A model generated the notes under the pieces. The model had not been told where the DNA came from. It saw nothing but the letters and a program-made list of their open reading frames with translations, and ran no database searches. 64,000 bases of DNA, from the NCBI RefSeq assembly GCF_014642075.1, contig NZ_BMIK01000001.1, positions 811,915 to 875,914 of the forward strand, read 5' to 3'. Shown piece after piece: positions 1 through 64,000 of the stretch (within the stretch, counting starts at the first letter, position 1; every line of letters starts with the position of its first letter). Origin of the DNA: Parapedobacter defluvii. GTDB lineage: Bacteria; Bacteroidota; Bacteroidia; Sphingobacteriales; Sphingobacteriaceae. The position numbers were made by a program, and so were the translations under genes.

Positions 1-2
1 TT

Positions 3-1793
3 GACGGTTCTATGTCGTTGCAGGCAACCATTGAATTGCCAAGCTATTCCGATCACTATACTGCCGGGCGATACCCATATGGCCCCGTTGGAGTTCGGTT
101 GGAACGCCTATATTCGTATGAAAAAGATGAGGGAGCCATCAAGTCCAGTTCTTTGAAGGATATCACCTCCTACGGCAGTTTAGCAGGAGGAAAACAACTA
201 AGCCTATCGGTACCCCATGAATCCAGCGAAAAAATGAACTGGGCCTGTGCGCTGATCGTGGTTACCATCAATACGCCCGATCTGTTCTCAATCAACTTGC
301 TTCGCTTTCAGCGTGAAGTTTTGAAGCTGTATGCCGGTAGCGGGTTGATCGGCGCAGCAAAAGACGAATGGGGTTTTCCAGGCAGATTCCACCCTACTAC
401 AGATGATTTGTGGTATTCCGAAGCAATGGCTTCAGTGTATCGGGAAAAACATCCTGGGCATGAACTTATCAGGGATATTTTATTGATGGCAAAGGGTGAA
501 CAGGGAAGAGAGGCAGACAGGAAGGAAGCTATTAACCGATATATGCGGATGATTTATGAACGAAACTGGGAGATTGAAGGTGACTTTTTTGAAAGTGTGA
601 AAGAACTTTTTGGGATAGATGCAATGGTCGGTACACACCCTACCTGGTACCCCTATCCGAATGCGATGGAAATCTTCAAAAACGGACTATCATGGTGGAA
701 TACTAAGCGGGAACTGGCACAAACGGATGAAGCAACGCCCTTTTCAGTCAGAACCGCCTTAGCAAAAAAGTGGGGAAGTGCAGTTTGGTATAACATGTTT
801 TATGATACGCAGCCAGAGCGATACGCGATTGACATCTGGCGGGCAGTATTAGGAGGCGGTCGACTGAATATTCATCCGCCCTATCCTTCTAAGGATGTCA
901 ATCGTAAATATGCATTGCTGGAAGGAGAATTGTTTCAGGCTATCCAGCGAATTCATTTATTGGACTATATTTCTTCAGCGCCGGTACATTGTCCCGTAGC
1001 CATTGTTTTTGATCATTCATCCGTGTTGAACTGGGCAGATCAAAGCCGCTTTGCCGATGTGGGGTTGCGGTTGGCGGATGCGCTTTGGGAAAAAGGAGTA
1101 TACGCTGACTTGATCCCCAGCTCCGAGATTGTTAATGGGGCAGTTACCATAGCAGAAAACGGTAAAATTCGGTACGGAACTCAATTGTACGAGGTGGCTG
1201 TTTACTATAAGCCGGGATATGACAATGAGCAGGTGTCTGCGCTTTTTGACCGGGTATTGAATGGGGCTACATCTATCTTTCAGACAGAAGGTCAGCCAGA
1301 TGAGACAATACAGGGAATCCTGCAAGTTCTAAAAAAAAGACGCATTCCGCCACAGACCACAGGGTCAATGATCGGATTGGCTGATTTCCCCCCCTCCGTG
1401 GTACCTGATGCATCCGGTCATATCCGGTTAATCGATGGGACTTTTATTGCGGCTTCGGGCAGCAGCGATGTAATGGGAGATCCGATAAAGCGGCGGTTTT
1501 ATGTTGATGGACATGCGGTGAACGTTGATGCGGAAGGGCTTGTAGGGCTACGATTCGATAAATCGGGTAAATTACAAGCATTGGCGTGTGGTGGTTTGAA
1601 GTCGTTTCGGACGGGAAATGTTCGGATAGATCTTCCGGATCGACTAGATATTGCTTTGTTCAAGGAAGCGGGTGAGTGGCGCGGGATTATACATGGGGAA
1701 GAGCAGGATCTCCCTGGTGACTTGGCAAAGTTTACCGTAAATTGGCAGTTTGTTAAACAACCGCACGGAAAACTTCCTGCATTCAGGGATTGA
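3..1793 (+). CDS. Putative glycoside hydrolase-like protein, 5' end outside the window
   Basis: The reading frame is open to the left edge (no stop before the first ATG at position 12), so this is probably the C-terminal ~597 residues of a larger protein. It is rich in aromatic residues. Near the middle it has a segment like a Rossmann-type or trimerisation-like domain (CPVAIVFDHSSVLNWADQ, then RFADVGLRLADALWEKGV), which resembles the layout of GH42-type and related barrel enzymes that follow the catalytic barrel with such a domain. The C-terminal ~120 residues look like a small beta-sandwich. No family can be named with confidence and no catalytic residues can be assigned. It ends 127 bp before the first sigma gene and runs in the same direction. 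A glycan-degrading role is inferred from the neighbourhood and general architecture. Confidence 0.5.
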   Translation, partial: DGSMSLQATIELPSYSDHYTAGRYPYGPVGVRLERLYSYEKDEGAIKSSSLKDITSYGSLAGGKQLSLSVPHESSEKMNWACALIVVTINTPDLFSINLLRFQREVLKLYAGSGLIGAAKDEWGFPGRFHPTTDDLWYSEAMASVYREKHPGHELIRDILLMAKGEQGREADRKEAINRYMRMIYERNWEIEGDFFESVKELFGIDAMVGTHPTWYPYPNAMEIFKNGLSWWNTKRELAQTDEATPFSVRTALAKKWGSAVWYNMFYDTQPERYAIDIWRAVLGGGRLNIHPPYPSKDVNRKYALLEGELFQAIQRIHLLDYISSAPVHCPVAIVFDHSSVLNWADQSRFADVGLRLADALWEKGVYADLIPSSEIVNGAVTIAENGKIRYGTQLYEVAVYYKPGYDNEQVSALFDRVLNGATSIFQTEGQPDETIQGILQVLKKRRIPPQTTGSMIGLADFPPSVVPDASGHIRLIDGTFIAASGSSDVMGDPIKRRFYVDGHAVNVDAEGLVGLRFDKSGKLQALACGGLKSFRTGNVRIDLPDRLDIALFKEAGEWRGIIHGEEQDLPGDLAKFTVNWQFVKQPHGKLPAFRD

Positions 1794-1823
1794 CGCCCGC
1801 CACCAGCTCTTTTCAGGAGAGTG

Positions 1824-1859
1824 CAGGACAGTGACTGCCGTTAACTTTTAGTATTATTG
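1824..1859 (+). promoter_or_regulatory. Candidate promoter of the first ECF sigma gene (CAGGACAGTG ... TATTATTG)
   Basis: CAGGACAGTG at 1824-1833 is identical to the element upstream of the sigma gene at 61.6 kb. TATTATTG at 1852-1859 is a one-mismatch match to the Bacteroidota -7 box TAnnTTTG. Spacing between the two parts is about 28 bp here, against 37 bp at the two better matched copies (36576 and 61497), so this is the weakest of the three. Confidence 0.35.
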
Positions 1860-1920
1860 TGTCAATTATAAACAGAAATAATCGAAGGTTCATTAAGAAT
1901 CAGTTAAGGCAAGGGTACCA

Positions 1921-2526
1921 ATGGTGAATGTCGGGCCTGAAATCGGGGAAAAGGCAGTGCTGTCGCAATTGCGTGATGGCAGCTATGAAGCCTTTGAGTA
2001 CATCTACCACCGATACAAAGTACGTCTTGCTGCGTCAATGCTTCGGTTGCTGAAGTCTACTGATTTAGTTGATGACCTGCTGCAGGAGTTGTTCGTTCGG
2101 CTATGGGAACACCGAGAATCCATTAACCCCGAACAACCGATCAAAGCCTATTTATTCCGCATTGCGGAGAATCTCGTGTATGACACATTCCGGCGTCTTT
2201 CCAAAGATAGGCGATTGCAGGATCAACTATTCCATGCCATGGAAGAAATAGGGGCTGATATTGAAAAACAATTCTTTATGCAGGAAGACAGGCAGGCAAT
2301 CGAGGCGGTAATCGCTATGCTTCCGCCGAAACGCAGACAGGTTTTCACGCTTTGCAAGCTGGAATCCAAAAGCTATGAAGAAGTGAGTTCGCTGCTAAAT
2401 ATCAGTCTGAGTACGGTCAACGATCACATTTACAAAGCGAATCAGTTTCTGAAACAACACCTTGCCGACCATATGGTTTCGCTTTTTTCCATTGTTATTC
2501 AGACTGCACTGCTGACTGCATGGTGA
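1921..2526 (+). CDS. FecI-type ECF RNA polymerase sigma factor (sigma-70 family)
   Basis: This 201-residue ECF sigma factor directs RNA polymerase to target promoters, normally under control of a FecR-type anti-sigma factor. Region 2 (about 25-95) includes DDLLQELFVRLWEHR and AYLFRIAENLVYDTFRR. Region 4 (about 130-180) has LPPKRRQVFTLCKLESKSYEEVSSLL followed by a helix-turn-helix with STVNDHI. The protein ends in an 18-residue hydrophobic tail rich in L, I, S and T. No FecR gene follows directly. The next gene is an SGNH hydrolase, then a clear paralogue of the same length at 3791. The paralogue has the FecR/SusC partners, so this copy may be an orphan or may share the FecR at 4491. Confidence 0.9.
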   Translation: MVNVGPEIGEKAVLSQLRDGSYEAFEYIYHRYKVRLAASMLRLLKSTDLVDDLLQELFVRLWEHRESINPEQPIKAYLFRIAENLVYDTFRRLSKDRRLQDQLFHAMEEIGADIEKQFFMQEDRQAIEAVIAMLPPKRRQVFTLCKLESKSYEEVSSLLNISLSTVNDHIYKANQFLKQHLADHMVSLFSIVIQTALLTAW

Positions 2527-2599
2527 TTTGTCTATCGCATTTATTTCTGTCTATTTTATGGGTTTTATTCACAAGAAATTACCGAAAAATAACTAGGTT

Positions 2600-3748
2600 A
2601 TGAAATTCCAATGGATACTTTTCACATTCTCCTTATTAGCAGGGGTTGTCAATGCCCAAACGGTTGACACGTTGAACCGACACTGGCCCCGATATATCAG
2701 CTTGGACCAATACCTACAGCCCTTCCTTACCGCTGATACAATCTATGACGAGCTGGTTATGCCTTTAAGCGATGGTAATTCGTTACCGAACGGCAAGCTG
2801 CTATTTCCGGTTAAAACAATCCTTTCCGTACGGGATGCATACTTGGGACAGACCTTCGAGGAAGGTAAGGACTGGGTGTGGGAAGGTCAGCGCCTGATAT
2901 TGACGGATTCATCGCGCATCCCATTTTTCCGAGAGCAAGACTTGGTCTATTCGGAAAAACAAGAGGGGTATTCACAGCCGGGCAAGCTGCCCGGTACCTA
3001 TGTGCTTTTCAGTGAGGGCGAACTATTCCATGCTAAACAGCTTGCTGTAACGTACCTGCCAGACCGGTCGGGTGAAAGTTTGCACCGGCGTTTGCCGCAT
3101 AGCGAGCATCTCCCCCGTACCTTACAAAAACTACAAGCTCATAAGCCCCTGCATGTGGTATTTTATGGTAATAGCATCGAAACAGGAGCCAATAGCAGTG
3201 GCGTACAGCATGTACCTCCCTTTATGCCCAATTGGACGGAGCTTTTTATTTACCGGTTACGGCAGCATTTTGGTGGTAAGATCTCGTATAGCAATCAGGC
3301 AGTAGGAGGAAAAACAGCCGCTTGGGGCGTAGAGGAGGTAGATAGCCGCGTTTCCGCACAGCATCCGGATCTGGTGGTCATCGGCTTTGGGATGAACGAC
3401 GGCACGTTTAAGGTTGCGCCCGAAGAATTTGTAGGGCAAATAAAAGCAATCATGGACCACGTGTCCCGCGATAACCCCACCTGTGAATTTATTGTGATTA
3501 CACCCATGTTAGCTAATCCTACCGCCATACAGCATCAAGTACAGCTAGCCTACCGGGATCCGTTGCTCGCCTTATCAAAAAAAGGAATCGCGATTGCGGA
3601 TATGACCTACTGGCACCAATGGCTACTGACGCATAAGGCCTATCAGGATATGACCGGCAATAACATCAACCATCCCAATGATTATTTAGCGCGTTGGTAC
3701 GCACAGGTGCTGATTGCACTATTGATTGAGCATACCTCCAAAATATGA
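2600..3748 (+). CDS. Secreted SGNH/GDSL-family hydrolase (probable carbohydrate esterase)
   Basis: This 382-residue protein starts with a signal peptide (MKFQWILFTFSLLAGVVNAQ). The N-terminal ~170 residues form a probable beta-sandwich domain. The SGNH domain follows at about 185-380: block I reads FYGNSIETGA (catalytic Ser, with GNS in place of GDS), block III reads GFGMNDG, and block V reads NNINHPND, which supplies the His but has Asn where the usual Asp lies three residues before it. Such enzymes commonly remove acetyl groups from plant polysaccharides. It sits between two paralogous sigma genes just upstream of a FecR-SusC-SusD set, so esterase work on the imported glycan is likely. The exact substrate cannot be read from the sequence. 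Confidence 0.8.
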   Translation: MKFQWILFTFSLLAGVVNAQTVDTLNRHWPRYISLDQYLQPFLTADTIYDELVMPLSDGNSLPNGKLLFPVKTILSVRDAYLGQTFEEGKDWVWEGQRLILTDSSRIPFFREQDLVYSEKQEGYSQPGKLPGTYVLFSEGELFHAKQLAVTYLPDRSGESLHRRLPHSEHLPRTLQKLQAHKPLHVVFYGNSIETGANSSGVQHVPPFMPNWTELFIYRLRQHFGGKISYSNQAVGGKTAAWGVEEVDSRVSAQHPDLVVIGFGMNDGTFKVAPEEFVGQIKAIMDHVSRDNPTCEFIVITPMLANPTAIQHQVQLAYRDPLLALSKKGIAIADMTYWHQWLLTHKAYQDMTGNNINHPNDYLARWYAQVLIALLIEHTSKI

Positions 3749-3758
3749 AAGAAAAGAT

Positions 3759-3766
3759 TATCTTTG
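3759..3766 (+). promoter_or_regulatory. Candidate Bacteroidota -7 box (TATCTTTG) upstream of the second sigma gene
   Basis: TATCTTTG fits TAnnTTTG exactly and lies 24 bp before the start codon at 3791. No clear TTTG -33 box is present at the usual spacing. This differs from the CAGGACAG-type promoter upstream of the other two sigma genes. Confidence 0.45.
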
Positions 3767-3790
3767 TAGTCATATAAACCTAAGTAATAT

Positions 3791-4396
3791 ATGGCTGCCG
3801 GGCAACATATGGAAGACCGTGATCTGCTCGTCCAACTACGGGAGGGTAGTCATGTAGCTTTCCAGACGCTGTATCATCGCTATAAAATGCGATTAGCGGG
3901 AAATCTGTTGCGTATGCTCAAATCGCCTGAATGGGTCGAAGAAGTTTTACAGGACTTGTTCATGCGGCTATGGAGCCATCGGGAGCAGATTGATCCCGAA
4001 CGGCCGATCAAAGCTTATTTGTTTCGGGTAGCCGAAAATTTGGTGCGTGACATGTTTCGCCGCGCTGCGCGGGATCAACGGATGCAACAACACCTTTTGC
4101 AGGCGATGTCCGAAGCCTACTTCCACGTGGAGGAACGCCTGATTTCTCAGGAATTGAAAGAAGAACTGCGCATGGCGATCGAGTTACTGCCGCCAAAAAG
4201 AAGGGAAGTTTATGTGCTTTGCAAACTGGAAGCAAAGAGCTATGAAGAGGTTAGCCAACTGCTCCATATTAGCTCGGGAACGGTGAATGATCACATCAAA
4301 AAGGCAAACTTATTTTTACGCCGCTATTTGGCGCAGCATTCCGAGTTGGGAATTGCGCTTCTGATTACCTGGTTATCGGCCGATTGCCAGTTTTAA
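3791..4396 (+). CDS. FecI-type ECF RNA polymerase sigma factor, paralogue of the gene at 1921
   Basis: This 201-residue sigma factor aligns with the protein at 1921 along its whole length. Shared stretches include YHRYKMRLAG/YHRYKVRLAA, PIKAYLFRVAENLVRD and LPPKRREVYVLCKLEAKSYEEVS, and both have TVNDHI in the region 4 helix-turn-helix. It also ends in a hydrophobic tail (GIALLITWLSADCQF). It is followed after 94 bp by a FecR gene and then SusC, the usual cell-surface signalling order, so it probably drives transcription of the SusC/SusD locus in response to glycan binding. The two copies flank the SGNH gene, consistent with a tandem duplication. The gap after this gene contains a run of T residues around 4427-4437. 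Confidence 0.92.
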   Translation: MAAGQHMEDRDLLVQLREGSHVAFQTLYHRYKMRLAGNLLRMLKSPEWVEEVLQDLFMRLWSHREQIDPERPIKAYLFRVAENLVRDMFRRAARDQRMQQHLLQAMSEAYFHVEERLISQELKEELRMAIELLPPKRREVYVLCKLEAKSYEEVSQLLHISSGTVNDHIKKANLFLRRYLAQHSELGIALLITWLSADCQF

Positions 4397-4490
4397 AAAT
4401 AATCTACCTGTTTATCAGTGTTTTGTATTTTTTTTTGGGAACACGAGCACCTGATCCGGTCCGATTGTTCGTATAGGCTTAATAAAAAGA

Positions 4491-5726
4491 GTGAGCCATA
4501 AAACACCCATCGCCGAGCTTTTCAATAAATACTTGGAGGGAACCATACGCCCCGCAGAATTGGCGGAGTTACTGCAATACATTGAACGCTCGGAAACCGG
4601 AGATGAACTTACACCGCTGATCCAACGCGAACTAGGAGAGCAGGGAGCAGATTATCCATCGCTGAAAGCACTCGTAGATCGAGTAGAGGCGAAAGTATTT
4701 GCGGATACCGCTCCTACAGCCCACTCGGGAATCACCAGCCGTTCATCCCATTTTTCCCTGAAGCGTACGTGGGTCCGATATGCTGCGGTCGCTGCAGTTG
4801 TCATCGCTCTCGGCTTGGGCTGGCTTGTTATCCGTACGCCGATTGAAACAGGTGGTACATCGGCATCGATCGAAACAGATATCGCACCCGGTACAAACCG
4901 GGCTACCCTTACACTCGCCGACGGCCAGAAAGTTGGTCTCAATACCGCACAGAATGGGATTGTCGTCGGTGAGAAGATCACCTACTTGGATGGTACCGAA
5001 GTATCGGCTATTGATCGCCCGGCACCGGACGTTCCACAGCCCTTGTCTTTAACCACCCCCAAGGGAGGCACCTACCAGGTCACTTTGCCTGACGGCACCA
5101 ACGTTTGGCTCAATTCCGCATCTACATTAACCTACCCCTCCCGGTTTGATGATAATGAAAGAGTCGTGGAGTTGGTGGGGGAAGCGTATTTTGAGGTAAG
5201 AAGTACGAGTTACGAGGTACGAAATACGAAATACGAGGTACGAGGTACGGGGAACGGGGTACGAAGTGCCTGGCCGTTTCGGGTAATAAGCAACGGTCAA
5301 GTGGTTGAGGTACTCGGAACGGAATTTAATGTCTCCGCTTATTCCGATGATCCGGAAATGAAGACTACGTTGGTGGAAGGCCGCTTGCGTGTCTCTACAG
5401 GTAAAACGCAGGGCAGCATTTTGGTGCCGGGACAACAGCTCACCAACAGAAACGGTGCGGTTCAAATCGCTACGGTTGAGGTGGGCGATTACATTGCATG
5501 GAAACAGGGTCAATTTGTCTTCTATGGCACGTCAATGCCTACATTGATCAAACAGATCGAACGCTGGTACGATGTGTCATTTGACGTAACTGTACCCGTT
5601 GATAATATCGAGCTTTGGGGTTCGCTGTCTCGTGATGTGATGCTATCGGAAATATTGCATGTGATCGAGCTTAATACCCCATTGAAATTTACACAGGAAG
5701 GGAGGCATGTGATGGTTCATCGTTAG
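4491..5726 (+). CDS. FecR-family anti-sigma factor with an in-frame heptad-repeat insertion
   Basis: This 411-residue inner-membrane regulator is read from a GTG start. The start keeps the typical FecR N-terminus (AELFNKYLEGTI) and no better ATG is nearby. The cytoplasmic helix region spans about 1-90, one transmembrane segment about 96-114 (AAVAAVVIALGLGWLVI), and the FecR sensor domain about 185-310 (TPKGGTYQVTLPDGTNVWLN, GEAYFEV, VEVLGTEFNV). A C-terminal DUF4974-type domain follows (QIERWYDVSFDV). FecR proteins relay a signal from the STN domain of the TonB-dependent receptor to the partner sigma factor. Directly after EAYFEV it carries about 26 residues with the period EVRSTSY / EVRNTKY / EVRGTGN, encoded by a heptamer array. 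The FecR at 62264 has an unrelated linker at this point, so the insert probably sits in a tolerant loop. Confidence 0.92.
   Translation: MSHKTPIAELFNKYLEGTIRPAELAELLQYIERSETGDELTPLIQRELGEQGADYPSLKALVDRVEAKVFADTAPTAHSGITSRSSHFSLKRTWVRYAAVAAVVIALGLGWLVIRTPIETGGTSASIETDIAPGTNRATLTLADGQKVGLNTAQNGIVVGEKITYLDGTEVSAIDRPAPDVPQPLSLTTPKGGTYQVTLPDGTNVWLNSASTLTYPSRFDDNERVVELVGEAYFEVRSTSYEVRNTKYEVRGTGNGVRSAWPFRVISNGQVVEVLGTEFNVSAYSDDPEMKTTLVEGRLRVSTGKTQGSILVPGQQLTNRNGAVQIATVEVGDYIAWKQGQFVFYGTSMPTLIKQIERWYDVSFDVTVPVDNIELWGSLSRDVMLSEILHVIELNTPLKFTQEGRHVMVHR
5194..5270 (+). repeat. Heptamer tandem repeat (consensus RRRTACG) inside the FecR gene
   Basis: Eleven consecutive 7-bp units can be laid out from 5194: AGGTAAG, AAGTACG, AGTTACG, AGGTACG, AAATACG, AAATACG, AGGTACG, AGGTACG, GGGAACG, GGGTACG and a degenerate AAGTGCC. 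Because 7 bp is out of phase with codons, three units (21 bp) encode a seven-residue period, seen as EVRSTSY, EVRNTKY and EVRGTGN. The frame is kept. The same unit forms an intergenic array at 50202-50250. Confidence 0.9.
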
Positions 5727-5750
5727 CTACAGAAACACAGTGCCTAAAAT

Positions 5751-5777
5751 GCCGGAAGTGCTGCAATCACTTCCGGC
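5751..5777 (+). terminator. Perfect 10-bp stem-loop between fecR and susC
   Basis: GCCGGAAGTG (5751-5760) pairs exactly with CACTTCCGGC (5768-5777) around a 7-nt loop, 24 bp after the FecR stop. No T-run follows, so it may be a Rho-independent-like terminator without a U tract, an mRNA-stabilising hairpin, or a processing site that separates low-level regulator expression from high-level SusC expression. Confidence 0.6.
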
Positions 5778-5883
5778 GATGACAAGGCAAATAATCAAAA
5801 TCGATTAAGTAACTGAATTATTTAACCTGCGATACAAACCTACTAAAACCCGGCGACAAAAAAGCAGATGGAAGGGAATAGTA

Positions 5884-8800
5884 GTGGTGTATCAGAAAAG
5901 ACAACAATTTATGCATAGTCAAATGGATGTGGAGACGCCCATGCTGCAAGGGGCTATACCACATACGGTTTTTGGATGCAAGAAACCAATTATTAACACG
6001 ATCTTGATGATGAAACTAACGGTGTTACTGTTGCTGGTTTTTACTTTTCAAGTATCTGCGTTCACGTATGGACAGCGTATTAATCTTCAGGTTAAGGAAG
6101 CATCGCTGGGAGATATATTGAAGGTTGTACAAAAGCAAAGCGGCTATAATTTTCTATTCAATAACCAGTATCTCAAAACTGCTAAGCCAGTAACCGTTGA
6201 TATCCGGGATAAGTCCATTGATGAGGCGCTTTCGTTGATTTTCAAAGATCAACCGTACAATTACCGGATCGAAGGTGAGATCATCACATTGGTCCCGAAA
6301 GAAAACGTGATTGCCGCCCCGGCGGACGCCGAAAGCCAACAGCAGGTAGTCCGAGGGCGGGTTACCGATTCGCTTGGTGCTCCCTTAGAAGGGGTATCGG
6401 TTTTTGTAGAAGGTACCTCACGCGGCACCGCGACAGACAATAAAGGACAATATGAATTGCAGGCCGGAGAGGGAGAGACGATTCTGTTCAGATTGGTGGG
6501 GTATACCCCGCAAGGTATTAGCGTAGGGCAACTTCGGACGATTGATGTCATCTTACAATCTGAAGCCTCCGATTTAGAAGAAGTGGTGGTGGTGGGTTAT
6601 GGCACGCAAAAAAAGGCCACATTGACGGGGGCGGTGTCGTCTGTTAAGGGCAGTGATTTGGTGGTCACAAAAAATGAAAACGTCGTAAATATGCTTGCGG
6701 GGAAAATGGCCGGCGTTAGGGTTGTGCAATCGTCCGGAGAGCCTGGCGCATTCGCTTCCGGTATGCAGATCCGTGGTCTGGGCACGCCGCTTTACATCAT
6801 TGATGGGGTGCCAAGAAACAATATATCAAGGCTGGATGCCAATGAAATTGAAAGTATATCGGTTCTGAAGGATGCGTCGGCCGCTATCTATGGGGTACGG
6901 GCATCCAACGGAGTGGTCTTAATCACGACTAAAAATGGCAGCAAGGGCAAAACGGCTTTTGAGTATTCCACGTACTACGGCACCCAAACGCCAATCAATA
7001 CCCCAAAAGGGCTCGATGCGGTACAATTTATGGAATTGACGAATGAGAATAATATCATGCGCGGTTCTGTGGCGCCTGGTACGCTTGTTTATTCAGAAGA
7101 AACCATTGAAAAATACCGCAGCGGACAACGGACAGGAACAGACTGGCACCGGATAAATACAAATTATTATGCCCCACAATATCAACACAATTTGCAGGTC
7201 TCAGGTGGATCGGAGGCGGTCGACTATTTTGTGAATTTTTCCTATTATAATCAGGATGGGATTTATAAAAACGGCGACATTAATTACGAACGATATAACT
7301 TCCGGAATAACCTGAATGCTAAAATCACCGAAAGCCTACGCGCCGAATTGCGAATCAATGCCACAACAGATACACGTAATCGGCCTTTTGAAGAAGCATT
7401 TAATTTCTGGAGAGCTGCTTGGACCTATACACCCATAACGCCGGCTTATGCAAATTACGACCGGCGATACATGCAGAATACCGAACAGGGGCTGAATCCG
7501 TTGGCAATCACCGATGCGGACATCGTTGGATATAAGCGGGACAATCAGAAGTTGTTTCAATCTACCGGAAACCTTATTTGGGATGTGCCGTGGGCACAAG
7601 GGCTTGTTGCAAAGGCATCGTATTCTTACGACTTCACTTTTTGGGAGAATAAATGGCTTCAAAAACCCTATTACCTGTATGATTATGATTTAAACAACGA
7701 TGTGTATCTGCCCAAACTGTACGGAGACCCCGCAGCAGGCGCCAATTCGTCAATCAACCGAAATACACGTTTCGGTAAAAATTCATTGCTGCAATTTGCA
7801 CTAAATTACGACAATACGTTTGAAAACCACGGCATAAGTTTATTGGCGTTGTATGAGGAGGGGGTAACCGATATGGATAATTTTTATGCATCGGGTTATA
7901 TCCCGATGACCTCTATTGAAGAATTGCTGGGTGCAACCAAAGAAAGTCTGGTTGGGGGTATGAATGGTGCTCCTTATACACAGGGCGCAACAGACGGGCT
8001 ATGGCAAGTCGCAAACAAAGCTGTAGTGGGCCGAGCCAATTATCACTATGACGACCGTTACTATGCGGAGTTTTCGTTCCGGTATGATGGATCGTCAAAA
8101 TTTGCACCCGGCCACCAATGGGGATTTTTTCCTTCTGTATCGGCTGCATGGAGAATATCCGAAGAGTCGTTTATCGAAAACTCAAACTCGCTGTCATTTA
8201 TTGAGATGTTAAAATTGAGGGCTTCCTATGGAGTCACGGGCGACGACATTACGGCAACGTTTCAATTTGTCCCAGGTTATGAGTACCCAGGAGGCAATAC
8301 CGATTGGTGGCCTATCTTTCTGGGAGGACAACCACGCGAAACGATTAACTTGAAAGCTACACCCAATCTTAATCTTACCTGGTACGAGTCTAAAATTTAT
8401 AACATCGGACTGGATGCAGATTTATGGAAAGGACTGTTTGGATTCGAGCTGGATATATTCCGCCGGGATCGGGATGGATTGATGGCTACCCGCACGGGGA
8501 CCATTCCCGACTGGATAGGGGAAAGCTTTGCCCAGGAAAATTTAAATAGCGATGCTACGGAAGGGTTTGACATTACGCTGAGGCATCGCAATACAAAGTT
8601 GGGAGAATTCAGCTATGGAATATCGGGCAATCTCAGCTTTACCCGGCACAAGTACAGGTTTATCACGCGTGTTCCATCTGACAACCAATACGCCAATTGG
8701 CGCGGCAACACAAATAATCGGTGGTCGGATATTTGGTGGGGATACGAATCCGAAGGGCAATTTCAGAATTACGAAGATATATGGTCACACGCCAAGTACA

Positions 8801-9447
8801 TCTCTACCAACGCCGGAAATTCAGAACTTAAACCGGGCGATTACAAATATGTAGACTGGAATGAAGACGGTGTCATTGACGACAAGGATGTCCATCCGAT
8901 CATGGGTGGAAACTACGGACAGCAAAGTACCCCAAAAATTTCTTACGGAATGGTATTGGATGCGCAATACAAAGGATTTGACTTCAATATTGTCATGCAG
9001 GGGGGCGCATTGGGAACCATCATGTACGACTGGATATTGGCCCGGCCGTTTATTTCAGACCAAAGCGGCCCCGCCTATTTCTATGACAGGTGGCATATGC
9101 AGGATCCCTTGGCCGATCCCAAGGACCCACGCACGGTTTGGATTCCGGGGGAACTCCCAACCACCAGTCAAGGAAGCTCTGCAATGGCATTCAACGCGTC
9201 AGCATCCACCAGCTCCATTTATCGCACGGATTACATCCGGTGCAAATCGGTAGAACTGGGTTATTCATTTTCCCAAAATACAATAAAATGGCTGGGAATA
9301 AAAGGCGTGCGTGTATTTGGTAGTGCCTATAATTTATTTACCATCACCGGTTTGAAATACCTCGATCCTGAACACCCGAGCAGCAGTTACGGATTGGTTT
9401 ATCCATTGATCAGGACGATAAATGTCGGTGCAAATATTAAGATATAA
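5884..9447 (+). CDS. SusC/RagA-family TonB-dependent outer-membrane receptor with STN domain
   Basis: This 1187-residue outer-membrane transporter imports oligosaccharides using TonB energy. The signal sequence is internal to a long N-terminus (about 43-63, ending FTYGQ), as is common in Sphingobacteriaceae. A start at ATG 5911 is an alternative to the GTG used here. The STN signalling domain spans about 65-137, a CarboxypepD-regulatory-like domain 155-225 (VVRGRVTDSLGAPLEGVSV), and a TonB-box-like VVVVGYGTQKK about 234-244. The plug follows, with LYIIDGVPRNNISRLDANEI and the SusC-typical VLKDASAAIYGVRASNGVV, and then the barrel. The STN domain should contact the periplasmic FecR encoded at 4491, making this a self-sensing locus. 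It overlaps the SusD gene by one base (TAATG), indicating translational coupling. Confidence 0.97.
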   Translation: MVYQKRQQFMHSQMDVETPMLQGAIPHTVFGCKKPIINTILMMKLTVLLLLVFTFQVSAFTYGQRINLQVKEASLGDILKVVQKQSGYNFLFNNQYLKTAKPVTVDIRDKSIDEALSLIFKDQPYNYRIEGEIITLVPKENVIAAPADAESQQQVVRGRVTDSLGAPLEGVSVFVEGTSRGTATDNKGQYELQAGEGETILFRLVGYTPQGISVGQLRTIDVILQSEASDLEEVVVVGYGTQKKATLTGAVSSVKGSDLVVTKNENVVNMLAGKMAGVRVVQSSGEPGAFASGMQIRGLGTPLYIIDGVPRNNISRLDANEIESISVLKDASAAIYGVRASNGVVLITTKNGSKGKTAFEYSTYYGTQTPINTPKGLDAVQFMELTNENNIMRGSVAPGTLVYSEETIEKYRSGQRTGTDWHRINTNYYAPQYQHNLQVSGGSEAVDYFVNFSYYNQDGIYKNGDINYERYNFRNNLNAKITESLRAELRINATTDTRNRPFEEAFNFWRAAWTYTPITPAYANYDRRYMQNTEQGLNPLAITDADIVGYKRDNQKLFQSTGNLIWDVPWAQGLVAKASYSYDFTFWENKWLQKPYYLYDYDLNNDVYLPKLYGDPAAGANSSINRNTRFGKNSLLQFALNYDNTFENHGISLLALYEEGVTDMDNFYASGYIPMTSIEELLGATKESLVGGMNGAPYTQGATDGLWQVANKAVVGRANYHYDDRYYAEFSFRYDGSSKFAPGHQWGFFPSVSAAWRISEESFIENSNSLSFIEMLKLRASYGVTGDDITATFQFVPGYEYPGGNTDWWPIFLGGQPRETINLKATPNLNLTWYESKIYNIGLDADLWKGLFGFELDIFRRDRDGLMATRTGTIPDWIGESFAQENLNSDATEGFDITLRHRNTKLGEFSYGISGNLSFTRHKYRFITRVPSDNQYANWRGNTNNRWSDIWWGYESEGQFQNYEDIWSHAKYISTNAGNSELKPGDYKYVDWNEDGVIDDKDVHPIMGGNYGQQSTPKISYGMVLDAQYKGFDFNIVMQGGALGTIMYDWILARPFISDQSGPAYFYDRWHMQDPLADPKDPRTVWIPGELPTTSQGSSAMAFNASASTSSIYRTDYIRCKSVELGYSFSQNTIKWLGIKGVRVFGSAYNLFTITGLKYLDPEHPSSSYGLVYPLIRTINVGANIKI

Positions 9448-11327
9448 TGAAATTCCAAATGATACATAAGCTAGTAAAGCCGGTAATAGTTGGCTTGGTA
9501 GTGGTCAGCTCTTATGCATGTAATACGCTGGACATTGAGCCTGTAAATAATCTTACGGCCAATCAAGTGTTTCAAAGCGAAGCAGGTGTTGAATCAGTTA
9601 TTGTGACCTGTTATTCCAATCTTCCCATTGCGGCGCATAACGCAAGTATTTACGGTTTGCGGGGCGATCCGGATATGCCGTTTTCAAATTGGAATAATCC
9701 CAGTGTCTTAACCGGCGAGGCCCAGGTAATGCCCTTACGGGTCGGAATGGCACCAAAGACCTTATCAGGCGGGCATCTCTCCTGGTGGGACTACAGTAGT
9801 ATTCGCTACGTAAACTTGGCGATACAGGAGTTAGAAGCGAACGCGGATGTATTCTTTTCCCAGCCGGAACAATACAATCACTGGCTTGGCGAGCTATATT
9901 TCTGCAGGGCATACATGTATGCCTATATGGTAAAGTGTTTCGGAGGAGTGCCCATTGTGAAGAAATCGGTATCGTATATCGGTCTTCCCGAAGAGGAACT
10001 CTATATTCCCCGGAATACTGAGAAGGAAGTTGTGGATTTTATTGGTGACGATTTAGACTTGGCCATGTCTCTTTTGGGGCCCAATGAAGTTATGAGTGGC
10101 CGCGCAAACCGCTATGTGGCCGCAAATTTAAAGGCAAGGGTTATGTTATTTGCCGCCAGCGAGGCTAAGAATGGCTCGGTTCAGTTGGAGGGATTAGTGG
10201 GAATCCCGCAATCCGAACAAACGGACTATTATAAAAAAGCGTATGAAGCTGCTCAGTTTGCGGTAAACAACAACGGAAAATATGCGCTTTATAGCAAATA
10301 CGATGATGGAACAATCGAAGGGAAAACCACCAATTTCTGGAACCTGTTTTTGGATGAATCGGCAGAAAATAGAGAACGGATGTTTATCAAGCAGTACGAT
10401 GCTACCGGAGCCGTCAATCGTCCGGAGAATTGGTCGGCCCGCCAGTTACCCCATGGATTTACCACCCAGGCAAATAGCGGGGAACTTTCAGTAACTACCG
10501 AATGGTTGGAACTATTTGAAGACATCAACGGTCAACCATTTGTACTTAATATCGGTACGGAGAGTGCGCCAGTCAGATATAGCAATCCCCTGGATCTTTT
10601 CCAGAAGGCTCAGCCCCGTATGCGGGCCACCGTTTTACTGCCGGGAAGTCGGATACCGGGAAAGAACGATGCGTCGGCTGTTTTCGAGGTCAGGAAAGGA
10701 ATATATGAAAGCTATCCGAATGGTAAGCTGCACGAATCATCAAATTTCACAGATACTTACCAGAATATGACCATACAAGGGCTTTGTGGTGTGGGAAATC
10801 CCAATACGAACGGGAACGGATGTGTGGTATGGAAGTATGTTGACCCCAATGCGACAGGCGTAGATTGGGCCGGTAATGTAGATTGGATCGATATGCGGTA
10901 TGCCGAGGTATTGCTGAACAAGGCCGAAGCTGCCATAAACATTATTGGTCAGGAAGTAGGAGGAAAGATCATAACAATGGAAGATGCACTCAGTGCGATT
11001 AATCCGGTGCGTTTACGGGCGGGGTTACCCGCATTAACAACCCTGGATGAAACCAAAGTCATTCAAGAGCGCCGATGTGAACTCGCATTTGAAAATCAAT
11101 TGATATGGGATTTCAAGCGGTGGCGGATATTCGAGAGTATCCTTCAAAACAAAACATACCATGCGCTTTACCCCTATTATATTTTTGACGAGGGAAGGTA
11201 TATTTTTAAGAAGCACAACCGCACTGAATTGCAATATACTTTTGACGCGAAAGCATATTATGCACCCATTCCTGCCAGTGCGATAGATCGTAACAATAAA
11301 TTGTTACCCAATAACCCTGGTTATTAA
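9447..11327 (+). CDS. SusD/RagB-family outer-membrane glycan-binding lipoprotein
   Basis: This 626-residue lipoprotein has a lipobox near residue 25 (SSYACN), so it should be anchored in the outer membrane as the lid of the SusC transporter. The N-terminal half has the SusD hallmark (ELYFCRAYMYAYMVKCFGG, then VPIVKKSVSY), followed by tetratricopeptide-like helices (KKAYEAAQFAVNNNGKYALY). The C-terminal region has MRYAEVLLNKAEAAINII, then INPVRLRAGLPAL and the conserved ERRCELAFENQLIWDFKRW. All are typical of RagB/SusD. It is coupled to SusC by the TAATG overlap. The ligand is unknown. The surrounding enzymes suggest a plant-type heteropolysaccharide. Confidence 0.97.
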   Translation: MKFQMIHKLVKPVIVGLVVVSSYACNTLDIEPVNNLTANQVFQSEAGVESVIVTCYSNLPIAAHNASIYGLRGDPDMPFSNWNNPSVLTGEAQVMPLRVGMAPKTLSGGHLSWWDYSSIRYVNLAIQELEANADVFFSQPEQYNHWLGELYFCRAYMYAYMVKCFGGVPIVKKSVSYIGLPEEELYIPRNTEKEVVDFIGDDLDLAMSLLGPNEVMSGRANRYVAANLKARVMLFAASEAKNGSVQLEGLVGIPQSEQTDYYKKAYEAAQFAVNNNGKYALYSKYDDGTIEGKTTNFWNLFLDESAENRERMFIKQYDATGAVNRPENWSARQLPHGFTTQANSGELSVTTEWLELFEDINGQPFVLNIGTESAPVRYSNPLDLFQKAQPRMRATVLLPGSRIPGKNDASAVFEVRKGIYESYPNGKLHESSNFTDTYQNMTIQGLCGVGNPNTNGNGCVVWKYVDPNATGVDWAGNVDWIDMRYAEVLLNKAEAAINIIGQEVGGKIITMEDALSAINPVRLRAGLPALTTLDETKVIQERRCELAFENQLIWDFKRWRIFESILQNKTYHALYPYYIFDEGRYIFKKHNRTELQYTFDAKAYYAPIPASAIDRNNKLLPNNPGY

Positions 11328-11359
11328 AACTTTATTGTCATTAAAAATAAGTTATTCGA

Positions 11360-12037
11360 ATGAAACCGTTAATTTATCTGCTTGCATTGGCAGCAATTTT
11401 TTCGATATCAGCCTGTGAAACGGATTCCTATGAACTGCCGAGTGAGACATTACAGGGAAAGTTGATCGACCCCGAAGGGGAACCGCTCATTACCGAGCAA
11501 CCCAATGGATTTCGGATCCGGTTGCTGGAGGAGGGTGCTTCTCAGTTTTATGATTTCTGGGGGAAGGCCGATGGAACATTTCGTAATACCAAATTGTTCC
11601 CCGCTAAGTACACCATATATCCGTTTGATGGTCCGTTTTTTCCCGTCGAACCTGTAGAAAGGGAGCTAAACGGAGTTCTGACGGTAGATTTTACCGTTAT
11701 CCCCTATGCCAAAATTCAAGCATCCATTGTGGAAGAAGGACAGAATATCAACGCTACTTTCCAGATTTCCAAAGCAGCAGGTGCTGGAAAAATAAAGGAC
11801 GTGCAATTGCTGGTTACCAAATGGAATCCAAATGTAGGAATGTACTGCAAAGACTGGAATGTGGCCAATGACCTATCGGGCATTCCGGATGTTGATATTC
11901 AAAATACAACCCATACACTGGCACTGCCCGGCGTTCTGGAGAAAGGTGTTACCTATTATGCGCGGGTTGCCGTGTTGTGCGAAAACACGTTAGGACGTTA
12001 TAACCTTTCGCCCATCACAGAAATTACCGTAGACTAA
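11360..12037 (+). CDS. DUF3823-family lipoprotein of the SusC/SusD locus
   Basis: This 225-residue protein has a lipoprotein signal (LALAAIFSISACE, Cys about residue 19). The first half looks like a small beta-sandwich of the CarboxypepD-regulatory type (LQGKLIDPEGEPL, then ADGTFRNTKLFPAKYTIYP). The second half contains KDVQLLVTKWNPNVGMYCKD and ends with a fibronectin-like strand pattern (GVTYYARVAVLCE). This two-domain arrangement is typical of DUF3823 proteins, which are usually encoded just after SusD and are thought to be surface glycan-binding or accessory proteins. It lies 32 bp after the SusD gene and 13 bp before the next lipoprotein gene, so it is in the same operon. Confidence 0.85.
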   Translation: MKPLIYLLALAAIFSISACETDSYELPSETLQGKLIDPEGEPLITEQPNGFRIRLLEEGASQFYDFWGKADGTFRNTKLFPAKYTIYPFDGPFFPVEPVERELNGVLTVDFTVIPYAKIQASIVEEGQNINATFQISKAAGAGKIKDVQLLVTKWNPNVGMYCKDWNVANDLSGIPDVDIQNTTHTLALPGVLEKGVTYYARVAVLCENTLGRYNLSPITEITVD

Positions 12038-12050
12038 ACGAATTCAAGTC

Positions 12051-13088
12051 ATGAAGAAAATTATAATCATAGTGATTGCCACAATGGCATTGACTCCGCT
12101 TTTATTTGTTTCCTGCGAAGATAATTACGATCCGATAGGAAACAACAAGCCGGCTACCAAACTGAAAATGGAGCCCAGGTATCTAGCATTCGACGGCAAT
12201 GGAGGAACATTATCGACCGTCATCAATACCAATGCCCCGGACCTTGCATTAGGTAATCTGCCCGATTGGGTAGAAATAGCATCGCTCAACGATGACAAAA
12301 CAAGTTTCACGGTAACGGTTAGTGGAAACGCCACATCAGACCAGATCCGTACAGGTGTCATCTCATTGACAACCGTTACCGGGGAAACCGAATCTTCATC
12401 AACCCTCCAGCTTGTGCAAGCCGGCAAAGGGGCGCGGATTGGATTTGATAGCTTTACGGGCGATGTGCTGGATGCCGGCTGGGCAGCTACCAGCAATTCG
12501 GCAGTAGCATTGGGTTCCGGCAATTTGACCATACAAGGCGCGCCCAATGGCATTGGGAACAGTGTGTATTTCCAAACCCCTGAAGGGCTGGTTACCCAAT
12601 CAAACGGCGGCGTAGGCCATGCCGTCACGGCTTACGTAGATGTAAAAGTGGACGCAGGTGTGGAAGGTGGACTTAAAGCATATTTTAATCCAGAAACGGG
12701 CGAAGAATTTAAGTTCTTCTTTACGATAAATGCTGAAAATAAGGGGGCGTTCTACGCCTTGCGGCATATCAATGGAAACGACAATCCGATGGCATTGGGC
12801 GACGCTATTCCAGCCCCCGGTATGCCAGAAATCCCTCCATTGGGTGAACGGGACGAATACATGCGTATTGAATTTACAAATGTGGAAACCATGCCAAATT
12901 GGTGGCAAAGCGAAGTCAATATTTATTCCCTTCAGACCAGAAATGGTGAAACCAAGGTATTGCAGAAGCATTTTAGTCGAAGATTTGAGATTGATGGTCC
13001 CAAGCCTGATCCCGGATATTTCGGACTATGGGGACGGTTCGGTAGTGTAGGTTTCCGAAATTTCACGCTTTCTGCCCAGGGTATTTAA
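12051..13088 (+). CDS. BACON-like / lectin-like surface lipoprotein
   Basis: This 345-residue lipoprotein has the lipobox LLFVSCED. Residues about 35-125 look like a BACON domain: SLNDDKTSFTVTVSGNATSD, then RTGVISLTTVTGE and STLQLVQAG. BACON domains typically place a glycan-binding or catalytic domain away from the cell surface. The C-terminal ~215 residues start with IGFDSFTGDVLDAGW and end with GYFGLWGRFGSVGFRNFTLS, the pattern of a concanavalin-like jelly-roll fold that ends in a strand returning to the first. No glutamate pair typical of a laminarinase was recognised, so a binding rather than catalytic role is favoured. It is co-directional with its neighbours and separated by short gaps. 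Confidence 0.7.
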   Translation: MKKIIIIVIATMALTPLLFVSCEDNYDPIGNNKPATKLKMEPRYLAFDGNGGTLSTVINTNAPDLALGNLPDWVEIASLNDDKTSFTVTVSGNATSDQIRTGVISLTTVTGETESSSTLQLVQAGKGARIGFDSFTGDVLDAGWAATSNSAVALGSGNLTIQGAPNGIGNSVYFQTPEGLVTQSNGGVGHAVTAYVDVKVDAGVEGGLKAYFNPETGEEFKFFFTINAENKGAFYALRHINGNDNPMALGDAIPAPGMPEIPPLGERDEYMRIEFTNVETMPNWWQSEVNIYSLQTRNGETKVLQKHFSRRFEIDGPKPDPGYFGLWGRFGSVGFRNFTLSAQGI

Positions 13089-13112
13089 GGTGGTTTGAAA
13101 AAAGTAATATCA

Positions 13113-14573
13113 ATGAGATCGATAGAAATAAAGTATATGAAAAGGGGGATTACGGTGTTTTTTTGGAGCATAAGTTGTGCAATGGTGATGTTAGGGACCG
13201 GGTGTTCCGATCCGGTACAGACGGATGAAGAGGCCGTATATACCATCCGTTTTGATGCAGATGGAGGAACACCCGAACCTCCGGTACAGAAAATTCAAGC
13301 CGGACAGAAGATCAATAAGCCCGATGAGGATCCTAAGAAAGCAGATCTTATGTTTGCAGGGTGGTATATGGCTTCCGGTGAGCGAGTGGACTTCAATGTG
13401 GCGATTGCGAATTCGGATATGACCCTGTATGCTAAGTGGTGGTCGGGCCCTGAGCAATTTGTCTTCATTAACGGAATTGATCTGGAGTTTAACTATGCGA
13501 AAATCAGGAATCATTTTGGGCCGCAGGAGGGACAGCGCGTTGCAATAGGACAGTCTTTTATCTTGTACTGCTTTGAAAGGCCGAGGGAGGTGATGCTGAG
13601 CAACCTGAGTAAGCACCTGCAGCAATCGCTGGAATTCGAAATTCCTATCTTAATACAGCTGGATGCCATAACGTTCATGGACGCACGGCCCGACTTATGG
13701 AATTGGTGGGATGAGTCGTTGCCGGGATATGATCCGGCTAATAAAGCAAATGTCGAGTGGACATCGTGGTCTCCAAATGACGCAGTCAAAATCGGATGGC
13801 TTAATTGGGGGCAACAAATTCGTTTGACCCCAATGCCCAACTTGATGAGCACCCAATACCGAACCGCGGTAGATGACCAGATGGGTGAATTTATTCAGAT
13901 GGTCATCGAATGGTATGACGCCCTTCCGGAAAACAAGAAATGGCTGTTTGCTGGAATCAAGGTAACGGGAGAGATGGCTATCGGTGTAAATAACTGGTAC
14001 TATCCCAATGGGAATGAATACCTTGACCAGGACGCATCCAATGACCCGTTTTATGGGATTAATGTGTATGATTTTCCAAGCAGGGGGGTGCAAACCATCG
14101 GGTATGCGGGATTAAAAACCGGGGGTATGAAGTCGTCGGGCAACATTACAGAAGAAGATATCGGCCGTTTGGCACAAGAACATTCAAAATTGGTAAGTAA
14201 ACTGTGCATGGATTCAGGAGTGCCCAGGGAAAAAGTTTTTGTGCACGCGGGGGGTGCAGGAAAAGATCTGGAAGCGTGCCTGAATGAATACGCGTGCCCC
14301 GCTTGGAGTTTCTACCTGGAAGACGCTTCGCAACCTTCCGGATATCGGGAGGCACTGTCCTTACTGGAAAGATCAGATGCTCCTTACTTCGGGATAGCCG
14401 AATGGTCCATTGGCGCGGCTACCGACCCTAACGCGTGGACAGGTCCGATACGGGAGGGTTTGGCAATTCCAAAATGCAGGTATCTGAGTATTTACCAAAA
14501 TGTGGTTGGAAGTGACGTATTTCACACCTCACCCAATCCGGCAGCCGTAGCGGGGATTAAAGCAGTGCAATAA
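13113..14573 (+). CDS. Putative surface glycoside hydrolase with N-terminal InlB-type repeat
   Basis: This lipoprotein (lipobox GTGCSD) may start at ATG 13113 or 13137; a TTG at 13095 is less likely. Residues about 40-110 form an InlB B-repeat-like module (YTIRFDADGGTPEPPVQKI, then FAGWYMASGERVDF and MTLYAKW). The rest is a barrel-like domain shared with the next gene: RPDLWNWWDE, ANVEWTSW, DAVKIGWLNWGQQ, PMPNLMS, GEMAIGVNNWYYPNGNE and NEYACPAWSFY. Two glutamates conserved between the paralogues, in GEMAIGVNNWYY and in IAEWSIG, are candidate acid/base and nucleophile residues of a GH-A-like barrel. That is an inference. It belongs to the SusC/SusD operon. No named CAZy family was recognised. 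Confidence 0.6.
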   Translation: MRSIEIKYMKRGITVFFWSISCAMVMLGTGCSDPVQTDEEAVYTIRFDADGGTPEPPVQKIQAGQKINKPDEDPKKADLMFAGWYMASGERVDFNVAIANSDMTLYAKWWSGPEQFVFINGIDLEFNYAKIRNHFGPQEGQRVAIGQSFILYCFERPREVMLSNLSKHLQQSLEFEIPILIQLDAITFMDARPDLWNWWDESLPGYDPANKANVEWTSWSPNDAVKIGWLNWGQQIRLTPMPNLMSTQYRTAVDDQMGEFIQMVIEWYDALPENKKWLFAGIKVTGEMAIGVNNWYYPNGNEYLDQDASNDPFYGINVYDFPSRGVQTIGYAGLKTGGMKSSGNITEEDIGRLAQEHSKLVSKLCMDSGVPREKVFVHAGGAGKDLEACLNEYACPAWSFYLEDASQPSGYREALSLLERSDAPYFGIAEWSIGAATDPNAWTGPIREGLAIPKCRYLSIYQNVVGSDVFHTSPNPAAVAGIKAVQ

Positions 14574-14599
14574 TTTTTTGGTTAATATTATTTTATTTT

Positions 14600-15820
14600 A
14601 TGAACATCAAACAGAATGTCGCAATTTTCTTGCTTTGGTTGGCGATACCTTTACTTGCGGTTTCAGCTGTAGGCAATGAGCGAGAAAAGACTGCACAATA
14701 CATCGTGATAAATTTTAGCCACCCGTCAGAGAAAGCCTTTCAAGAAGTAGCCGAGACTTTTAAGGGACATGGTAACGATTCCGTTAGGATCGGCGTTGGC
14801 GTGATCATTTCGTACTTGGCTTATGCACCCGATGAAGCAGCTAAAAGACTAAAAAATTACCTGTCATACGCCGAAAAGTACGATCTTCCCCTTGTCATTC
14901 AACTGGATGGCGAACAATGGTGGGAAAACAGGCCGGACCTTTGGAATTGGTGGGATCCGGATCAACCCGGATATAACCCCGATAACAAGTACAACGTGGA
15001 GTGGACAAGTTGGCGTGCCGATGATGCGGTAAAAATCGGTTGGCGCAATTGGGGAAGGCAACTGCGGGTCTTGCCTATGCCAAATTTGATGAGTCCGAGA
15101 TACCGAACGGCCTGTCACACAGAGATGAAGAAGCTGGTACCCATGGTTGTATCTTGGTATCGGCACTTGCCCGCCAGTAAAAAACACTTGTTTGTGGGAT
15201 TAAAAGTCGGATGGGAAAGTTCGATTGGCGTAAATAACTGGTATTATCCGAATGGTAACGAATTGTTAGTTAAGTCCGGAGATCAAGATCCGCAATACGG
15301 ATTGACACTCGATAGCCTTCCGGCACGGGGGGTGACCGCAATGGGGTATGCGGCTGTAAGCACGTATGGATTGGCTAAATCCGGTACGCTGCAACAAGAA
15401 CAACTTACCACCGTGGTGCAGGCACATCTGTCAGATCTTAGCAAGCTTTGTGCGGAGATGGGGGTGCCTCGCAACAGATTATTCACCCATTGTGGGGGGT
15501 GGAGTCAAGGAGAAACATTATATAAGGCCGCGATCAATGAATATGCTTGCCCCGGATGGAGTTTTTATGATTTTGCAGGTAATCCGTTAATGGATACCAC
15601 GGCTATGGATGCCTTGCAACAAAGTAATGCGCCTTTTTGGAGTGCGGTTGAGTGGTTGTATAACGGTAAAAATGCCGATAATTGGCAATCAGCACTCCGC
15701 AACACATTATCGATTCCGTTAATCCGGTATTTATGTATTTATAATTGGGAGGGTATAAAAGAGGAGGAGCAGCCTGTTAACGCCATTAAGCGATATGTTG
15801 CGGAAACGAAGTCCGAGTGA
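14600..15820 (+). CDS. Putative secreted glycoside hydrolase, paralogue of the preceding gene
   Basis: This 406-residue protein has an ordinary signal peptide (about 1-24, LLWLAIPLLAVSAVG) and no lipobox, so it is probably periplasmic, whereas its paralogue is a lipoprotein. It lacks the InlB-type repeat. It shares with the upstream protein RPDLWNWWD, YNVEWTSW, DAVKIGWRNWGRQ, PMPNLMSPRYRTA, GVNNWYYPNGNE, an H-(C/A)-GG motif and NEYACPGWSFY. The candidate catalytic glutamates are in GWESSIGVNNWYY and AVEWLYN. The pair suggests sequential surface and periplasmic cleavage of the same linkage, or of two related linkages. No known activity can be assigned from the sequence. Confidence 0.6.
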   Translation: MNIKQNVAIFLLWLAIPLLAVSAVGNEREKTAQYIVINFSHPSEKAFQEVAETFKGHGNDSVRIGVGVIISYLAYAPDEAAKRLKNYLSYAEKYDLPLVIQLDGEQWWENRPDLWNWWDPDQPGYNPDNKYNVEWTSWRADDAVKIGWRNWGRQLRVLPMPNLMSPRYRTACHTEMKKLVPMVVSWYRHLPASKKHLFVGLKVGWESSIGVNNWYYPNGNELLVKSGDQDPQYGLTLDSLPARGVTAMGYAAVSTYGLAKSGTLQQEQLTTVVQAHLSDLSKLCAEMGVPRNRLFTHCGGWSQGETLYKAAINEYACPGWSFYDFAGNPLMDTTAMDALQQSNAPFWSAVEWLYNGKNADNWQSALRNTLSIPLIRYLCIYNWEGIKEEEQPVNAIKRYVAETKSE

Positions 15821-15907
15821 TGGAATGGTTGCGGAGAACTTTGAGGGTTGCCAATAAGGTAGAATGCAAAAGGATTACTAACTTAGGCAGTCTAATTATC
15901 CTTGTCG

Positions 15908-16996
15908 ATGAATAAAATAATTTCCAGTTTACTTGTATGCTTTCTTTCTGTGTTAACGAATAGCTTGTTAGCACAGAAAGAAAGCTCGCTCACATTTACC
16001 GATGCCAGACAGCTCACACTGGTTGGCAAAGCTTTACCCGCTGATGCGTTCTTTCACCGGATAGACACCGCCGTCTTTCCGGGTATACCACCTGCGGTGA
16101 AGCATTTGCTTACACATTCAGCCGGCTTGGCCCTCAGCTTTGAAACCAACAGCACCCAGCTAGTTGTGAAATGGTGTACCAACCCACGGGGCCCCGGTGA
16201 TAACCTGACAGCTATCGTACAGGAGGGGATGGATCTGTACATTAAGCGGAATGGACAGTGGCAATATGCCGGGGTAGCACGGCCCACAACACACGATTGC
16301 AATGAATTCGCAGTGGTGCAAAACATGGCTGCCGGCAACAAAGAGTGTCTGTTGTATCTGCCGCTTTACGACGAAACCTATTCGGTACAAATTGGTGTGG
16401 AGAGGGGAGCCAAACTGATCTCCAAGCCAAATCCGTTTAAGAGGAATATTTTGGTATACGGATCGAGTATTGTGCAAGGTGCTTCCGCAAGCCGGCCGGG
16501 GTTGGCATATCCGGCTAGGCTTTCCCGGGAAACCGGATACAATTTTATCAACCTAGGCGTAAGCGGCAGTGCCAAAATGGAGGCCGAAGTCGCTGAGATG
16601 ATTGCCACCATGCCAATGGATGCATTTATTTTGGATTGTGTGCCTAATTCTTCACCTGAGCAGGTGACGGAACGTACCGCCCATTTGGTTCGTACAATCC
16701 GTGCTCAGCATCCGCTTGCGCCGATCATCGCCATTCAGAGTATTATCCGTGAGGGAGGTAATTTTGATGAGTTAAGGGCCGATCAAACAACAGCACAGAA
16801 CGGAAATTTTCTCCGCGAAATCCGCCAACTGCAATCCGGGGATGAAGGGCTTTATCTCATCACGGCTGAGGACTTGTTGGGTGACGATCACGAGGGCACA
16901 ACAGACGGTACACATCCCAATGACCTGGGATTCGATCGTATGCTCCAAAAGATCCGGCCGGCGGTATTGGAGATTCTCCGTAAACATGGAATATAA
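15908..16996 (+). CDS. SGNH hydrolase of the GxDLY/GDSL_3 type
   Basis: This 362-residue protein starts with a signal peptide (MNKIISSLLVCFLSVLTNSLLAQ). ATG 15908 is preferred over the TTG six bases earlier. Residues about 25-180 form the GxDLY-type N-terminal beta-sandwich domain (FHRIDTAVFPGIPPAVKHL, then AGLALSFETNSTQLVVKW). The SGNH domain follows: block I YGSSIVQGAS with catalytic Ser, block II NLGVSGSAKME with the oxyanion Gly, block III DCVPNSSPEQV with Asn, and block V TDGTHPND with the Asp and His. All four blocks are intact, unlike the esterase-like domain at 42839. It is likely an acetyl esterase acting on the glycan handled by this locus. It overlaps the next gene by 11 bp. Confidence 0.85.
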   Translation: MNKIISSLLVCFLSVLTNSLLAQKESSLTFTDARQLTLVGKALPADAFFHRIDTAVFPGIPPAVKHLLTHSAGLALSFETNSTQLVVKWCTNPRGPGDNLTAIVQEGMDLYIKRNGQWQYAGVARPTTHDCNEFAVVQNMAAGNKECLLYLPLYDETYSVQIGVERGAKLISKPNPFKRNILVYGSSIVQGASASRPGLAYPARLSRETGYNFINLGVSGSAKMEAEVAEMIATMPMDAFILDCVPNSSPEQVTERTAHLVRTIRAQHPLAPIIAIQSIIREGGNFDELRADQTTAQNGNFLREIRQLQSGDEGLYLITAEDLLGDDHEGTTDGTHPNDLGFDRMLQKIRPAVLEILRKHGI

Positions 16997-18074
16997 GTTA
17001 CTGTACAAAACGGGTATTGTGGTGATCGGAGCCGGTCAAGCCGGTTTGTCTTCCGCCTATCACCTTAAAAAGCTAGGATTGGTACAGGGGAGGGGATTTG
17101 TGGTGCTGGACCAATCCGCCCAGCCCGGTGGTGCATGGCAGTACCGCTGGCCGTCACTCACACTAAGCACGGTAAATCGGATTCACGACCTACCCGGACT
17201 GGCATTTTCTGATACGGTAAATGACAATTCCCCCCAGGTGCAGGCAAATATTGCCGTGCCTCATTATTTTGAAGTGTATGAAAGGACATTTGATATCACG
17301 GTTTACCGTCCTGTGGGGGTAAAGGTCGTCTGTGAGCGAGACGGAAGATTCCGCGTTGAAACAGACCGGGGTTTCTTCTCCGCTCAGGGAATTATTAACG
17401 CAACCGGCACCTGGGAAGCTCCTTATATTCCCGAATATCCGGGAGCAGACTTATTCAAGGGGCGGCAACTGCATACCAAGGATTACCAAACCGCAGATGC
17501 GTTTGCAGGGAAACATGTCGTTATTGTCGGAGGAGGTATATCGGCTGTCCAATTGCTGGATGAGATTTCGCAGGTAACTACCACAACCTGGGTAACCCGA
17601 AGGCCGCCGCTATTTCGGGAAGGGTCGTTCAGTGAGGAGGAAGGGCGCGCTGCCGTTGCTGCCGTAGAAGAGCGGGTACGCAAGGGGTTGCCTCCTGCCT
17701 CCGTCGTTTCGGTAACAGGGCTCCCCGTTACACCTGCCATTGAAGCAATGAAAGCCCGTGGTGTATTGGAACGGCATGAGATGTTTAGTGAAATCACCGA
17801 ACATGGTATTCGCTGGGCGGACGGCCGAGAGATGAACGCGGATGTGATCCTTTGGTGCACGGGCTTCCGCAGTTCGCTTGATCACCTGATGCCGCTGATG
17901 CTGCGGGAGGAAAATGGCGGCATAGTGATGACAGGCAGGTTGGCAACGATGGTGGCCAAAGAACCCCGGATCCATTTGGTAGGGTATGGACCTTCGGCAT
18001 CTACCATTGGCGCAAACCGTGCTGGCAGGGCAGCAGCAACGGAGCTGACAGAATATCTTGGGTTACGCGACTAG
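16986..18074 (+). CDS. FAD/NAD(P)-dependent flavoprotein oxidoreductase (flavin monooxygenase-like)
   Basis: This 362-residue protein is read from ATG 16986, which overlaps the end of the SGNH gene; in-frame sequence upstream of it lies inside that gene. The N-terminus has the FAD-binding motif VVIGAGQAGLSSAYHL, then GGAWQYRWPSLTL. A second Rossmann motif for NAD(P)H lies at about residue 175 (HVVIVGGGISAVQLLDEI). A late ATG-like motif (VILWCTGFRSSLDHL) and a C-terminal FAD contact (VGYGPSASTIGANRAGR) follow. No signal peptide is present, so it should be cytoplasmic. The family includes flavin monooxygenases and oxidoreductases near CzcO. The coupling to a secreted hydrolase gene suggests co-regulation only. 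Its substrate is unknown. Confidence 0.85.
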   Translation: MEYKLLYKTGIVVIGAGQAGLSSAYHLKKLGLVQGRGFVVLDQSAQPGGAWQYRWPSLTLSTVNRIHDLPGLAFSDTVNDNSPQVQANIAVPHYFEVYERTFDITVYRPVGVKVVCERDGRFRVETDRGFFSAQGIINATGTWEAPYIPEYPGADLFKGRQLHTKDYQTADAFAGKHVVIVGGGISAVQLLDEISQVTTTTWVTRRPPLFREGSFSEEEGRAAVAAVEERVRKGLPPASVVSVTGLPVTPAIEAMKARGVLERHEMFSEITEHGIRWADGREMNADVILWCTGFRSSLDHLMPLMLREENGGIVMTGRLATMVAKEPRIHLVGYGPSASTIGANRAGRAAATELTEYLGLRD

Positions 18075-18075
18075 C

Positions 18076-18456
18076 TTATAATTCCTCTTCACGTTCCAGC
18101 ATCAAGATTGCACTTTGTGGCACAATGAAATACTTTTCATCCTGGTATTGAATCTCTGTAGATGCGCCTACATGGAAAATAGCCAGATCTCCTTCCTTTG
18201 CTTGTAAGGGAATGTATTTTACCTTTTCTTCCTGAGGTTTCCAGGCATCGTCATCTTCGGCAGGTACAGGCAGTACATATCCAGGCCCTGTTTTCATTAC
18301 ATAGCCCCATTGTACCTTTTCTTTCTCTTGTACGCCCGGAGGGAGATAGAGACCGCTTGCCGTCCGTTCGTTTGGCGTAGTGGGTTTTATTAATATCCGG
18401 TCGCCCACAACAATCAATTTTTTCAGCTTGTTATCTTGCGTGATTTGCGTGGTCAT
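18076..18456 (-). CDS. GroES/Cpn10-like co-chaperone family protein
   Basis: This 126-residue protein is read from the ATG at 18456 on the minus strand. Longer in-frame starts would run into the DUF937 gene. The Cpn10 signature is KKLIVVGDRILIKPTTPNER, then TASGLYLPPGVQEKEKVQWG, and it ends with the beta-strand pattern YFIVPQSAILMLE. It is longer than classical GroES (about 95 residues) because of an acidic insertion (VPAEDDDAWKPQEEKVKYI) where the roof loop would be. No groEL gene is adjacent, so this is probably an accessory paralogue rather than the main GroES. It lies next to DUF937 and DnaJ-type genes, suggesting a stress-related cluster. It is convergent with the flavoprotein gene, with one base between the stops. 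Confidence 0.8.
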   Translation of the reverse strand: MTTQITQDNKLKKLIVVGDRILIKPTTPNERTASGLYLPPGVQEKEKVQWGYVMKTGPGYVLPVPAEDDDAWKPQEEKVKYIPLQAKEGDLAIFHVGASTEIQYQDEKYFIVPQSAILMLEREEEL

Positions 18457-18464
18457 ACAAAATG

Positions 18465-18525
18465 CTTTTGCTCTTAATAGCAAAAGGTGTGCAGAATAGT
18501 AACGAGTGCCAATATGACACTCGTT
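18465..18525 (-). other. Two tandem perfect 8-bp stem-loops between the DUF937 and GroES-like genes
   Basis: AACGAGTG (18501-18508) pairs with CACTCGTT (18518-18525), and CTTTTGCT (18465-18472) pairs with AGCAAAAG (18479-18486). Both lie in the 85-bp gap before the GroES-like start on the minus strand. They could end or attenuate transcription from the DUF937 gene, or form the 5' leader of the GroES-like mRNA. Confidence 0.5.
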
Positions 18526-18541
18526 CGCTAGTGAAGCTGTG

Positions 18542-19120
18542 TCATTTCTTTCCGAAAAAGCCACCCAGCAGGCCGCCTACGTCATCGATACCCAGTTTCC
18601 CATCTCCATTTTGATCCAGCAGACCGCCCAATATATTACTGCCGGATTGTCCGCCAAGGAGGCCTCCCAATAGATCATTCAATCCATTTCCATCACTCAC
18701 GTTCTTGCTGCGGCTTTGTTTCCCTAGATATCCCATGACAATCGGTGCTAACATCGCCAGGATTTGGGATACCGTACCCGATGATACGCCCGTTTTTCCG
18801 CTGATCGCCTGTTCCAGGGCACCCCGTTTATCACCCAGCACGTGCTTCAGTATCCCGTTGCCATCAGCTGTATCACTGCTTCCCAAAAAACCGGAAAGAT
18901 TGTTTAGGATACTTCCATCGTGTTTGGAAGCAAGGGCACTCAATATACCCTCAGATCCCTGTGTGCTGTTGGCATTGTTTTGCAAAGCACCCAGCAAGGC
19001 CGGTATTGCGGTAGAAACCACCGATTGAGTTTCCGCTTCGGAAGCCCCCGTTTGTTTGGAGATTCCCGAGGTGAGCTGATTAACGAAATCACCGTTCAAA
19101 AGATTCATGATTTGTTCCAT
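18542..19120 (-). CDS. DUF937-family protein with a calcium-loop-like C-terminus
   Basis: This protein is about 192 residues when started at MEQIMNLLNGDF (19120); an upstream in-frame start at 19159 is possible. The body is Gly/Ala/Ser/Asn rich with helical segments typical of DUF937 (ETQSVVSTAIPALLGALQNN, then ISGKTGVSSGTVSQILAML and APIVMGYLGKQ). The C-terminus reads GGLLDQNGDGKLGIDDVGGL, which matches a dockerin/EF-hand style DxNxDGxxxxxD calcium loop. DUF937 proteins, including the YidB group, have no firm function. It is transcribed divergently from cbpA and upstream of the GroES-like gene. Confidence 0.8.
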   Translation of the reverse strand: MEQIMNLLNGDFVNQLTSGISKQTGASEAETQSVVSTAIPALLGALQNNANSTQGSEGILSALASKHDGSILNNLSGFLGSSDTADGNGILKHVLGDKRGALEQAISGKTGVSSGTVSQILAMLAPIVMGYLGKQSRSKNVSDGNGLNDLLGGLLGGQSGSNILGGLLDQNGDGKLGIDDVGGLLGGFFGKK

Positions 19121-19342
19121 TACGATACGTTTATGATTAGCTAAGGTAACAACTCTCATTGGGAATACCTAACCAAATCATTTGAGCCGAAGCACCTTAT
19201 ATAAGCTATTTTATTGAGCCGAAGTTTGCCGGCTGTGAAGCAATCTGTGTCATACACAACGGATGATATTGCATTTAACAGTGAACGTAGCGGAGCAATT
19301 TCATTGATGCCAAAAAAATAATTAAAAGAGTAATAATTTAAT

Positions 19343-19350
19343 TAAGTTTG
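19343..19350 (+). promoter_or_regulatory. Candidate -7 box (TAAGTTTG) for the cbpA-cbpM operon
   Basis: TAAGTTTG fits TAnnTTTG exactly and lies 21 bp before the cbpA ATG, giving a short leader. No convincing -33 TTTG is seen. The rest of the ~250-bp divergent region (19121-19371) is AT-rich and shows no other clear signal. Confidence 0.45.
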
Positions 19351-19371
19351 AAAGATTACTGGGAGAGACCT

Positions 19372-20274
19372 ATGGCATTTGTTGATTACTATAACGTATT
19401 GGGTGTAGATAAAAACGCCAGCATAGACGACATCAAAAAGGCATACCGTAAACTAGCCCGGAAATATCATCCGGATGTGAATCCCAATGATGAGCAGGCA
19501 AAGCAACGCTTTCAGGAGATCAATGAGGCGAATGAGGTGTTGTCCGATCCGGAGAAGCGCAAAAAATACGATCAGTATGGCGAGCACTGGCGGCATGGCG
19601 ATCAGTTTGAACAAGCCCAAAGACAGCAAGGGCAGACGCGAAGCAGAAGAAGTACGGCAGACGACGGACAACGTTACGAGTATACCGGAAGTTTTGATGA
19701 AGGCGAATTTTCCGATTTTTTCGAATCCCTTTTTGGTACGCGCGCCGGCGGTGGCAGGCGTACGGTGTTTAAGGGACAAGACTACCATGCAGAATTGGAA
19801 TTATCCCTGGAAGAAGCCTTCCGTACGCATCAGCGGACATTTACGGTAAATGGCAAAAATGTGCGGATAACGGTGCAAGCGGGGATTGCCGATGGACAAA
19901 CCATTAAATTGGCCGGTTGGGGTGCCCCCGGTATGAATGGGGGGCCCAATGGTGATCTGTATATCAAATTCAGTATTGCCCCGGATCCCGTATGGAAACG
20001 GCAGGGGAATGATCTGTATCGTACCCTGGATATCGATTTATATACTGCCGTATTGGGAGGTGAGCTTCAGGTTGATACCTTGGCTGGCTCTGTCAAAATA
20101 AAAATCAAACCGGAAACCCAAAACGGCACAAAAATACGCTTGAAAGGCAAAGGGTTTCCCGTTTACAAAAAAGAGGGACAGTTCGGCGACCTTTATATTA
20201 CGCTGGCTGTGAAAATTCCAACGCATCTCACCGCCAAGCAGAAAGAGCTATTTAGCCAATTGGCTCAATTGTAA
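19372..20274 (+). CDS. cbpA: DnaJ-type co-chaperone, CbpA class
   Basis: This 300-residue J-protein is read from ATG 19372, which has GGGAG six bases upstream; an in-frame TTG 24 bp earlier is less likely. The J-domain occupies about 1-65 with the DnaK-stimulating HPD motif in RKYHPDVN. A Gly/Arg/Gln-rich linker (about 75-130) leads to the C-terminal substrate-binding domains ([18 protein letters not shown] and [23 protein letters not shown]). The cysteine-rich zinc domain of true DnaJ is absent, which places it in the CbpA class. It is followed by a CbpM-type gene 13 bp downstream, the classical cbpA-cbpM pair. It should assist DnaK in refolding. Confidence 0.93.
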
Positions 20275-20287
20275 AGGAGGACTAAAT

Positions 20288-20572
20288 ATGAATAAAGACG
20301 TCATCACCGTCAAAGAATATTGCCACATCCATCAAATCGATGTCGGACTTATCGATCGTTTGGAAGAAAGCGGTCTGGTGCGGCTCGTATCGGTAAACAG
20401 GCAACGCTGCATTCCGCACGATGCACTCGGAGTTGTGGAACGCCTGATTAGCTGGCACGTGGAGCTCGAAGTAAACCCACAGGGGCTGGAAGTTGCCAAT
20501 ACCTTATATCAGCGTGTACTTGAATTGCAGGAGGAAGTCACCCGGCTACGATCGGCGTTGAAAAATGTCTGA
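20288..20572 (+). CDS. cbpM: Chaperone modulator CbpM family protein
   Basis: This 94-residue protein has a MerR-like N-terminal helix-turn-helix (ITVKEYCHIHQIDVGLIDRL) and a C-terminal coiled coil (LYQRVLELQEEVTRLRSAL). CbpM binds the J-domain of CbpA and inhibits its co-chaperone action. The gene directly follows cbpA. A strong AGGAGG lies 7 bases before the ATG. Such Shine-Dalgarno sequences are uncommon in Bacteroidota, where most starts lack them, so this gene may be translated efficiently relative to cbpA. Confidence 0.9.
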   Translation: MNKDVITVKEYCHIHQIDVGLIDRLEESGLVRLVSVNRQRCIPHDALGVVERLISWHVELEVNPQGLEVANTLYQRVLELQEEVTRLRSALKNV

Positions 20573-20590
20573 GAAATTCCCCATTGATCC

Positions 20591-23080
20591 ATGACCAGGG
20601 AACGGATGAGATTACACAGAATCGGCGGTATGCTCGTTGCAGGACTTCTGTTTCCGGCTGCTGGATGGGCACAGCCGCAATCGGCCGATGTTAAATCCAT
20701 TAGCGGTATCTATCCGCATTTGGCGATGTACAACGACGAAGGGGAATGCGGTACAGGTGCCCTAGTGCCCTGGGCAGGTAAACTATGGGCTATTACGTAT
20801 GGTCCGCATCTGCCATTCGGCTCATCGGATAAACTGTATGAAATCACCTCCGACCTCAAGCGGGTTGTCCGCAAGGAAAGTATCGGCGGGACAGCCGCAA
20901 ACCGGATGATCCATCCGGAAAGTAAGCAACTGTTCATCGGCCCTTATGTAATTGATGCGGATGGAAACGTTCGTGTAATTTCGTATCGTGATATGCCCGG
21001 ACGTCATACGGGCAATGCCCGCCACTTAACCGACCCTGCCAATCGCATTTACTACGGAACCATGGAAGAAGGGTTTTACGAGGTAGATGTGCATACGTTG
21101 ATGCCAGCCTGGTTGATGGCCGATGAGAACCTCCAGGATGCGGACACACGTGGCGTGCCGCGTGCGGACCTCATTGGCGCACATGGAAAAGGGATGTACT
21201 CCGGTCAGGGAGTGGTGGTATACAGCAACAACGGCGAGCGTGGAAAACAGGCGCAGGAAGAATTTGATGCGCCGTCAGGCGGTCTAAGTGAATGGGATGG
21301 CAAATCTTGGAAGCTGATCCGGCGGATGCAATTTACCGAAGTTACCGGTCCGGGAGGCATTCAGGGTAACCCCAATCCGCAGTCTGATCCCATTTGGGCC
21401 ATTGGATGGGATCATCGATCCTTGGTGTTGGGCGTTCGGGATCACGGAAGTTGGCATTTTTACCGGCTCCCCAAAGCCAGTCATAGTTACGATGGTGCCC
21501 ATGGATGGAACACGGAGTGGCCACGGATACGGAATGTCGGGACCGACGCGTCGCCGGACTACCTGATGACCATGCACGGGATGTTTTGGAAATTCCCGGG
21601 GTCATTTACCTCGATAAGCAGTGGGGGCATCCGACCACGATCCGCCTACCTAAAGGTAATTGGTGACTTTACCCGTTGGGGTGGTGGTCTGGTGTTTGGT
21701 TGTGACGACTCGGCGCAGCGTGAGTTTCTGAATAAGCGGAAAGCCAAAGGAGACATTGAAGGGCCGGGACAATCCAATTCCAACTTATGGTTTACTTCGT
21801 ATTCCATGCCCGATGAATTGTGGCCCGCAACTGCTGAAGGTGCCATTTGGATGGAGGAGGAAGTAACCCCTAATACCCCCTCAGAGCCTTTCCTCTTTGC
21901 CGGGTGGCACAAACGCATGGCATGGATAAAAAATGGGAGCGACCATCATGTGAGGGTAACATTTGAAGTGGATTCAACAGGTACCGACCAATGGACCGTG
22001 TTCAGTACGGTAACAGTGCCCGCAAAAAGTGGTATTCCCCATTTTTTTACGGGGCACGATCGTGGGGAATGGATTCGTGCGCGGGTGAATAAACCTGCCC
22101 GGCTCTCGCTCCAGTTTAGTTATACCGATGCAGAAGATCGTGATAACAATCCAGATGGTATCTTTACGGGGTTGCGTCCTATCTCTCAATCCACCTACAA
22201 AGGCGGGTTACTGTACGGATTGGGAAATGACCGCCGTGCATTGGGATTGGCGGCGACGACAGTGACCCATGGAACATCACGCGCGGGAGGCTATTACGAG
22301 CTTGACGAACACCTGAAATTGGTGAAGAAAACAGACGATGCGACCGAATCTTTTATCCGTGAACGTTTTGCCATCCCGCAACAGGTAGTGACCATCGATG
22401 AGGCTTCTGCGCTGATTGTGGATGACAAGGGCCGTCGTTGGCGGTTGCCTTTCGGGGCTACTCAATATACGGCAGCCACCCAGGCAAGTGAACTGCGGAT
22501 TTGCCGTGAAGTGGCTACTGAACGTGACTTATTTTCCTGCCACGGTACCTTTTACGAACTTCCAGCAGAAAATGCAGATGGTTTCGCCAAGATCAGACCG
22601 ATTGCGTCCCATCCATACGGCATTCAGGACTATGCGTCCTATCGGGGAATGCTTGTAATGACTGGCATCGACCCCGAACAGCTGAAAAAGGGTAGCGGTG
22701 AGCACTTGGTTGTAGCCGATGACGGCAATGCCGCCGTGTGGATAGGCGGCATCGATGATCTTTGGAAACTCGGCAAGCCGGTAGGCCAGGGTGGGCCGTG
22801 GAATCGTACGCAAGTCAACGCGGGTGTGCCGTCGGATGCTTATCTCATGGCATTTTATGACAAACGTAGTCTTCGTCTTTTGCATGACTCCGAAAAAGAC
22901 GTTACGTTTACGTTGCAGGCCGACCTGACAGGGCAGGGTATGTGGGTAGATTATAAGCGTTGGAAAGTGTCCGCCGGAGAAAACGTGGATTACGTCTTCC
23001 CCGAAGCCTTCCAAGCCCGCTGGATCCGTTTGGTGAGCGACGCGGACTGCCGGGCGACGGCCAGATTAACTTATGAGTAA
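20591..23080 (+). CDS. Large secreted protein of unknown function (possibly beta-propeller)
   Basis: This 829-residue protein has a signal peptide ending GWAQ (ATG 20606 is an alternative start). The sequence is rich in Gly, Trp and Asp and has repeated short blocks that suggest blades: GKLWAITYGPHLPFG, QLFIGPYVIDADGNV, NRIYYGTMEEGFYEVDV, and later QDYASYRGMLVMTGID and GNAAVWIGGIDDLWKLG. The last ~100 residues look like a beta-sandwich (RSLRLLHDSEKDVTFTLQAD, then WIRLVSDADCRATARLTYE). It sits directly ahead of a GH78 rhamnosidase gene in the same direction. Given the rhamnosidases downstream, a lyase or hydrolase acting on a rhamnose-uronic acid linkage is one possibility, but nothing in the sequence fixes it. 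Confidence 0.5.
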   Translation: MTRERMRLHRIGGMLVAGLLFPAAGWAQPQSADVKSISGIYPHLAMYNDEGECGTGALVPWAGKLWAITYGPHLPFGSSDKLYEITSDLKRVVRKESIGGTAANRMIHPESKQLFIGPYVIDADGNVRVISYRDMPGRHTGNARHLTDPANRIYYGTMEEGFYEVDVHTLMPAWLMADENLQDADTRGVPRADLIGAHGKGMYSGQGVVVYSNNGERGKQAQEEFDAPSGGLSEWDGKSWKLIRRMQFTEVTGPGGIQGNPNPQSDPIWAIGWDHRSLVLGVRDHGSWHFYRLPKASHSYDGAHGWNTEWPRIRNVGTDASPDYLMTMHGMFWKFPGSFTSISSGGIRPRSAYLKVIGDFTRWGGGLVFGCDDSAQREFLNKRKAKGDIEGPGQSNSNLWFTSYSMPDELWPATAEGAIWMEEEVTPNTPSEPFLFAGWHKRMAWIKNGSDHHVRVTFEVDSTGTDQWTVFSTVTVPAKSGIPHFFTGHDRGEWIRARVNKPARLSLQFSYTDAEDRDNNPDGIFTGLRPISQSTYKGGLLYGLGNDRRALGLAATTVTHGTSRAGGYYELDEHLKLVKKTDDATESFIRERFAIPQQVVTIDEASALIVDDKGRRWRLPFGATQYTAATQASELRICREVATERDLFSCHGTFYELPAENADGFAKIRPIASHPYGIQDYASYRGMLVMTGIDPEQLKKGSGEHLVVADDGNAAVWIGGIDDLWKLGKPVGQGGPWNRTQVNAGVPSDAYLMAFYDKRSLRLLHDSEKDVTFTLQADLTGQGMWVDYKRWKVSAGENVDYVFPEAFQARWIRLVSDADCRATARLTYE

Positions 23081-23172
23081 CGGACTAAAGATTGAGCCAA
23101 CAGTTCAGGACAGCCGTTATGTTAAATCTGCCTAATTTGCACCACGTGTTTTCACAGCGGCAAACCTTAAAT

Positions 23173-25992
23173 ATGATGAATAAGTTCCAAATTCTCCCGT
23201 TCCTGCTGGTTTTTTTCTGTTCCTGTTTGGATGTTAAGGCGTCGAAGTCCAGGGCCTCGGTAGTACCGGTTCGCCTCCAATGCGAATACCTTGAAAATCC
23301 GACCGGAATAGATGTGCCGCTACCCCGGTTGGGTTGGATACTGGAAGCGACGGATAAAACCGGTTTCGGACAGGGGCAAACCGCCTACCGGATTTTGGTG
23401 TCCTCGACTGAAAAATTGCTGCAGAAAGAAAATGGAGACATCTGGGATAGTGGTTGGATCGATTCAGATGAAACGCAACAAATTCAATACGGCGGTGTGG
23501 CGTTGCAATCCGATCGGGCTTACCATTGGAAGGTGCAGGTCAAGGATGAAAACGGAGTTGTATCGGCATGGAGTGAACCTGCGTTTTGGACTACCGGCTT
23601 GTTTGATGCCAGTGAATGGCAGGCTAGCTGGATCGGAAGCGGTGAATTGTATAACACCGCGGCCCCCGGAAATAACATCTCAGATCCTTGGTTCCGGAAA
23701 ACGGTTGAGTTGAGCGAAAAACCCCGGAAGGCTACCCTTTTTGTGGCATCGGTGGGTTATCACGAGCTATATGTAAACGGTGAGCGTATCGGTGATGAGG
23801 TGTTGGCTCCGGCGGTGACGGATCACACCAAACGGGCCCGTTACGTTGCTTATGACATTGCGGACCAGCTTAAACGGGGAACCAACGTCATCGCCCTATG
23901 GCTGGGTACCTCCTGGTCTATCTTTCCTCCGTATATCCTACAAAAAGACCGGCCCCTTACACCCATCGTTATCGCCCAGGGAGCCATTTATCGCGAAGAG
24001 TTTCCTTCTGGGGAAGCGAAACCCATGGCTGTTGTCGCGACCGATGCTTCCTGGATCACGCATCCCAGCCCCAATCGGTTGCTGGGTAAATGGGATTTTG
24101 CGAAAATGGGCGGGGAAATCTGGGATGCCCGTAAGGAGCTACCACAATGGAATACCCTAGCATGTGACGAATCCGATTGGAATCCGGCTATTGAATATCC
24201 CACTACATTAGCATTATCTGCCCAGCTAGTAGCAGGCAACCGGCTGTTCGATGAAATTACACCGGTAGCCATCGAAGCCCGGCCAGATGGTTCGTACCGG
24301 GTAGATATGGGCGTAAACTTTGCGGGCTGGACGGAAATCAAGGTAAGCGGGCAACCGGGAGATACCATCCGGTTTCAATATTCCGAACGGCAACAGGATG
24401 ACATGACGTTTAATCTCCACAGCGCATATGTAGTGGGCGCATCGGGTACAGGTACCTTCCGTAACCGTTTCAACTACAGTTCGGGCCGGTGGATTACCAT
24501 ACGCGGATTAAAAAGCAAACCTGCCATTCAAGATATTAAAGGATGGATGGTGCGGACGGATTTTCAGAACGCCAGTCAATTTGAATGTTCGGATTCGTTG
24601 CAGAACTGGATATACGACCGGATCCGCTGGACGTTCGAAAATCTTTCGCTTGGCGGCTATATTGTTGACTGCCCACAGCGGGAACGGATGGGGTACGGTG
24701 GTGACGCCCATGCGACCAGCGAAACAGGTATGTTCAATTACCAACTGGGCGCATTTTATACCAAGTGGATGCAAGATTGGCGGGATGTGCAGGGTACGGA
24801 ACCCATGGTAGGCAACATGTTGGATCCCAATCATGCCCGGAAAGCGGTAACCAGTGGCAGGATATGGAACAACGGTGTGCTCCCACATACGGCCCCCACC
24901 TATTGGGGGGGCGGAGGCCCCGCTTGGGGTGGCATCGTGGTGACACTTCCGTGGTTTATGTATCAGCACCACGGGGACAAGCAGGTGCTGGAAACGAATT
25001 TCCACCTCATCAGTGAATGGCTCGGTTTCCTGCAGTCCCACACGAAAGACAATCTGCTGCAACGCTTCGGTGGTCAATGGGATTTTTTGGGCGACTGGCT
25101 ATGGCCGAATGCGACGGCCGAAGGGATGAATAACGATAAGCCAGAGACGTTGTGTCTGAACAATGCGTATTACGTGTTTAACTTACGGACAGCAGCCAAA
25201 ATTGCACGTGTATTGGGTAAAGTGGCCGAAGCGGACCAATGGGAACAGCAGGCGAGTGCATCGGCGCAGGCCGTACATACACGGTATTTCAATGCCGGAG
25301 ACGATAGTTATGCAGATGGTTCCATGGCTAACCTTGCTGCGGCACTATTGGCGGAAATACCACCCCCAGCAGTACGTGAACGGGTAATGCAGCGTCTTGA
25401 GCGGGAAATCCTGGAGGTGCGGAAAGGGCACATCCATACGGGCATCACCGGAGGAGCCCTGCTGTTTAAGTTACTCCGTGAAGCAGGAAGAAACGATCTG
25501 ATTTACAGTATGGTGTCACAGACCACGTATCCCAGTTGGGGCTATATGAAAGAGAATGGGGCAACGACGATCTGGGAGATGTGGGAAAAAGACCTGCCGG
25601 GACATTCGTTGTTGCATAGTTCATACCTCTATCCGGGCGCATGGTATATCGACGGCCTGGCCGGAATTAAACGGGATCCAGAGGTGCCCGGTTTCCGTCG
25701 GTTTATCGTCAGACCCCCCTTGGCCACCGCAACCGATGTGACATGGGCCAGGGCCACGTTTCATTCACCGCAGGGACTTATCGGGTCATACTGGTCGCGT
25801 GAAGATGGCAGGCTAAAATTGGAAATAAGTGTACCTCCCAATAGCGTCGCCGTATTAGAATTGCTTCCCAGCGAACAAATTGATCGAACATCGTATGGTT
25901 CCATGAAGGAGATACCGGGGCGGGATGGGTTTTTACGGTATGAACTGCAACCGGGACACTACCGGCTAACAAGTCAGCCAGCGGGCCTTTAA
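23173..25992 (+). CDS. GH78 family alpha-L-rhamnosidase
   Basis: This 939-residue protein is read from ATG 23173, which opens a good signal sequence (FQILPFLLVFFCSCLDVKA). The FCSC stretch could be a weak lipobox. Domains are an N-terminal Ig-like domain (LQCEYLENPTGIDVPLPRLG, then AYRILVSS and DIWDSGWIDSDETQQIQY), a rhamnosidase N domain (KATLFVASVGYHELYVNGER), and the (alpha/alpha)6 catalytic barrel. The GH78 hallmark DCPQRERMGYGGDAHATSE lies at about 499-517 and contains the acid residues used for catalysis. A C-terminal beta-sandwich is present. It releases alpha-linked L-rhamnose, probably in the periplasm. The 92-bp leader upstream contains CAGGACAG at 23106-23113. Confidence 0.93.
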   Translation: MMNKFQILPFLLVFFCSCLDVKASKSRASVVPVRLQCEYLENPTGIDVPLPRLGWILEATDKTGFGQGQTAYRILVSSTEKLLQKENGDIWDSGWIDSDETQQIQYGGVALQSDRAYHWKVQVKDENGVVSAWSEPAFWTTGLFDASEWQASWIGSGELYNTAAPGNNISDPWFRKTVELSEKPRKATLFVASVGYHELYVNGERIGDEVLAPAVTDHTKRARYVAYDIADQLKRGTNVIALWLGTSWSIFPPYILQKDRPLTPIVIAQGAIYREEFPSGEAKPMAVVATDASWITHPSPNRLLGKWDFAKMGGEIWDARKELPQWNTLACDESDWNPAIEYPTTLALSAQLVAGNRLFDEITPVAIEARPDGSYRVDMGVNFAGWTEIKVSGQPGDTIRFQYSERQQDDMTFNLHSAYVVGASGTGTFRNRFNYSSGRWITIRGLKSKPAIQDIKGWMVRTDFQNASQFECSDSLQNWIYDRIRWTFENLSLGGYIVDCPQRERMGYGGDAHATSETGMFNYQLGAFYTKWMQDWRDVQGTEPMVGNMLDPNHARKAVTSGRIWNNGVLPHTAPTYWGGGGPAWGGIVVTLPWFMYQHHGDKQVLETNFHLISEWLGFLQSHTKDNLLQRFGGQWDFLGDWLWPNATAEGMNNDKPETLCLNNAYYVFNLRTAAKIARVLGKVAEADQWEQQASASAQAVHTRYFNAGDDSYADGSMANLAAALLAEIPPPAVRERVMQRLEREILEVRKGHIHTGITGGALLFKLLREAGRNDLIYSMVSQTTYPSWGYMKENGATTIWEMWEKDLPGHSLLHSSYLYPGAWYIDGLAGIKRDPEVPGFRRFIVRPPLATATDVTWARATFHSPQGLIGSYWSREDGRLKLEISVPPNSVAVLELLPSEQIDRTSYGSMKEIPGRDGFLRYELQPGHYRLTSQPAGL

Positions 25993-26154
25993 TTTAAATG
26001 CTGCCCCATACTCGTAACACCCGGTGTTGATCCGGTTTATAGCGATGCCATTCTCCCGAAATCGGCCATGCCGTGGCACGTCCTCATGCGTGTCGGGTCC
26101 AAAATGTACATCCGTAATGTCAAAACGTATATGGATGGGTATAATAATAAAAAA

Positions 26155-26162
26155 TAGCTTTG
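26155..26162 (+). promoter_or_regulatory. Candidate -7 box (TAGCTTTG) upstream of the isomerase gene
   Basis: TAGCTTTG fits TAnnTTTG and lies 48 bp before the start at 26211. It is in the 218-bp gap (25993-26210) that separates this gene from GH78, so a new transcript may begin here. The gap also has a 13-bp palindrome at 26016-26028 (AACACC C GGTGTT) and no small gene. Confidence 0.4.
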
Positions 26163-26210
26163 GATCATCCTATTAATAAACAGTTGTAAACAGTATAAAG
26201 CAATACATTC

Positions 26211-27632
26211 ATGCGTTTGAAAATCGGCTTATTCGGCATAGGGCTTGACGTTTATTGGGATCAGTTTGAGGGATTAAAGACCCGTTTGCTCGGTTACCTG
26301 CAACAGGTACATGGACGCCTGGAAGCCGACGACGTCGACGTCATTAATTTGGGGCTGATTGATACCGTGGATAAAGCCATGGATGCGGGTCACCGTTTCC
26401 GGCAGGCAGATGTGGACATCATTTTTCTGTATGTGACCACGTATGCCCTGTCTGCTACGGTGCTTCCGGTTGTACAACGTGCCAAAGTACCGGTCATCGT
26501 GCTGAACCTATCGCCTGAAGCTTCCATCGATTATGCTTATTTCAATGGACTGCGTAACAGGCGCAATATGACCGGCGAATGGTTGGCCCATTGTTCGGCT
26601 TGTCCGGTACCTGAACTGGCAAATGCTTTTAACCGGTCCGGAATCCGTTTTTATCAGGTAACCGGTTTAGTGGACGAAAAGGATGAATGCTGGCAAGAAG
26701 TGGCGGATTGGGTATTGGCGGCAAAGGTAGCAAATACAATGGCTCACAACCGGTTGGGAACCATGGGTACCTACTATTCGGGTATGCTGGATATCTATAC
26801 GGATATGACCTTGCAGCTGGCTACCTTCGGGGGGCATATCGAACACCTGGAAGTAGACGAGCTTTCCGCACTTCGCAATGAAGTTACACCCGACCAGATC
26901 CGGGAACGCGTAGCGAATTTCCAAAAAGCGTTTGATGTGTGGCCGGATTGCAGTCTTTATGAGTTGGAGCGTGCTGCCCGTACCTCCCTGGCGCTCGATC
27001 AATTGGTGGCTACTTATCAACTGGGATCACTCGCTTATTACTACAAGGGGCGTGGTGTGCCGGAAAACGAAGATACCATGAGCTCCATTATCCTGGGAAG
27101 TACGTATTTGACCGCCCAAGGGATCCCCGTTGCAGGTGAATATGAAATCAAGAATGCCCAGGCGATGAAAATAATGGACAGTTTCGGTGCCGGAGGCTCG
27201 TTTACCGAATACTATGCCATGGATTTCGATGACGACGTGGTGTTGATGGGGCACGATGGTCCGGGGCACTTCCGGATTGCAGAGGGGAAAATCAAGGTAA
27301 AACCCTTACAGGTATACCACGGCAAGGTTGGCAATGGACTGTCGGTTGAAATGTCGGTCAAGTATGGTCCGGTTACCTTGCTGTCCGTGGTCGAAGATGG
27401 CAACGGGAAACTGTTTTTCTTGACGGCAGAGGCGGAATCGGTGCCAGGACCTATTCTGGAGATCGGAAACACAAACAGCCGCTACCGTTTTCCGATCGGT
27501 GCCCGCCGGTTTGTGGAAAACTGGAACAGCTATGGCCCGGCACATCACTGCGCCATCGGCACCGGTCACATTGCCCGCAAAATTGAAAAATTGGGGAAAC
27601 TACTTCAGATAGAAACCGTTAAAATTTGTTGA
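26211..27632 (+). CDS. L-arabinose/L-fucose isomerase family protein
   Basis: This 473-residue cytoplasmic enzyme has no signal peptide. The N-terminal Rossmann-like half begins KIGLFGIGLDVYWDQFEGLK, and later segments match the aldose-ketose isomerase fold of L-arabinose and L-fucose isomerases. Putative Mn2+ ligands are Glu in VAGEYEIKNAQ, Glu in SFTEYYAMDFDDD, His in MGHDGPGHF, and His in GPAHHCAIGTGH near the C-terminus. Its place between GH78 and the GH78 fusion suggests it isomerises a deoxy-sugar or pentose released by those enzymes, but the substrate is not proven. The gap to the next gene is 6 bp, so the two are co-transcribed. Confidence 0.75.
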   Translation: MRLKIGLFGIGLDVYWDQFEGLKTRLLGYLQQVHGRLEADDVDVINLGLIDTVDKAMDAGHRFRQADVDIIFLYVTTYALSATVLPVVQRAKVPVIVLNLSPEASIDYAYFNGLRNRRNMTGEWLAHCSACPVPELANAFNRSGIRFYQVTGLVDEKDECWQEVADWVLAAKVANTMAHNRLGTMGTYYSGMLDIYTDMTLQLATFGGHIEHLEVDELSALRNEVTPDQIRERVANFQKAFDVWPDCSLYELERAARTSLALDQLVATYQLGSLAYYYKGRGVPENEDTMSSIILGSTYLTAQGIPVAGEYEIKNAQAMKIMDSFGAGGSFTEYYAMDFDDDVVLMGHDGPGHFRIAEGKIKVKPLQVYHGKVGNGLSVEMSVKYGPVTLLSVVEDGNGKLFFLTAEAESVPGPILEIGNTNSRYRFPIGARRFVENWNSYGPAHHCAIGTGHIARKIEKLGKLLQIETVKIC

Positions 27633-27638
27633 TGGACC

Positions 27639-30600
27639 ATGAAAATGCGCATACATACCAAATGGATGGGCTGTCTGTTGGCCTTAACCGTGGGGTTACT
27701 CGGTCAAATTGGCTATGCACAACGGAAGGCAGACATCACCACGATCGCACAGTTAACCGGTACGGTTAAGCAACCGGATCATTCCTTTGGAAGCGCTCCG
27801 CTCTGGGTATGGCACACCGATGTCACCGAATCCATCATCGACAGTATGATGCGTGGATTTAAACGCAATGCCTTTGGCGGTGTGTTTATCCATCCCCGTC
27901 CGGGGCTGGTCACTCCCTACCTTTCAGCGGAATGGAACCGCCTGTTTACTTACAGTGTGGCCAAGGGGAAAGAACTGGGCTTGGACGTATGGATCTACGA
28001 CGAAAACTCGTATCCGAGTGGTTTCGCCGGCGGCCATGTACCGGCATCCATGCCGGAGTCCTATAACCAAGGTCAGATGCTCAATTTGACAAAAGCCAAA
28101 AAAATCCCCCTGGATACACATGCCTATCTGATCATTCTCCGTCAGACTCCCGATGGATTTATCGATATTTCAGATCAACATAGCCGGTATGCAGACAGCC
28201 CCGGAACCTATTATTTATTTAAAAAAGCTTTTTACGGCAAATCTCCCTGGTACGCCGGATTCTCGTATGTGGATCTGTTGCATAAGGGGGTGACAGAGAA
28301 ATTCATCGAGGTCACCATGAAAGGGTACGAGAAATCCTTTGGAAAAGAGTTTGGCCGTGTCGTTCCGGGTATCTTTACAGACGAGCCCAACATTGAGGTG
28401 CAGGGAAGAGACAACATCCGTTGGACGCCCGACCTGTTTGACCGGTTCCGGGAGCGCTGGGGATATGACCTGGTTCCGCATTTGCCTTCGCTCTATGAGG
28501 AGGTGGGCGAATGGCGGAAAATCAGGCATAATTATTATCAGGTGCTGCTCCAATTGTTTATTGACCGGTGGTCCAAGCCCTGGCATGCATATACCGAAAA
28601 GAAGGGACTGGAATGGACCGGACATTATTGGGAACATGGCTGGCCGAACCCCAACCATGGCGGTGACAATATGGCTATGTATGCGTGGCACCAGCGTCCG
28701 GCAATTGATATGCTGTTCAATCAGTTTAACGAAGAAAGTCCCAATGCACAATTTGGTAACATCCGGGCCGTTAAGGAACTGGCTAGCGTGGCCAATCAAC
28801 TGGGCCGGAAGCGTACGTTAAGTGAAACCTATGGAGGTGGGGGATGGGAACTTACCCTGACGGATATGAAACGCCTGGGCGACTGGGAATATGTGCTGGG
28901 AGTAAACACACTCAATCAGCACCTGGCCGACATGACACTGGTGGGTGCGCGGAAATACGACTATCCACAGTCCTTCTCTTACCACAATCCCTGGTGGCCT
29001 TACTATGCTTCGCAAAATCGCTATTTTGCGCGGTTGTCATTGGCACTATCTGCTGGTAAGCAGGTGAATGACATCTTGGTGATTGAACCGACTACATCGG
29101 CTTGGATGTATTCCACATACCAATCCGCAGATCCCCGGAGGGATACCATTGGCTATCGGTTCCAATCGTTTGTCACTACGCTTGAACGGGCACAAGCTGA
29201 ATACGATCTGGGGTCTGAAAATATTATCAAAGACCACGGTCAGATACGAAACGCCCGTTTTGTGGTGGGCGAACGCGACTACCGTACCGTGGTGATCCCA
29301 CCGGGTATGGAAAACATCGATCGGATCACGTTTGACTTACTGCTGCAATTTGCGAAGCAGGGAGGCAACATAGTACTTTTTGAATCGATCCGATACATTG
29401 ATGGCACACCGGCAGCGGCGGAAATCGCACAGCTAAAGAAAGGAAGCGAACTAAAAACCTTCCCACAACTGGATGAGCAGGTAATCCGCGATCATTTTTT
29501 ACGGGAGGATATCGTATTCAGCAATCAGCAACTCATACAACCGCATCTGTATCACCACAGGCGGATGCTGCAGGATGGACAGTTGCTGTTTCTGGTCAAT
29601 TCCAGTATGGATGAGGAAAAAGAAGTTGCGGTGGATGTACAGGGCAAGCAGGTGCTTTATGTAGACACTGAAACCGGTGATGTGCTGGATTTCCCAAGCA
29701 TTGCTTCCGGCGCTTACCAATCGCTACGTTATACCCTTCCCCCGGCAGGGAGTGCGCTATTTCTGATCGCAAACCAGCAAAAGAGCGGATATCTGGCATG
29801 GAAGGCCCCGGCGTTGCCGGGACGTGAAATTACATCCGCGCGAAGTGAGGTAAGACGGTTGCAGCCGAATGTATTGACGATCGATTTTTGTGACGTGGCT
29901 ATCGGAGATACGTTGCTGAAAGACATTCATACCTTTTATGCAGCAGATACGGTATTTAAGCACTACGGATTTGCGGACGGTAATCCCTGGAATACGTCGG
30001 TTCAATACCGAGATCAGACGATTCAACGGGATACTTTTGAGCAAGGTTCGGGATTTGCGGCAAGTTATCATTTCCAAATAGCCACCGGAACCGAATTTTC
30101 CGGTCTAAAGGCGGCCGTTGAACGGCCACAACTTTGGCAGGTATCCGTAAACGGTCAGGTGGTTTCGCCACGTCCGAATGAATGGTGGCTGGATCACGAT
30201 TTTGCGGTATTCGATATCGGTCAATATTGTAAAACCGGGAACAACACCCTGACCATACAGGCCATGCGGATGAGTGTCCATGCCGAAATCGAACCGGTAT
30301 ATATCCTGGGCAATTTTTCACTTCATTCGCTCAACAAAGGTTGGGGCATTTCGCCCGCCGCACCTTTGAAGTTGGGAAGCTGGAAAGACCAAGGGATGCC
30401 CTTTTACGGACACGAGGTTGCGTATATCAAGCACTTTGAGGGTAAGAAGGGACAGTCTTATGTGGTGAAACTTGCCGACTGGAAGGGAACCGCCGCTCTC
30501 GTGAAGCTGAACGGAAAGCAGGTGGGGCATGTACATTATCCGCCTTATCAGTTGGAGATAAACGAAGGTGTTCAAGATGGACAAAACGAATTGGAAGTCA

Positions 30601-33512
30601 TTGTGGTGGGTAGTCTCAAGAATACGCTGGGGCCGCACCACGGAAATCCGCAGCCCGGTATGGTATCGCCATGGCATTGGCGCAATGCGCACGTGTATCC
30701 GGCGGGCAGCGCGTATGATACGTATGACTATGGATTGATCGCAGATTTTGAAATACGGGAAGTTTCTTCACACCCTACACTTCCCGTTAAACTGAATGTA
30801 GACAGTAAAGAGATACCGACGGGCATCACAGCGGAACAACTCCGCTTTGGATGGCAACTGGAATCCGTCGAACGGGGTGTCAGGCAGACCGCCTGGCAGA
30901 TCAAACTGGCGATGTCTGACCAGGCTTTAGAGGGGGAGGATTCCCTGCTGTGGGATTCGGGAAAAGTGCCTTCTGACGAGCAACATTTTATTCCCTATCA
31001 GGGTTCTCCGCTGACTTCAGGGAAAATGTACTACTGGAAAGTACGTATCTGGGATCAGGATGGGAAGGTTACTCCCTGGAGTACCGCTGCTTCATTTGTA
31101 ACCGGCATTCTCCATGCATCCGAATGGGAGGTCAGTAAATGGATCGGGTATGAATCTTTGCCGCCGGAACTGAACGTCGTACCCGGCGTGCATGGCAATG
31201 GCGACAACCTGGGCGAGAAGGCGGTCAAACGGGCGGTCATTCCCTATTTCCGTAGATCGTTTACCTTAAACAAACCGGTTGCGGAAGCCTATCTCTTCGT
31301 TTCTGGTTTGGGGCATTACGAGGCCTCCCTCAACGGGGAAAACATAGGTGACCATTTCCTCGCTCCTGGATGGACAACGTATGAAAAGCGGTGTCTATAC
31401 AATACCTATTCGGTAAAAGAACAGCTGCGGCAGGGAGAAAATGTGTTGGGGGGTGTGGTGGGTACGGGATTCCGCTATGTCAACCGGGAGCGGTACCGCA
31501 AATTGGTCAGGGCGGAGGGATACCCCATGCTCCGCGCAAAACTCCTCATCCGGTATACCGATGGAACGTCCGAAACGATCGGTACGGACGATACCTGGCG
31601 CACAGCTCAATCGCCCATCACCTTCAGCAGCATCTACGGTGGGGAAGACTACGATGCTACACGGGAGCAACCGGGGTGGAACATGCCCGGGTTTCCCGCG
31701 GCAAATTGGAAAACTGCACAGGTGGTAGACGGTCCAACGGGGAGCATGGAGCCGGAACGGGATTACCCGCTTAAGGTGATGGAAGTTTTTGAACCAACGC
31801 AGATGACCGAAGTAGGTGCGGATTCCCTGCTATACGATTTTGGACAAAATGCCTCTGGCATCATCCGGCTGGCCGTTAAGGGAAAAAAGGGGGATAAAAT
31901 CCGGATTACCCCGGCCGAAATATTGGATGACAACGGGCTGCCTTATCAGGGAGCTTCCGGTTCGCCCTATTATTTTGAATACATCGTAAAAGGAACCGGC
32001 GATGAAAGCTGGCAGCCGCGGTTTACGTACTACGGTTTCCGGTATGCATTGGTGACGGTTGAAAGTGAAGAGAAGTTGGACAGGGATAAAATCCGGCTAA
32101 CGATGCTGCATACCCGAAACAGCGCGCCGGAAGTAGGGATGTTCAATTGTTCAAATCCGCTTTTCAATCAGATTAATGAATTGATCCGGTGGGGTATACG
32201 AAGCAACCTGGCCAGTGTAGCAACCGACTGCCCCCACCGGGAAAAGCTGGGTTGGCTGGAACAGACGCATCTCATCGGCGCGTCCCTCCGGTACAATTAC
32301 GATTGTTATAACCTTTATAGCAAGATTGTAGATGACATGCTTGAAAGTCAACTGGACAACGGTCTGGTGCCGGATATCGTACCCGAATATGTGCCCTTTG
32401 AGGGTGGTTTCCGGGATTCGCCGGAGTGGGGTAGCGCGGCCATCATTATTCCCTGGTATCTGTACCAGTGGTATGGAGACCGCTCGGTACTGGAACGCGC
32501 GTATCCGATGATGACACGGTACCTGGCGTACCTCGGAACCAAGGCCGATGGCCACTTGCTTTCGCACGGATTGGGGGATTGGTTTGACCTGGGGCCCGCT
32601 GCCCCGGGCGTTTCGCAGCTTACGCCCATTGGGCTGACGGCATCGACAATTTATTATTACGATGCTGCGTTGATGGCCCGGATAGCCGGTCAGTTGGCGC
32701 TTAAGGAAGATAGCGCCCGTTATCAGCTGCTGGCAGATCGTATCAGATCTGCATTCAATGCGAAATACTTTGACAAAACACACGCCGTGTATGCAACGGG
32801 TAGCCAGACATCGTATGCCATGCCGTTGTACCTGGGGTTGGTAGACAGTGCCCTGAAGCAGCGGGTCGAGCAAAATCTGGTAGACAGCATCGTCAGCAAC
32901 GGCCGGGCACTGACGGCCGGCGATGTGGGCTATCGTTATCTGCTGCGCGCATTGGAAAACGCGGGAGCCTCTCAGTTGATTTATGAGATGAATAATCGGG
33001 ACGATGTGCCGGGCTACGGGTACCAGATTCGCCGGGGAGCCACTGCCCTGACCGAATCGTGGGCCGCATTGCGGTTCGTATCCAACAACCACATGATGCT
33101 GGGCCATCTTATGGAATGGCTGTATAGCGGGTTACTGGGAATACGGTCGGCAGAGGATGGCTTGGCATTTAAGTCAATAGAGATACGTCCGGCAATCATT
33201 GCGGGGTTACCTGCTGCAAGCGGCCGCTACGATTCACCCTATGGCCCCATCGAGGTGGCTTGGAGCCAGTTGGCCGACGAACTGGAAATGAAGGTTTGTA
33301 TTCCGCCGAATACACAGGCCAGGATTTATGTTCCGCATCGTCAGGGCAGCCAGCCTACGGAGGGGGGCAGGGAGGTTTCGGAAAGCCAGGGTATCGAGTA
33401 CGCGGGCGAAGAGGGTAATCAGTCGGTTTTCAAGGTAGGATCCGGGACCTATGTGTTTAAAACAGAATGGAACCTGCAATCAAATAAAACACCATATCAT
33501 GCAGTTCAATAA
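27639..33512 (+). CDS. Giant two-part glycosidase: N-terminal GH106-like barrel fused to a C-terminal GH78 alpha-L-rhamnosidase
   Basis: This 1957-residue secreted protein has a single signal peptide (ending GYAQ). Residues about 45-700 form a barrel enzyme of the GH106-like superfamily: PLWVWHTDVTESIIDSMMRG, GGVFIHPRPGL, DVWIYDENSYPSGFAGG, GIFTDEPNIEV and TLSETYGGGGWEL. The Glu residues in TDEP and SETYG are candidate catalytic acids. Residues about 740-1020 are GH2-like beta-sandwich modules (AALVKLNGKQVGHVHYPPYQ). From about 1045 a full GH78 protein follows: the Ig-like start LPVKLNVDSKEIPTG, the N domain GHYEASLNGENIGDHFLAPG, and the catalytic motif ATDCPHREKLGWLEQTHLIG at about 1527-1546. 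There is no break in frame. It overlaps the next GH106 gene by 14 bp. Two glycosidase activities on adjacent linkages of a rhamnose-rich glycan are inferred. Confidence 0.85.
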   Translation: MKMRIHTKWMGCLLALTVGLLGQIGYAQRKADITTIAQLTGTVKQPDHSFGSAPLWVWHTDVTESIIDSMMRGFKRNAFGGVFIHPRPGLVTPYLSAEWNRLFTYSVAKGKELGLDVWIYDENSYPSGFAGGHVPASMPESYNQGQMLNLTKAKKIPLDTHAYLIILRQTPDGFIDISDQHSRYADSPGTYYLFKKAFYGKSPWYAGFSYVDLLHKGVTEKFIEVTMKGYEKSFGKEFGRVVPGIFTDEPNIEVQGRDNIRWTPDLFDRFRERWGYDLVPHLPSLYEEVGEWRKIRHNYYQVLLQLFIDRWSKPWHAYTEKKGLEWTGHYWEHGWPNPNHGGDNMAMYAWHQRPAIDMLFNQFNEESPNAQFGNIRAVKELASVANQLGRKRTLSETYGGGGWELTLTDMKRLGDWEYVLGVNTLNQHLADMTLVGARKYDYPQSFSYHNPWWPYYASQNRYFARLSLALSAGKQVNDILVIEPTTSAWMYSTYQSADPRRDTIGYRFQSFVTTLERAQAEYDLGSENIIKDHGQIRNARFVVGERDYRTVVIPPGMENIDRITFDLLLQFAKQGGNIVLFESIRYIDGTPAAAEIAQLKKGSELKTFPQLDEQVIRDHFLREDIVFSNQQLIQPHLYHHRRMLQDGQLLFLVNSSMDEEKEVAVDVQGKQVLYVDTETGDVLDFPSIASGAYQSLRYTLPPAGSALFLIANQQKSGYLAWKAPALPGREITSARSEVRRLQPNVLTIDFCDVAIGDTLLKDIHTFYAADTVFKHYGFADGNPWNTSVQYRDQTIQRDTFEQGSGFAASYHFQIATGTEFSGLKAAVERPQLWQVSVNGQVVSPRPNEWWLDHDFAVFDIGQYCKTGNNTLTIQAMRMSVHAEIEPVYILGNFSLHSLNKGWGISPAAPLKLGSWKDQGMPFYGHEVAYIKHFEGKKGQSYVVKLADWKGTAALVKLNGKQVGHVHYPPYQLEINEGVQDGQNELEVIVVGSLKNTLGPHHGNPQPGMVSPWHWRNAHVYPAGSAYDTYDYGLIADFEIREVSSHPTLPVKLNVDSKEIPTGITAEQLRFGWQLESVERGVRQTAWQIKLAMSDQALEGEDSLLWDSGKVPSDEQHFIPYQGSPLTSGKMYYWKVRIWDQDGKVTPWSTAASFVTGILHASEWEVSKWIGYESLPPELNVVPGVHGNGDNLGEKAVKRAVIPYFRRSFTLNKPVAEAYLFVSGLGHYEASLNGENIGDHFLAPGWTTYEKRCLYNTYSVKEQLRQGENVLGGVVGTGFRYVNRERYRKLVRAEGYPMLRAKLLIRYTDGTSETIGTDDTWRTAQSPITFSSIYGGEDYDATREQPGWNMPGFPAANWKTAQVVDGPTGSMEPERDYPLKVMEVFEPTQMTEVGADSLLYDFGQNASGIIRLAVKGKKGDKIRITPAEILDDNGLPYQGASGSPYYFEYIVKGTGDESWQPRFTYYGFRYALVTVESEEKLDRDKIRLTMLHTRNSAPEVGMFNCSNPLFNQINELIRWGIRSNLASVATDCPHREKLGWLEQTHLIGASLRYNYDCYNLYSKIVDDMLESQLDNGLVPDIVPEYVPFEGGFRDSPEWGSAAIIIPWYLYQWYGDRSVLERAYPMMTRYLAYLGTKADGHLLSHGLGDWFDLGPAAPGVSQLTPIGLTASTIYYYDAALMARIAGQLALKEDSARYQLLADRIRSAFNAKYFDKTHAVYATGSQTSYAMPLYLGLVDSALKQRVEQNLVDSIVSNGRALTAGDVGYRYLLRALENAGASQLIYEMNNRDDVPGYGYQIRRGATALTESWAALRFVSNNHMMLGHLMEWLYSGLLGIRSAEDGLAFKSIEIRPAIIAGLPAASGRYDSPYGPIEVAWSQLADELEMKVCIPPNTQARIYVPHRQGSQPTEGGREVSESQGIEYAGEEGNQSVFKVGSGTYVFKTEWNLQSNKTPYHAVQ

Positions 33513-36500
33513 GCTACTTTTAAAGGTTTGTGGCCTGGCATGCGCAGCTGTGCTAGGCTGGGGATTTACAGCGGTGCCTTCTGACGATCCGATCGATGAT
33601 TTGAGGAAAGGATTCCTGAATCCGCCTACTACCGCCCGTCCGGGTGTGTATTGGTATTTCATGGACGGCAACCTCTCCAAGGATGCCATGACCAAAGACC
33701 TGGAATCGATGAAAGCCGCGGGGATTGAGAGCCTGATTTTTCTGGAAGTCAACGTCGGGGTACCAAGGGGGCACGTCGATTTTCTGAGCGACGAATGGCA
33801 GCGTCTGTTTGCTCATGCGGTCAAAGAAGCCGAACGGCTGGGCATAGAAATCACGCTGGGTGTCGGTCCGGGATGGACCGGCAGCGGTGGCCCCTGGGTC
33901 AGGCCTGAGCAATCCATGCAGCATTTGGTTGCCAGTACAGTAACCCTTTCCGGTGGTAGCAAACAGCGTGTGTCCCTGCCGGTGCCCCCACCACATAAAC
34001 CGTACTTTGGCGAGGGGGGCTTCACGCCGGCAATGCGTGAGACATGGAATGCGTTTTACGAGGATGTGGCCGTGTTGGCTTTTCCGACGCCCGCAGACCC
34101 CGCGCATGTAGAAGGAATCGATGAGAAATCACTGGTATACCGGGCACCCTTTACCTCATTACCCGGCGTAAAGCCCCATCTGCTGCAAGTGGCAGGTTAT
34201 GATACTGCTGCCGGTTCGCCGATCCAAAAACGGGAAATTATCGACCTGACCGATCAGGTGGATGCCCAGGGTACGCTTACTTGGGATGTGCCACCGGGAA
34301 ATTGGACGGTAATGCGATTTGTGGCGCGGAACAATGGTGCAACTACCCGCCCGGCACCCGTTCCGGGATTGGGATTCGAATCGGATAAATTCGACACGGT
34401 GGCACTAAACGCACACTTGGACCGCTATGTCGGAACGCTGCTGAAAAAAATAGGGGGAACGAAACCGCATTTGCCGGGAGGTCTGAAACGACTGCACATG
34501 GACAGCTGGGAAATGGGGGCACAAAACTGGACGCCCCGGTTCCGGGAAGAATTCCGGAAACGCCGGGGTTACGACCCGTTGCCGTTTTTTCCGGTTTATG
34601 CGGGCAATGTCGTGGAAAGTATGGAAACAAGCGAGCGTTTTCTATGGGATCTGCGGCAAACCGCACAGGAGCTTGTCCTTGAAAATCATGCCGGACATAT
34701 CAAGGCGTATGGACGACGGCATGGGCTCACGTTATCAATTGAGCCCTACGACATGAATCCCACGGCTGATTTGGAGCTGGGAGCAGTGGCCGACGTGCCG
34801 ATGGCGGAGTTCTGGAGCAGGGGCTTTGGCTTTGATGCGTCTTTTAGCGTCATCGAAGCAACGTCGATTGCGCACGTGAACGGGCAGGCTCGTGTACCTG
34901 CAGAGGCGTTTACGGCGCAGAACAACGAAGGGTGGAAGTTGTACCCCGGAAAAATGAAGAACCAGACCGATTGGGCACTGGCCGCAGGGTTGAACCAACT
35001 GGTATTTCACACCTTTCAGAATCAGCACCTGCCCGACTCACTCCGCCCGGGAATGACCATGGGACCCTACGGGGTACAATGGAACCGGAACCAAACCTGG
35101 TGGCCCATGGTTGGCGCCTACCACCAATACCTGGCACGGGCGCAATTCCTCCTGCAGCAGGGCAATACAGTGGCAGATATCCTGTATTTGGCACCCGAGG
35201 GTGCACCTCATGTGTTTCTGCCGCCCGCTTCGGCAATCCTGGGAGATACGATCCCCGATCGCCGGGGCTATAACTTCGATGCCTGTGCACCAAGCCAATT
35301 GTATAAAGCAGCGGTAAAAGATCATCGGATAGTTTTCCCGGGAGGAGCTTCCTACCGCATCCTGGTGATGCCGCACATCCATACAATCACTCCTGCCTTG
35401 CTGGCAAAGATCGACACATTGGTCCGAGAAGGTGCTGTCGTTGTCGGGTTACCGCCTTCGCAATCGCCCAGCCTATCGGATTATCCGCAATGCGACGAAG
35501 CAGTGCGGCAGTTAGCGGGTAAGATGTGGGGTACGTCCGTCATCCCCCAACAGCCCCAACGCCTTGCCTATGGAAAAGGTGCGATCCATTGGGGAGGTGC
35601 TCTCAGCCGTGATCTTGACAGGCTATATCCGCGTTACGAGCACGTTGCCGATATTCTGAGCGGAATGGATGTTGTGCCGGATTTTGAATCTGACGGTTCT
35701 GTACGGTATACACACCGTCGTGGGCCGGATTGGGATTGTTATTTTGTTGCCAATCGTACGGACAGCCTGATCCAGACAGCGGCCCGGTTCCGCAGTACAA
35801 GAGGGGCACCGCAGTTGTGGGATCCTGTATCGGGAACGATGCGTCCGCTGCCGGTCTACACGGTTTCAGAACGTACCACATCGATTCCATTGACGTTTGA
35901 GCCGTATCAAAGCTATTTTATTGTTTTCCCGTCCGGACAGGCGGCCGATGATTCGGACAAGCCTACCAATTTTGCGGATTATGAACCCGTATTCCGGTTA
36001 GATGGTCCTTGGGAAGTTTCGTTCGATTCCAAATGGGGTGGACCGGCAAATACGAGCTTCGATACGCTGGCTGACTGGACAACCCTGCACAATGAGGGGA
36101 TTAAGTACTATTCGGGCACAGCCGTCTATCGCAAAACATTTGATCTACCCCAATCGGTAACCGGCAAGAGCCAACTCTGGCTCGACCTCGGTGAGGTCTG
36201 TAACATCGCCCGGGTGAAGCTGAACGGAAAGCCGTTGGGCGTGGTATGGACGGCACCGTGGAAGGTTGCGATTGGTGATTTGGTTGAGGACAAACAGAAC
36301 GTGCTGGAAATTGAAGTGACCAATTTGTGGCCGAACCGCCTGATCGGGGACGAACGGCTGCCGGACGATGGAATAGATCAAAACGGCTGGCCCGATTGGT
36401 TGGTGACGGGAAAACCGCGACCGAGCAAACGGTACACGTTTACCACCTACAGGCACTATGGGGCAGATTCACCGCTACTCAGGTCAGGCTTGTTAGGGCC

Positions 36501-36528
36501 CGTCGTTATTCAACAGGCTAGTTGGTAA
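33499..36528 (+). CDS. GH106 family alpha-L-rhamnosidase
   Basis: This 1009-residue protein is read from ATG 33499, which overlaps the end of the fusion gene and opens a signal peptide (KVCGLACAAVLGWGFTA). The N-terminal barrel is typical of GH106: ARPGVYWYFMDGNLSKDAMTK, AERLGIEITLGVGPGWTGSG, GPWVRPEQSMQ and LHMDSWEMGAQNWTPRFREEF. Later come IEPYDMNP and EFWSRG segments that carry conserved acids. The C-terminal beta-sandwich ends in the GH106 signature LNGKPLGVVWTAPW, then VTNLWPNRLIGDERLPDD and a final SGLLGPVVIQ. It should release alpha-L-rhamnose, acting with the GH78 enzymes. It is the last gene of the rhamnosidase block before the sigma relic. Confidence 0.92.
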   Translation: MQFNKLLLKVCGLACAAVLGWGFTAVPSDDPIDDLRKGFLNPPTTARPGVYWYFMDGNLSKDAMTKDLESMKAAGIESLIFLEVNVGVPRGHVDFLSDEWQRLFAHAVKEAERLGIEITLGVGPGWTGSGGPWVRPEQSMQHLVASTVTLSGGSKQRVSLPVPPPHKPYFGEGGFTPAMRETWNAFYEDVAVLAFPTPADPAHVEGIDEKSLVYRAPFTSLPGVKPHLLQVAGYDTAAGSPIQKREIIDLTDQVDAQGTLTWDVPPGNWTVMRFVARNNGATTRPAPVPGLGFESDKFDTVALNAHLDRYVGTLLKKIGGTKPHLPGGLKRLHMDSWEMGAQNWTPRFREEFRKRRGYDPLPFFPVYAGNVVESMETSERFLWDLRQTAQELVLENHAGHIKAYGRRHGLTLSIEPYDMNPTADLELGAVADVPMAEFWSRGFGFDASFSVIEATSIAHVNGQARVPAEAFTAQNNEGWKLYPGKMKNQTDWALAAGLNQLVFHTFQNQHLPDSLRPGMTMGPYGVQWNRNQTWWPMVGAYHQYLARAQFLLQQGNTVADILYLAPEGAPHVFLPPASAILGDTIPDRRGYNFDACAPSQLYKAAVKDHRIVFPGGASYRILVMPHIHTITPALLAKIDTLVREGAVVVGLPPSQSPSLSDYPQCDEAVRQLAGKMWGTSVIPQQPQRLAYGKGAIHWGGALSRDLDRLYPRYEHVADILSGMDVVPDFESDGSVRYTHRRGPDWDCYFVANRTDSLIQTAARFRSTRGAPQLWDPVSGTMRPLPVYTVSERTTSIPLTFEPYQSYFIVFPSGQAADDSDKPTNFADYEPVFRLDGPWEVSFDSKWGGPANTSFDTLADWTTLHNEGIKYYSGTAVYRKTFDLPQSVTGKSQLWLDLGEVCNIARVKLNGKPLGVVWTAPWKVAIGDLVEDKQNVLEIEVTNLWPNRLIGDERLPDDGIDQNGWPDWLVTGKPRPSKRYTFTTYRHYGADSPLLRSGLLGPVVIQQASW

Positions 36529-36575
36529 GGGACGGTTTGCTGTTGCCATCTACCACATCAAATTTGCCTCTATCA

Positions 36576-36620
36576 CAGGACAGCACAGGTTGCCTTTTTA
36601 TCCAAAAGGCAGTACTATTG
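36576..36620 (+). promoter_or_regulatory. Promoter region of a decayed ECF sigma gene (CAGGACAG, dyad, TACTATTG)
   Basis: CAGGACAGCACAGG starts at 36576. An inverted repeat TGCCTTTT (36591-36598) / AAAAGGCA (36604-36611) follows, and TACTATTG, a one-mismatch -7 box, lies at 36613-36620. The same order and the same 37-bp distance from CAGGACAG to the -7 box occur at 61497-61541 upstream of an intact sigma gene, where the dyad has a different sequence. Confidence 0.65.
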
Positions 36621-36663
36621 CGGTATACCAGTTATAATAAATTGGAATACCAGCCTCCAACGA

Positions 36664-36840
36664 TGGCGCTGAATAGACTATACAACGAGACAAACATATT
36701 GAGTAGGGTTGCAAGCGACGACAAGAAAGCGTCTGCTGAATGGTTTTATACTTATTGTAACCCGATAAGTGCGTTTGTACTGCGACTTATGCAGGATCCT
36801 TCCGTCAGTTCAGAAGACTTGATTCTTATTTATTTACATC
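36664..36840 (+). pseudogene. Truncated FecI-type ECF sigma factor (N-terminal relic)
   Basis: From ATG 36664 about 57 codons align with the start of the intact sigma factor at 61588. Shared features are NETxxLxR, SAEWFYTYCNPISAFVL against GELFHAYYNHIGEFVQ, and SSEDLILIY against TEEIVLEVF. The homology stops at the start of region 2.2. Regions 2.3-2.4 and 4 are absent, and the remaining frame (to 36911) is unrelated and runs into the next gene. The upstream promoter is conserved as well. This is best read as the leftover of a deleted or recombined sigma/FecR module at the border between the rhamnosidase block and the dehydrogenase block. A short functional peptide is not excluded but is unlikely. 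Confidence 0.7.
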
Positions 36841-36895
36841 CGAACCGGCTATTGAATCCTTACATTCGCACAAACAATTGGACTAACAGATATAT

Positions 36896-39589
36896 ATGCA
36901 AACTTTCATGAACAAAAGACCCGGTTTAGCAGCAGCGGTCGCAGTATTGCTACTGGCTTCGGCCTGCCAAACCGAGAACAAGGAAACAGAACAGGTAACA
37001 TTGAAGCCCAAAGTGGAGAAAATCAACGTTGCACCGGATTTTGTGGTAGAGCACCTGTACAGCCCATCAGAAAATAAAAAGGGATCCTGGGTAGCAATGA
37101 CCTTTGACGACAAGGGGCGGATGATTACTTCGGATCAGTATGGGTCGTTGTACCGGATCGATATTCCTGAAATCGGTGCCGATACGCTGACGGCTGAGCC
37201 TAAGCGCCTTGCTCTCCCTGGCGATGAATGGAAGGATGATACGACACAGACCAAAGTGGGGATGGGCTATGCACAGGGGTTGCTCTGGGCATTCAACAGC
37301 CTCTATGTGATGGTCAATCACCGGGGCGATGAAAAGTTTGAAAAAAGCAGTGGTTTGTACCGGTTGAGGGATACAGATAACGACGACCAGTTTGATGAGA
37401 TTAAGCTGTTGAAGTCATTTGATGGAGAAGGCGAACATGGACCGCACAGCATCATCCTCGCCCCGGATGGACAGTCGTTGTACCTCGTATGCGGCAATCA
37501 TACCGACGTACCCGAGATGGATAGCTATTTATTGCCCTCCAACTGGGACGAAGACAATGTTTTCCAACAAATTAAAGATCCTAGGGGGCACGCGACCGAC
37601 CGCATGGCACCGGGCGGATGGATTGCCAAAACCGATTCACTGGGACAGCATTGGCAATTGGTTGCAGGTGGCTTCCGGAATACGTTTGATATCGCGTTTA
37701 ACGATGACGAGGAACTGTTTGCCTACGATTCGGACATGGAATGGGATTTTGGAATGCCGTGGTACCGGCCAACCCGCGTGTTGCACGTTGCAAAGGGAGC
37801 GGAATTCGGCTGGCGTACGGGGAATAGCAAGTGGCCCACCTATTATCCGGACGAACTTCCCTCGTTGATCAATATCGGACAGGGATCACCTACGAACCTA
37901 CTGTATACCGGGAAGGCTAAATTTCCCGATAAGTACCGTAACAGTCTGTTAGCCTTTGACTGGAGTTTCGGTATCATATACGCTATACAATTGGAGCGTG
38001 ACGGTGCGAGCTACCAAGCGAAAGCGGAGGAATTTCTTTCCGGTACGCCCTTACCCCTTACGGATGGCGAGATCGGTCCGGATGGTGCGCTGTATTTTCT
38101 TAGCGGCGGACGCAGACTGGAATCCGACCTATACCGGGTATCCTATAAAAATCAGGACAAGGTAAAAGAAACGCAGGGCAAGAAGGATGATATCACCGAA
38201 GAACTGACGATCCGTAGGAAAATTGAAAGCTACTTCGAGAAAGGCCCCGATGCCAATGTGGTCGAGGAAGTATGGCCATACCTGAATCACGACGATCGGT
38301 ACATCCGGTATGCGGCAATCACCGCATTGAGGCACCAGCCGCTCAAGTTGTGGGGAAAAAAGGTGTTCCGCGAGCGGAATATCCGGACGGTAACGCATGC
38401 CATGACCGCAATGGCAAGATCGGGACATCCCGAATTGCAGTCGATCATGCTGCGTAAGCTAATGACTATTGATATCAACCGGATATCGAAGGAAAATAAA
38501 ATCGGCTTATTGCGGGCATTAGAGGTGATATTGTATCGAATGGGCGACCCGGAACCCGGTATAGCCAAGCAATTGGCTGCTTATTTTGCCGATGCGTATC
38601 CTACTTCCGATAACGCACTTAACCGGGAGTTTGCCAAAATATTAATCCAGATCGGGGCTCCCTACGCGGTAGAAAAGACCTTATCTTTGTTGGATAGTGC
38701 AAAAGACGATTCGACAACATTGATCCCGACATTGACCAGTTCGTCTGATCTGATCTTGCGAAATCCACAATACGGGATGGACATTGCCGGTACCCTAGCT
38801 AAGACACCGCCTGCACAGCAGATTTATTTTGCCACGGCATTGAGCAAGGCTTCTGCGGGGTGGACTCCTGAGTTGTATGAACATTATTTCAAATGGTTTT
38901 ATAACGCGTTTGGATACAAAGGTGGAAACAGCTACGTTGGTTTTATCGATGCAGCACGGAAATTAGCCCTTGAAAAAGTACCCAAAGATCAATTTGATCA
39001 CTATAATACCATCTCGGGCGATTCGCTCCTCGCAGCATCGGGCAAAGATTTGCTTGAAAATATCGTGCCACCCAAAGGCCCCGGAAGGGCATGGAAGGTG
39101 GACGAAGCGCAGAAGGTGGTTGAAGGAGATAAGGGACAAAGGAATTTTGAGCAGGGTAAGTCACTGTTTGCTGCCGTGCGTTGTGCCTCTTGCCACATGA
39201 TGGGTGGAGAAGGAGGGGCGATCGGTCCGGATCTCACACAACTGGGAACACGCTTTTCGGTTCGCGACATGCTGGAAGCCATTATCGATCCGAATGCTGA
39301 GATTTCTGACCAATACGAATCCAAGGTGCTGGTGTTGAAAGATGGATCGTCTGTATTGGGCCGGTTGATCAGTGAAGACGAGAATACCTATTCGGTATCC
39401 CAGAATCCCTATGCGCCACAGGTATTGAAAGAAGTGCCTAAGCGCGATGTGAAGGAAGTACGGGTGGCTAAAGTATCTACCATGCCTCCGGGAACATTAA
39501 ACGTGTTGAATGAAGAAGAGCTGAAAGATTTAGTGGCGTATCTCATGTCGGGGGGAAATGAAAATAGCCCGGTTTATCAGGATAAATAA
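36896..39589 (+). CDS. PVC-type membrane-bound dehydrogenase with HEAT-like repeats and cytochrome c domain
   Basis: This is a lipoprotein of about 893-897 residues (lipobox LLLASACQ; ATG 36908 is a good alternative start). The N-terminal ~440 residues form a sorbosone/glucose dehydrogenase-like beta-propeller (WVAMTFDDKGRMITSDQYGS, GEHGPHSIILAPDGQSLYLV, FRNTFDIAFNDDEELFAYDSD, LTDGEIGPDGALYFLSGG). A helical HEAT-like region about 450-700 follows. The C-terminal cytochrome c domain has the heme-attachment motif CASCH, GPDLTQLGTRFSVRDML, and a likely Met ligand in VSTMPPGTLN. Such proteins oxidise sugars in the periplasm and pass electrons to the respiratory chain. A second, differently built member is encoded at 42839 on the other strand. 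Confidence 0.85.
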   Translation: MQTFMNKRPGLAAAVAVLLLASACQTENKETEQVTLKPKVEKINVAPDFVVEHLYSPSENKKGSWVAMTFDDKGRMITSDQYGSLYRIDIPEIGADTLTAEPKRLALPGDEWKDDTTQTKVGMGYAQGLLWAFNSLYVMVNHRGDEKFEKSSGLYRLRDTDNDDQFDEIKLLKSFDGEGEHGPHSIILAPDGQSLYLVCGNHTDVPEMDSYLLPSNWDEDNVFQQIKDPRGHATDRMAPGGWIAKTDSLGQHWQLVAGGFRNTFDIAFNDDEELFAYDSDMEWDFGMPWYRPTRVLHVAKGAEFGWRTGNSKWPTYYPDELPSLINIGQGSPTNLLYTGKAKFPDKYRNSLLAFDWSFGIIYAIQLERDGASYQAKAEEFLSGTPLPLTDGEIGPDGALYFLSGGRRLESDLYRVSYKNQDKVKETQGKKDDITEELTIRRKIESYFEKGPDANVVEEVWPYLNHDDRYIRYAAITALRHQPLKLWGKKVFRERNIRTVTHAMTAMARSGHPELQSIMLRKLMTIDINRISKENKIGLLRALEVILYRMGDPEPGIAKQLAAYFADAYPTSDNALNREFAKILIQIGAPYAVEKTLSLLDSAKDDSTTLIPTLTSSSDLILRNPQYGMDIAGTLAKTPPAQQIYFATALSKASAGWTPELYEHYFKWFYNAFGYKGGNSYVGFIDAARKLALEKVPKDQFDHYNTISGDSLLAASGKDLLENIVPPKGPGRAWKVDEAQKVVEGDKGQRNFEQGKSLFAAVRCASCHMMGGEGGAIGPDLTQLGTRFSVRDMLEAIIDPNAEISDQYESKVLVLKDGSSVLGRLISEDENTYSVSQNPYAPQVLKEVPKRDVKEVRVAKVSTMPPGTLNVLNEEELKDLVAYLMSGGNENSPVYQDK

Positions 39590-39600
39590 CAGGAGAAAGC

Positions 39601-40659
39601 GTGGACTGGAACCATAAAGTGTCAAATCCGTTGCAGGTGGGCGGAATAGAAACCGCGATACTGGACAACGGCCCCGGAAAAGGCACCCGTATTGCATGGG
39701 TGAATACCGGGACAGGACTTCGGTATAAGGTGGTCATTGACCGCGGACTTGATATTGCGGATGCATTTTACAATGCGCATAGCCTCGCTTGGATCAGTCA
39801 TGTGGGTATCGTGGCTCCCAGCCCCGCTGGATACCGGGGAATCGAATGGCTGAATGGATTTGGCGGCGGATTGCTGACTACCTGTGGCTTGGACCATGTA
39901 GGTGGGCCGGAGTCGGACGCGTATGGACAGCGGGGTTTGCACAGCCAGCTCAGTGGCTTGCCCGCTACGATTGAATCCATTATCCAGCCGGATCCACGCG
40001 CAGGTCGCATGGACATGCAGATCACGGGAATCATTAAGCAATCTCAGCCGTTGGGTACACAGCTTGTATTGAAACGTACGATTTCAGGAACCCTGGGTGA
40101 TCCTGCCATCCGCATCCACGATGAGGTAGTCAACCATGGTAACATACCGGCTCCTCACATGTTGCTTTATCACATGAACCTGGGATGGCCGTTGGTCGAT
40201 GAAGGTGTAGACATCTGCTGGCGGGGGCCTTGGGTTTCGCGGGAAGGGGAAGACCGGGCAAAGATCTTCCGTGAAGGACAACCCTTCCGGAAAGGAAGCC
40301 CGCCCCTGGAGGATCACGTAGGCAGTGGTGAGGAAGCGGCATTTATCGATGTAGATGCCGATGCGAATGGGAAATGTTACTGCGGGATCCATAATCCACG
40401 CATCGGTATTGCACTGTCGATTGAATTCAACAAAGCACAGTTACCTTGGTTGACGAATTGGCAGCATTGGGGGCCGGGAGAATGTGTGGTAGGACTGGAA
40501 CCGGGTACCCACCCGCCGATTGGCCAGGCAAAAGCCCGGGAAGAGGGCTCGCTCATTCTGCTGGAACCGGGCGAGCGGAGGGAATACGAGGTCACGGTGC
40601 GGATATTAGACCGATCGGACGAGATCGCCGATTTTTTGCAGCGTACGGCAAGTAGGTAA
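39601..40659 (+). CDS. DUF4432 family protein (aldose 1-epimerase-like)
   Basis: This 352-residue protein is read from a GTG start preceded by AGGAGA. It has no signal peptide. The sequence follows the galactose-mutarotase-like beta-sandwich of DUF4432: KVVIDRGLDIADAFYNAHSL, GGGLLTTCGLDHVGGPE, YGQRGLHSQLSGLPA, HMLLYHMNLGWPLVDEG and GECVVGLEPGTHPPIGQA. The His in CGLDHVG and the Glu in GLEPGTHP are in positions where aldose epimerases place catalytic residues. DUF4432 proteins are associated with sugar catabolism but few have a known activity. It lies 11 bp after the dehydrogenase gene and is probably co-transcribed. Confidence 0.85.
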   Translation: MDWNHKVSNPLQVGGIETAILDNGPGKGTRIAWVNTGTGLRYKVVIDRGLDIADAFYNAHSLAWISHVGIVAPSPAGYRGIEWLNGFGGGLLTTCGLDHVGGPESDAYGQRGLHSQLSGLPATIESIIQPDPRAGRMDMQITGIIKQSQPLGTQLVLKRTISGTLGDPAIRIHDEVVNHGNIPAPHMLLYHMNLGWPLVDEGVDICWRGPWVSREGEDRAKIFREGQPFRKGSPPLEDHVGSGEEAAFIDVDADANGKCYCGIHNPRIGIALSIEFNKAQLPWLTNWQHWGPGECVVGLEPGTHPPIGQAKAREEGSLILLEPGERREYEVTVRILDRSDEIADFLQRTASR

Positions 40660-40669
40660 CTCAAAAATA

Positions 40670-40724
40670 GCCACGGATGCACAGATAGCCACGGATAACA
40701 GGTACTTATCTGTGCATCTGTGGC
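40670..40724. repeat. Intergenic palindromic element, copy 1
   Basis: Arm GCCACGGATGCACAGATA (40670-40687) pairs with TATCTGTGCATCTGTGGC (40707-40724) over 18 bp with one G-T difference, around a 19-bp spacer that itself starts with GCCACGGATA. It lies in the 153-bp gap between the DUF4432 and ThuA genes. The outer arm matches the element at 42773. It may act as a terminator or a REP-like mobile palindrome. Confidence 0.8.
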
Positions 40725-40812
40725 TTATAAGCGTAAATGTTGATTCAAGTGCGGGATTCAGGAGGTAATTCATTATCTTAGAACCGTTGTATAACCATAT
40801 TACCAATTATTC

Positions 40813-41853
40813 ATGAACCATCAAAAGAAAACGTTGTCACTCCTTTTGCTGATTGCCGTGTGCGGCTTTGTGGCTTGTTCGGGTACCGCCTCCGCTCCGG
40901 GGCAAAAGGAACCTGAACAGGAACAATGGGTGACCTATCAGGGCAAGGAAGGCCCGGGAAAAGGCAAGAACATTGTTTTTATCAGTGGAGATGAGGAATA
41001 CCGGTCGGAAGAGGCGTTGCCCATGCTGGCTCAGATATTGGCCAAACGGTTTGGCTTTACGTGCACGGTATTGTTCTCCATAGACTCCTTAACGGGAGAA
41101 ATCGACGCGAATCAACCGTCCAATATTCCCGGTCTGGAGAACTTGGAATCGGCTGATCTGATGGTGATCTTTACCCGTTTCCGCGAATTGCCCCCCTATC
41201 AGATGCGCTACATCGATGCGTACTTAAAAGCAGGAAAGCCCGTTATCGGGTTGCGTACCGCCACGCACGCATTTCATTATGCAAAAAATCCGGGCGATCC
41301 GTATGCGAAGTACGATTTTCAGAGTACGGTGCCGGGATGGGAACAGGGATTTGGTAAGCTGGTCCTTGGGGAAACGTGGGTGGACCACCATGGTGATCAC
41401 GGCAAAGAGGGTACGCGCGGCGTGAACAACGAGGCAGCGGTGGCCAACCCCTTATTGAATGGTGTAGCCGATATTTGGGTACCCACGGATGTATACACCG
41501 TTGGAGCACTCGAAGGTGCAGAAGTGCTGGTGTATGGGCAGTCCACCCGTGGGATGACTGCCGACGCGCCCATCAACGAAGACAAGGAGGCACTGCCCGT
41601 GGCCTGGACAAGGACGTATGCCCTTGAAGGGGGGAAGGAAGGAAAGGCTTTTGCAACGACGATGGGTGCTTCGGTAGACTTGGTCAACGAAGATTTGCGG
41701 AGATTACTGGTGAATGCCTGTTTTTGGGCGGTGGGGCAACCGGTCCCGGAAAAGGCAGATGTTGCATTCGTTTCTCCCTATCAACCGACGATGTTCGGCT
41801 TTGATAGTTTCAAAAAAGGTAAGTTCCCTGCAGATTACAGGCTTGCAGAATAA
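40813..41853 (+). CDS. ThuA-domain lipoprotein
   Basis: This 346-residue lipoprotein has the lipobox FVACSG. The ThuA-like domain has a glutamine-amidotransferase-like fold: NIVFISGDEEYRSEEALPML, ADLMVIFTRFRELPPYQMRY, IDAYLKAGKPVIGLRTATHAF. Then come FGKLVLGETWVDHHGDHG and, near the end, AFATTMGASVDLVNEDLRRL with VNACFWAVGQPVP. ThuA proteins are linked to trehalose and related disaccharide use, and they often occur beside PVC-type dehydrogenases and Gfo/Idh/MocA oxidoreductases, as here. The molecular activity is not established. It has a weak -7-like TATCTTAG at 40775-40782. Confidence 0.85.
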   Translation: MNHQKKTLSLLLLIAVCGFVACSGTASAPGQKEPEQEQWVTYQGKEGPGKGKNIVFISGDEEYRSEEALPMLAQILAKRFGFTCTVLFSIDSLTGEIDANQPSNIPGLENLESADLMVIFTRFRELPPYQMRYIDAYLKAGKPVIGLRTATHAFHYAKNPGDPYAKYDFQSTVPGWEQGFGKLVLGETWVDHHGDHGKEGTRGVNNEAAVANPLLNGVADIWVPTDVYTVGALEGAEVLVYGQSTRGMTADAPINEDKEALPVAWTRTYALEGGKEGKAFATTMGASVDLVNEDLRRLLVNACFWAVGQPVPEKADVAFVSPYQPTMFGFDSFKKGKFPADYRLAE

Positions 41854-41901
41854 CAACGCGTATGCGTAGTATATTTAAATTTCCATCTAATAAAAGACAA
41901 C

Positions 41902-42750
41902 ATGTTAACAATCGGCGTCAACACCTTCTTACTCACTTCTCCCTTTACCAATGAAAGCATCGATATTATCCGGCAATTTAAGGATTGGGGAAGCGATGCG
42001 ATCGAAATTGCATTGGAAGATGCATCCCATATCGATCCGCATCTGATTAAACGGGCATTGGACGACAACGGTTTACGTTGCTCTTCCATCTGTGCGGCAA
42101 TGGGACCCGGCCGTGATCTGCGCGGCACCAAAGAAGAACAGCAGAATTCTATCGATTACATCAGCCAGGTCTTGGAAACGATGGTCCTGCTGGATTGCCC
42201 TGTGTTGGTTGGACCCTTGTATTCTACGGTGGGCCGTACGGAGCAGACCACGGACGACGATTACAAGGTGCAATGGGATATCGTCGTGAAGCACATGAAG
42301 ACACTGGCGGCCCGTGCGGGTGATTTGGGAAGGAAATTAGCGATTGAGCCTTTAAACCGTTACGAAACCGACTTTATCAATACCTGTGAGCAGGCCCTGA
42401 AACTGACCCAGGCGGTAGATCACGAAGCCGTGGGCTTGCTGTTGGATACGTACCATATGAATATTGAAGAGAAAGATTCGGCAGCGGCGATCCGGAAAGC
42501 GGGGAAACACCTGTTCCACGTACATGCCTGCGGTTGCGACCGGGGAGCGCCCGGGAACGACCACATCGATTGGGTAGGAATTCGGGAGGCATTGAAAGAA
42601 GTCGATTATACGGGCAGTTTGGTGATCGAGTCATTTACGCCAGCGGTTAAGGTCATCGCGAAAGCGGCCTCTATATGGCGCAACTTCGAGCCCTCGCGCG
42701 AGGCAATCGCCGTCAAAGGGATTTCGTTTTTGCGGTCGCACTTCGCTTAG
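41902..42750 (+). CDS. Sugar isomerase/epimerase, D-tagatose/D-psicose 3-epimerase-like
   Basis: This 282-residue cytoplasmic TIM-barrel enzyme of the xylose isomerase-like superfamily has metal ligands in the usual order: Glu in AIEPLNRYETDF, Asp in LLLDTYHMNIEE, His in FHVHACGCDRG, and Glu in LVIESFTP. The EPLNRYE motif is typical of ketose 3-epimerases (D-tagatose or D-psicose 3-epimerase type). It should epimerise a free ketose at C3, or a related keto-sugar. It follows the ThuA gene by 48 bp and is convergent with the large minus-strand dehydrogenase gene, with a palindromic element between them. Confidence 0.88.
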   Translation: MLTIGVNTFLLTSPFTNESIDIIRQFKDWGSDAIEIALEDASHIDPHLIKRALDDNGLRCSSICAAMGPGRDLRGTKEEQQNSIDYISQVLETMVLLDCPVLVGPLYSTVGRTEQTTDDDYKVQWDIVVKHMKTLAARAGDLGRKLAIEPLNRYETDFINTCEQALKLTQAVDHEAVGLLLDTYHMNIEEKDSAAAIRKAGKHLFHVHACGCDRGAPGNDHIDWVGIREALKEVDYTGSLVIESFTPAVKVIAKAASIWRNFEPSREAIAVKGISFLRSHFA

Positions 42751-42772
42751 CGTAGACCACGGATAATTTTTT

Positions 42773-42827
42773 GCCACGGATGCACGAATAAACACCGATT
42801 ATCGGTGACCATTCGTGCATCCGTGGC
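42773..42827. repeat. Intergenic palindromic element, copy 2, nested hairpin between convergent genes
   Basis: Arm GCCACGGATGCACGAAT (42773-42789) is the exact reverse complement of 42811-42827. An inner stem CACCGAT (42793-42799) / ATCGGTG (42801-42807) fills almost the whole loop, so the ~55 bp can fold as one long hairpin. It lies between the stop at 42750 (+) and the stop at 42839 (-), where it could terminate transcription from both sides. The outer arm matches the element at 40670. Confidence 0.88.
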
Positions 42828-42838
42828 TTTTGGATTAC

Positions 42839-45800
42839 TTACTTCAACGGATGCTCTTTCAGCAATTCATCCGGGGTATAAAATCCTTTTTTGTCGGCTA
42901 TCGCAGCCCGTATAGACTTTACGGTTTCCGGATCCACGGGCGTACCTTTATTGCCGAATGCGTTTTTTACGTAAGTGAGTACGGCGGCCACTTCTTCATC
43001 GTTCATCAGACCCGCAAAGGGTGTCATGGGTACCTGTCCGGGATAGCTGTGACCAAGGACTTCCATGGGGCCCTGCAGGCCATTCAGCGTCAGTTTGATC
43101 AACCGCTCGTCATTGTCGAGCCAAGGGCTGCCCGCCAGGGGCGGGAAGCCGGAAACGGGGAGACCCTTTCCGTCTGCTTGATGGCAGGTCACGCAAAATC
43201 CATCCTGCGCATAGAGCAATTGTCCCTTTTTATACCATTCAAGGTCTTTCCCTGTTAAGTCGGTAGCCGTTGTGTGTTCTTCACCGGCCGGATGGACATT
43301 TCCGTTCAAGCGGGCAAATGCAGCGCCGTAAGCGTCGGACATCCAGTCGTCCAATGGCTTTTTTGCCGCTTCTTCGAGAATGGCAAGCCCGGGTTCTTTA
43401 TCCAGCCAGGATGCTGCCACCAGTGCTTCCAGGCGGACGCGCCCGTGTGCATCGGCTGCAGCTTCCTTTAGCAGGTCAGCCTGATCGGCAACCTGGTGTC
43501 CGGTGTAGCGTACCACACGCACAGCTGCAGCACGCACCCGGTAGTCATCTGCATGCAGGAGGCGGTGGAGCAGGGGCTGATCAACACGGTTCAGGCCCCA
43601 GCTTACCCACAAGCCTTCCAGCAGGTGGTGTTCGTAGTGCGGATCGTTTTTGTCCAGCTTGTTGACCCAGGTCCGCAGGTGTGCCAACACCTCCGAAGAA
43701 TCCCGTCCGCGGAGCTCACGGCGGGTGCGGTAGCGGGTGCGGTATTCGGGCAGTTTCAGGTTATCCAGCAGCGTGTCGATGGGCGCATCGGCGATATAGG
43801 CCGGTTTCACCAACGGCCGCGAAGGGTAGGTAACACGGTAGATACGCCCATGCGTATGGTCCCGCAGCGGATCGCGCTGATTGTGCTGCATGTGCCCGAT
43901 CAATACGTTGTGCCAATCGATCACATAGAGCGAACCGTCGGGCGCAAACTCCAGATCAACGGGCCGGAAATTGGGATCTTCGGATCGCAGCAGATCCTGC
44001 CGGTGGTGGCTTTTGTACCCCGTTCCATCGTCTTCCAGTGTGTGTTCTTTGGTTCCTAAAAAGCCGATGGTATTGTTGATCAGAAAATCGCCCTGCACCT
44101 CGTCTGGGAAATGGCGGCTCGATATGAATTCCAAGCCGGAGGTAGGACGTACCTGATGGGCTTCCTCGACCAGATTCCTTGACTTGGGCGTGAAGATGCC
44201 ATATATCGGTTTAACCGTCCCGGGCATCATCCAGCTTACCGCAGGCCCCGATGTCTCGGCATAAAAGTTTTGACCCCAATCGTCGAACGCAATGCCCCAG
44301 GGGTTCGGAACCGAAAGCTGTGCAAATTCCAGTTTGCGCCGATTGGGGTCGTAACGGAAAAAACCTCCATTGGTGGTGCGCACCGTACCATAGGGGGTTT
44401 CAATGTCGCTGGCCAGGAATACACCGGTACCCATGTAGATGGCCCCCGATGGATCGGCCGTATAGGCATGGTGAGCATGATGCGTGTCGTGGTCGTCGAA
44501 TCCACTCAGCAGGACTTCCTTTTTGTCCGCTTTCCCATCGCCGTCTGTATCCTTCAGCAAAACAAAATCGGTACCCTGTGAAACGTATACACCCTCGGGG
44601 GCGAGCTCAAACCCCACGGGCAGGTGCAGGCTGTCGGCGAAGATCGTCTGCTTATCCGCCTTACCGTCGTTGTCCGTGTCTTCGAAGATGAGTATTTTAT
44701 CATTGGGCTTGGGGTCCCCGGGCTTCCAATGCGGGTAGGTAGGCATGGTAGCTACCCAAAGGCGCCCTCGGTTATCGAAAGACAGCTGCATGGGTTTCTC
44801 CAGGTCGGGAAATTCTTCCTCGGAGGCAAACAATTCAATCTCGTAGCCAGGTGCCATCCGGAATTTGCTGAGTGCCTCCTCACCGTACAGGTATCTCGGC
44901 ACGTCCTTTCCGTTGGGGACATAGTTGGTTTTCACCTCCGGTAGCTGGGTCGTCAACGCATCCGCACTGTCCAGATTCATCCGTTCGCCCTTGAGGGCTT
45001 TCCAGATCGCCTCATCCCGGATGGCGGTCATCTCGCGGATCTTGGCGATTTCGGCAGGGTAATTATCGGGCCCGAATGGGTCATAGCGGCGGCCATAAGC
45101 CTGGACACCGTTGGGCATTTTAAAATCTTTATGCCACATCCAGTTCTTTTCCATAACCGCTGCGTGAACGAGCGCACGGTGGGAGTCGTCTTTCACCTTC
45201 TTTTTGCCGAAAACGGCATCGGCCAACAGCAGCGAAAACTTTTTATATCCTTCATCATTGAGCTGCAGGCCATCGATTGTCCACTGCCGGTTGCCCTTGT
45301 CAAACAGTTTCTTGAAGGGGGTGTACATATCCACGAACAGAACCTGGTTGCTGTCTGCTACCGCTTTCATCGCCTGTGTATACAACAACAAATTGTCGTT
45401 TTCGCGTTTGCCATTGGGTAGGTCATATTTCGCGGAAAGATCTTCGAATGCAATCGGCGATACCAGGGCTAACTGCGGTGTAGATACGCCGTTATAGCGT
45501 TGCTGCAACGTATATTTTACAAAAGCATCGAGTTCGTCTTTGTAGCGCTGGACACCTTCAGGGCCATCAAACGATTCAACGGAGCCGAAAAAAGCGATGA
45601 TGATATCGGCTCTATGCCGGGTAAGCCATTGTTCGGGTGTCTCAAAATGGCCCTGCATATCGGGGTCATTTGCCTGTTCTGTCTGGAACTGCTCGGCACC
45701 GGGAAAAGCCCAAGGGGAGGGCCTGCCTGAATGGGGCCGGAATCCGGGGGTATTTCCCCCATCGCTCATATTACGGATATATAAGAGACTGTCTGGATAC

Positions 45801-46003
45801 CGGAGCTGCATTTCCGTTTCAAAATAGCCGTAATTCATCATCCGAGATCCCAGGTTGTTTCCAATCAGCATGATGTGCGCATCTTTTTTCAATTTCAGCG
45901 TAGCATGGCGATGGGTGCATTGAAGCAGGCATAATGCAATAGGGAGAAATCCAAAGGCAGCAAATAGTTTGGCAACGTTGCTTCTCAGTTCTGTTTTCTT
46001 CAT
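42839..46003 (-). CDS. PVC-type dehydrogenase with N-terminal SGNH-like domain, HEAT repeats and cytochrome c
   Basis: This 1054-residue secreted or lipid-anchored protein has ALCLLQCTH as a possible lipobox. Residues about 40-270 are an SGNH-like domain, but the canonical catalytic residues look lost: GNNLG in place of GDS, FFGSVES in place of GxND, and DGLQLND in place of DxxH. Residues about 380-740 form the PVC beta-propeller (MQLSFDNRGRLWVATMPTYP, DTDNDGKADKQTIFADSLHLP, NPWGIAFDDWGQNFYAET, DLEFAPDGSLYVIDWHN). A HEAT-like helical region follows (DDYRVRAAAVRVVRY). The cytochrome c domain has CVTCH and a Met in YPGQVPMTPFAG. It probably oxidises a periplasmic sugar. It is transcribed away from the MFS gene and converges on the epimerase gene. 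Confidence 0.85.
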   Translation of the reverse strand: MKKTELRSNVAKLFAAFGFLPIALCLLQCTHRHATLKLKKDAHIMLIGNNLGSRMMNYGYFETEMQLRYPDSLLYIRNMSDGGNTPGFRPHSGRPSPWAFPGAEQFQTEQANDPDMQGHFETPEQWLTRHRADIIIAFFGSVESFDGPEGVQRYKDELDAFVKYTLQQRYNGVSTPQLALVSPIAFEDLSAKYDLPNGKRENDNLLLYTQAMKAVADSNQVLFVDMYTPFKKLFDKGNRQWTIDGLQLNDEGYKKFSLLLADAVFGKKKVKDDSHRALVHAAVMEKNWMWHKDFKMPNGVQAYGRRYDPFGPDNYPAEIAKIREMTAIRDEAIWKALKGERMNLDSADALTTQLPEVKTNYVPNGKDVPRYLYGEEALSKFRMAPGYEIELFASEEEFPDLEKPMQLSFDNRGRLWVATMPTYPHWKPGDPKPNDKILIFEDTDNDGKADKQTIFADSLHLPVGFELAPEGVYVSQGTDFVLLKDTDGDGKADKKEVLLSGFDDHDTHHAHHAYTADPSGAIYMGTGVFLASDIETPYGTVRTTNGGFFRYDPNRRKLEFAQLSVPNPWGIAFDDWGQNFYAETSGPAVSWMMPGTVKPIYGIFTPKSRNLVEEAHQVRPTSGLEFISSRHFPDEVQGDFLINNTIGFLGTKEHTLEDDGTGYKSHHRQDLLRSEDPNFRPVDLEFAPDGSLYVIDWHNVLIGHMQHNQRDPLRDHTHGRIYRVTYPSRPLVKPAYIADAPIDTLLDNLKLPEYRTRYRTRRELRGRDSSEVLAHLRTWVNKLDKNDPHYEHHLLEGLWVSWGLNRVDQPLLHRLLHADDYRVRAAAVRVVRYTGHQVADQADLLKEAAADAHGRVRLEALVAASWLDKEPGLAILEEAAKKPLDDWMSDAYGAAFARLNGNVHPAGEEHTTATDLTGKDLEWYKKGQLLYAQDGFCVTCHQADGKGLPVSGFPPLAGSPWLDNDERLIKLTLNGLQGPMEVLGHSYPGQVPMTPFAGLMNDEEVAAVLTYVKNAFGNKGTPVDPETVKSIRAAIADKKGFYTPDELLKEHPLK

Positions 46004-46414
46004 CCGTGTTTGTTTTAAATAGCTCCAGTTCAGGAGCTACCTATAGCTGTTTTATTGTTTATAAATTGTTAGGTCGCTAAAATACAAATTAGTAAATGTA
46101 CTTTTAACAAGATTTTTTATTCGGCCTTCCATTTGCGAGGGGCACGGGGTCCATTACTAAGCAGGAAAGCGCAGGACGGAAGTGTAAGATCCGAAGATTA
46201 CCTTTGGATTGAAGATACCCCCGCCTAGCGGTTATAGACTTACAAGGCAATAATTTTTCTTTGAACTGCGGAGCTGACAAAACGACTGTGGTTTTTTACC
46301 GATTAATAGGTATCTTTCGTGCGGATTTTGAATCAGCGGCCCGGTTGAAAGTGATGAGCCGGGTTGAAAGCGTAAAGAAATGATAATATTAACCAATTAA
46401 AAAACTCACAAAAA
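46004..46414. promoter_or_regulatory. Divergent intergenic region with a hairpin, weak -7 boxes and a direct repeat
   Basis: This 411-bp region has no gene. TAGCTCC (46020-46026) pairs with GGAGCTA (46033-46039) just upstream of the minus-strand start, so it would be in that gene's leader. On the plus strand TTTCTTTG (ending 46263) and TATCTTTC (46311-46318) each differ by one base from TAnnTTTG. GGTTGAAAG occurs twice at 46343-46351 and 46362-46370, 19 bp apart (about two helical turns), 45 bp before the MFS start, which would suit a dimeric regulator. Function is inferred only. Confidence 0.4.
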
Positions 46415-47674
46415 ATGAACGAAAACGTTAACAGAAGTGCTTTATTCAATGGATCTTGTTTCGCGCTTATTACGACGGCATTTACATTTGCCATCCGGGC
46501 GGGTATTCTACCCCAGTTGGGCGAGCAATTCAATTTGACGGCTGAACAGCTCGGTTTTATCAATTCCATGTGGTTTTTGGGATTTCCGATTTCCATGATC
46601 ATCGGTGGGTTGGTATACCATTCATTCGGCGCTAGGAATATCATGCGGGTGGCCTTTGTGGCACACACATTGGGAATTCTGCTGACCATTTATTCGGGAG
46701 GTTATACGGGCCTGCTGATTTCAACCTTGTTCATTGGATTTGGAAATGGTTGTACCGAGGCTGCTTGTAATCCGATGATCGCAGACATGTATTCGGACAA
46801 CCACATTAAAATGAACAAAATGCTGAGCAGATTCCATATGTGGTTTCCCGGAGGTATCCTGCTTGGTGCGCTGATCTCTAAATTCATGACCGATATGGGC
46901 GGCTTTTTCCAGCAATGGCAAACCCAGATGTGGGTGTTGATGATCCCTACCCTCATCTATGTCATATTGTTTTATGGAAAGACATTCCCCAAGGCCAAAG
47001 TGGAAGGTGCGACTTCGTTAGCACAGAATTTTAAGGCAATGCTTACACCCACTTTTCTCTTTTTGTTTTTCTGTATGGCGCTTACCGCAATCAGCGAGTT
47101 TGGACCGCAGCAGTGGGTATCCATTATCATGAGCCACAGCGGAGCGGATAGCATGCTGATTCTGGCATTGACTACGGGCCTGATGGCAGTGGGTAGGTTT
47201 TTTGCCGGTCCGGTAGTAAAAGCACTGGGACAGACAGGCGTACTGTTGGGGAGTGCTATTTTCGCAACCATTGGCATTTACCTCTTTAGTGTCGTTACCG
47301 GACCCATGGCGTATTTTGCTGCGGTAATATTTGCCTTGGGGGTTTGCTTTTTCTGGCCCGTCATGGTGGGCTCCGCAGCACAGCGGGTTCCCCTCAGCGG
47401 CGCGCTGGGGATGTCTGTAATCGGCGGTGTCGGCATGTTTTCCACAGCGATTTTTCAACCCATTATCGGTGGTTGGATAGATGGAGCCCGCGAAAAAAAT
47501 GCGGCTGCCGGACTCACAGACTCTGCATTGGAACTTGCTACCGGCCAGGACGCGTTGAGCAAAATGGTCTCGTTTCCTGCGATACTAATTGTATTATTTA
47601 TCATTTTCTTCTTCTGGCAAAAGTCATTGAAGGCGAAATCGGTTCAGACTACCACGCAGGAAGCCCTGAATTAG
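46415..47674 (+). CDS. MFS transporter, probable sugar permease
   Basis: This 419-residue integral membrane protein has about 12 hydrophobic segments. The first is FALITTAFTFAIRAGILPQL, and the last cytoplasmic-side helix is AILIVLFIIFFFWQKSLK. The N-terminal half has the MFS pattern FGARNIMRVAF after helix 2, and GFGNGCTEAACNPMIADMY resembles the fucose/hexose-type permeases common in Bacteroidota. It is followed by sugar-isomerase, oxidoreductase and DUF1080 genes in the same direction. It probably brings a sugar or oxidised sugar into the cytoplasm for those enzymes. The substrate cannot be read from the sequence. Confidence 0.88.
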   Translation: MNENVNRSALFNGSCFALITTAFTFAIRAGILPQLGEQFNLTAEQLGFINSMWFLGFPISMIIGGLVYHSFGARNIMRVAFVAHTLGILLTIYSGGYTGLLISTLFIGFGNGCTEAACNPMIADMYSDNHIKMNKMLSRFHMWFPGGILLGALISKFMTDMGGFFQQWQTQMWVLMIPTLIYVILFYGKTFPKAKVEGATSLAQNFKAMLTPTFLFLFFCMALTAISEFGPQQWVSIIMSHSGADSMLILALTTGLMAVGRFFAGPVVKALGQTGVLLGSAIFATIGIYLFSVVTGPMAYFAAVIFALGVCFFWPVMVGSAAQRVPLSGALGMSVIGGVGMFSTAIFQPIIGGWIDGAREKNAAAGLTDSALELATGQDALSKMVSFPAILIVLFIIFFFWQKSLKAKSVQTTTQEALN

Positions 47675-47699
47675 CAAGTAGCTAGCGTTATCGATTTTT

Positions 47700-47719
47700 C
47701 ATTGCGTTACCGCGCAATG
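47700..47719 (+). terminator. Stem-loop after the MFS gene
   Basis: CATTGCG (47700-47706) pairs with CGCAATG (47713-47719), a perfect 7-bp stem with a 6-nt loop, 25 bp after the MFS stop. No T-run follows, so termination may be partial. Confidence 0.45.
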
Positions 47720-47768
47720 GGGCCGGCATTGGGAGGAGATATGTCGGATAGGGGAAGTATATGCAGCG

Positions 47769-47815
47769 AATTTTGTAATCATGCCTCCGGCGAAACACCG
47801 AATGATTGCAAAATT
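47769..47815. promoter_or_regulatory. Long inverted repeat upstream of the phosphomannose-isomerase-like gene
   Basis: AATTTTGTAATCAT (47769-47782) pairs with ATGATTGCAAAATT (47802-47815) over 14 bp with one G-T difference, around a 19-bp loop. It lies about 90 bp before the start at 47905. It could be an operator for a dimeric regulator or a leader RNA hairpin. Confidence 0.45.
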
Positions 47816-47904
47816 GATACAAAACAACGGTTAAAGGGGAATAATAAGCGCCCTATTTGAGACGTATAATAAGTAGATTTAAACATAAATTATCAAATCA
47901 TCAA

Positions 47905-49122
47905 ATGGAAACAAGTAAGTTAGCAAAGAATTCATTGGAACAGGGTGAGGGCATATTGCGCTTGGCTCCGACGTGGGTACCCCGGTCATTCTGCGTGCCC
48001 GGCCGCCGGATCAAGCTTCACCCCGATGATTACTATGTGCTCGGCGGAGCGCGTGGGGGCATAGACGAACGCTGGTTCTCTTCTACCACCCCTGCGAAGA
48101 ACGGCCCTCTGACCGGAGAAAACGAAGGGTTGAGCCCGGTAGTCTACGAAGATGGAGGACAAACGCGTCAATTCCTTCTGAAAGACGCGGTCGACGAGCT
48201 GAAAGGCGAACTTATTGGTTCCCGTCTTTGGGACGAATACAAAAGCTGGCCCATTTATTCCAAATTTTTTGACAACATGGGGCCGCTACCACATCACGTA
48301 CACCACAACGATGAAAAAGCAGCCCTCATAGGCCAAAAGGGAAAACCGGAAGCGTATTACTTTCCGCCCCAGTTGAACAACCATGGCGGCGACTATCCGT
48401 ACACATTTATCGGCTTGGCACCGGGTACAACGAAAGACCAGATCCGGGAATGCCTGGTCAATTTTACCAAGGGAGATAACAAGATTACAAACTATTCACA
48501 GGCTTATCGCCTTGAACCGGGTACCGGGTGGGACGTTCCCCCGGGGCTGTTGCACGCACCGGGAAGTTTGTGTACCTATGAGCCACAGAAGGCGTCGGAT
48601 GTATTTGCCATGTACCAATCCTTGGTCAACGAGGCCGTCATCCCTGAGGAACTGCTGTGGAACGGGACGCCCAAAGACCGGATCGGTGATTTTGACGAAC
48701 TGATCGATGTGCTCGATTGGGAACTGAATGTGGATCCGAATACCATGCAAAATCGGTTCATGGCTCCCATTCCGGTTCGTAGCGAAGCTGAAATGCGTGA
48801 CGCAGGTTACGTTGAAAAGTGGATATGTTACAAATCGGATGCCTTCAGCGCAAAGGAATTGACGGTGTTGCCGGGCGCAACCGTAACCATCCGGGATGCA
48901 GCGGCTTACGGAATGATCATGATGCAGGGGCATGGGACCATGGGGGTATGGGACATTGAGACGCCCGCGTTGATCCGTTATGGCCAATTGACGCACGACG
49001 AGTATTTTGTGAGCGAACGTGCGGCACAGGCCGGAGTCAAGATTGTGAACCTGTCCAAAACGGATCCAATCGTTATGCTGAAACATTTCGGTCCGGGAAA
49101 TCCCGACCTGGTGTTAGCGTAA
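47905..49122 (+). CDS. Cupin-fold, type I phosphomannose isomerase-like protein
   Basis: This 405-residue cytoplasmic protein is read from ATG 47905 (METSKLAKNS); in-frame sequence upstream does not look coding. The zinc-site pattern of ManA-type isomerases appears as PLPHHVHHNDEKAALIGQKG, then KPEAYYFPPQL. A second cupin half has WDVPPGLLHAPGSLCTYEP and later TVLPGATVTIRDAAAYGMIM. The His-x-His-His-x-x-Glu cluster and following Lys/Glu agree with metal-dependent aldose-ketose isomerisation. It starts a compact run with the next four genes (gaps 39, 87, 24 and 17 bp). The substrate may be an unphosphorylated sugar, since no kinase is nearby. Confidence 0.75.
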   Translation: METSKLAKNSLEQGEGILRLAPTWVPRSFCVPGRRIKLHPDDYYVLGGARGGIDERWFSSTTPAKNGPLTGENEGLSPVVYEDGGQTRQFLLKDAVDELKGELIGSRLWDEYKSWPIYSKFFDNMGPLPHHVHHNDEKAALIGQKGKPEAYYFPPQLNNHGGDYPYTFIGLAPGTTKDQIRECLVNFTKGDNKITNYSQAYRLEPGTGWDVPPGLLHAPGSLCTYEPQKASDVFAMYQSLVNEAVIPEELLWNGTPKDRIGDFDELIDVLDWELNVDPNTMQNRFMAPIPVRSEAEMRDAGYVEKWICYKSDAFSAKELTVLPGATVTIRDAAAYGMIMMQGHGTMGVWDIETPALIRYGQLTHDEYFVSERAAQAGVKIVNLSKTDPIVMLKHFGPGNPDLVLA

Positions 49123-49161
49123 CCTATTTTTAAAAAACGAGATACAAACAATAAGAGAGAT

Positions 49162-50196
49162 ATGGATACGAAAAATAATTTTCCGAAGTTGCACAACGCA
49201 ACATGGCCGGGAATCGTAGGGAAGGGAGAAGGTTCTGAGCCTGTGATTCCGTTTGATGACTTATTGGCCTACACGGCGGCAGCTGAAGTAGATGGAGTGA
49301 AATTTGACGGCGTGGATGTCGGATTATTGGAACCGCACGTAAACATCAATGGCGGAAAAGACGAAGTGGAACGATTGGCGGAGAAAGTTTCTGCCCACGG
49401 TTTGAAAATCGGCTCGTTGGTGGCACCTATTTGGGCTGGGTCGGCTATGGGAAGCAAAGAGAGCCGCGTGGTATTTGTGGATATGGTACGTAAGGCATGT
49501 GAGTTTGGGCAGCAACTGCGCGAAATGGGTGTCCGTCCTTACGGTGTGGTGCGTGTTGATTCTTCCTGTTCACCGGCCGATTGGGCGAAAGATCCGGTTG
49601 GAAATACGAAGGTGATCGCCGAAACATTCCGTGAAGCCTGTGATGTGGCGGCAGACTATGGTGAAAAGCTGGCTGCGGAGGGAGAAATCTGCTGGGGTGG
49701 TATGCACAGCTGGCGGGCCATGCTGAATACCTTGGAGGCAGTTGACCGGCCGAATATGGGATTCCAGGCGGACATGTCGCATACATTCCTGTACTTATTG
49801 GGATATAATCAGCCGGAAGATCGGATTTTGCCGGAAAACTTCGATTGGAATGACCGTCAGACGTTGGAAGAGGGACTTCAGACCCTTACCCGGGCGCTGC
49901 GCCCTTGGACCATTGACTTCCACGTAGCTCAGAACGATGGAACCGTTTTTGGGTCGGGTTCGCATGATAAGACCGGACGTCACTGTCTGCCGAACGACCC
50001 GAATGGTAAATTGAACATCGCACACGATGCCGGCTACTGGTTGCGCGACGAGAAGGGCGAGCTAACCAAGGCATTCAAGCACATCTGCTGGGACGGATGC
50101 ATGTTCCCCAATGAGGTGCTGCATAAACAACAGACATGGAACGATATCCTGGCCGCATTAATCAGCGTACGCGAGGCACATGGCTGGCAGGAGTGA
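49162..50196 (+). CDS. Sugar phosphate isomerase/epimerase family TIM-barrel protein
   Basis: This 344-residue cytoplasmic protein of the xylose isomerase-like superfamily has putative metal ligands Glu in AAEGEICWGGMHS, Asp in MGFQADMSHTF and His in TIDFHVAQNDG. The C-terminal GCMFPNEVLHKQQTWNDILA fits the lid region. It starts 39 bp after the cupin gene and is followed by a heptamer array and the Gfo/Idh/MocA gene. Family members near Gfo/Idh/MocA and DUF1080 genes have been shown in Bacteroides to act on 3-keto-glycosides as lyases or hydratases, so the classical isomerase label may be misleading. That role here is inference. Confidence 0.82.
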   Translation: MDTKNNFPKLHNATWPGIVGKGEGSEPVIPFDDLLAYTAAAEVDGVKFDGVDVGLLEPHVNINGGKDEVERLAEKVSAHGLKIGSLVAPIWAGSAMGSKESRVVFVDMVRKACEFGQQLREMGVRPYGVVRVDSSCSPADWAKDPVGNTKVIAETFREACDVAADYGEKLAAEGEICWGGMHSWRAMLNTLEAVDRPNMGFQADMSHTFLYLLGYNQPEDRILPENFDWNDRQTLEEGLQTLTRALRPWTIDFHVAQNDGTVFGSGSHDKTGRHCLPNDPNGKLNIAHDAGYWLRDEKGELTKAFKHICWDGCMFPNEVLHKQQTWNDILAALISVREAHGWQE

Positions 50197-50201
50197 GGGT
50201 G

Positions 50202-50250
50202 AGGTACGAAATACGAGGTTAGAGGTACGAGGTACGAAATACGAGGTAGA
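50202..50250 (+). repeat. Heptamer tandem repeat (RRRTACG), intergenic copy
   Basis: Seven 7-bp units follow the isomerase stop by 5 bp: AGGTACG, AAATACG, AGGTTAG, AGGTACG, AGGTACG, AAATACG, AGGTAGA. The unit matches the array inside the FecR gene at 5194. The array fills most of the 87-bp gap before the Gfo/Idh/MocA gene and would be transcribed within the operon. Confidence 0.88.
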
Positions 50251-50283
50251 AAATCAAAACATAACTAGATAACTCCAGAAAAC

Positions 50284-51438
50284 ATGAGTAAAAAAGAGTT
50301 GAGAATCGGATTAATTGGTTGTGGATTCATGGGCAGGACCCATTCCAATGGGTACAACCGGGTACCCAATTTTTTCCCCGACCTGGAATACCAGCCGGTA
50401 TTGCAGGCGGTATGTTCGCGCCGGGAAGAAAAGGTAAAGGCATTCGCAGAACAATGGGGCTTTGCCTCGTACGAAACGGACTGGCGGAAACTGATTGCCC
50501 GTGACGATATCGACGCGGTGGATATCTGTACCCCCAATCACCTTCACGCGGAAATTGCAATAGCCGCAGCAGAAGCAGGTAAGATGGTGCTCACGGAAAA
50601 ACCGTTGGCTAGAAACCTGGAAGAATCGAAAAAAATGGTGGATGCCGTAGCAAAAGCCGGTGTGGCCAACACCGTTTGGTATAACTACCGGCGCTTGCCC
50701 GCAGTTACCCTGGCAAAGAAAATCGTCGCTTCCGGAAAATTAGGTAAGATTTTCCATTACCGTGCAAACTTCCTGCAGGATTGGACCATTAACGCCGATC
50801 TTCCCCAGGGCGGCGACGCCGCTTGGCGGATGGACGTAGACGTGGCAGGGTCGGGCGTTACCGGCGACCTGCTGGCGCACTGTATCGATACGGCCATGTG
50901 GATCAATGGCGGGATCTCCGAAGTGTCAGCGGTGACTGAAACGTTTGTGAAAGAGCGCGTACACAACGATACAGGCAAACTGGAGCCGGTTGGGATCGAC
51001 GATGCATGTATCTTTCACTGCCGCTTTTCAAATGGCTCACTGGGGCTGTTTGAGTCCACCCGGTATGCCCGGGGGCATAAAGCACTGTATACGTTTGAAA
51101 TCAACGGTGAGCATGCTTCCATCCGCTGGGATCTGCATGACCTGAACCGGCTGGAATATTTCGACAATGCGGTCGATTCGGACGTAAAGGGATGGAGTTC
51201 GATCCACGTAACCAATGGAGATCATCCCTATATGGATAAGTGGTGGGTGCCGGGATTGGGAATTGGCTATGAACACAGCTTTGTTCATCAGGCGGCTGAT
51301 TTTCTGAAAAGCCTGGAAAAAGGGGAGCCTTGCCAGCCCGATTTCCAAAATGCATACGAAACGCAGAAAGTGTGCGAAGCGGTAATTGAATCCGCTAAGT
51401 CGCGGAGTTGGAAAACGACAGACGTGACGATTGACTAA
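50284..51438 (+). CDS. Gfo/Idh/MocA family oxidoreductase
   Basis: This 384-residue NAD(P)-dependent dehydrogenase has a Rossmann N-terminus ([18 protein letters not shown]), the [20 protein letters not shown] strand, and the family motif LTEKPLARN that carries the catalytic-site Lys. The C-terminal substrate domain includes [16 protein letters not shown] and [22 protein letters not shown]. No signal or Tat sequence is present, so it is cytoplasmic. Enzymes of this family oxidise sugars and glycosides, often at C3. It lies between a sugar isomerase/epimerase and the DUF1080 lipoprotein gene, the set found in 3-keto-glycoside pathways. Confidence 0.93.
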
Positions 51439-51462
51439 ACGTTTTTATTTTAAGAATAGCAT

Positions 51463-52248
51463 ATGTTAACACCAAAAATTAACCTCCGGGCCCTTAAGGG
51501 CATCGGAGGATTTGTTTTAGTAGCTTCCCTATTTGTGAATTGTACATCAGGAGGCAGTCAGACAAATAAACAAGCAGAAGCCCAATCGGATTTTATCGAT
51601 TTGTTTGACGGTAAAACGCTCTCCGGTTGGAGAGGCGATACCTCCCTGTGGCGTGTGGAAGACGGAGCCATTGTCGGGGAAATTAAACCCGGCAAAGAAT
51701 TGGAACGGAATTCCTTTATTATCTGGGACGGAGGACGCCCCGCAGATTTTGAATTGATTGCTGAGTATAAGCTGACCGGGCAGGGAAACAGCGGTTTTAA
51801 CTATCGTAGTGAAGAATTGCCGGATCTTCCGTATGCGTTGCGGGGATATCAGGCAGATATCGATGCTGCGAATACCTACACGGGGCAGAACTACGAGGAG
51901 CGTGGGCGTACCATTTTGGCATTTCCCGGGCAGCAGATGCGCCTCCCGCCCGTAGAAGGTGAGATCAGCGATTACGCCAAGGGTAACATTTGGACAGCCG
52001 GTGAAGAAACCGGTTCCCTGGGCGACCGGGATTCGCTGAAAGCACACATTAAAACCGAAGACTGGAACGAACTCCGTATCGTTGCCAAAGGAAATCACCT
52101 GCAACATTATGTCAACGGCATTTTAATGAGTGATGTAACCGACGATGACGAGAAAAATCGTAAATTTGAAGGCTTGATGGGATTTCAGGTGCACGTAGGA
52201 CCACCGATGAAAATCGCTTTCAAGAACATACGGTTGAAAAATCTTTGA
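51463..52248 (+). CDS. DUF1080 (3-keto-disaccharide hydrolase family) lipoprotein
   Basis: This 261-residue lipoprotein has the lipobox SLFVNCTSG. The concanavalin-like domain has the DUF1080 hallmarks FIDLFDGKTLSGWRGD, then LWRVEDGAIVGEIKPG, DFELIAEYKLTGQGNSGFNY and, near the end, EDWNELRIVAKGNHLQHYVN with GFQVHVGPPMKIAFKNIRLK. Members have been shown to cleave 3-keto-glycosides or take part in their breakdown. Its signal places it in the periplasm or outer membrane, so its substrate would have to be oxidised outside the cytoplasm. The PVC-type dehydrogenases at 36896 and 42839 are candidate partners. It is followed after 17 bp by eboA. Confidence 0.88.
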   Translation: MLTPKINLRALKGIGGFVLVASLFVNCTSGGSQTNKQAEAQSDFIDLFDGKTLSGWRGDTSLWRVEDGAIVGEIKPGKELERNSFIIWDGGRPADFELIAEYKLTGQGNSGFNYRSEELPDLPYALRGYQADIDAANTYTGQNYEERGRTILAFPGQQMRLPPVEGEISDYAKGNIWTAGEETGSLGDRDSLKAHIKTEDWNELRIVAKGNHLQHYVNGILMSDVTDDDEKNRKFEGLMGFQVHVGPPMKIAFKNIRLKNL

Positions 52249-52265
52249 TGGGAGTTAGCTAATTG

Positions 52266-53144
52266 ATGAAGGATGTAGAAGCTGATTTACAAGATCAGAT
52301 AACTCGGTACCTATCCAATCAGGAATGGAATGACTTAACAGATCAGGTTAACCGGTTAGCCAACGATCCGCAGCCGAATACGTTGGCAAGGGTTTTTACA
52401 GGCGTTCCACGTACGATTCGATCGGCTGATACCGCGTTGCGGATCACGGTTGACGGGGCAGTGTCTGTCGACTCGGGTCGGTTGCCGCTTTTGATTAGAG
52501 ACTGGCCATTGGCGAGACTGATACGGGTCTGGGTACTGATGAACATTCCCAAGCTGGAACTGTCAGCTTACATTTCGTTGATCGAACGGCTGTTCCAATA
52601 TGGAGAAATGGAGGAATTGGCGGCGCTATATGCCGCCTTACCTATTTATCATTATCCCACCGAATGGCGGTTTCGTTGCACGGAAGGTATCCGTAGTAAT
52701 ATGGCACCCGTAAGGCAGGCCGTCATCCTCAATAATCCCTATCCCAGTCACTTCTTGGATGAGGGTGCCTGGAATCAGCTGGTGCTGAAAGCGTTTTTCA
52801 CGGATGAGAACATTCCGCAAATCATCGGGCTGAAAACACGTAACAACGGGAAATTGGCCGGAGCGTTGGTAGACTACGCGTACGAGCTTTATGCTGCCAA
52901 GCGCAACATCAATCCCTTCTTATGGATATTGGTCGCCCCGTTTCTGGACGAGCGGGCATACCGGCTCATGGAGCAGATTATCCAAGAAAGTCAACAGACG
53001 TTAACGCGAAAGGCAATTGCCTATGCATTCGGTACAGGCAATTTTGCACCGGCTACCGACTTTATAACGCGAAATAGTGAATTAACGGATTTAAGAAATA
53101 CAGCCGGTACACCGTGGGACGGCTGGCTGGATCAAACAGATTAA
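52266..53144 (+). CDS. eboA: EboA-like protein, first gene of the ebo cluster
   Basis: This 292-residue protein starts at ATG 52266; a TTG directly before it is in frame. It is mostly alpha-helical, with no signal peptide and no recognised catalytic motif. Characteristic stretches are VWVLMNIPKLELSAYISLIE, IYHYPTEWRFRCTEGIRSN, DEGAWNQLVLKAFFTDENIP and RNTAGTPWDGWLDQ. The pattern and the position directly before a TatD-like gene identify it as EboA. Its biochemical role is unknown. In cyanobacteria the ebo cluster is needed to export the scytonemin monomer to the periplasm. Its start lies 17 bp after the DUF1080 stop, so it may be transcribed with the sugar genes. Confidence 0.85.
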   Translation: MKDVEADLQDQITRYLSNQEWNDLTDQVNRLANDPQPNTLARVFTGVPRTIRSADTALRITVDGAVSVDSGRLPLLIRDWPLARLIRVWVLMNIPKLELSAYISLIERLFQYGEMEELAALYAALPIYHYPTEWRFRCTEGIRSNMAPVRQAVILNNPYPSHFLDEGAWNQLVLKAFFTDENIPQIIGLKTRNNGKLAGALVDYAYELYAAKRNINPFLWILVAPFLDERAYRLMEQIIQESQQTLTRKAIAYAFGTGNFAPATDFITRNSELTDLRNTAGTPWDGWLDQTD

Positions 53145-53149
53145 GGCAT

Positions 53150-54130
53150 ATGTGTAATTACAGTGAGCGAGATCGGGCATCGATGGGTGAACGGGTGGCC
53201 CTTGAGTTGGATTTGGTAAAAGGGTTCCGGTTTTTTGATCCCCATATCCACATGGTGTCAAGAACAACGGATGACTACCAGGCGATGGCCGATGCCGGAG
53301 TGGTTGCAGTCATCGAACCGGCCTTCTGGGTAGGACAACCACGTACAGGTATTGATACCTTCCGGGATTATTACAGCAGCTTGATCGGCTGGGAGCGCTT
53401 TCGGGCCTCGCAATTCGGGATCAGGCATTTTTGTACGATCGGGCTGAATTCCCGGGAAGCCAATAACGAAGCATTGGCCGAAGCGGTCATGGAGTTGTTA
53501 CCCTTTTTTATTTATAAAGAAGGGGTGGTCGGTATCGGCGAAATCGGCTTTGACGACCAAACGGCGGCCGAAGAAAAGTATTACCGGCTGCAACTGGAGC
53601 TTGCAAAAGAGGCCGCGCTTCCGGTGCAGGTACATACCCCCCATCGCGATAAAACCAAGGGTACATCCCGGAGTATGGACATTGCCCTGGAACACGGGTT
53701 GGATCCGGGTAAGGTCATCATTGACCACAATACCGAAGAGACGGTCAAAGAAGTGTTGGACAAGGGCTTCTGGGCCGCCTTCACGATTTATCCGTTTACC
53801 AAGATGGGGAACGAGCGGATGGTGGAAATTGTGAAACAATATGGCCCGGAGCGTATCTTGGTCAACTCTGCGGCCGACTGGGGGATCAGTGATCCGTTGG
53901 CAGTTCCCAAAACCGCTGCGCTGATGGTTAAAAGCGGTATTTCCAAAGAAGTTATCGAACAAGTGTGTTTCAAAAATGCCGTCGCTGCTTTCGGACAAAG
54001 CGGACAGCTGGATGAGTCGATGCTGGCTGAACATATCGTGATCGATCAGGGGCAGAAGTTTGAGGGGAATTCCATATTGCGTGGCGGGCAACAGCCGCGG
54101 AGAGATGCGGGATCGATCATTATATCGTAG
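53150..54130 (+). CDS. eboB: TatD-family metal-dependent hydrolase (EboB)
   Basis: This 326-residue protein is read from ATG 53150, 5 bp after the eboA stop. In-frame sequence further upstream lies inside eboA. The TatD-type metal site is visible as HxH in FFDPHIHMVS, Glu in GVVGIGEIGFDD, His in PVQVHTPH, His in KVIIDHNTEET, and Asp in LVNSAADWGISDP. It should be a cytoplasmic amidohydrolase-fold enzyme. In ebo clusters this gene always accompanies a UbiA-like and a dehydroquinate-synthase-like gene. Its natural substrate is unknown. Confidence 0.9.
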   Translation: MCNYSERDRASMGERVALELDLVKGFRFFDPHIHMVSRTTDDYQAMADAGVVAVIEPAFWVGQPRTGIDTFRDYYSSLIGWERFRASQFGIRHFCTIGLNSREANNEALAEAVMELLPFFIYKEGVVGIGEIGFDDQTAAEEKYYRLQLELAKEAALPVQVHTPHRDKTKGTSRSMDIALEHGLDPGKVIIDHNTEETVKEVLDKGFWAAFTIYPFTKMGNERMVEIVKQYGPERILVNSAADWGISDPLAVPKTAALMVKSGISKEVIEQVCFKNAVAAFGQSGQLDESMLAEHIVIDQGQKFEGNSILRGGQQPRRDAGSIIIS

Positions 54131-54136
54131 TCACGT

Positions 54137-55024
54137 ATGGCAAAATTAAAACCGTATCTGCAATTGATGCGGCCGGCTAACCTAGTGACGGCTATTTCGG
54201 ATGTGTTAGCCGGAGTTTCCATTGCATTGTTATTTGTACCCGATGGGTCAACACTCGATGGATCGGTTTTGATCGCATTGATCATCGCCACAGTGGGGCT
54301 TTACGGAGGTGGTGTGGTTTTCAACGATGTGTTTGATGCCGAGTTGGATGCCCGCGAACGGCCCGAGCGGCCGATTCCCAGCGGAAGGGTGTCCATACGC
54401 AGTGCGGCAGGATTGGGATCGATTTTATTTCTTATGGGAGTGATGGCTGCGGGCACCGTCGGCATGCTGCCGTCAGGGATTGCGCTTGCCATTGTAGTCA
54501 TGTGTTTAGTCTATGACAAATGGGCTAAGCATCACGCAATTGCCGGCCCCCTGGCGATGGGATTATGCCGTGGACTTAACCTATTGCTTGGGTTGGGCTA
54601 TTCGCTGTTGGCGTTGGATCAGGTTTGGTTTCTGGCAGTCGTTCCGGTTATCTACATTGCAGCCGTAACGACCATTAGCCGGGGTGAGGTACATGGAGGC
54701 CAACGCATGCCCCTGTATTTTTCGGCTCTATTATACGGCGTTGTTGTTGCATGCATCGTGGCTTTCGGGGTGCACTACCAAAGTAGCATACTGGCGGTCG
54801 GGATGGTGTTGCCCTTTATCTTATTTGTGTTCCCACCGCTCGTCAAGGCCATCCGTACGCTGGAAGCGGGCGATGTCCGAAAGTCCGTCAAGCATGGCGT
54901 AATCGGGCTGATTTTTATGAATGCTGCTTGGACTGCGGCTGCGGGAATGTGGACATTGACGTTCGCTACCTTGCTGTTGTTCCCGTTGTCCATCTGGCTG
55001 GCAAAGCTATTTGCCGTTACATAA
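54137..55024 (+). CDS. eboC: UbiA-like prenyltransferase (EboC)
   Basis: This 295-residue membrane protein has about eight hydrophobic helices (for example SVLIALIIATVGLYGGGVVF and ILFLMGVMAAGTVGML). The first Asp-rich motif of UbiA enzymes is NDVFDAELDARERPERPIPSG, with the expected ND-x-x-D-x-x-x-D spacing. The second is a weaker YDKWAKHHAIAGP. It may attach a polyprenyl group to a polar acceptor, giving a lipid carrier for transport across the membrane. It starts 6 bp after eboB and stops 7 bp before the best eboD start, so the genes are in one operon. Confidence 0.92.
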   Translation: MAKLKPYLQLMRPANLVTAISDVLAGVSIALLFVPDGSTLDGSVLIALIIATVGLYGGGVVFNDVFDAELDARERPERPIPSGRVSIRSAAGLGSILFLMGVMAAGTVGMLPSGIALAIVVMCLVYDKWAKHHAIAGPLAMGLCRGLNLLLGLGYSLLALDQVWFLAVVPVIYIAAVTTISRGEVHGGQRMPLYFSALLYGVVVACIVAFGVHYQSSILAVGMVLPFILFVFPPLVKAIRTLEAGDVRKSVKHGVIGLIFMNAAWTAAAGMWTLTFATLLLFPLSIWLAKLFAVT

Positions 55025-55031
55025 TTTGTTT

Positions 55032-56192
55032 ATGAAGTCTACGATTAAACAGAAATTTTCAGTTTCTTTTCAATACGATATTCATTTTACATCGGGGTTG
55101 TTTACACCCGAAAACCGCTTGCTCAGCGATTTTTTTGCGACGCGTTTGGAGGGACCTGTGCCCAAACTGCTGGTGGTGATTGATGAGGGGGTTGCAACCC
55201 ATCATCCGGCACTCATAGAGCGGATACGGGATTATTTTGAGTCTGAAACAGCCGTTCAATTGGTCGGAGAGATCGCAGTGGTGCCAGGTGGCGAAACGAT
55301 CAAGAATCAACCGGAGCATGTGGACCGCATCATTGAGTCGGTAGACCGGTACGGGATCGATCGGCATTCGTATATCATGGCCATCGGTGGCGGTGCCGTA
55401 CTCGACACCGTGGGTTATGCAGCGACGGTTGCACATCGCGGCATCCGCCACCTCCGGGTGCCGACGACTGTCCTTTCCCAGAATGACTCGGGCATGGGCG
55501 TGAAAAACGGCATTAATTACCGGGGTAAGAAAAATTTTATAGGCACGTTCAGTCCGCCTGTGGCCGTCTTCAACGACAACCTGTTTTTGTTGACGCTGAA
55601 TGACCGTGCATGGGTATCGGGTGTATCTGAAGCCGTAAAGGTAGCGCTGATTAAGGATGCTGTTTTCTTCGACTGGATTGAGAGCCATGCCGGGAGCTTA
55701 CGTCGCCGCGACAGTGACGCGATGGATTACCTTATTTTCCGCTGTGCGGAGCTGCACCTCCAGCATATTGCCGGGACCGATCCTTTTGAATTCGGTTCTT
55801 CGAGACCGCTCGATTTCGGTCATTGGAGCGCCCACAAGCTGGAACAGCTTTCCGGTTTCGAGGTATTGCACGGTGAAGCGGTAGCCATTGGCATCGCATT
55901 GGACACGGTGTATTCCGCAATCATCGGTATGCTTCCTCCTGGCGATGCACAGCGGGTACTTACGGTTTTGCAGGAGCTGGGATTGCCGATTTTCCATCCG
56001 CTATTGGAAAATACAGGCGAGGTTCATCCCCTGCTGGCCGGTTTGGAAGAGTTTCGCGAACACTTAGGGGGGCGCCTTACCATCATGCTACTCAAGGCAA
56101 TCGGTCGCGGTGTGGAAGTACATGAGTTGAATGAAGCGGAAGTGCTGCGGGCAGCTGCGGCCCTGCAAACCGGTGTTAATTTAGTAAGTTGA
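55032..56192 (+). CDS. eboD: 3-dehydroquinate synthase-like sugar-phosphate cyclase (EboD)
   Basis: This 386-residue protein is read from ATG 55032. An earlier in-frame ATG at 55011 lies inside eboC. NAD- and substrate-binding motifs are AVVPGGETIKNQPEHV, AIGGGAVLDTVGYAA and VPTTVLSQNDSGMGVKNGIN. Zinc ligands appear conserved: Glu in VSEAVKVALIKD, His in LDFGHWSAHKLE and His in LHGEAVAIGI. True dehydroquinate synthases have a V-D-S-S-x-G-G-K-type stretch where this has N-D-S-G-M-G-V-K, so the substrate is probably another sugar phosphate. It should form a cyclic polyol or ketone for the ebo product. Confidence 0.92.
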   Translation: MKSTIKQKFSVSFQYDIHFTSGLFTPENRLLSDFFATRLEGPVPKLLVVIDEGVATHHPALIERIRDYFESETAVQLVGEIAVVPGGETIKNQPEHVDRIIESVDRYGIDRHSYIMAIGGGAVLDTVGYAATVAHRGIRHLRVPTTVLSQNDSGMGVKNGINYRGKKNFIGTFSPPVAVFNDNLFLLTLNDRAWVSGVSEAVKVALIKDAVFFDWIESHAGSLRRRDSDAMDYLIFRCAELHLQHIAGTDPFEFGSSRPLDFGHWSAHKLEQLSGFEVLHGEAVAIGIALDTVYSAIIGMLPPGDAQRVLTVLQELGLPIFHPLLENTGEVHPLLAGLEEFREHLGGRLTIMLLKAIGRGVEVHELNEAEVLRAAAALQTGVNLVS

Positions 56193-56193
56193 T

Positions 56194-57411
56194 ATGATCA
56201 CGGCATACGGACAGTTAACCTATTGTACCAATATTCATGGAGGCGAAGCCTGGGATCAGCATTTTGAGTCGTTGAAGACGCATTTCCCAAAGATCAAACA
56301 GGCGGTGTCTCCCACGCAACCCATGGGTATCGGATTGCGGCTGGCCAATCTGGCCAGTACAATACTGATACAACCGGATCAGTTGGTTGAATTCAAGGAT
56401 TGGTTGACCCAGGCAGGTGGTTATATTTTTACCATGAATGGTTTTCCTTTCGGAGCCTTCCATGACACGAGGGTCAAAGAACAGGTCCACACACCGGATT
56501 GGACGACAGCCGAGCGGCTTCTATATACGAAACGGCTGTTTACCATTCTTTCCAAATTATTGCCGCAAGGGATGGATGGTGGGATTTCCACTTCACCGTT
56601 GGGATACCGGCATCAGTATAACGCGGACCAAACCACTTGGTTGGATATGCGAAAGCGGGCGACATTGCATCTCATCGATGTGGCAATTTATTTGCACCAA
56701 ATCTGTCAGGAGCAGGGTAAAGAATTGCATCTGGATATCGAACCGGAACCGGACGGCGTGTTGGAAACGGGGCCTGAGTTTATCGAATGGTTTACACAGG
56801 AATTGATTCCGTTGGGCGTGGTTCACCTCTCGGAACAATTGGGAATGACCCCCGACGAGGCCGAAGCGGCATTGAAACGGCATATCCGGCTCTGTTATGA
56901 CGTGTGCCATTTTGCATTGGGATACGAGCACCACCCGGTCGTAGTGGCCGAACTGGACCGTCAGGGGATACGGATAGGCAAATTCCAGATCAGCGCCGCC
57001 ATTAAGGCACATTTGCCGGAGGATACGGCCCGCCGTGCGGAAATTGGCGCTGCATTTAGAAAATTTGATGAGCCTACCTACCTGCATCAGGTGCTCGCCC
57101 GGCAAAAAAACGGTAATGTACGCCGTTTTCGGGATTTGCCGGATGCACAAGCGGCGTTACAGGATCCCGACACCCTGGAATGGCGATCACATTTCCACGT
57201 GCCGGTATTTTTGGAAGATATGGGACTGTTGCAGTCTACGCAGTCGGATATCCGGGAGGTATTGACCCTGCAGCGAGAACGTCCGGTAACCACCCATTTG
57301 GAAGTGGAAACGTATACATGGGGTGTGCTTCGTCCTGAACTGCAATTGCCCATTGCAGATTCCATTTCGCGTGAATTGCAATGGGTGCTGAAAGAATTGG
57401 AAAAGAAATGA
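56194..57411 (+). CDS. eboE: Metabolite traffic protein EboE (TIM-barrel sugar isomerase-like)
   Basis: This 405-residue protein starts one base after eboD. It resembles xylose isomerase-type TIM barrels: LTYCTNIHGGEAWDQHFESL, FTMNGFPFGAFHDTRVKEQV, GISTSPLGYRHQ, ELHLDIEPEPDGVLETG, LCYDVCHFALGYEHH and KFQISAAIKAH. The Glu in DIEPEPDG, the Asp and His in CYDVCHF, and His in HFHVPVFLED are likely metal ligands. The opening (TYCTNIHGGE) and the combination of motifs are characteristic of EboE. It overlaps eboF by 4 bp. It is thought to process the compound moved by the ebo system. Confidence 0.9.
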   Translation: MITAYGQLTYCTNIHGGEAWDQHFESLKTHFPKIKQAVSPTQPMGIGLRLANLASTILIQPDQLVEFKDWLTQAGGYIFTMNGFPFGAFHDTRVKEQVHTPDWTTAERLLYTKRLFTILSKLLPQGMDGGISTSPLGYRHQYNADQTTWLDMRKRATLHLIDVAIYLHQICQEQGKELHLDIEPEPDGVLETGPEFIEWFTQELIPLGVVHLSEQLGMTPDEAEAALKRHIRLCYDVCHFALGYEHHPVVVAELDRQGIRIGKFQISAAIKAHLPEDTARRAEIGAAFRKFDEPTYLHQVLARQKNGNVRRFRDLPDAQAALQDPDTLEWRSHFHVPVFLEDMGLLQSTQSDIREVLTLQRERPVTTHLEVETYTWGVLRPELQLPIADSISRELQWVLKELEKK

Positions 57412-58760
57412 AGAAAACCGTTGTTTTGGATGTCGTGGGCTTGTCGTCTGCATTGATCGGCGACCATACGCCTTTTTTGGCAGCCTATTTAAAAAAAAAT
57501 CAGTTAGCAAAGATAAAGCCGATGCTCCCCGCAGTAACCACAGCGGTACAAACCACCTATGTGACGGGGGAATGGCCAGCAGCGCATGGTATCGTGGGCA
57601 ATGGTTGGTATGACCGTACCGACAGCGAAATAAAGTTTTGGAAGCAATCCAATAAACTCGTCCAATCCGAATCGATCTGGGATACAGCCAAGCGCATTGA
57701 TCCTGATTTTACCTGTGCGCAGCTGTTTTGGTGGTATAATATGTATTGCGGGGCAGATTATTCGTTGACTCCCCGTCCCAATTACCTGGCGGACGGCAGA
57801 AAGATTCCGGATTGCTATTCACATCCGGCATCCCTGCGTGATGAACTTCAAGCAAAATTTGGGCAGTTTCCGTTGTTTAATTTCTGGGGGCCGGGAGCGA
57901 ATATCGCATCGTCTCAATGGATCGCAGACGCCGCCATGTATGTCGAGGAAAAACACAGTCCCACGCTGAGCCTGGTTTATTTGCCGCATCTTGATTATTG
58001 CCAGCAAAAGTTCGGTCCGGATCTGAAAAAGATCGGGAAGGAAGTGGCAGAGATTGATACTTTGCTGGAGCGGCTGGTCGGATTTTATGAACAGCGCGGC
58101 GCTAATGTCATCATTCTGTCGGAATACGGCATCGTACCCGTATCGCGTCCGGTACACATAAACCGGATCTTGCGTGAGGCTGGCCTGCTGGACATCCGTG
58201 TGGAGCGCGGATTGGAACTGCTCGATGCAGGTGCCTCCCAGGCGTTTGCCGTGTGTGATCACCAGGTTGCCCATATTTACACAAAACACGAAGAAGTGAA
58301 GCAACAGGTCAGGAAGCTATTGGAAAATGTAGCAGGGATTGACCGGCTGTTGGATGGCATGGAAAAAAAAGAAGCACACATCGATCACGAACGGGCGGGT
58401 GATTTGGTTGCCGTAGCGAAGCCCGATAGTTGGTTTACGTATTACTTTTGGTTGGACGATCGCGTGGCTCCGGATTATGCCCGCGTAGTAGACATCCATA
58501 AAAAGCCAGGCTACGACCCCGTGGAAATGTTTATGACGTCCAAATTGCGTGCCGCCTACAAACTATTGCGGAAAAAGCTGGGTTTCCGGTACGTCCTTGA
58601 TGTCATTCCGTTGGACGCTTCGCTGGTGAAAGGCTCGCACGGAGCTGTCGATATCCCCGAAGCTTATTATCCGGTATTGATCGGCAAAGATAAACTGCCC
58701 GGCGATGTACTGGAGCCTACTTCGGTCAAGGAACTCATTTTGGCAAGCCTAATGGGATAA
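57408..58760 (+). CDS. eboF: Alkaline phosphatase superfamily protein (EboF)
   Basis: This 450-residue protein is read from ATG 57408, overlapping the eboE stop as ATGA. It is related to nucleotide pyrophosphatase/phosphodiesterases. It has VVLDVVGLSSALIG (metal Asp), the nucleophile region MLPAVTTAVQTTYVTGEWPA with Thr, GIVGNGWYDR, and PTLSLVYLPHLDYCQQKFGP with Asp and later His. In place of the usual SDHGM stretch it has SEYGIVPVSRPVHINR. No signal peptide is seen, so it appears cytoplasmic. It may remove a phosphate or nucleotide from the ebo product. It is convergent with the AraC gene (16 bp apart) and ends the operon. Confidence 0.9.
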   Translation: MKKTVVLDVVGLSSALIGDHTPFLAAYLKKNQLAKIKPMLPAVTTAVQTTYVTGEWPAAHGIVGNGWYDRTDSEIKFWKQSNKLVQSESIWDTAKRIDPDFTCAQLFWWYNMYCGADYSLTPRPNYLADGRKIPDCYSHPASLRDELQAKFGQFPLFNFWGPGANIASSQWIADAAMYVEEKHSPTLSLVYLPHLDYCQQKFGPDLKKIGKEVAEIDTLLERLVGFYEQRGANVIILSEYGIVPVSRPVHINRILREAGLLDIRVERGLELLDAGASQAFAVCDHQVAHIYTKHEEVKQQVRKLLENVAGIDRLLDGMEKKEAHIDHERAGDLVAVAKPDSWFTYYFWLDDRVAPDYARVVDIHKKPGYDPVEMFMTSKLRAAYKLLRKKLGFRYVLDVIPLDASLVKGSHGAVDIPEAYYPVLIGKDKLPGDVLEPTSVKELILASLMG

Positions 58761-58776
58761 ATGTGTTCCCGATCGC

Positions 58777-59652
58777 TCACGTATGGGAAATCCGCAAGGT
58801 TTTAGGCGAAATCCCGAACTTCTTTTTGAATAAACGAGAAAAATAAAACGGAGAATCAAAGCCGGTATGATAACCGATTTCCGTAACCGTAAGACGGGTG
58901 GTTTTGAGCAGTTCTTCGGCCTTATCAAGGCGGAGATCGAGGTGGTACTGATTAGGAGATTTTCCGGTAATCCGCTTGAAAGATTTTCTGAACTTCGAAT
59001 AACTGATCGGGAATTCTGCAGCCAGTTCTTCCATCCGGATGGGAGTTGCCAGTTCGCTCTGAAGTTTCAGTATGGCTTTGGATACCCACACAGATTCCGG
59101 GTCGTTGTCCGTTTTTTCGGTCAGGTTGACCCGGTTAAGCAGTCCGATAAGCTGCAATGTAATGCCGGCGATAATCTGTTGGTAGCCCATTTGGGCTTGT
59201 GAAACCGTACTCAATAACTGGGTAAATGCAGCCATCACATCCTTGCTTAATCCCGTCTTGATAAACGGAGTTTCGGGGCGGAACAGACGGTCCATAACGC
59301 GCCTTGGATAGTCCCCGTTAAAACCCACCCAATATTCCTCCCAGCCGAACGCGGGATTGGGTTTATACCGGTGCCAAATGCCTGGAAACAGCAGAAAGCA
59401 CATACCCGATTCGATCACTTGGGGCGGTGTATTGGCCGATTCAAATACCCCGCGTCCGCCGGTAATAAACACAATGTAATATCCATCAAGGATACGCCCC
59501 TTATTCCAGGAAAAGACATGGTCTGCCGGATGTTGACTCACATCGGGATACTGGGTATGCTTATCAATTTGGTTGTATCCAACTGTTGTGACGTAAAAGC
59601 CTAAATCACGGTCAATACCTCTCGTATGCAGATATTTATGGTAATTATTCAT
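58777..59652 (-). CDS. AraC-family transcriptional regulator
   Basis: This 291-residue protein is read from ATG 59652 (MNNYHKYLHTRG). The N-terminal cupin-like ligand domain (ILDGYYIVFITGGRGVFES, ESGMCFLLFPGIWHRYKPNP) probably binds a sugar. The C-terminal domain has two helix-turn-helices: ATPIRMEELAAEFPISYSKF, FKRITGKSPNQYHLDLRLDK and TRLTVTEIGYHTGFDSPFYF, then SRLFKKKFGISPKTLR. It is divergent from the dioxygenase gene and converges on eboF, so it may control one or both neighbours. The inverted repeat at 59682-59701 lies in its promoter region. Confidence 0.93.
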   Translation of the reverse strand: MNNYHKYLHTRGIDRDLGFYVTTVGYNQIDKHTQYPDVSQHPADHVFSWNKGRILDGYYIVFITGGRGVFESANTPPQVIESGMCFLLFPGIWHRYKPNPAFGWEEYWVGFNGDYPRRVMDRLFRPETPFIKTGLSKDVMAAFTQLLSTVSQAQMGYQQIIAGITLQLIGLLNRVNLTEKTDNDPESVWVSKAILKLQSELATPIRMEELAAEFPISYSKFRKSFKRITGKSPNQYHLDLRLDKAEELLKTTRLTVTEIGYHTGFDSPFYFSRLFKKKFGISPKTLRISHT

Positions 59653-59681
59653 AATTGGTTTGCACAATCAATGTATCAAAC

Positions 59682-59701
59682 ATACCGAAATCAAACGGTA
59701 T
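59682..59701. promoter_or_regulatory. Inverted repeat in the AraC/dioxygenase divergent region
   Basis: ATACCG (59682-59687) and CGGTAT (59696-59701) form a dyad with an 8-bp spacer, 30 bp before the AraC start and 136 bp before the dioxygenase start. It is a possible binding site for the AraC protein. The rest of 59653-59836 shows no clear gene. Confidence 0.35.
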
Positions 59702-59836
59702 TCACAAACCTTAACGAGTTGGAGGAAGAGAATTTGAAAATATCAAAAAGTGCAAAGAAAGATGAAGATCGGTCATTTTATCTACCCCTTCATACAACGA
59801 TATTTGTCATATATATTCACCAATTGTAATACAGTT

Positions 59837-60652
59837 ATGAACACGGATTTGAGCAAAGAACAACTAGATTTTTATCGTGAAAACGGCTATGTGATCGTAG
59901 AAGATTTTTTGAATGCCGAAGAGCTGGAGCACTGGCGTCGTACGGTTACCCAGGCAATCAAGGAGCGTAATGGGCTGAAAATGCCGGGTAAAGACGTCCG
60001 GCTTGGTGATGACGACGGCATCAATGAAGATGCTGCCTATTACAATAACGTATTTGACCAGCTGTTGAACCTATGGCAAACCAGTGAGGAGATGAAGCAG
60101 TTAATGGTCGACGAGCGTATCGGTAAAATGGCGGCCGATTTGGCGGGGGCGGATGGTATCCGCATCTGGCACGACCAAGCGTTGATCAAACGGCCTTGGG
60201 CGAATCCGACTTCCTGGCACCTGGATACACCGTTTTGGTCGTTTTCCGATCGACGGGCATTATCCATCTGGGTGGCGCTGGATGACGCAACGTTGGAAAA
60301 TGGATGCTTGTTCTTTATTCCCGGCTCACACAAAACGACAACCTTCGAAAATACCGGTATCGGAAAGAACATGGGCGGTATTTTTGAAGTATATCCCGAA
60401 TTTAAGCAGACGAAGTCCCACGCGGCGGTCATGAAGGCCGGTAGCTGTTCCTTTCACAATGGCTTGACTATCCACGGTGCCCACGCCAATATGACTCCGG
60501 GATTCCGCCGGGCGATGACCTGCGCGTACATGCCGGATGGAAATACTTATAACGGAATACCCAATATCCTGCCCGATGAATACCTGAGCACCCTGAAAGT
60601 AGGAGATCTATTAAATAACGACGAACAAAATCCGCTTATTTATAAACGCTGA
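59837..60652 (+). CDS. Phytanoyl-CoA dioxygenase (PhyH) family protein
   Basis: This 271-residue non-heme Fe(II)/2-oxoglutarate-type oxygenase is read from ATG 59837 (MNTDLSKEQLDFYRENGYVI). The double-stranded beta-helix has the iron ligands in TSWHLDTPFWSF (H-x-D) and in GLTIHGAHANMT (distal His), followed by the Arg for 2-oxoglutarate in PGFRRAMTCAYMP. It also has the PhyH motif NGCLFFIPGSHKTT. Members in such settings hydroxylate small metabolites, not necessarily lipids. It is translationally coupled to the next gene (TGATG) and divergent from the AraC gene. Confidence 0.92.
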   Translation: MNTDLSKEQLDFYRENGYVIVEDFLNAEELEHWRRTVTQAIKERNGLKMPGKDVRLGDDDGINEDAAYYNNVFDQLLNLWQTSEEMKQLMVDERIGKMAADLAGADGIRIWHDQALIKRPWANPTSWHLDTPFWSFSDRRALSIWVALDDATLENGCLFFIPGSHKTTTFENTGIGKNMGGIFEVYPEFKQTKSHAAVMKAGSCSFHNGLTIHGAHANMTPGFRRAMTCAYMPDGNTYNGIPNILPDEYLSTLKVGDLLNNDEQNPLIYKR

Positions 60653-61488
60653 TGCAAATAGACTTTTATTGCCCGCGCTGGGGAAGCGAACACATCGATT
60701 GGCCACAATTCACGAGGCAGGTAAAGCAGGAGGGATTCGTGGGTGTGGAGGTTTTTCCATTGGGCGATATGCCCAACAACCGTGACATGGTCAGCACACT
60801 CAGCGATGCAGGCCTGTCTTATATCCTGCTCCACGCAGAACTTCACGAGGGAAAGGATTTCAATCGGTATATCGAGGCATTGGAGCGCAACCTCTACACG
60901 TTGTTGGAATATCAAAGCGGGGCCGCAAAACCGGAGTTTATTGTTTCTCAAACCGGCAGGGAATATTACAGCCACACGCAGATGGAAGCATGCTTTGAAG
61001 TATGCGACCGGATCAGCCGGGAGTCCTCGGTCCGGATTATCCAGGAGACACACCGCAACAAATGGTCGTTTGCAGCGCATGTCGTCAAAGATTACCTGAT
61101 GGAGTTTCCGTCTTTGGAACTTGCGCTCGACTTTTCACATTGGGTCTGCGTTTCGGAAAGTTACCTCGAAGATCAGGACGATGCCATCGATCTGGCCATC
61201 CGGCATGGCAGGCACCTGCATGCCCGTGTGGGCTTTCCGGAGGGGCCGCAGGTTACCGACCCACGGGCGCCGGAAAACGAAGAAGCACTGATGCATCACC
61301 TGGCTTGGTGGGATCGATGGATAACCCATTTAAAGAAAACAGGGAGCGACCGGGCTACCATTACACCTGAATTCGGGGCTTACCCCTATATGCAGTATCG
61401 TCCCTTTACTACGCAACCCCTTACCAACCAGTGGGAAATCAATTGCTGGATGCGGCAGATGCTTCAAGAAAGATATAAGGAAGTCTAA
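60652..61488 (+). CDS. Sugar phosphate isomerase/epimerase family protein
   Basis: This 278-residue xylose isomerase-like TIM barrel is coupled to the dioxygenase gene by a TGATG overlap. Putative metal ligands are Glu in VRIIQETHRNKWSF, Asp in ELALDFSHWVCVSE, His in RHLHARVGFPEGPQ and Glu in ATITPEFGAYPYM. The strand order and the PEFG ending are typical of this family. It may act on the sugar that is hydroxylated by the neighbouring oxygenase, or on an inositol-like compound. No closer assignment can be made from the sequence. It ends just before the CAGGACAG promoter of the third sigma gene. Confidence 0.88.
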   Translation: MQIDFYCPRWGSEHIDWPQFTRQVKQEGFVGVEVFPLGDMPNNRDMVSTLSDAGLSYILLHAELHEGKDFNRYIEALERNLYTLLEYQSGAAKPEFIVSQTGREYYSHTQMEACFEVCDRISRESSVRIIQETHRNKWSFAAHVVKDYLMEFPSLELALDFSHWVCVSESYLEDQDDAIDLAIRHGRHLHARVGFPEGPQVTDPRAPENEEALMHHLAWWDRWITHLKKTGSDRATITPEFGAYPYMQYRPFTTQPLTNQWEINCWMRQMLQERYKEV

Positions 61489-61496
61489 TCAAAAAA

Positions 61497-61541
61497 CAGG
61501 ACAGTGCAGGTTGCGCTTTTTTAAAAAAGCCATTAGTATTG
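61497..61541 (+). promoter_or_regulatory. Promoter of the third ECF sigma gene (CAGGACAGTG, 16-bp palindrome, TAGTATTG)
   Basis: CAGGACAGTGCAGG starts at 61497. A perfect 16-bp palindrome GCTTTTTTAAAAAAGC lies at 61515-61530, then TAGTATTG (61534-61541), a one-mismatch -7 box. The start codon is at 61588. The layout matches 36576-36620 base for base in spacing, with a different but still self-complementary dyad. Confidence 0.7.
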
Positions 61542-61587
61542 CAATAAGCCGAATACGCCAAAATTTCGGTTGCCTAATATTGAATTG

Positions 61588-62169
61588 ATGCCGCTTCACA
61601 GACAAGATAACGAAACAATTTTGCTGAATCGTATTTCCAAAGGTGATGAAAGGGCGTTTGGCGAATTGTTTCATGCCTACTACAATCACATCGGCGAATT
61701 TGTGCAATTGTTTACCCACGACCTTGAAGCCACTGAAGAAATCGTACTGGAAGTATTCACCAAAATCTGGATAAATAGGGAGTCCCTCCCGTTGATCGAA
61801 AATTTTGATGCGTACCTATTTATTCTCTGCCGGAATCATACGTTAAACCATGTCAGGAAACAGGCTGCTGAGCAGAAAAGACATACCGCCTATCTCCGTG
61901 AGGTGGACAATGTGGCGGAGACTTTGGAGGAAGGTAGCAGCGATCCCTACGACCTGTTAGAGCAAGCGGTACAACTGCTACCGCCGCAGCAGCAAAAAGT
62001 TTTTACCCTCCGCCGGCAGGGGGTTAAGACCCCTGAAATTTCCCGGCGGATGAGCCTTTCCATTGAATCCGTCAAGAAATACCAGCACCTGGCCATGAAG
62101 TTTATCCGTGACTTTGTAAAAGCGGCTGCTGCCACATCGCTATTCTACTGGATGGTGCTATTCCAGTAA
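61588..62169 (+). CDS. FecI-type ECF RNA polymerase sigma factor
   Basis: This 193-residue sigma factor is read from ATG 61588; a TTG 18 bp upstream is less likely. Region 2 includes FGELFHAYYNHIGEFVQLF, EEIVLEVFTKIWINRESLP and FDAYLFILCRNHTLNHVRK. Region 4 has LLPPQQQKVFTLRRQGVKTP and a helix-turn-helix with SIESVKKYQHLAMK. It ends in a hydrophobic tail (AAAATSLFYWMVLFQ). It is only distantly related to the pair at 1921 and 3791 but is close to the relic at 36664. It is followed by a FecR and a SusC gene, its expected partners. A 9-bp AT-only inverted repeat follows the stop (62172-62190). Confidence 0.93.
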   Translation: MPLHRQDNETILLNRISKGDERAFGELFHAYYNHIGEFVQLFTHDLEATEEIVLEVFTKIWINRESLPLIENFDAYLFILCRNHTLNHVRKQAAEQKRHTAYLREVDNVAETLEEGSSDPYDLLEQAVQLLPPQQQKVFTLRRQGVKTPEISRRMSLSIESVKKYQHLAMKFIRDFVKAAAATSLFYWMVLFQ

Positions 62170-62263
62170 TTAAATTTTTTCAAAAAATTTCATTTTCCAT
62201 ATCCACTTTTCCGCGTGGCCGTGTCTTTATAGCAAAAAACCAATTAGCTATATCCAAAAAGGG

Positions 62264-63505
62264 ATGGAGATGTCGCGACTTACTATATTATTCGAGCGGG
62301 CAATGGATAAAACCATTACGCCTGAAGAACACGATGAATTGCTCGCGTATTTCGCGGATCCTAAAAATAAAAAGCTCACCGAAAAGCTTTTTGCGAGTGC
62401 ATGGAAGCGTTTTAATCCCGATCATCCTGTTTTTACCCAAGAGCAAGGCTCAGCGATGTTGGCACGGCTTTCGGAAACCATTCAAACGGAAGAACGCTCC
62501 TCAGCAGGTACTCGTTTTTGGCCCGTTTTGTGGTACCGGGCAGCGGTCGCCGCAAGCATCCTGTTAGTTGTGTCGGTAGCTTCTTATTTCATCTTTTTCA
62601 AGGTGCCGGACGATTCCGATGGGATGACATTGGCTCAAGCCGTAACACAGGCCGGAATAGCGCCGGGGAATGATCGTGCCGTCATTACTTTGGGCGATGG
62701 TCGTACGATCACGTTGGATGAATCGGGTGTTGGCTTATTGGCAGAGGAAGCAGGGATACACATCAATAAGCTGGCGGAAGGCGAAATTAGCTATGAATCC
62801 TCGTCAAAATCAGCTACAGAAATAGAAGCCGTTACCTACAATACAATTCAAATTCCCAAGGGTGGGCAATACCGTTTAGTACTGCCTGACGGCACGAAAG
62901 TACACCTCAATTCTGCGTCAACACTGCGTTACCCGACGCGCTTCACAGGTATGAGCAGGGAAGTTGAACTAACCGGTGAAGCCTATTTCGAGGTCACGCA
63001 ACGGCTATCGGAAAATGGCGGTCCGACAACGGCGCCATCCAAAATCCCGTTCATCGTCAAAACGGCTAGTCAACAAGTGGAAGTACTCGGCACCGTATTT
63101 AATATCAACGCGTACCACGAACAGCAAACCAAGACTACATTGGTAGAAGGAAGTGTGCGTGTGGTCACGAATACAGCAGAGGCTGTAAGGCTGCAGCCGG
63201 GCGAGGTAGCCACCTGCACTGCGGGGCAAACCGGATTGGTTGTTGAAAAGGCTGATTTGGACGGAGACCTGGCTTGGCATAACGGGTATTTCATTTTCAA
63301 TGACGAAAACATCAGAAGTATTATGGAACGGGTAGCCCGTTGGTATGATGTGGAAGTAGCGTATGTGGGTAAAATGGACGACAAGCGATTTGGGGGTATC
63401 TTCCAACGATCAAAAAGCATTACGCAGTTGCTGGAAAATTTCAGGACCACCGGCTTGGTGGATTTTAAAATAACAGAAAGGAGGATAACTGTAATGGCAA
63501 AATAA
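62264..63505 (+). CDS. FecR-family anti-sigma factor
   Basis: This 413-residue protein has a cytoplasmic anti-sigma region (about 1-88) and one transmembrane segment (about 92-112, AAVAASILLVVSVASYFIFF). The FecR domain (about 200-315) has IPKGGQYRLVLPDGTKVHLN, GEAYFEV and VEVLGTVFNINAY. A C-terminal DUF4974-type domain follows (RSIMERVARWYDVEVAYVG and FGGIFQRSKSITQLLENF). After EAYFEV it has a ~14-residue linker (TQRLSENGGPTTAP) where the FecR at 4491 has the heptad-repeat insertion. It should hold or activate the sigma factor at 61588 in response to the SusC protein encoded at 63637. Confidence 0.95.
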   Translation: MEMSRLTILFERAMDKTITPEEHDELLAYFADPKNKKLTEKLFASAWKRFNPDHPVFTQEQGSAMLARLSETIQTEERSSAGTRFWPVLWYRAAVAASILLVVSVASYFIFFKVPDDSDGMTLAQAVTQAGIAPGNDRAVITLGDGRTITLDESGVGLLAEEAGIHINKLAEGEISYESSSKSATEIEAVTYNTIQIPKGGQYRLVLPDGTKVHLNSASTLRYPTRFTGMSREVELTGEAYFEVTQRLSENGGPTTAPSKIPFIVKTASQQVEVLGTVFNINAYHEQQTKTTLVEGSVRVVTNTAEAVRLQPGEVATCTAGQTGLVVEKADLDGDLAWHNGYFIFNDENIRSIMERVARWYDVEVAYVGKMDDKRFGGIFQRSKSITQLLENFRTTGLVDFKITERRITVMAK

Positions 63506-63536
63506 AATACCCAAAAAACAGTTACCCAAAAAACCA

Positions 63537-63577
63537 GGTGCGTTGGCCCGCACCCGGTCGTTGTTCGTTATACGAAC
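63537..63577 (+). terminator. Two adjacent stem-loops between fecR and susC
   Basis: GGTGCG (63537-63542) pairs with CGCACC (63549-63554), and GTTCGT (63563-63568) pairs with ACGAAC (63572-63577). Like the hairpin at 5751 in the other module, they lie between the FecR stop and the SusC start and could separate regulator and transporter expression. Confidence 0.5.
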
Positions 63578-63636
63578 GGGCGGTAACTAATAAAATTGAT
63601 GAGGTAAACCAATTATTAATTATAACCCAAATTCAA

Positions 63637-64000
63637 ATGTATAAAAAATTTACCGCATGTCTTTGCGGAAGGCCGATTATTCATTCATTACCCTATTTGG
63701 TGATTATGAAAATGACAGTGTTGTTGACCGTTGCGTTCACTCAGTTGGCTGTTGCCAGTCATGGGCAAGCAGTGAGCCTTCATGTGAAGAATGCATCTGT
63801 TGCTCAGGTGCTGTATCAATTGTCGCAACAAAGTGGATATGATTTTATTTACGATGCCAAACTGATTCGGAAGGTGCCGCGCATTACCCTGCAGGTAAGT
63901 GAAGCACCTTTCAAAGAGGTGCTGGAACAATGTTTTGCAGATCAGCCGTTGGAGTTTGTATTTAACGACGATAAGACGGTCGTGATCAAACCACGAAAAA
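63637..64000 (+). CDS. SusC/RagA-family TonB-dependent receptor with STN domain, 3' end outside the window
   Basis: The frame is open from ATG 63637 to the window edge (121 codons seen). An internal signal sequence lies at about 24-44 (MKMTVLLTVAFTQLAVASHGQ). The STN domain then begins with VSLHVKNASVAQVLYQLSQQ, continues with SGYDFIYDAKLIRKV and ends with EFVFNDDKTVVIKP. This matches the N-terminal layout of the SusC protein at 5884. The plug and barrel lie beyond the window. It completes a second sigma/FecR/SusC surface-signalling module, so another SusD and glycan enzymes are expected downstream. Confidence 0.9.
   Translation, partial: MYKKFTACLCGRPIIHSLPYLVIMKMTVLLTVAFTQLAVASHGQAVSLHVKNASVAQVLYQLSQQSGYDFIYDAKLIRKVPRITLQVSEAPFKEVLEQCFADQPLEFVFNDDKTVVIKPRK

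Follow-up and report, generated by a model that had tools for sequence, protein, structure and literature searches.

The 64,000-nucleotide stretch of Parapedobacter defluvii DNA analyzed here (the window) carries an ebo operon of the type that is ordinary for Bacteroidota, and the novelty lies in its partner. The four genes directly before ebo (CUPX, TIM1, GFO and KDH) are part of a conserved module, whose further members are a propeller/HEAT/cytochrome c lipoprotein and a DUF4432 protein. The gene content is established and the gene order is conserved, the co-occurrence of module and ebo is strictly one-way in the samples searched, and the two halves have partly separate histories.

Open reading frames and sequence place eboA to eboF contiguously on one strand of this Parapedobacter genome at 52266-58760, in canonical order and with gaps of 5, 6, 7 and 1 bp followed by a 4-bp overlap of eboE and eboF; the KDH gene ends at 52248, leaving 17 bp to the eboA start. 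These coordinates confirm a preliminary description, which had given the same six genes, order and gaps and the same distance from a DUF1080 gene to eboA (the family, PF06439, is now named 3-keto-disaccharide hydrolase). The operon is of the ABCDEF type, and its gene order is the one published for Bacteroidetes, Cyanobacteria and Leptospira (Yurchenko 2016, PMC5133447; Klicki 2018, PMC6282210). The eboA product scored under the cut-off of the narrower EboA model NF035937 (172.1 vs 320). No promoter or terminator signal above chance was seen for the 17-bp gap before eboA in this region, which holds 21 promoter-like sites vs 17.3 expected and 19 terminator-like sites vs 17.6 expected, and the Bacteroidota-type promoter pattern matched once in the window, beside the AraC gene, vs 1.78 matches expected.

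Genes of the ebo operon and its surroundings (positions in the window).
Feature	Coordinates	Strand	Basis
Propeller-HEAT-cytochrome c lipoprotein (cluster c12), candidate extracytoplasmic sugar oxidoreductase	36896..39589	+	LASAC N-terminus, TIGR02603, AF2, Foldseek
DUF4432 protein (cluster c11), module member	39601..40659	+	PF14486 300.2 bits
ThuA-domain protein, between the two module halves	40813..41853	+	PF06283
AP_endonuc_2 sugar epimerase-like protein	41902..42750	+	PF01261 138.9 bits; psicose 3-epimerase model under cut-off
GDSL lipase-DUF7133 propeller-HEAT-cytochrome c protein	42839..46003	-	TIGR02604 245.5 bits vs cut-off 122.2
MFS transporter	46415..47674	+	PF07690
CUPX, phosphomannose-isomerase-fold cupin	47905..49122	+	no Pfam or NCBIfam match
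TIM1, xylose-isomerase-like TIM barrel	49162..50196	+	PF01261 (AP_endonuc_2)
GFO, Gfo/Idh/MocA oxidoreductase, distant levoglucosan dehydrogenase relative	50284..51438	+	profile matches
KDH, 3-keto-disaccharide hydrolase, likely lipoprotein	51463..52248	+	PF06439 127.2 bits; N-terminal sequence
eboA	52266..53144	+	NF035938 140.9 bits vs cut-off 50
eboB, TatD-like hydrolase	53150..54130	+	PF01026
eboC, UbiA-like prenyltransferase	54137..55024	+	NF035940 363.7 vs cut-off 250
eboD, sugar phosphate cyclase	55032..56192	+	PF01761 (DHQ_synthase)/PF24621; alignment to solved cyclases
eboE, TIM barrel	56194..57411	+	NF035939 479.3 vs cut-off 250
eboF, phosphodiesterase/nucleotide pyrophosphatase family	57408..58760	+	PF01663 (Phosphodiest) 211.7 bits
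AraC-type regulator, convergent with eboF	58777..59667	-	PF12833/PF02311

NCBIfam names EboD a 3-dehydroquinate synthase (NF004852, 558.9 vs cut-off 333). EboD is probably not the housekeeping dehydroquinate synthase of this genome, because a separate aroB is present on another contig (C2; 335.2 bits vs cut-off 305). When aligned, EboD reads LDFGH, like the cyclase 4p53 (VDFGH), where four solved dehydroquinate synthases read LNLGH, which fits a cyclase distinct from the dehydroquinate synthase of the genome.

The propeller lipoprotein has a lipoprotein-like N-terminus ending in LASAC and a haem domain matching TIGR02603 (104.3 bits vs cut-off 68.15). It shares a propeller fold, HEAT repeats and a C-terminal CxxCH cytochrome domain with PVC-type haem proteins (TIGR02604/DUF7133), but it misses the TIGR02604 cut-off (70.3 bits vs 122.2), which its neighbor on the opposite strand passes. 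In its AF2 model (pLDDT 76.6) the best Foldseek matches were soluble quinoprotein glucose dehydrogenases (1c9u, 2ism, 3das), which points to a propeller fold, while the profile match to these dehydrogenases is weak (probability 9%, E 0.0036). Although the fold is like that of soluble PQQ glucose dehydrogenase, the RxRD-type arginine pair that presumably binds PQQ in that enzyme is absent: in a weak profile alignment none of 17 propellers has it at the aligned place, where PLT, PLV or similar is found instead, and in the same weak alignment the window propeller has Pro/Thr there and keeps a histidine and an Arg-Asn pair. No score over the PqqE cut-off came from any of 34 module genomes; the same was true of 14 control genomes, and PQQ might also be taken up. 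The propellers in the vicinity of ebo carry a fused cytochrome c or, at one locus (L107), a fused cupredoxin.

CUPX is similar in fold to phosphomannose isomerase (best Foldseek matches 1zx5, 5zt4 and 1qwr; best E 1.5e-18), and its invariant residues H131, H133, K147, E149 and H217 resemble what we take to be the metal-site motif of that enzyme; identity in those matches is only 11-15%, however, CUPX has no Pfam family, and in contrast to phosphomannose isomerase its close form was found in no genome of the samples searched without ebo. Sequence searches for substrates gave no match for TIM1 and weak matches only for CUPX, the best being a phosphomannose isomerase. For GFO the best named model was levoglucosan dehydrogenase (NF052479, 347.5 bits), at a score that does not reach the equivalog cut-off of 650. 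GFO beside TIM1 resembles the levoglucosan/3-keto-glycoside pathway, which pairs a Gfo/Idh/MocA dehydrogenase with a xylose-isomerase-like barrel, while the cupin isomerase, the DUF4432 protein, the 3-keto-disaccharide hydrolase and the haem propeller are extra relative to that pathway as described (PMC7676230). Because of the haem propeller lipoprotein, the 3-keto-glycoside hydrolase, the MFS transporter of the window and SusC/SusD in related loci, the gene content suggests that the module is catabolic rather than biosynthetic.

The preliminary description had linked ebo to the sugar-oxidation genes, and this link proves to be conserved beyond adjacency. CUPX occurs in 25 of 151 genomes of the family, every one of which has EboC over cut-off, while eboC itself is present in 49 of the 151, so that 24 of these 49 are without CUPX. 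TIM1 is found in the same 25 genomes, GFO in 24 genomes that all lie inside the 25, and orthologues of the DUF4432 protein in 25 genomes, 24 of them with CUPX. In a sample of the phylum, close CUPX orthologues (76% or more) were found in 10 of 395 genomes, again all with EboC (10/10), against 31 genomes with EboC in total. The probability of full containment is 2.7e-15 in the family and 2.0e-12 in the phylum, both ignoring kinship, and 9.6e-7 when labels are shuffled only within genera. A control gene of the same window, GH106, is present in 13 of 151 genomes, of which only 6 have ebo. Nine genomes have only a distant CUPX (35-51%) and all nine lack EboC; the 8 of them with surroundings long enough to read showed no such propeller near the distant CUPX, and the one annotated distant-CUPX cassette is of the ABC-transporter/sugar-kinase type. 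Around CUPX itself the propeller was not found within the stretch in 2 of 24 loci (L231 and L250); the short CUPX locus of genome G148 (L174) was left out of the module comparison. Judged by gene presence in the samples searched, the dependence is thus one-way: the module needs ebo and ebo does not need the module. It follows that the probable role of ebo is to provide something for use by the module, not to process a polyol that the module feeds to it.

Module and ebo were not simply inherited as a single block: their trees conflict over genus g7, which groups with Parapedobacter in the CUPX tree (SH-aLRT 92) in a grouping that the ebo data reject (p-AU 0.00058). For these trees one of 33 genome pairs was dropped (G393, eboD not recognized) and the fragmented genomes G133 and G148 were not put in. 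Module and ebo are often unlinked, many module genomes keeping them apart.

Upstream neighborhoods were compared across 109 non-redundant ebo loci, after removal of loci with an EboB end identical to one already counted and of 14 of 123 loci without a recognized eboB; the chain annotation took genes of 150 residues or more. A link to sugar oxidation would be in doubt if ebo were never beside sugar oxidoreductases in relatives, and cassette genes stand directly before ebo in 10 of the 109 loci, the window included; one further locus (L110) has the cassette before ebo at a gap of 1122 bp. Recurrence across loci, together with the containment, rejects chance adjacency of ebo and sugar genes. A general rule that ebo lies beside sugar oxidoreductases is likewise rejected, the majority of loci being without such neighbors. 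In the 99 cassette-free loci, propeller, Gfo/Idh/MocA or KDH-like genes make up 11 of 64 same-strand upstream genes (8 loci; the count omits two of 66 chain genes, eboE and eboF from a single locus) vs 19 of the 831 remaining genes in the same loci (Fisher 2e-6, without correction for kinship). These upstream enzymes are of the same types as those of the window cassette but are different enzymes. Propellers taken alone stand in the upstream chain of 5 of the 99 loci (5/64 genes) vs 11 of 831 other genes (Fisher 0.004), an enrichment that is modest because propellers are also present among the other genes. No propeller oxidoreductase and no Gfo/Idh/MocA gene is annotated nearby in 10 of the 14 plasmid ebo regions.

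The explanation we favor, at about even confidence, is that an ebo operon of the usual Bacteroidota type cooperates, by way of a prenyl-cyclitol, with a module for sugar oxidation outside the cytoplasm. EboD would cyclize a sugar phosphate to a cyclitol, EboC would then prenylate it, and the roles of EboA, EboB, EboE and EboF would be to trim the product, modify it or present it. The resulting prenyl-cyclitol would sit in the membrane, and the module would require it, either for carrying a metabolite through the inner membrane or because the beta-propeller/cytochrome c lipoprotein uses it as a component. The lipoprotein would oxidize a sugar outside the inner membrane, KDH would cleave the oxidized sugar, a transporter would import it, and the cupin isomerase, the TIM barrel and the Gfo/Idh/MocA enzyme would convert it in the cytoplasm. 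We infer every chemical step, the product, the localizations and the co-transcription of ebo and module; in this picture a prenylated cyclitol would serve the propeller oxidoreductase, possibly in the way that scytonemin synthesis has ebo serving ScyE. Against the explanation, co-occurrence could reflect a shared habitat, the cassette is in the upstream chain of only 10 of 109 ebo loci and many module genomes keep it apart from ebo, the enrichment of propellers taken alone is modest, the 10 plasmid regions and the two CUPX loci named above show no propeller, and the commonest family in cassette-free chains is the metallo-beta-lactamase fold (11 of 64 genes, a gene repeated in related loci).

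The preliminary description had proposed instead that the upstream enzymes make a sugar-derived polyol which ebo exports or finishes, as with the scytonemin monomer. The 17-bp adjacency of KDH and eboA and the published role of ebo in scytonemin monomer export in Nostoc (PMC6282210) speak for this reading, but we consider it unlikely: ebo should then need the upstream enzymes, and the dependence runs the other way, with 24 of 49 eboC genomes lacking the cupin and no cupin genome lacking eboC, while SusC/SusD of related loci, the 3-keto-glycoside hydrolase and the MFS transporter suggest uptake and breakdown. It is similarly improbable that there is no functional link and that both are accessory systems favored by the same lifestyle and chance neighbors in a few lineages. 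The separation of ebo and module in many genomes fits such an account, as do the other upstream neighbors of most ebo loci, a TMEM220 gene in 64 of 109; against it stand the containment, which is strictly one-way in both samples and holds inside genera too, the GH106 control, and the additional loci where different enzymes of these types precede ebo.

As a special form of the favored explanation, the membrane-bound prenyl-cyclitol might serve as a new redox cofactor, or carry electrons, for beta-propeller oxidoreductases outside the cytoplasm, both the haem or cupredoxin propellers of Bacteroidota sugar oxidation and the ScyE-type propellers of cyanobacteria and Streptomyces. We hold this to be quite improbable. 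It would account for a propeller that resembles PQQ sugar dehydrogenases in genomes where PqqE is not over cut-off, for the missing arginine pair beside a retained histidine and Arg-Asn pair, and for the fusions to cytochrome c or cupredoxin; a ScyD/ScyE-family gene 110 bp before the ebo-like operon of Streptomyces camelliae also fits, as does the accumulation of the same monomer in ebo and scyE mutants of Nostoc (PMC6282210). Yet the monomer is cytoplasmic in the ebo mutants, whereas that of the scyE mutant gets as far as the periplasm, a difference that speaks for export (PMC6282210). The weak profile match, a PqqE model that has no positive control among the 14 control genomes, the propellers common elsewhere in the same loci (11/831) and an ebo-linked Salipiger enzyme annotated as PQQ-dependent also count against a cofactor. 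The cofactor idea itself is already in PMC5133447, where a cofactor for scytonemin enzymes is mentioned in passing; its link to propellers is proposed here. If it held, the scytonemin phenotype of ebo mutants would be a special case.

The literature reports ebo gene clusters in seven bacterial phyla and in the plastids of algae (PMC5133447), and scytonemin export is the single worked case of ebo function we found. The window operon differs from scytonemin-linked ebo in having a sugar-oxidation cassette in front in place of scytonemin genes, and, unlike most ebo loci, it has no TMEM220 gene before eboA. The absence of aromatic-compound genes beside ebo, as given in the preliminary description, holds among the genes scanned. 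A link of this sugar module to ebo was not found in the open-access literature searched. Since the module was not found without ebo in the samples searched, it offers a growth phenotype for testing each ebo gene in ordinary environmental Bacteroidota, a concrete route to what ebo makes, and a predicted location of the missing molecule, namely the membrane next to the haem propeller lipoprotein. Relatives of EboC transfer farnesyl groups to quinolines in vitro (PMC9235831), a finding more in keeping with an aromatic acceptor than with a cyclitol. Streptomyces operons with an SCO3242-family prenyltransferase share EboA, EboB, EboE, an EboF-like phosphodiesterase and the prenyltransferase in one operon, but differ in having an inositol-3-phosphate synthase, no annotated eboD and a further sugar isomerase/epimerase. 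In each of the four Streptomyces plasmid regions examined, the operon includes the inositol-3-phosphate synthase gene but no annotated eboD, an arrangement that strengthens the published guess of a cyclitol-containing product.

The cupin-type cassette that lies next to ebo in the window was found, in the family sample, only in genomes that also carry ebo. EboC, the marker for ebo, scored above its cut-off in 49 of the 151 family genomes, and the cupin CUPX was present in 25, all of them among the 49. The TIM-barrel protein TIM1 occurred in the identical 25 genomes and the Gfo/Idh/MocA oxidoreductase GFO (E 1e-150) in 24, every one within the CUPX set, while the DUF4432 protein c11 (E 1e-80) was found in 25, of which 24 were CUPX genomes; one genome with a DUF4432 match at 51% identity (G139) had no EboC above cut-off. 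For G078 an in-frame stop was flagged by the genome search in both the GFO and the DUF4432 match, and for G133 in the GFO match. Across the phylum sample CUPX was detected in 19 of 395 genomes, 10 with close copies (at least 76% identity) and 9 with distant copies only (35-51%); EboC was present in 10/10 of the former and 0/9 of the latter. The probability of full containment was 2.7e-15 (family) and 2.0e-12 (phylum), both ignoring kinship, and 9.6e-7 with shuffling confined within genera. As a control, a GH106 gene of the window was found in 13 of the 151 genomes, with EboC in 6 of these 13, only a little above the base rate of 49/151.

CUPX was absent from 24 of the 49 EboC genomes, and the dependence is one-way, of the module on ebo and not of ebo on the module. 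The preliminary description suggested that the ebo export or biosynthesis machinery may process a polyol made or fed by the upstream sugar enzymes. The link it drew between ebo and sugar-oxidation genes holds, and the 24 EboC genomes without CUPX make its direction, with ebo handling the upstream product, probably wrong. Because the module depends on ebo and not the reverse, ebo more likely gives the module something than receives its product. A sugar-oxidation partner of ebo was not found in the open-access literature searched; this partner is what is new here, the ebo operon itself being of an already known kind.

Features of the window in and around the ebo operon
Feature	Positions	Strand	Remarks
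Several alpha-L-rhamnosidase genes (GH78, GH106), arabinose-isomerase-like gene	20591-36528		5' of module; one rhamnosidase is a GH106-GH78 fusion of 1957 residues
c12 (propeller-HEAT-cytochrome c lipoprotein), c11	36896-40659		
Multidomain protein	42839-46003	minus	GDSL lipase domain, DUF7133 propeller, HEAT repeats, cytochrome c domain
CUPX, TIM1, GFO, KDH	47905-52248	same as ebo	directly upstream of ebo
eboABCDEF	52266-58760		
AraC regulator, PhyH dioxygenase, TIM barrel	58777-61488		3' of ebo

The window's ebo operon is an ordinary member of its kind. ORF calls on the sequence reproduced the positions and spacing of the six genes, and family models back their names, one narrow EboA model scoring below cut-off. 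The closest named loci are those of Parapedobacter indicus (EboE 82%), P. luteus and P. koreensis, and aroB is present separately from eboD in the window's genome. In P. indicus (L082), relatives of the AraC and PhyH genes are about 7 kb farther from ebo on its downstream side.

CUPX matched no Pfam or NCBIfam model. The nearest structures to its AF2 model (pLDDT 91.6) are phosphomannose isomerases, and its invariant residues H131, H133, K147, E149 and H217 resemble the metal site of those enzymes. The nearest solved chain to GFO is 4h3v, followed by 6a3f, which we take to be levoglucosan dehydrogenase; GFO scored 347.5 bits on the levoglucosan dehydrogenase model (cut-off 650). KDH belongs to PF06439.

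Around close CUPX copies without a direct junction to ebo (24 loci, L231-L254), we found c11 in 23, the propeller protein c12 (about 900 residues) in 22, GFO in 22, and TIM1 and KDH in 21 each, part of the misses being contig ends or genes relocated nearby. Module gene order is variable in distant genomes, and SusC and SusD genes lie 5' of the module in several related loci. In the window, genes for a ThuA protein, a TIM barrel, a minus-strand haem propeller and an MFS transporter separate c11 from CUPX, and the module's glycan may be rhamnose-rich, since rhamnosidase and arabinose-isomerase-like genes precede it. Cassette genes stand directly 5' of ebo in four Parapedobacter, two Olivibacter-type and four genus-g16 loci; one of the four Parapedobacter loci, that of P. 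luteus, has them without CUPX, which is some 13 kb off, and in a Chitinophagaceae bacterium (L110) they lie 5' of ebo across a 1122-bp gap.

In Nostoc ebo mutants the scytonemin monomer is described as building up in the cytoplasm (PMC6282210), and the ebo product has been suggested to be a prenylated cyclitol (PMC5133447). Scytonemin synthesis has a periplasmic partner, ScyE; the module has c12, a predicted extracytoplasmic haem propeller. Such a propeller is a likely recipient of what ebo supplies, because the distant CUPX cassettes without ebo also lacked one in the eight readable loci, and because the ScyE family shows weak similarity, below cut-offs, to haem propellers other than c12. The boldest reading is that the ebo product would be a cofactor for c12-type propellers. 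We retain it because the fold of c12 is that of a quinoprotein dehydrogenase, c12 lacks the presumed PQQ arginine pair, and PqqE was above cut-off in 0/34 module genomes, with a model that was also above cut-off in 0/14 control genomes and so gave no positive control. Best supported is a less specific role, in which ebo would supply the module with a prenyl-cyclitol helper; the chemistry throughout is what we infer.

Distances for CUPX and for EboB+EboD correlate across 32 genomes (r 0.85), so much of the module and ebo was inherited together. In the CUPX tree two g7 genomes cluster with Parapedobacter (SH-aLRT 92), a grouping that the ebo data reject (p-AU 0.00058, for a clade singled out once both quick trees had been inspected, and with long branches present); different ebo lineages can therefore serve the same module.

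Among 109 non-redundant loci with eboB (14 others were dropped), the cassette was in the upstream chain of 10, and the chain of 64 contained a gene for TMEM220, a membrane protein of small size (PF15071 in the single member scanned, L150:5817-6185). This gene is a candidate for a seventh member of ebo in Bacteroidota and is absent before eboA in the window. From 37 of the 99 cassette-free loci, 64 genes that lie upstream on the ebo strand and encode 150 residues or more were scanned with Pfam, which gave metallo-beta-lactamase folds (11, a gene recurring in related loci), DUF7133 propellers (5, one of them, in L107, below the Pfam cut-off), cytochrome c (5), 3-keto-disaccharide hydrolases (4), Gfo/Idh/MocA (3), GSDH (2), AP_endonuc_2 (2) and ThuA (2). 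Profiles made from the module's own families matched 11/64 chain genes (8/99 loci) compared with 19/831 other genes of these loci (2e-6): propellers 5/64 against 11/831 (Fisher 0.004), GFO-like 3/64 against 8/831 (0.04) and KDH-like 3/64 against 0/831 (0.0003), all ignoring kinship. The ebo association thus reaches non-orthologous sugar-oxidation genes, but only a minority of loci show it and the enrichment of propellers taken by themselves is modest. The propeller near eboA in L107 (3543-5603) ends in a cupredoxin (azurin/plastocyanin-like) domain in place of cytochrome c, which supports a redox role.

EboE was found in 48 plasmid records, and we examined 14 plasmid regions, including one on a Bacteroidota plasmid. 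Ten of the 14 had no annotated propeller oxidoreductase or Gfo/Idh/MocA gene, annotation being incomplete for this collection. In both Ketogulonicigenium vulgare regions eboD directly follows two Gfo/Idh/MocA genes and a sugar isomerase/epimerase gene comes after eboB; on one Salipiger plasmid a PQQ-type dehydrogenase gene lies two genes past eboB. In 4/4 Streptomyces regions the operon starts with an inositol-3-phosphate synthase gene and lacks an annotated eboD. A plasmid of Streptomyces camelliae carries a ScyD/ScyE-family gene (L300:1188-2390; 243 bits, cut-off 80) 110 bp before the ebo-like operon; scytonemin has been described as restricted to cyanobacteria (PMC5133447). An Aureibacter plasmid (L287) and a Mycetohabitans plasmid (L292) both carry a gene pair for a hypothetical protein and a ferritin-like protein before ebo.
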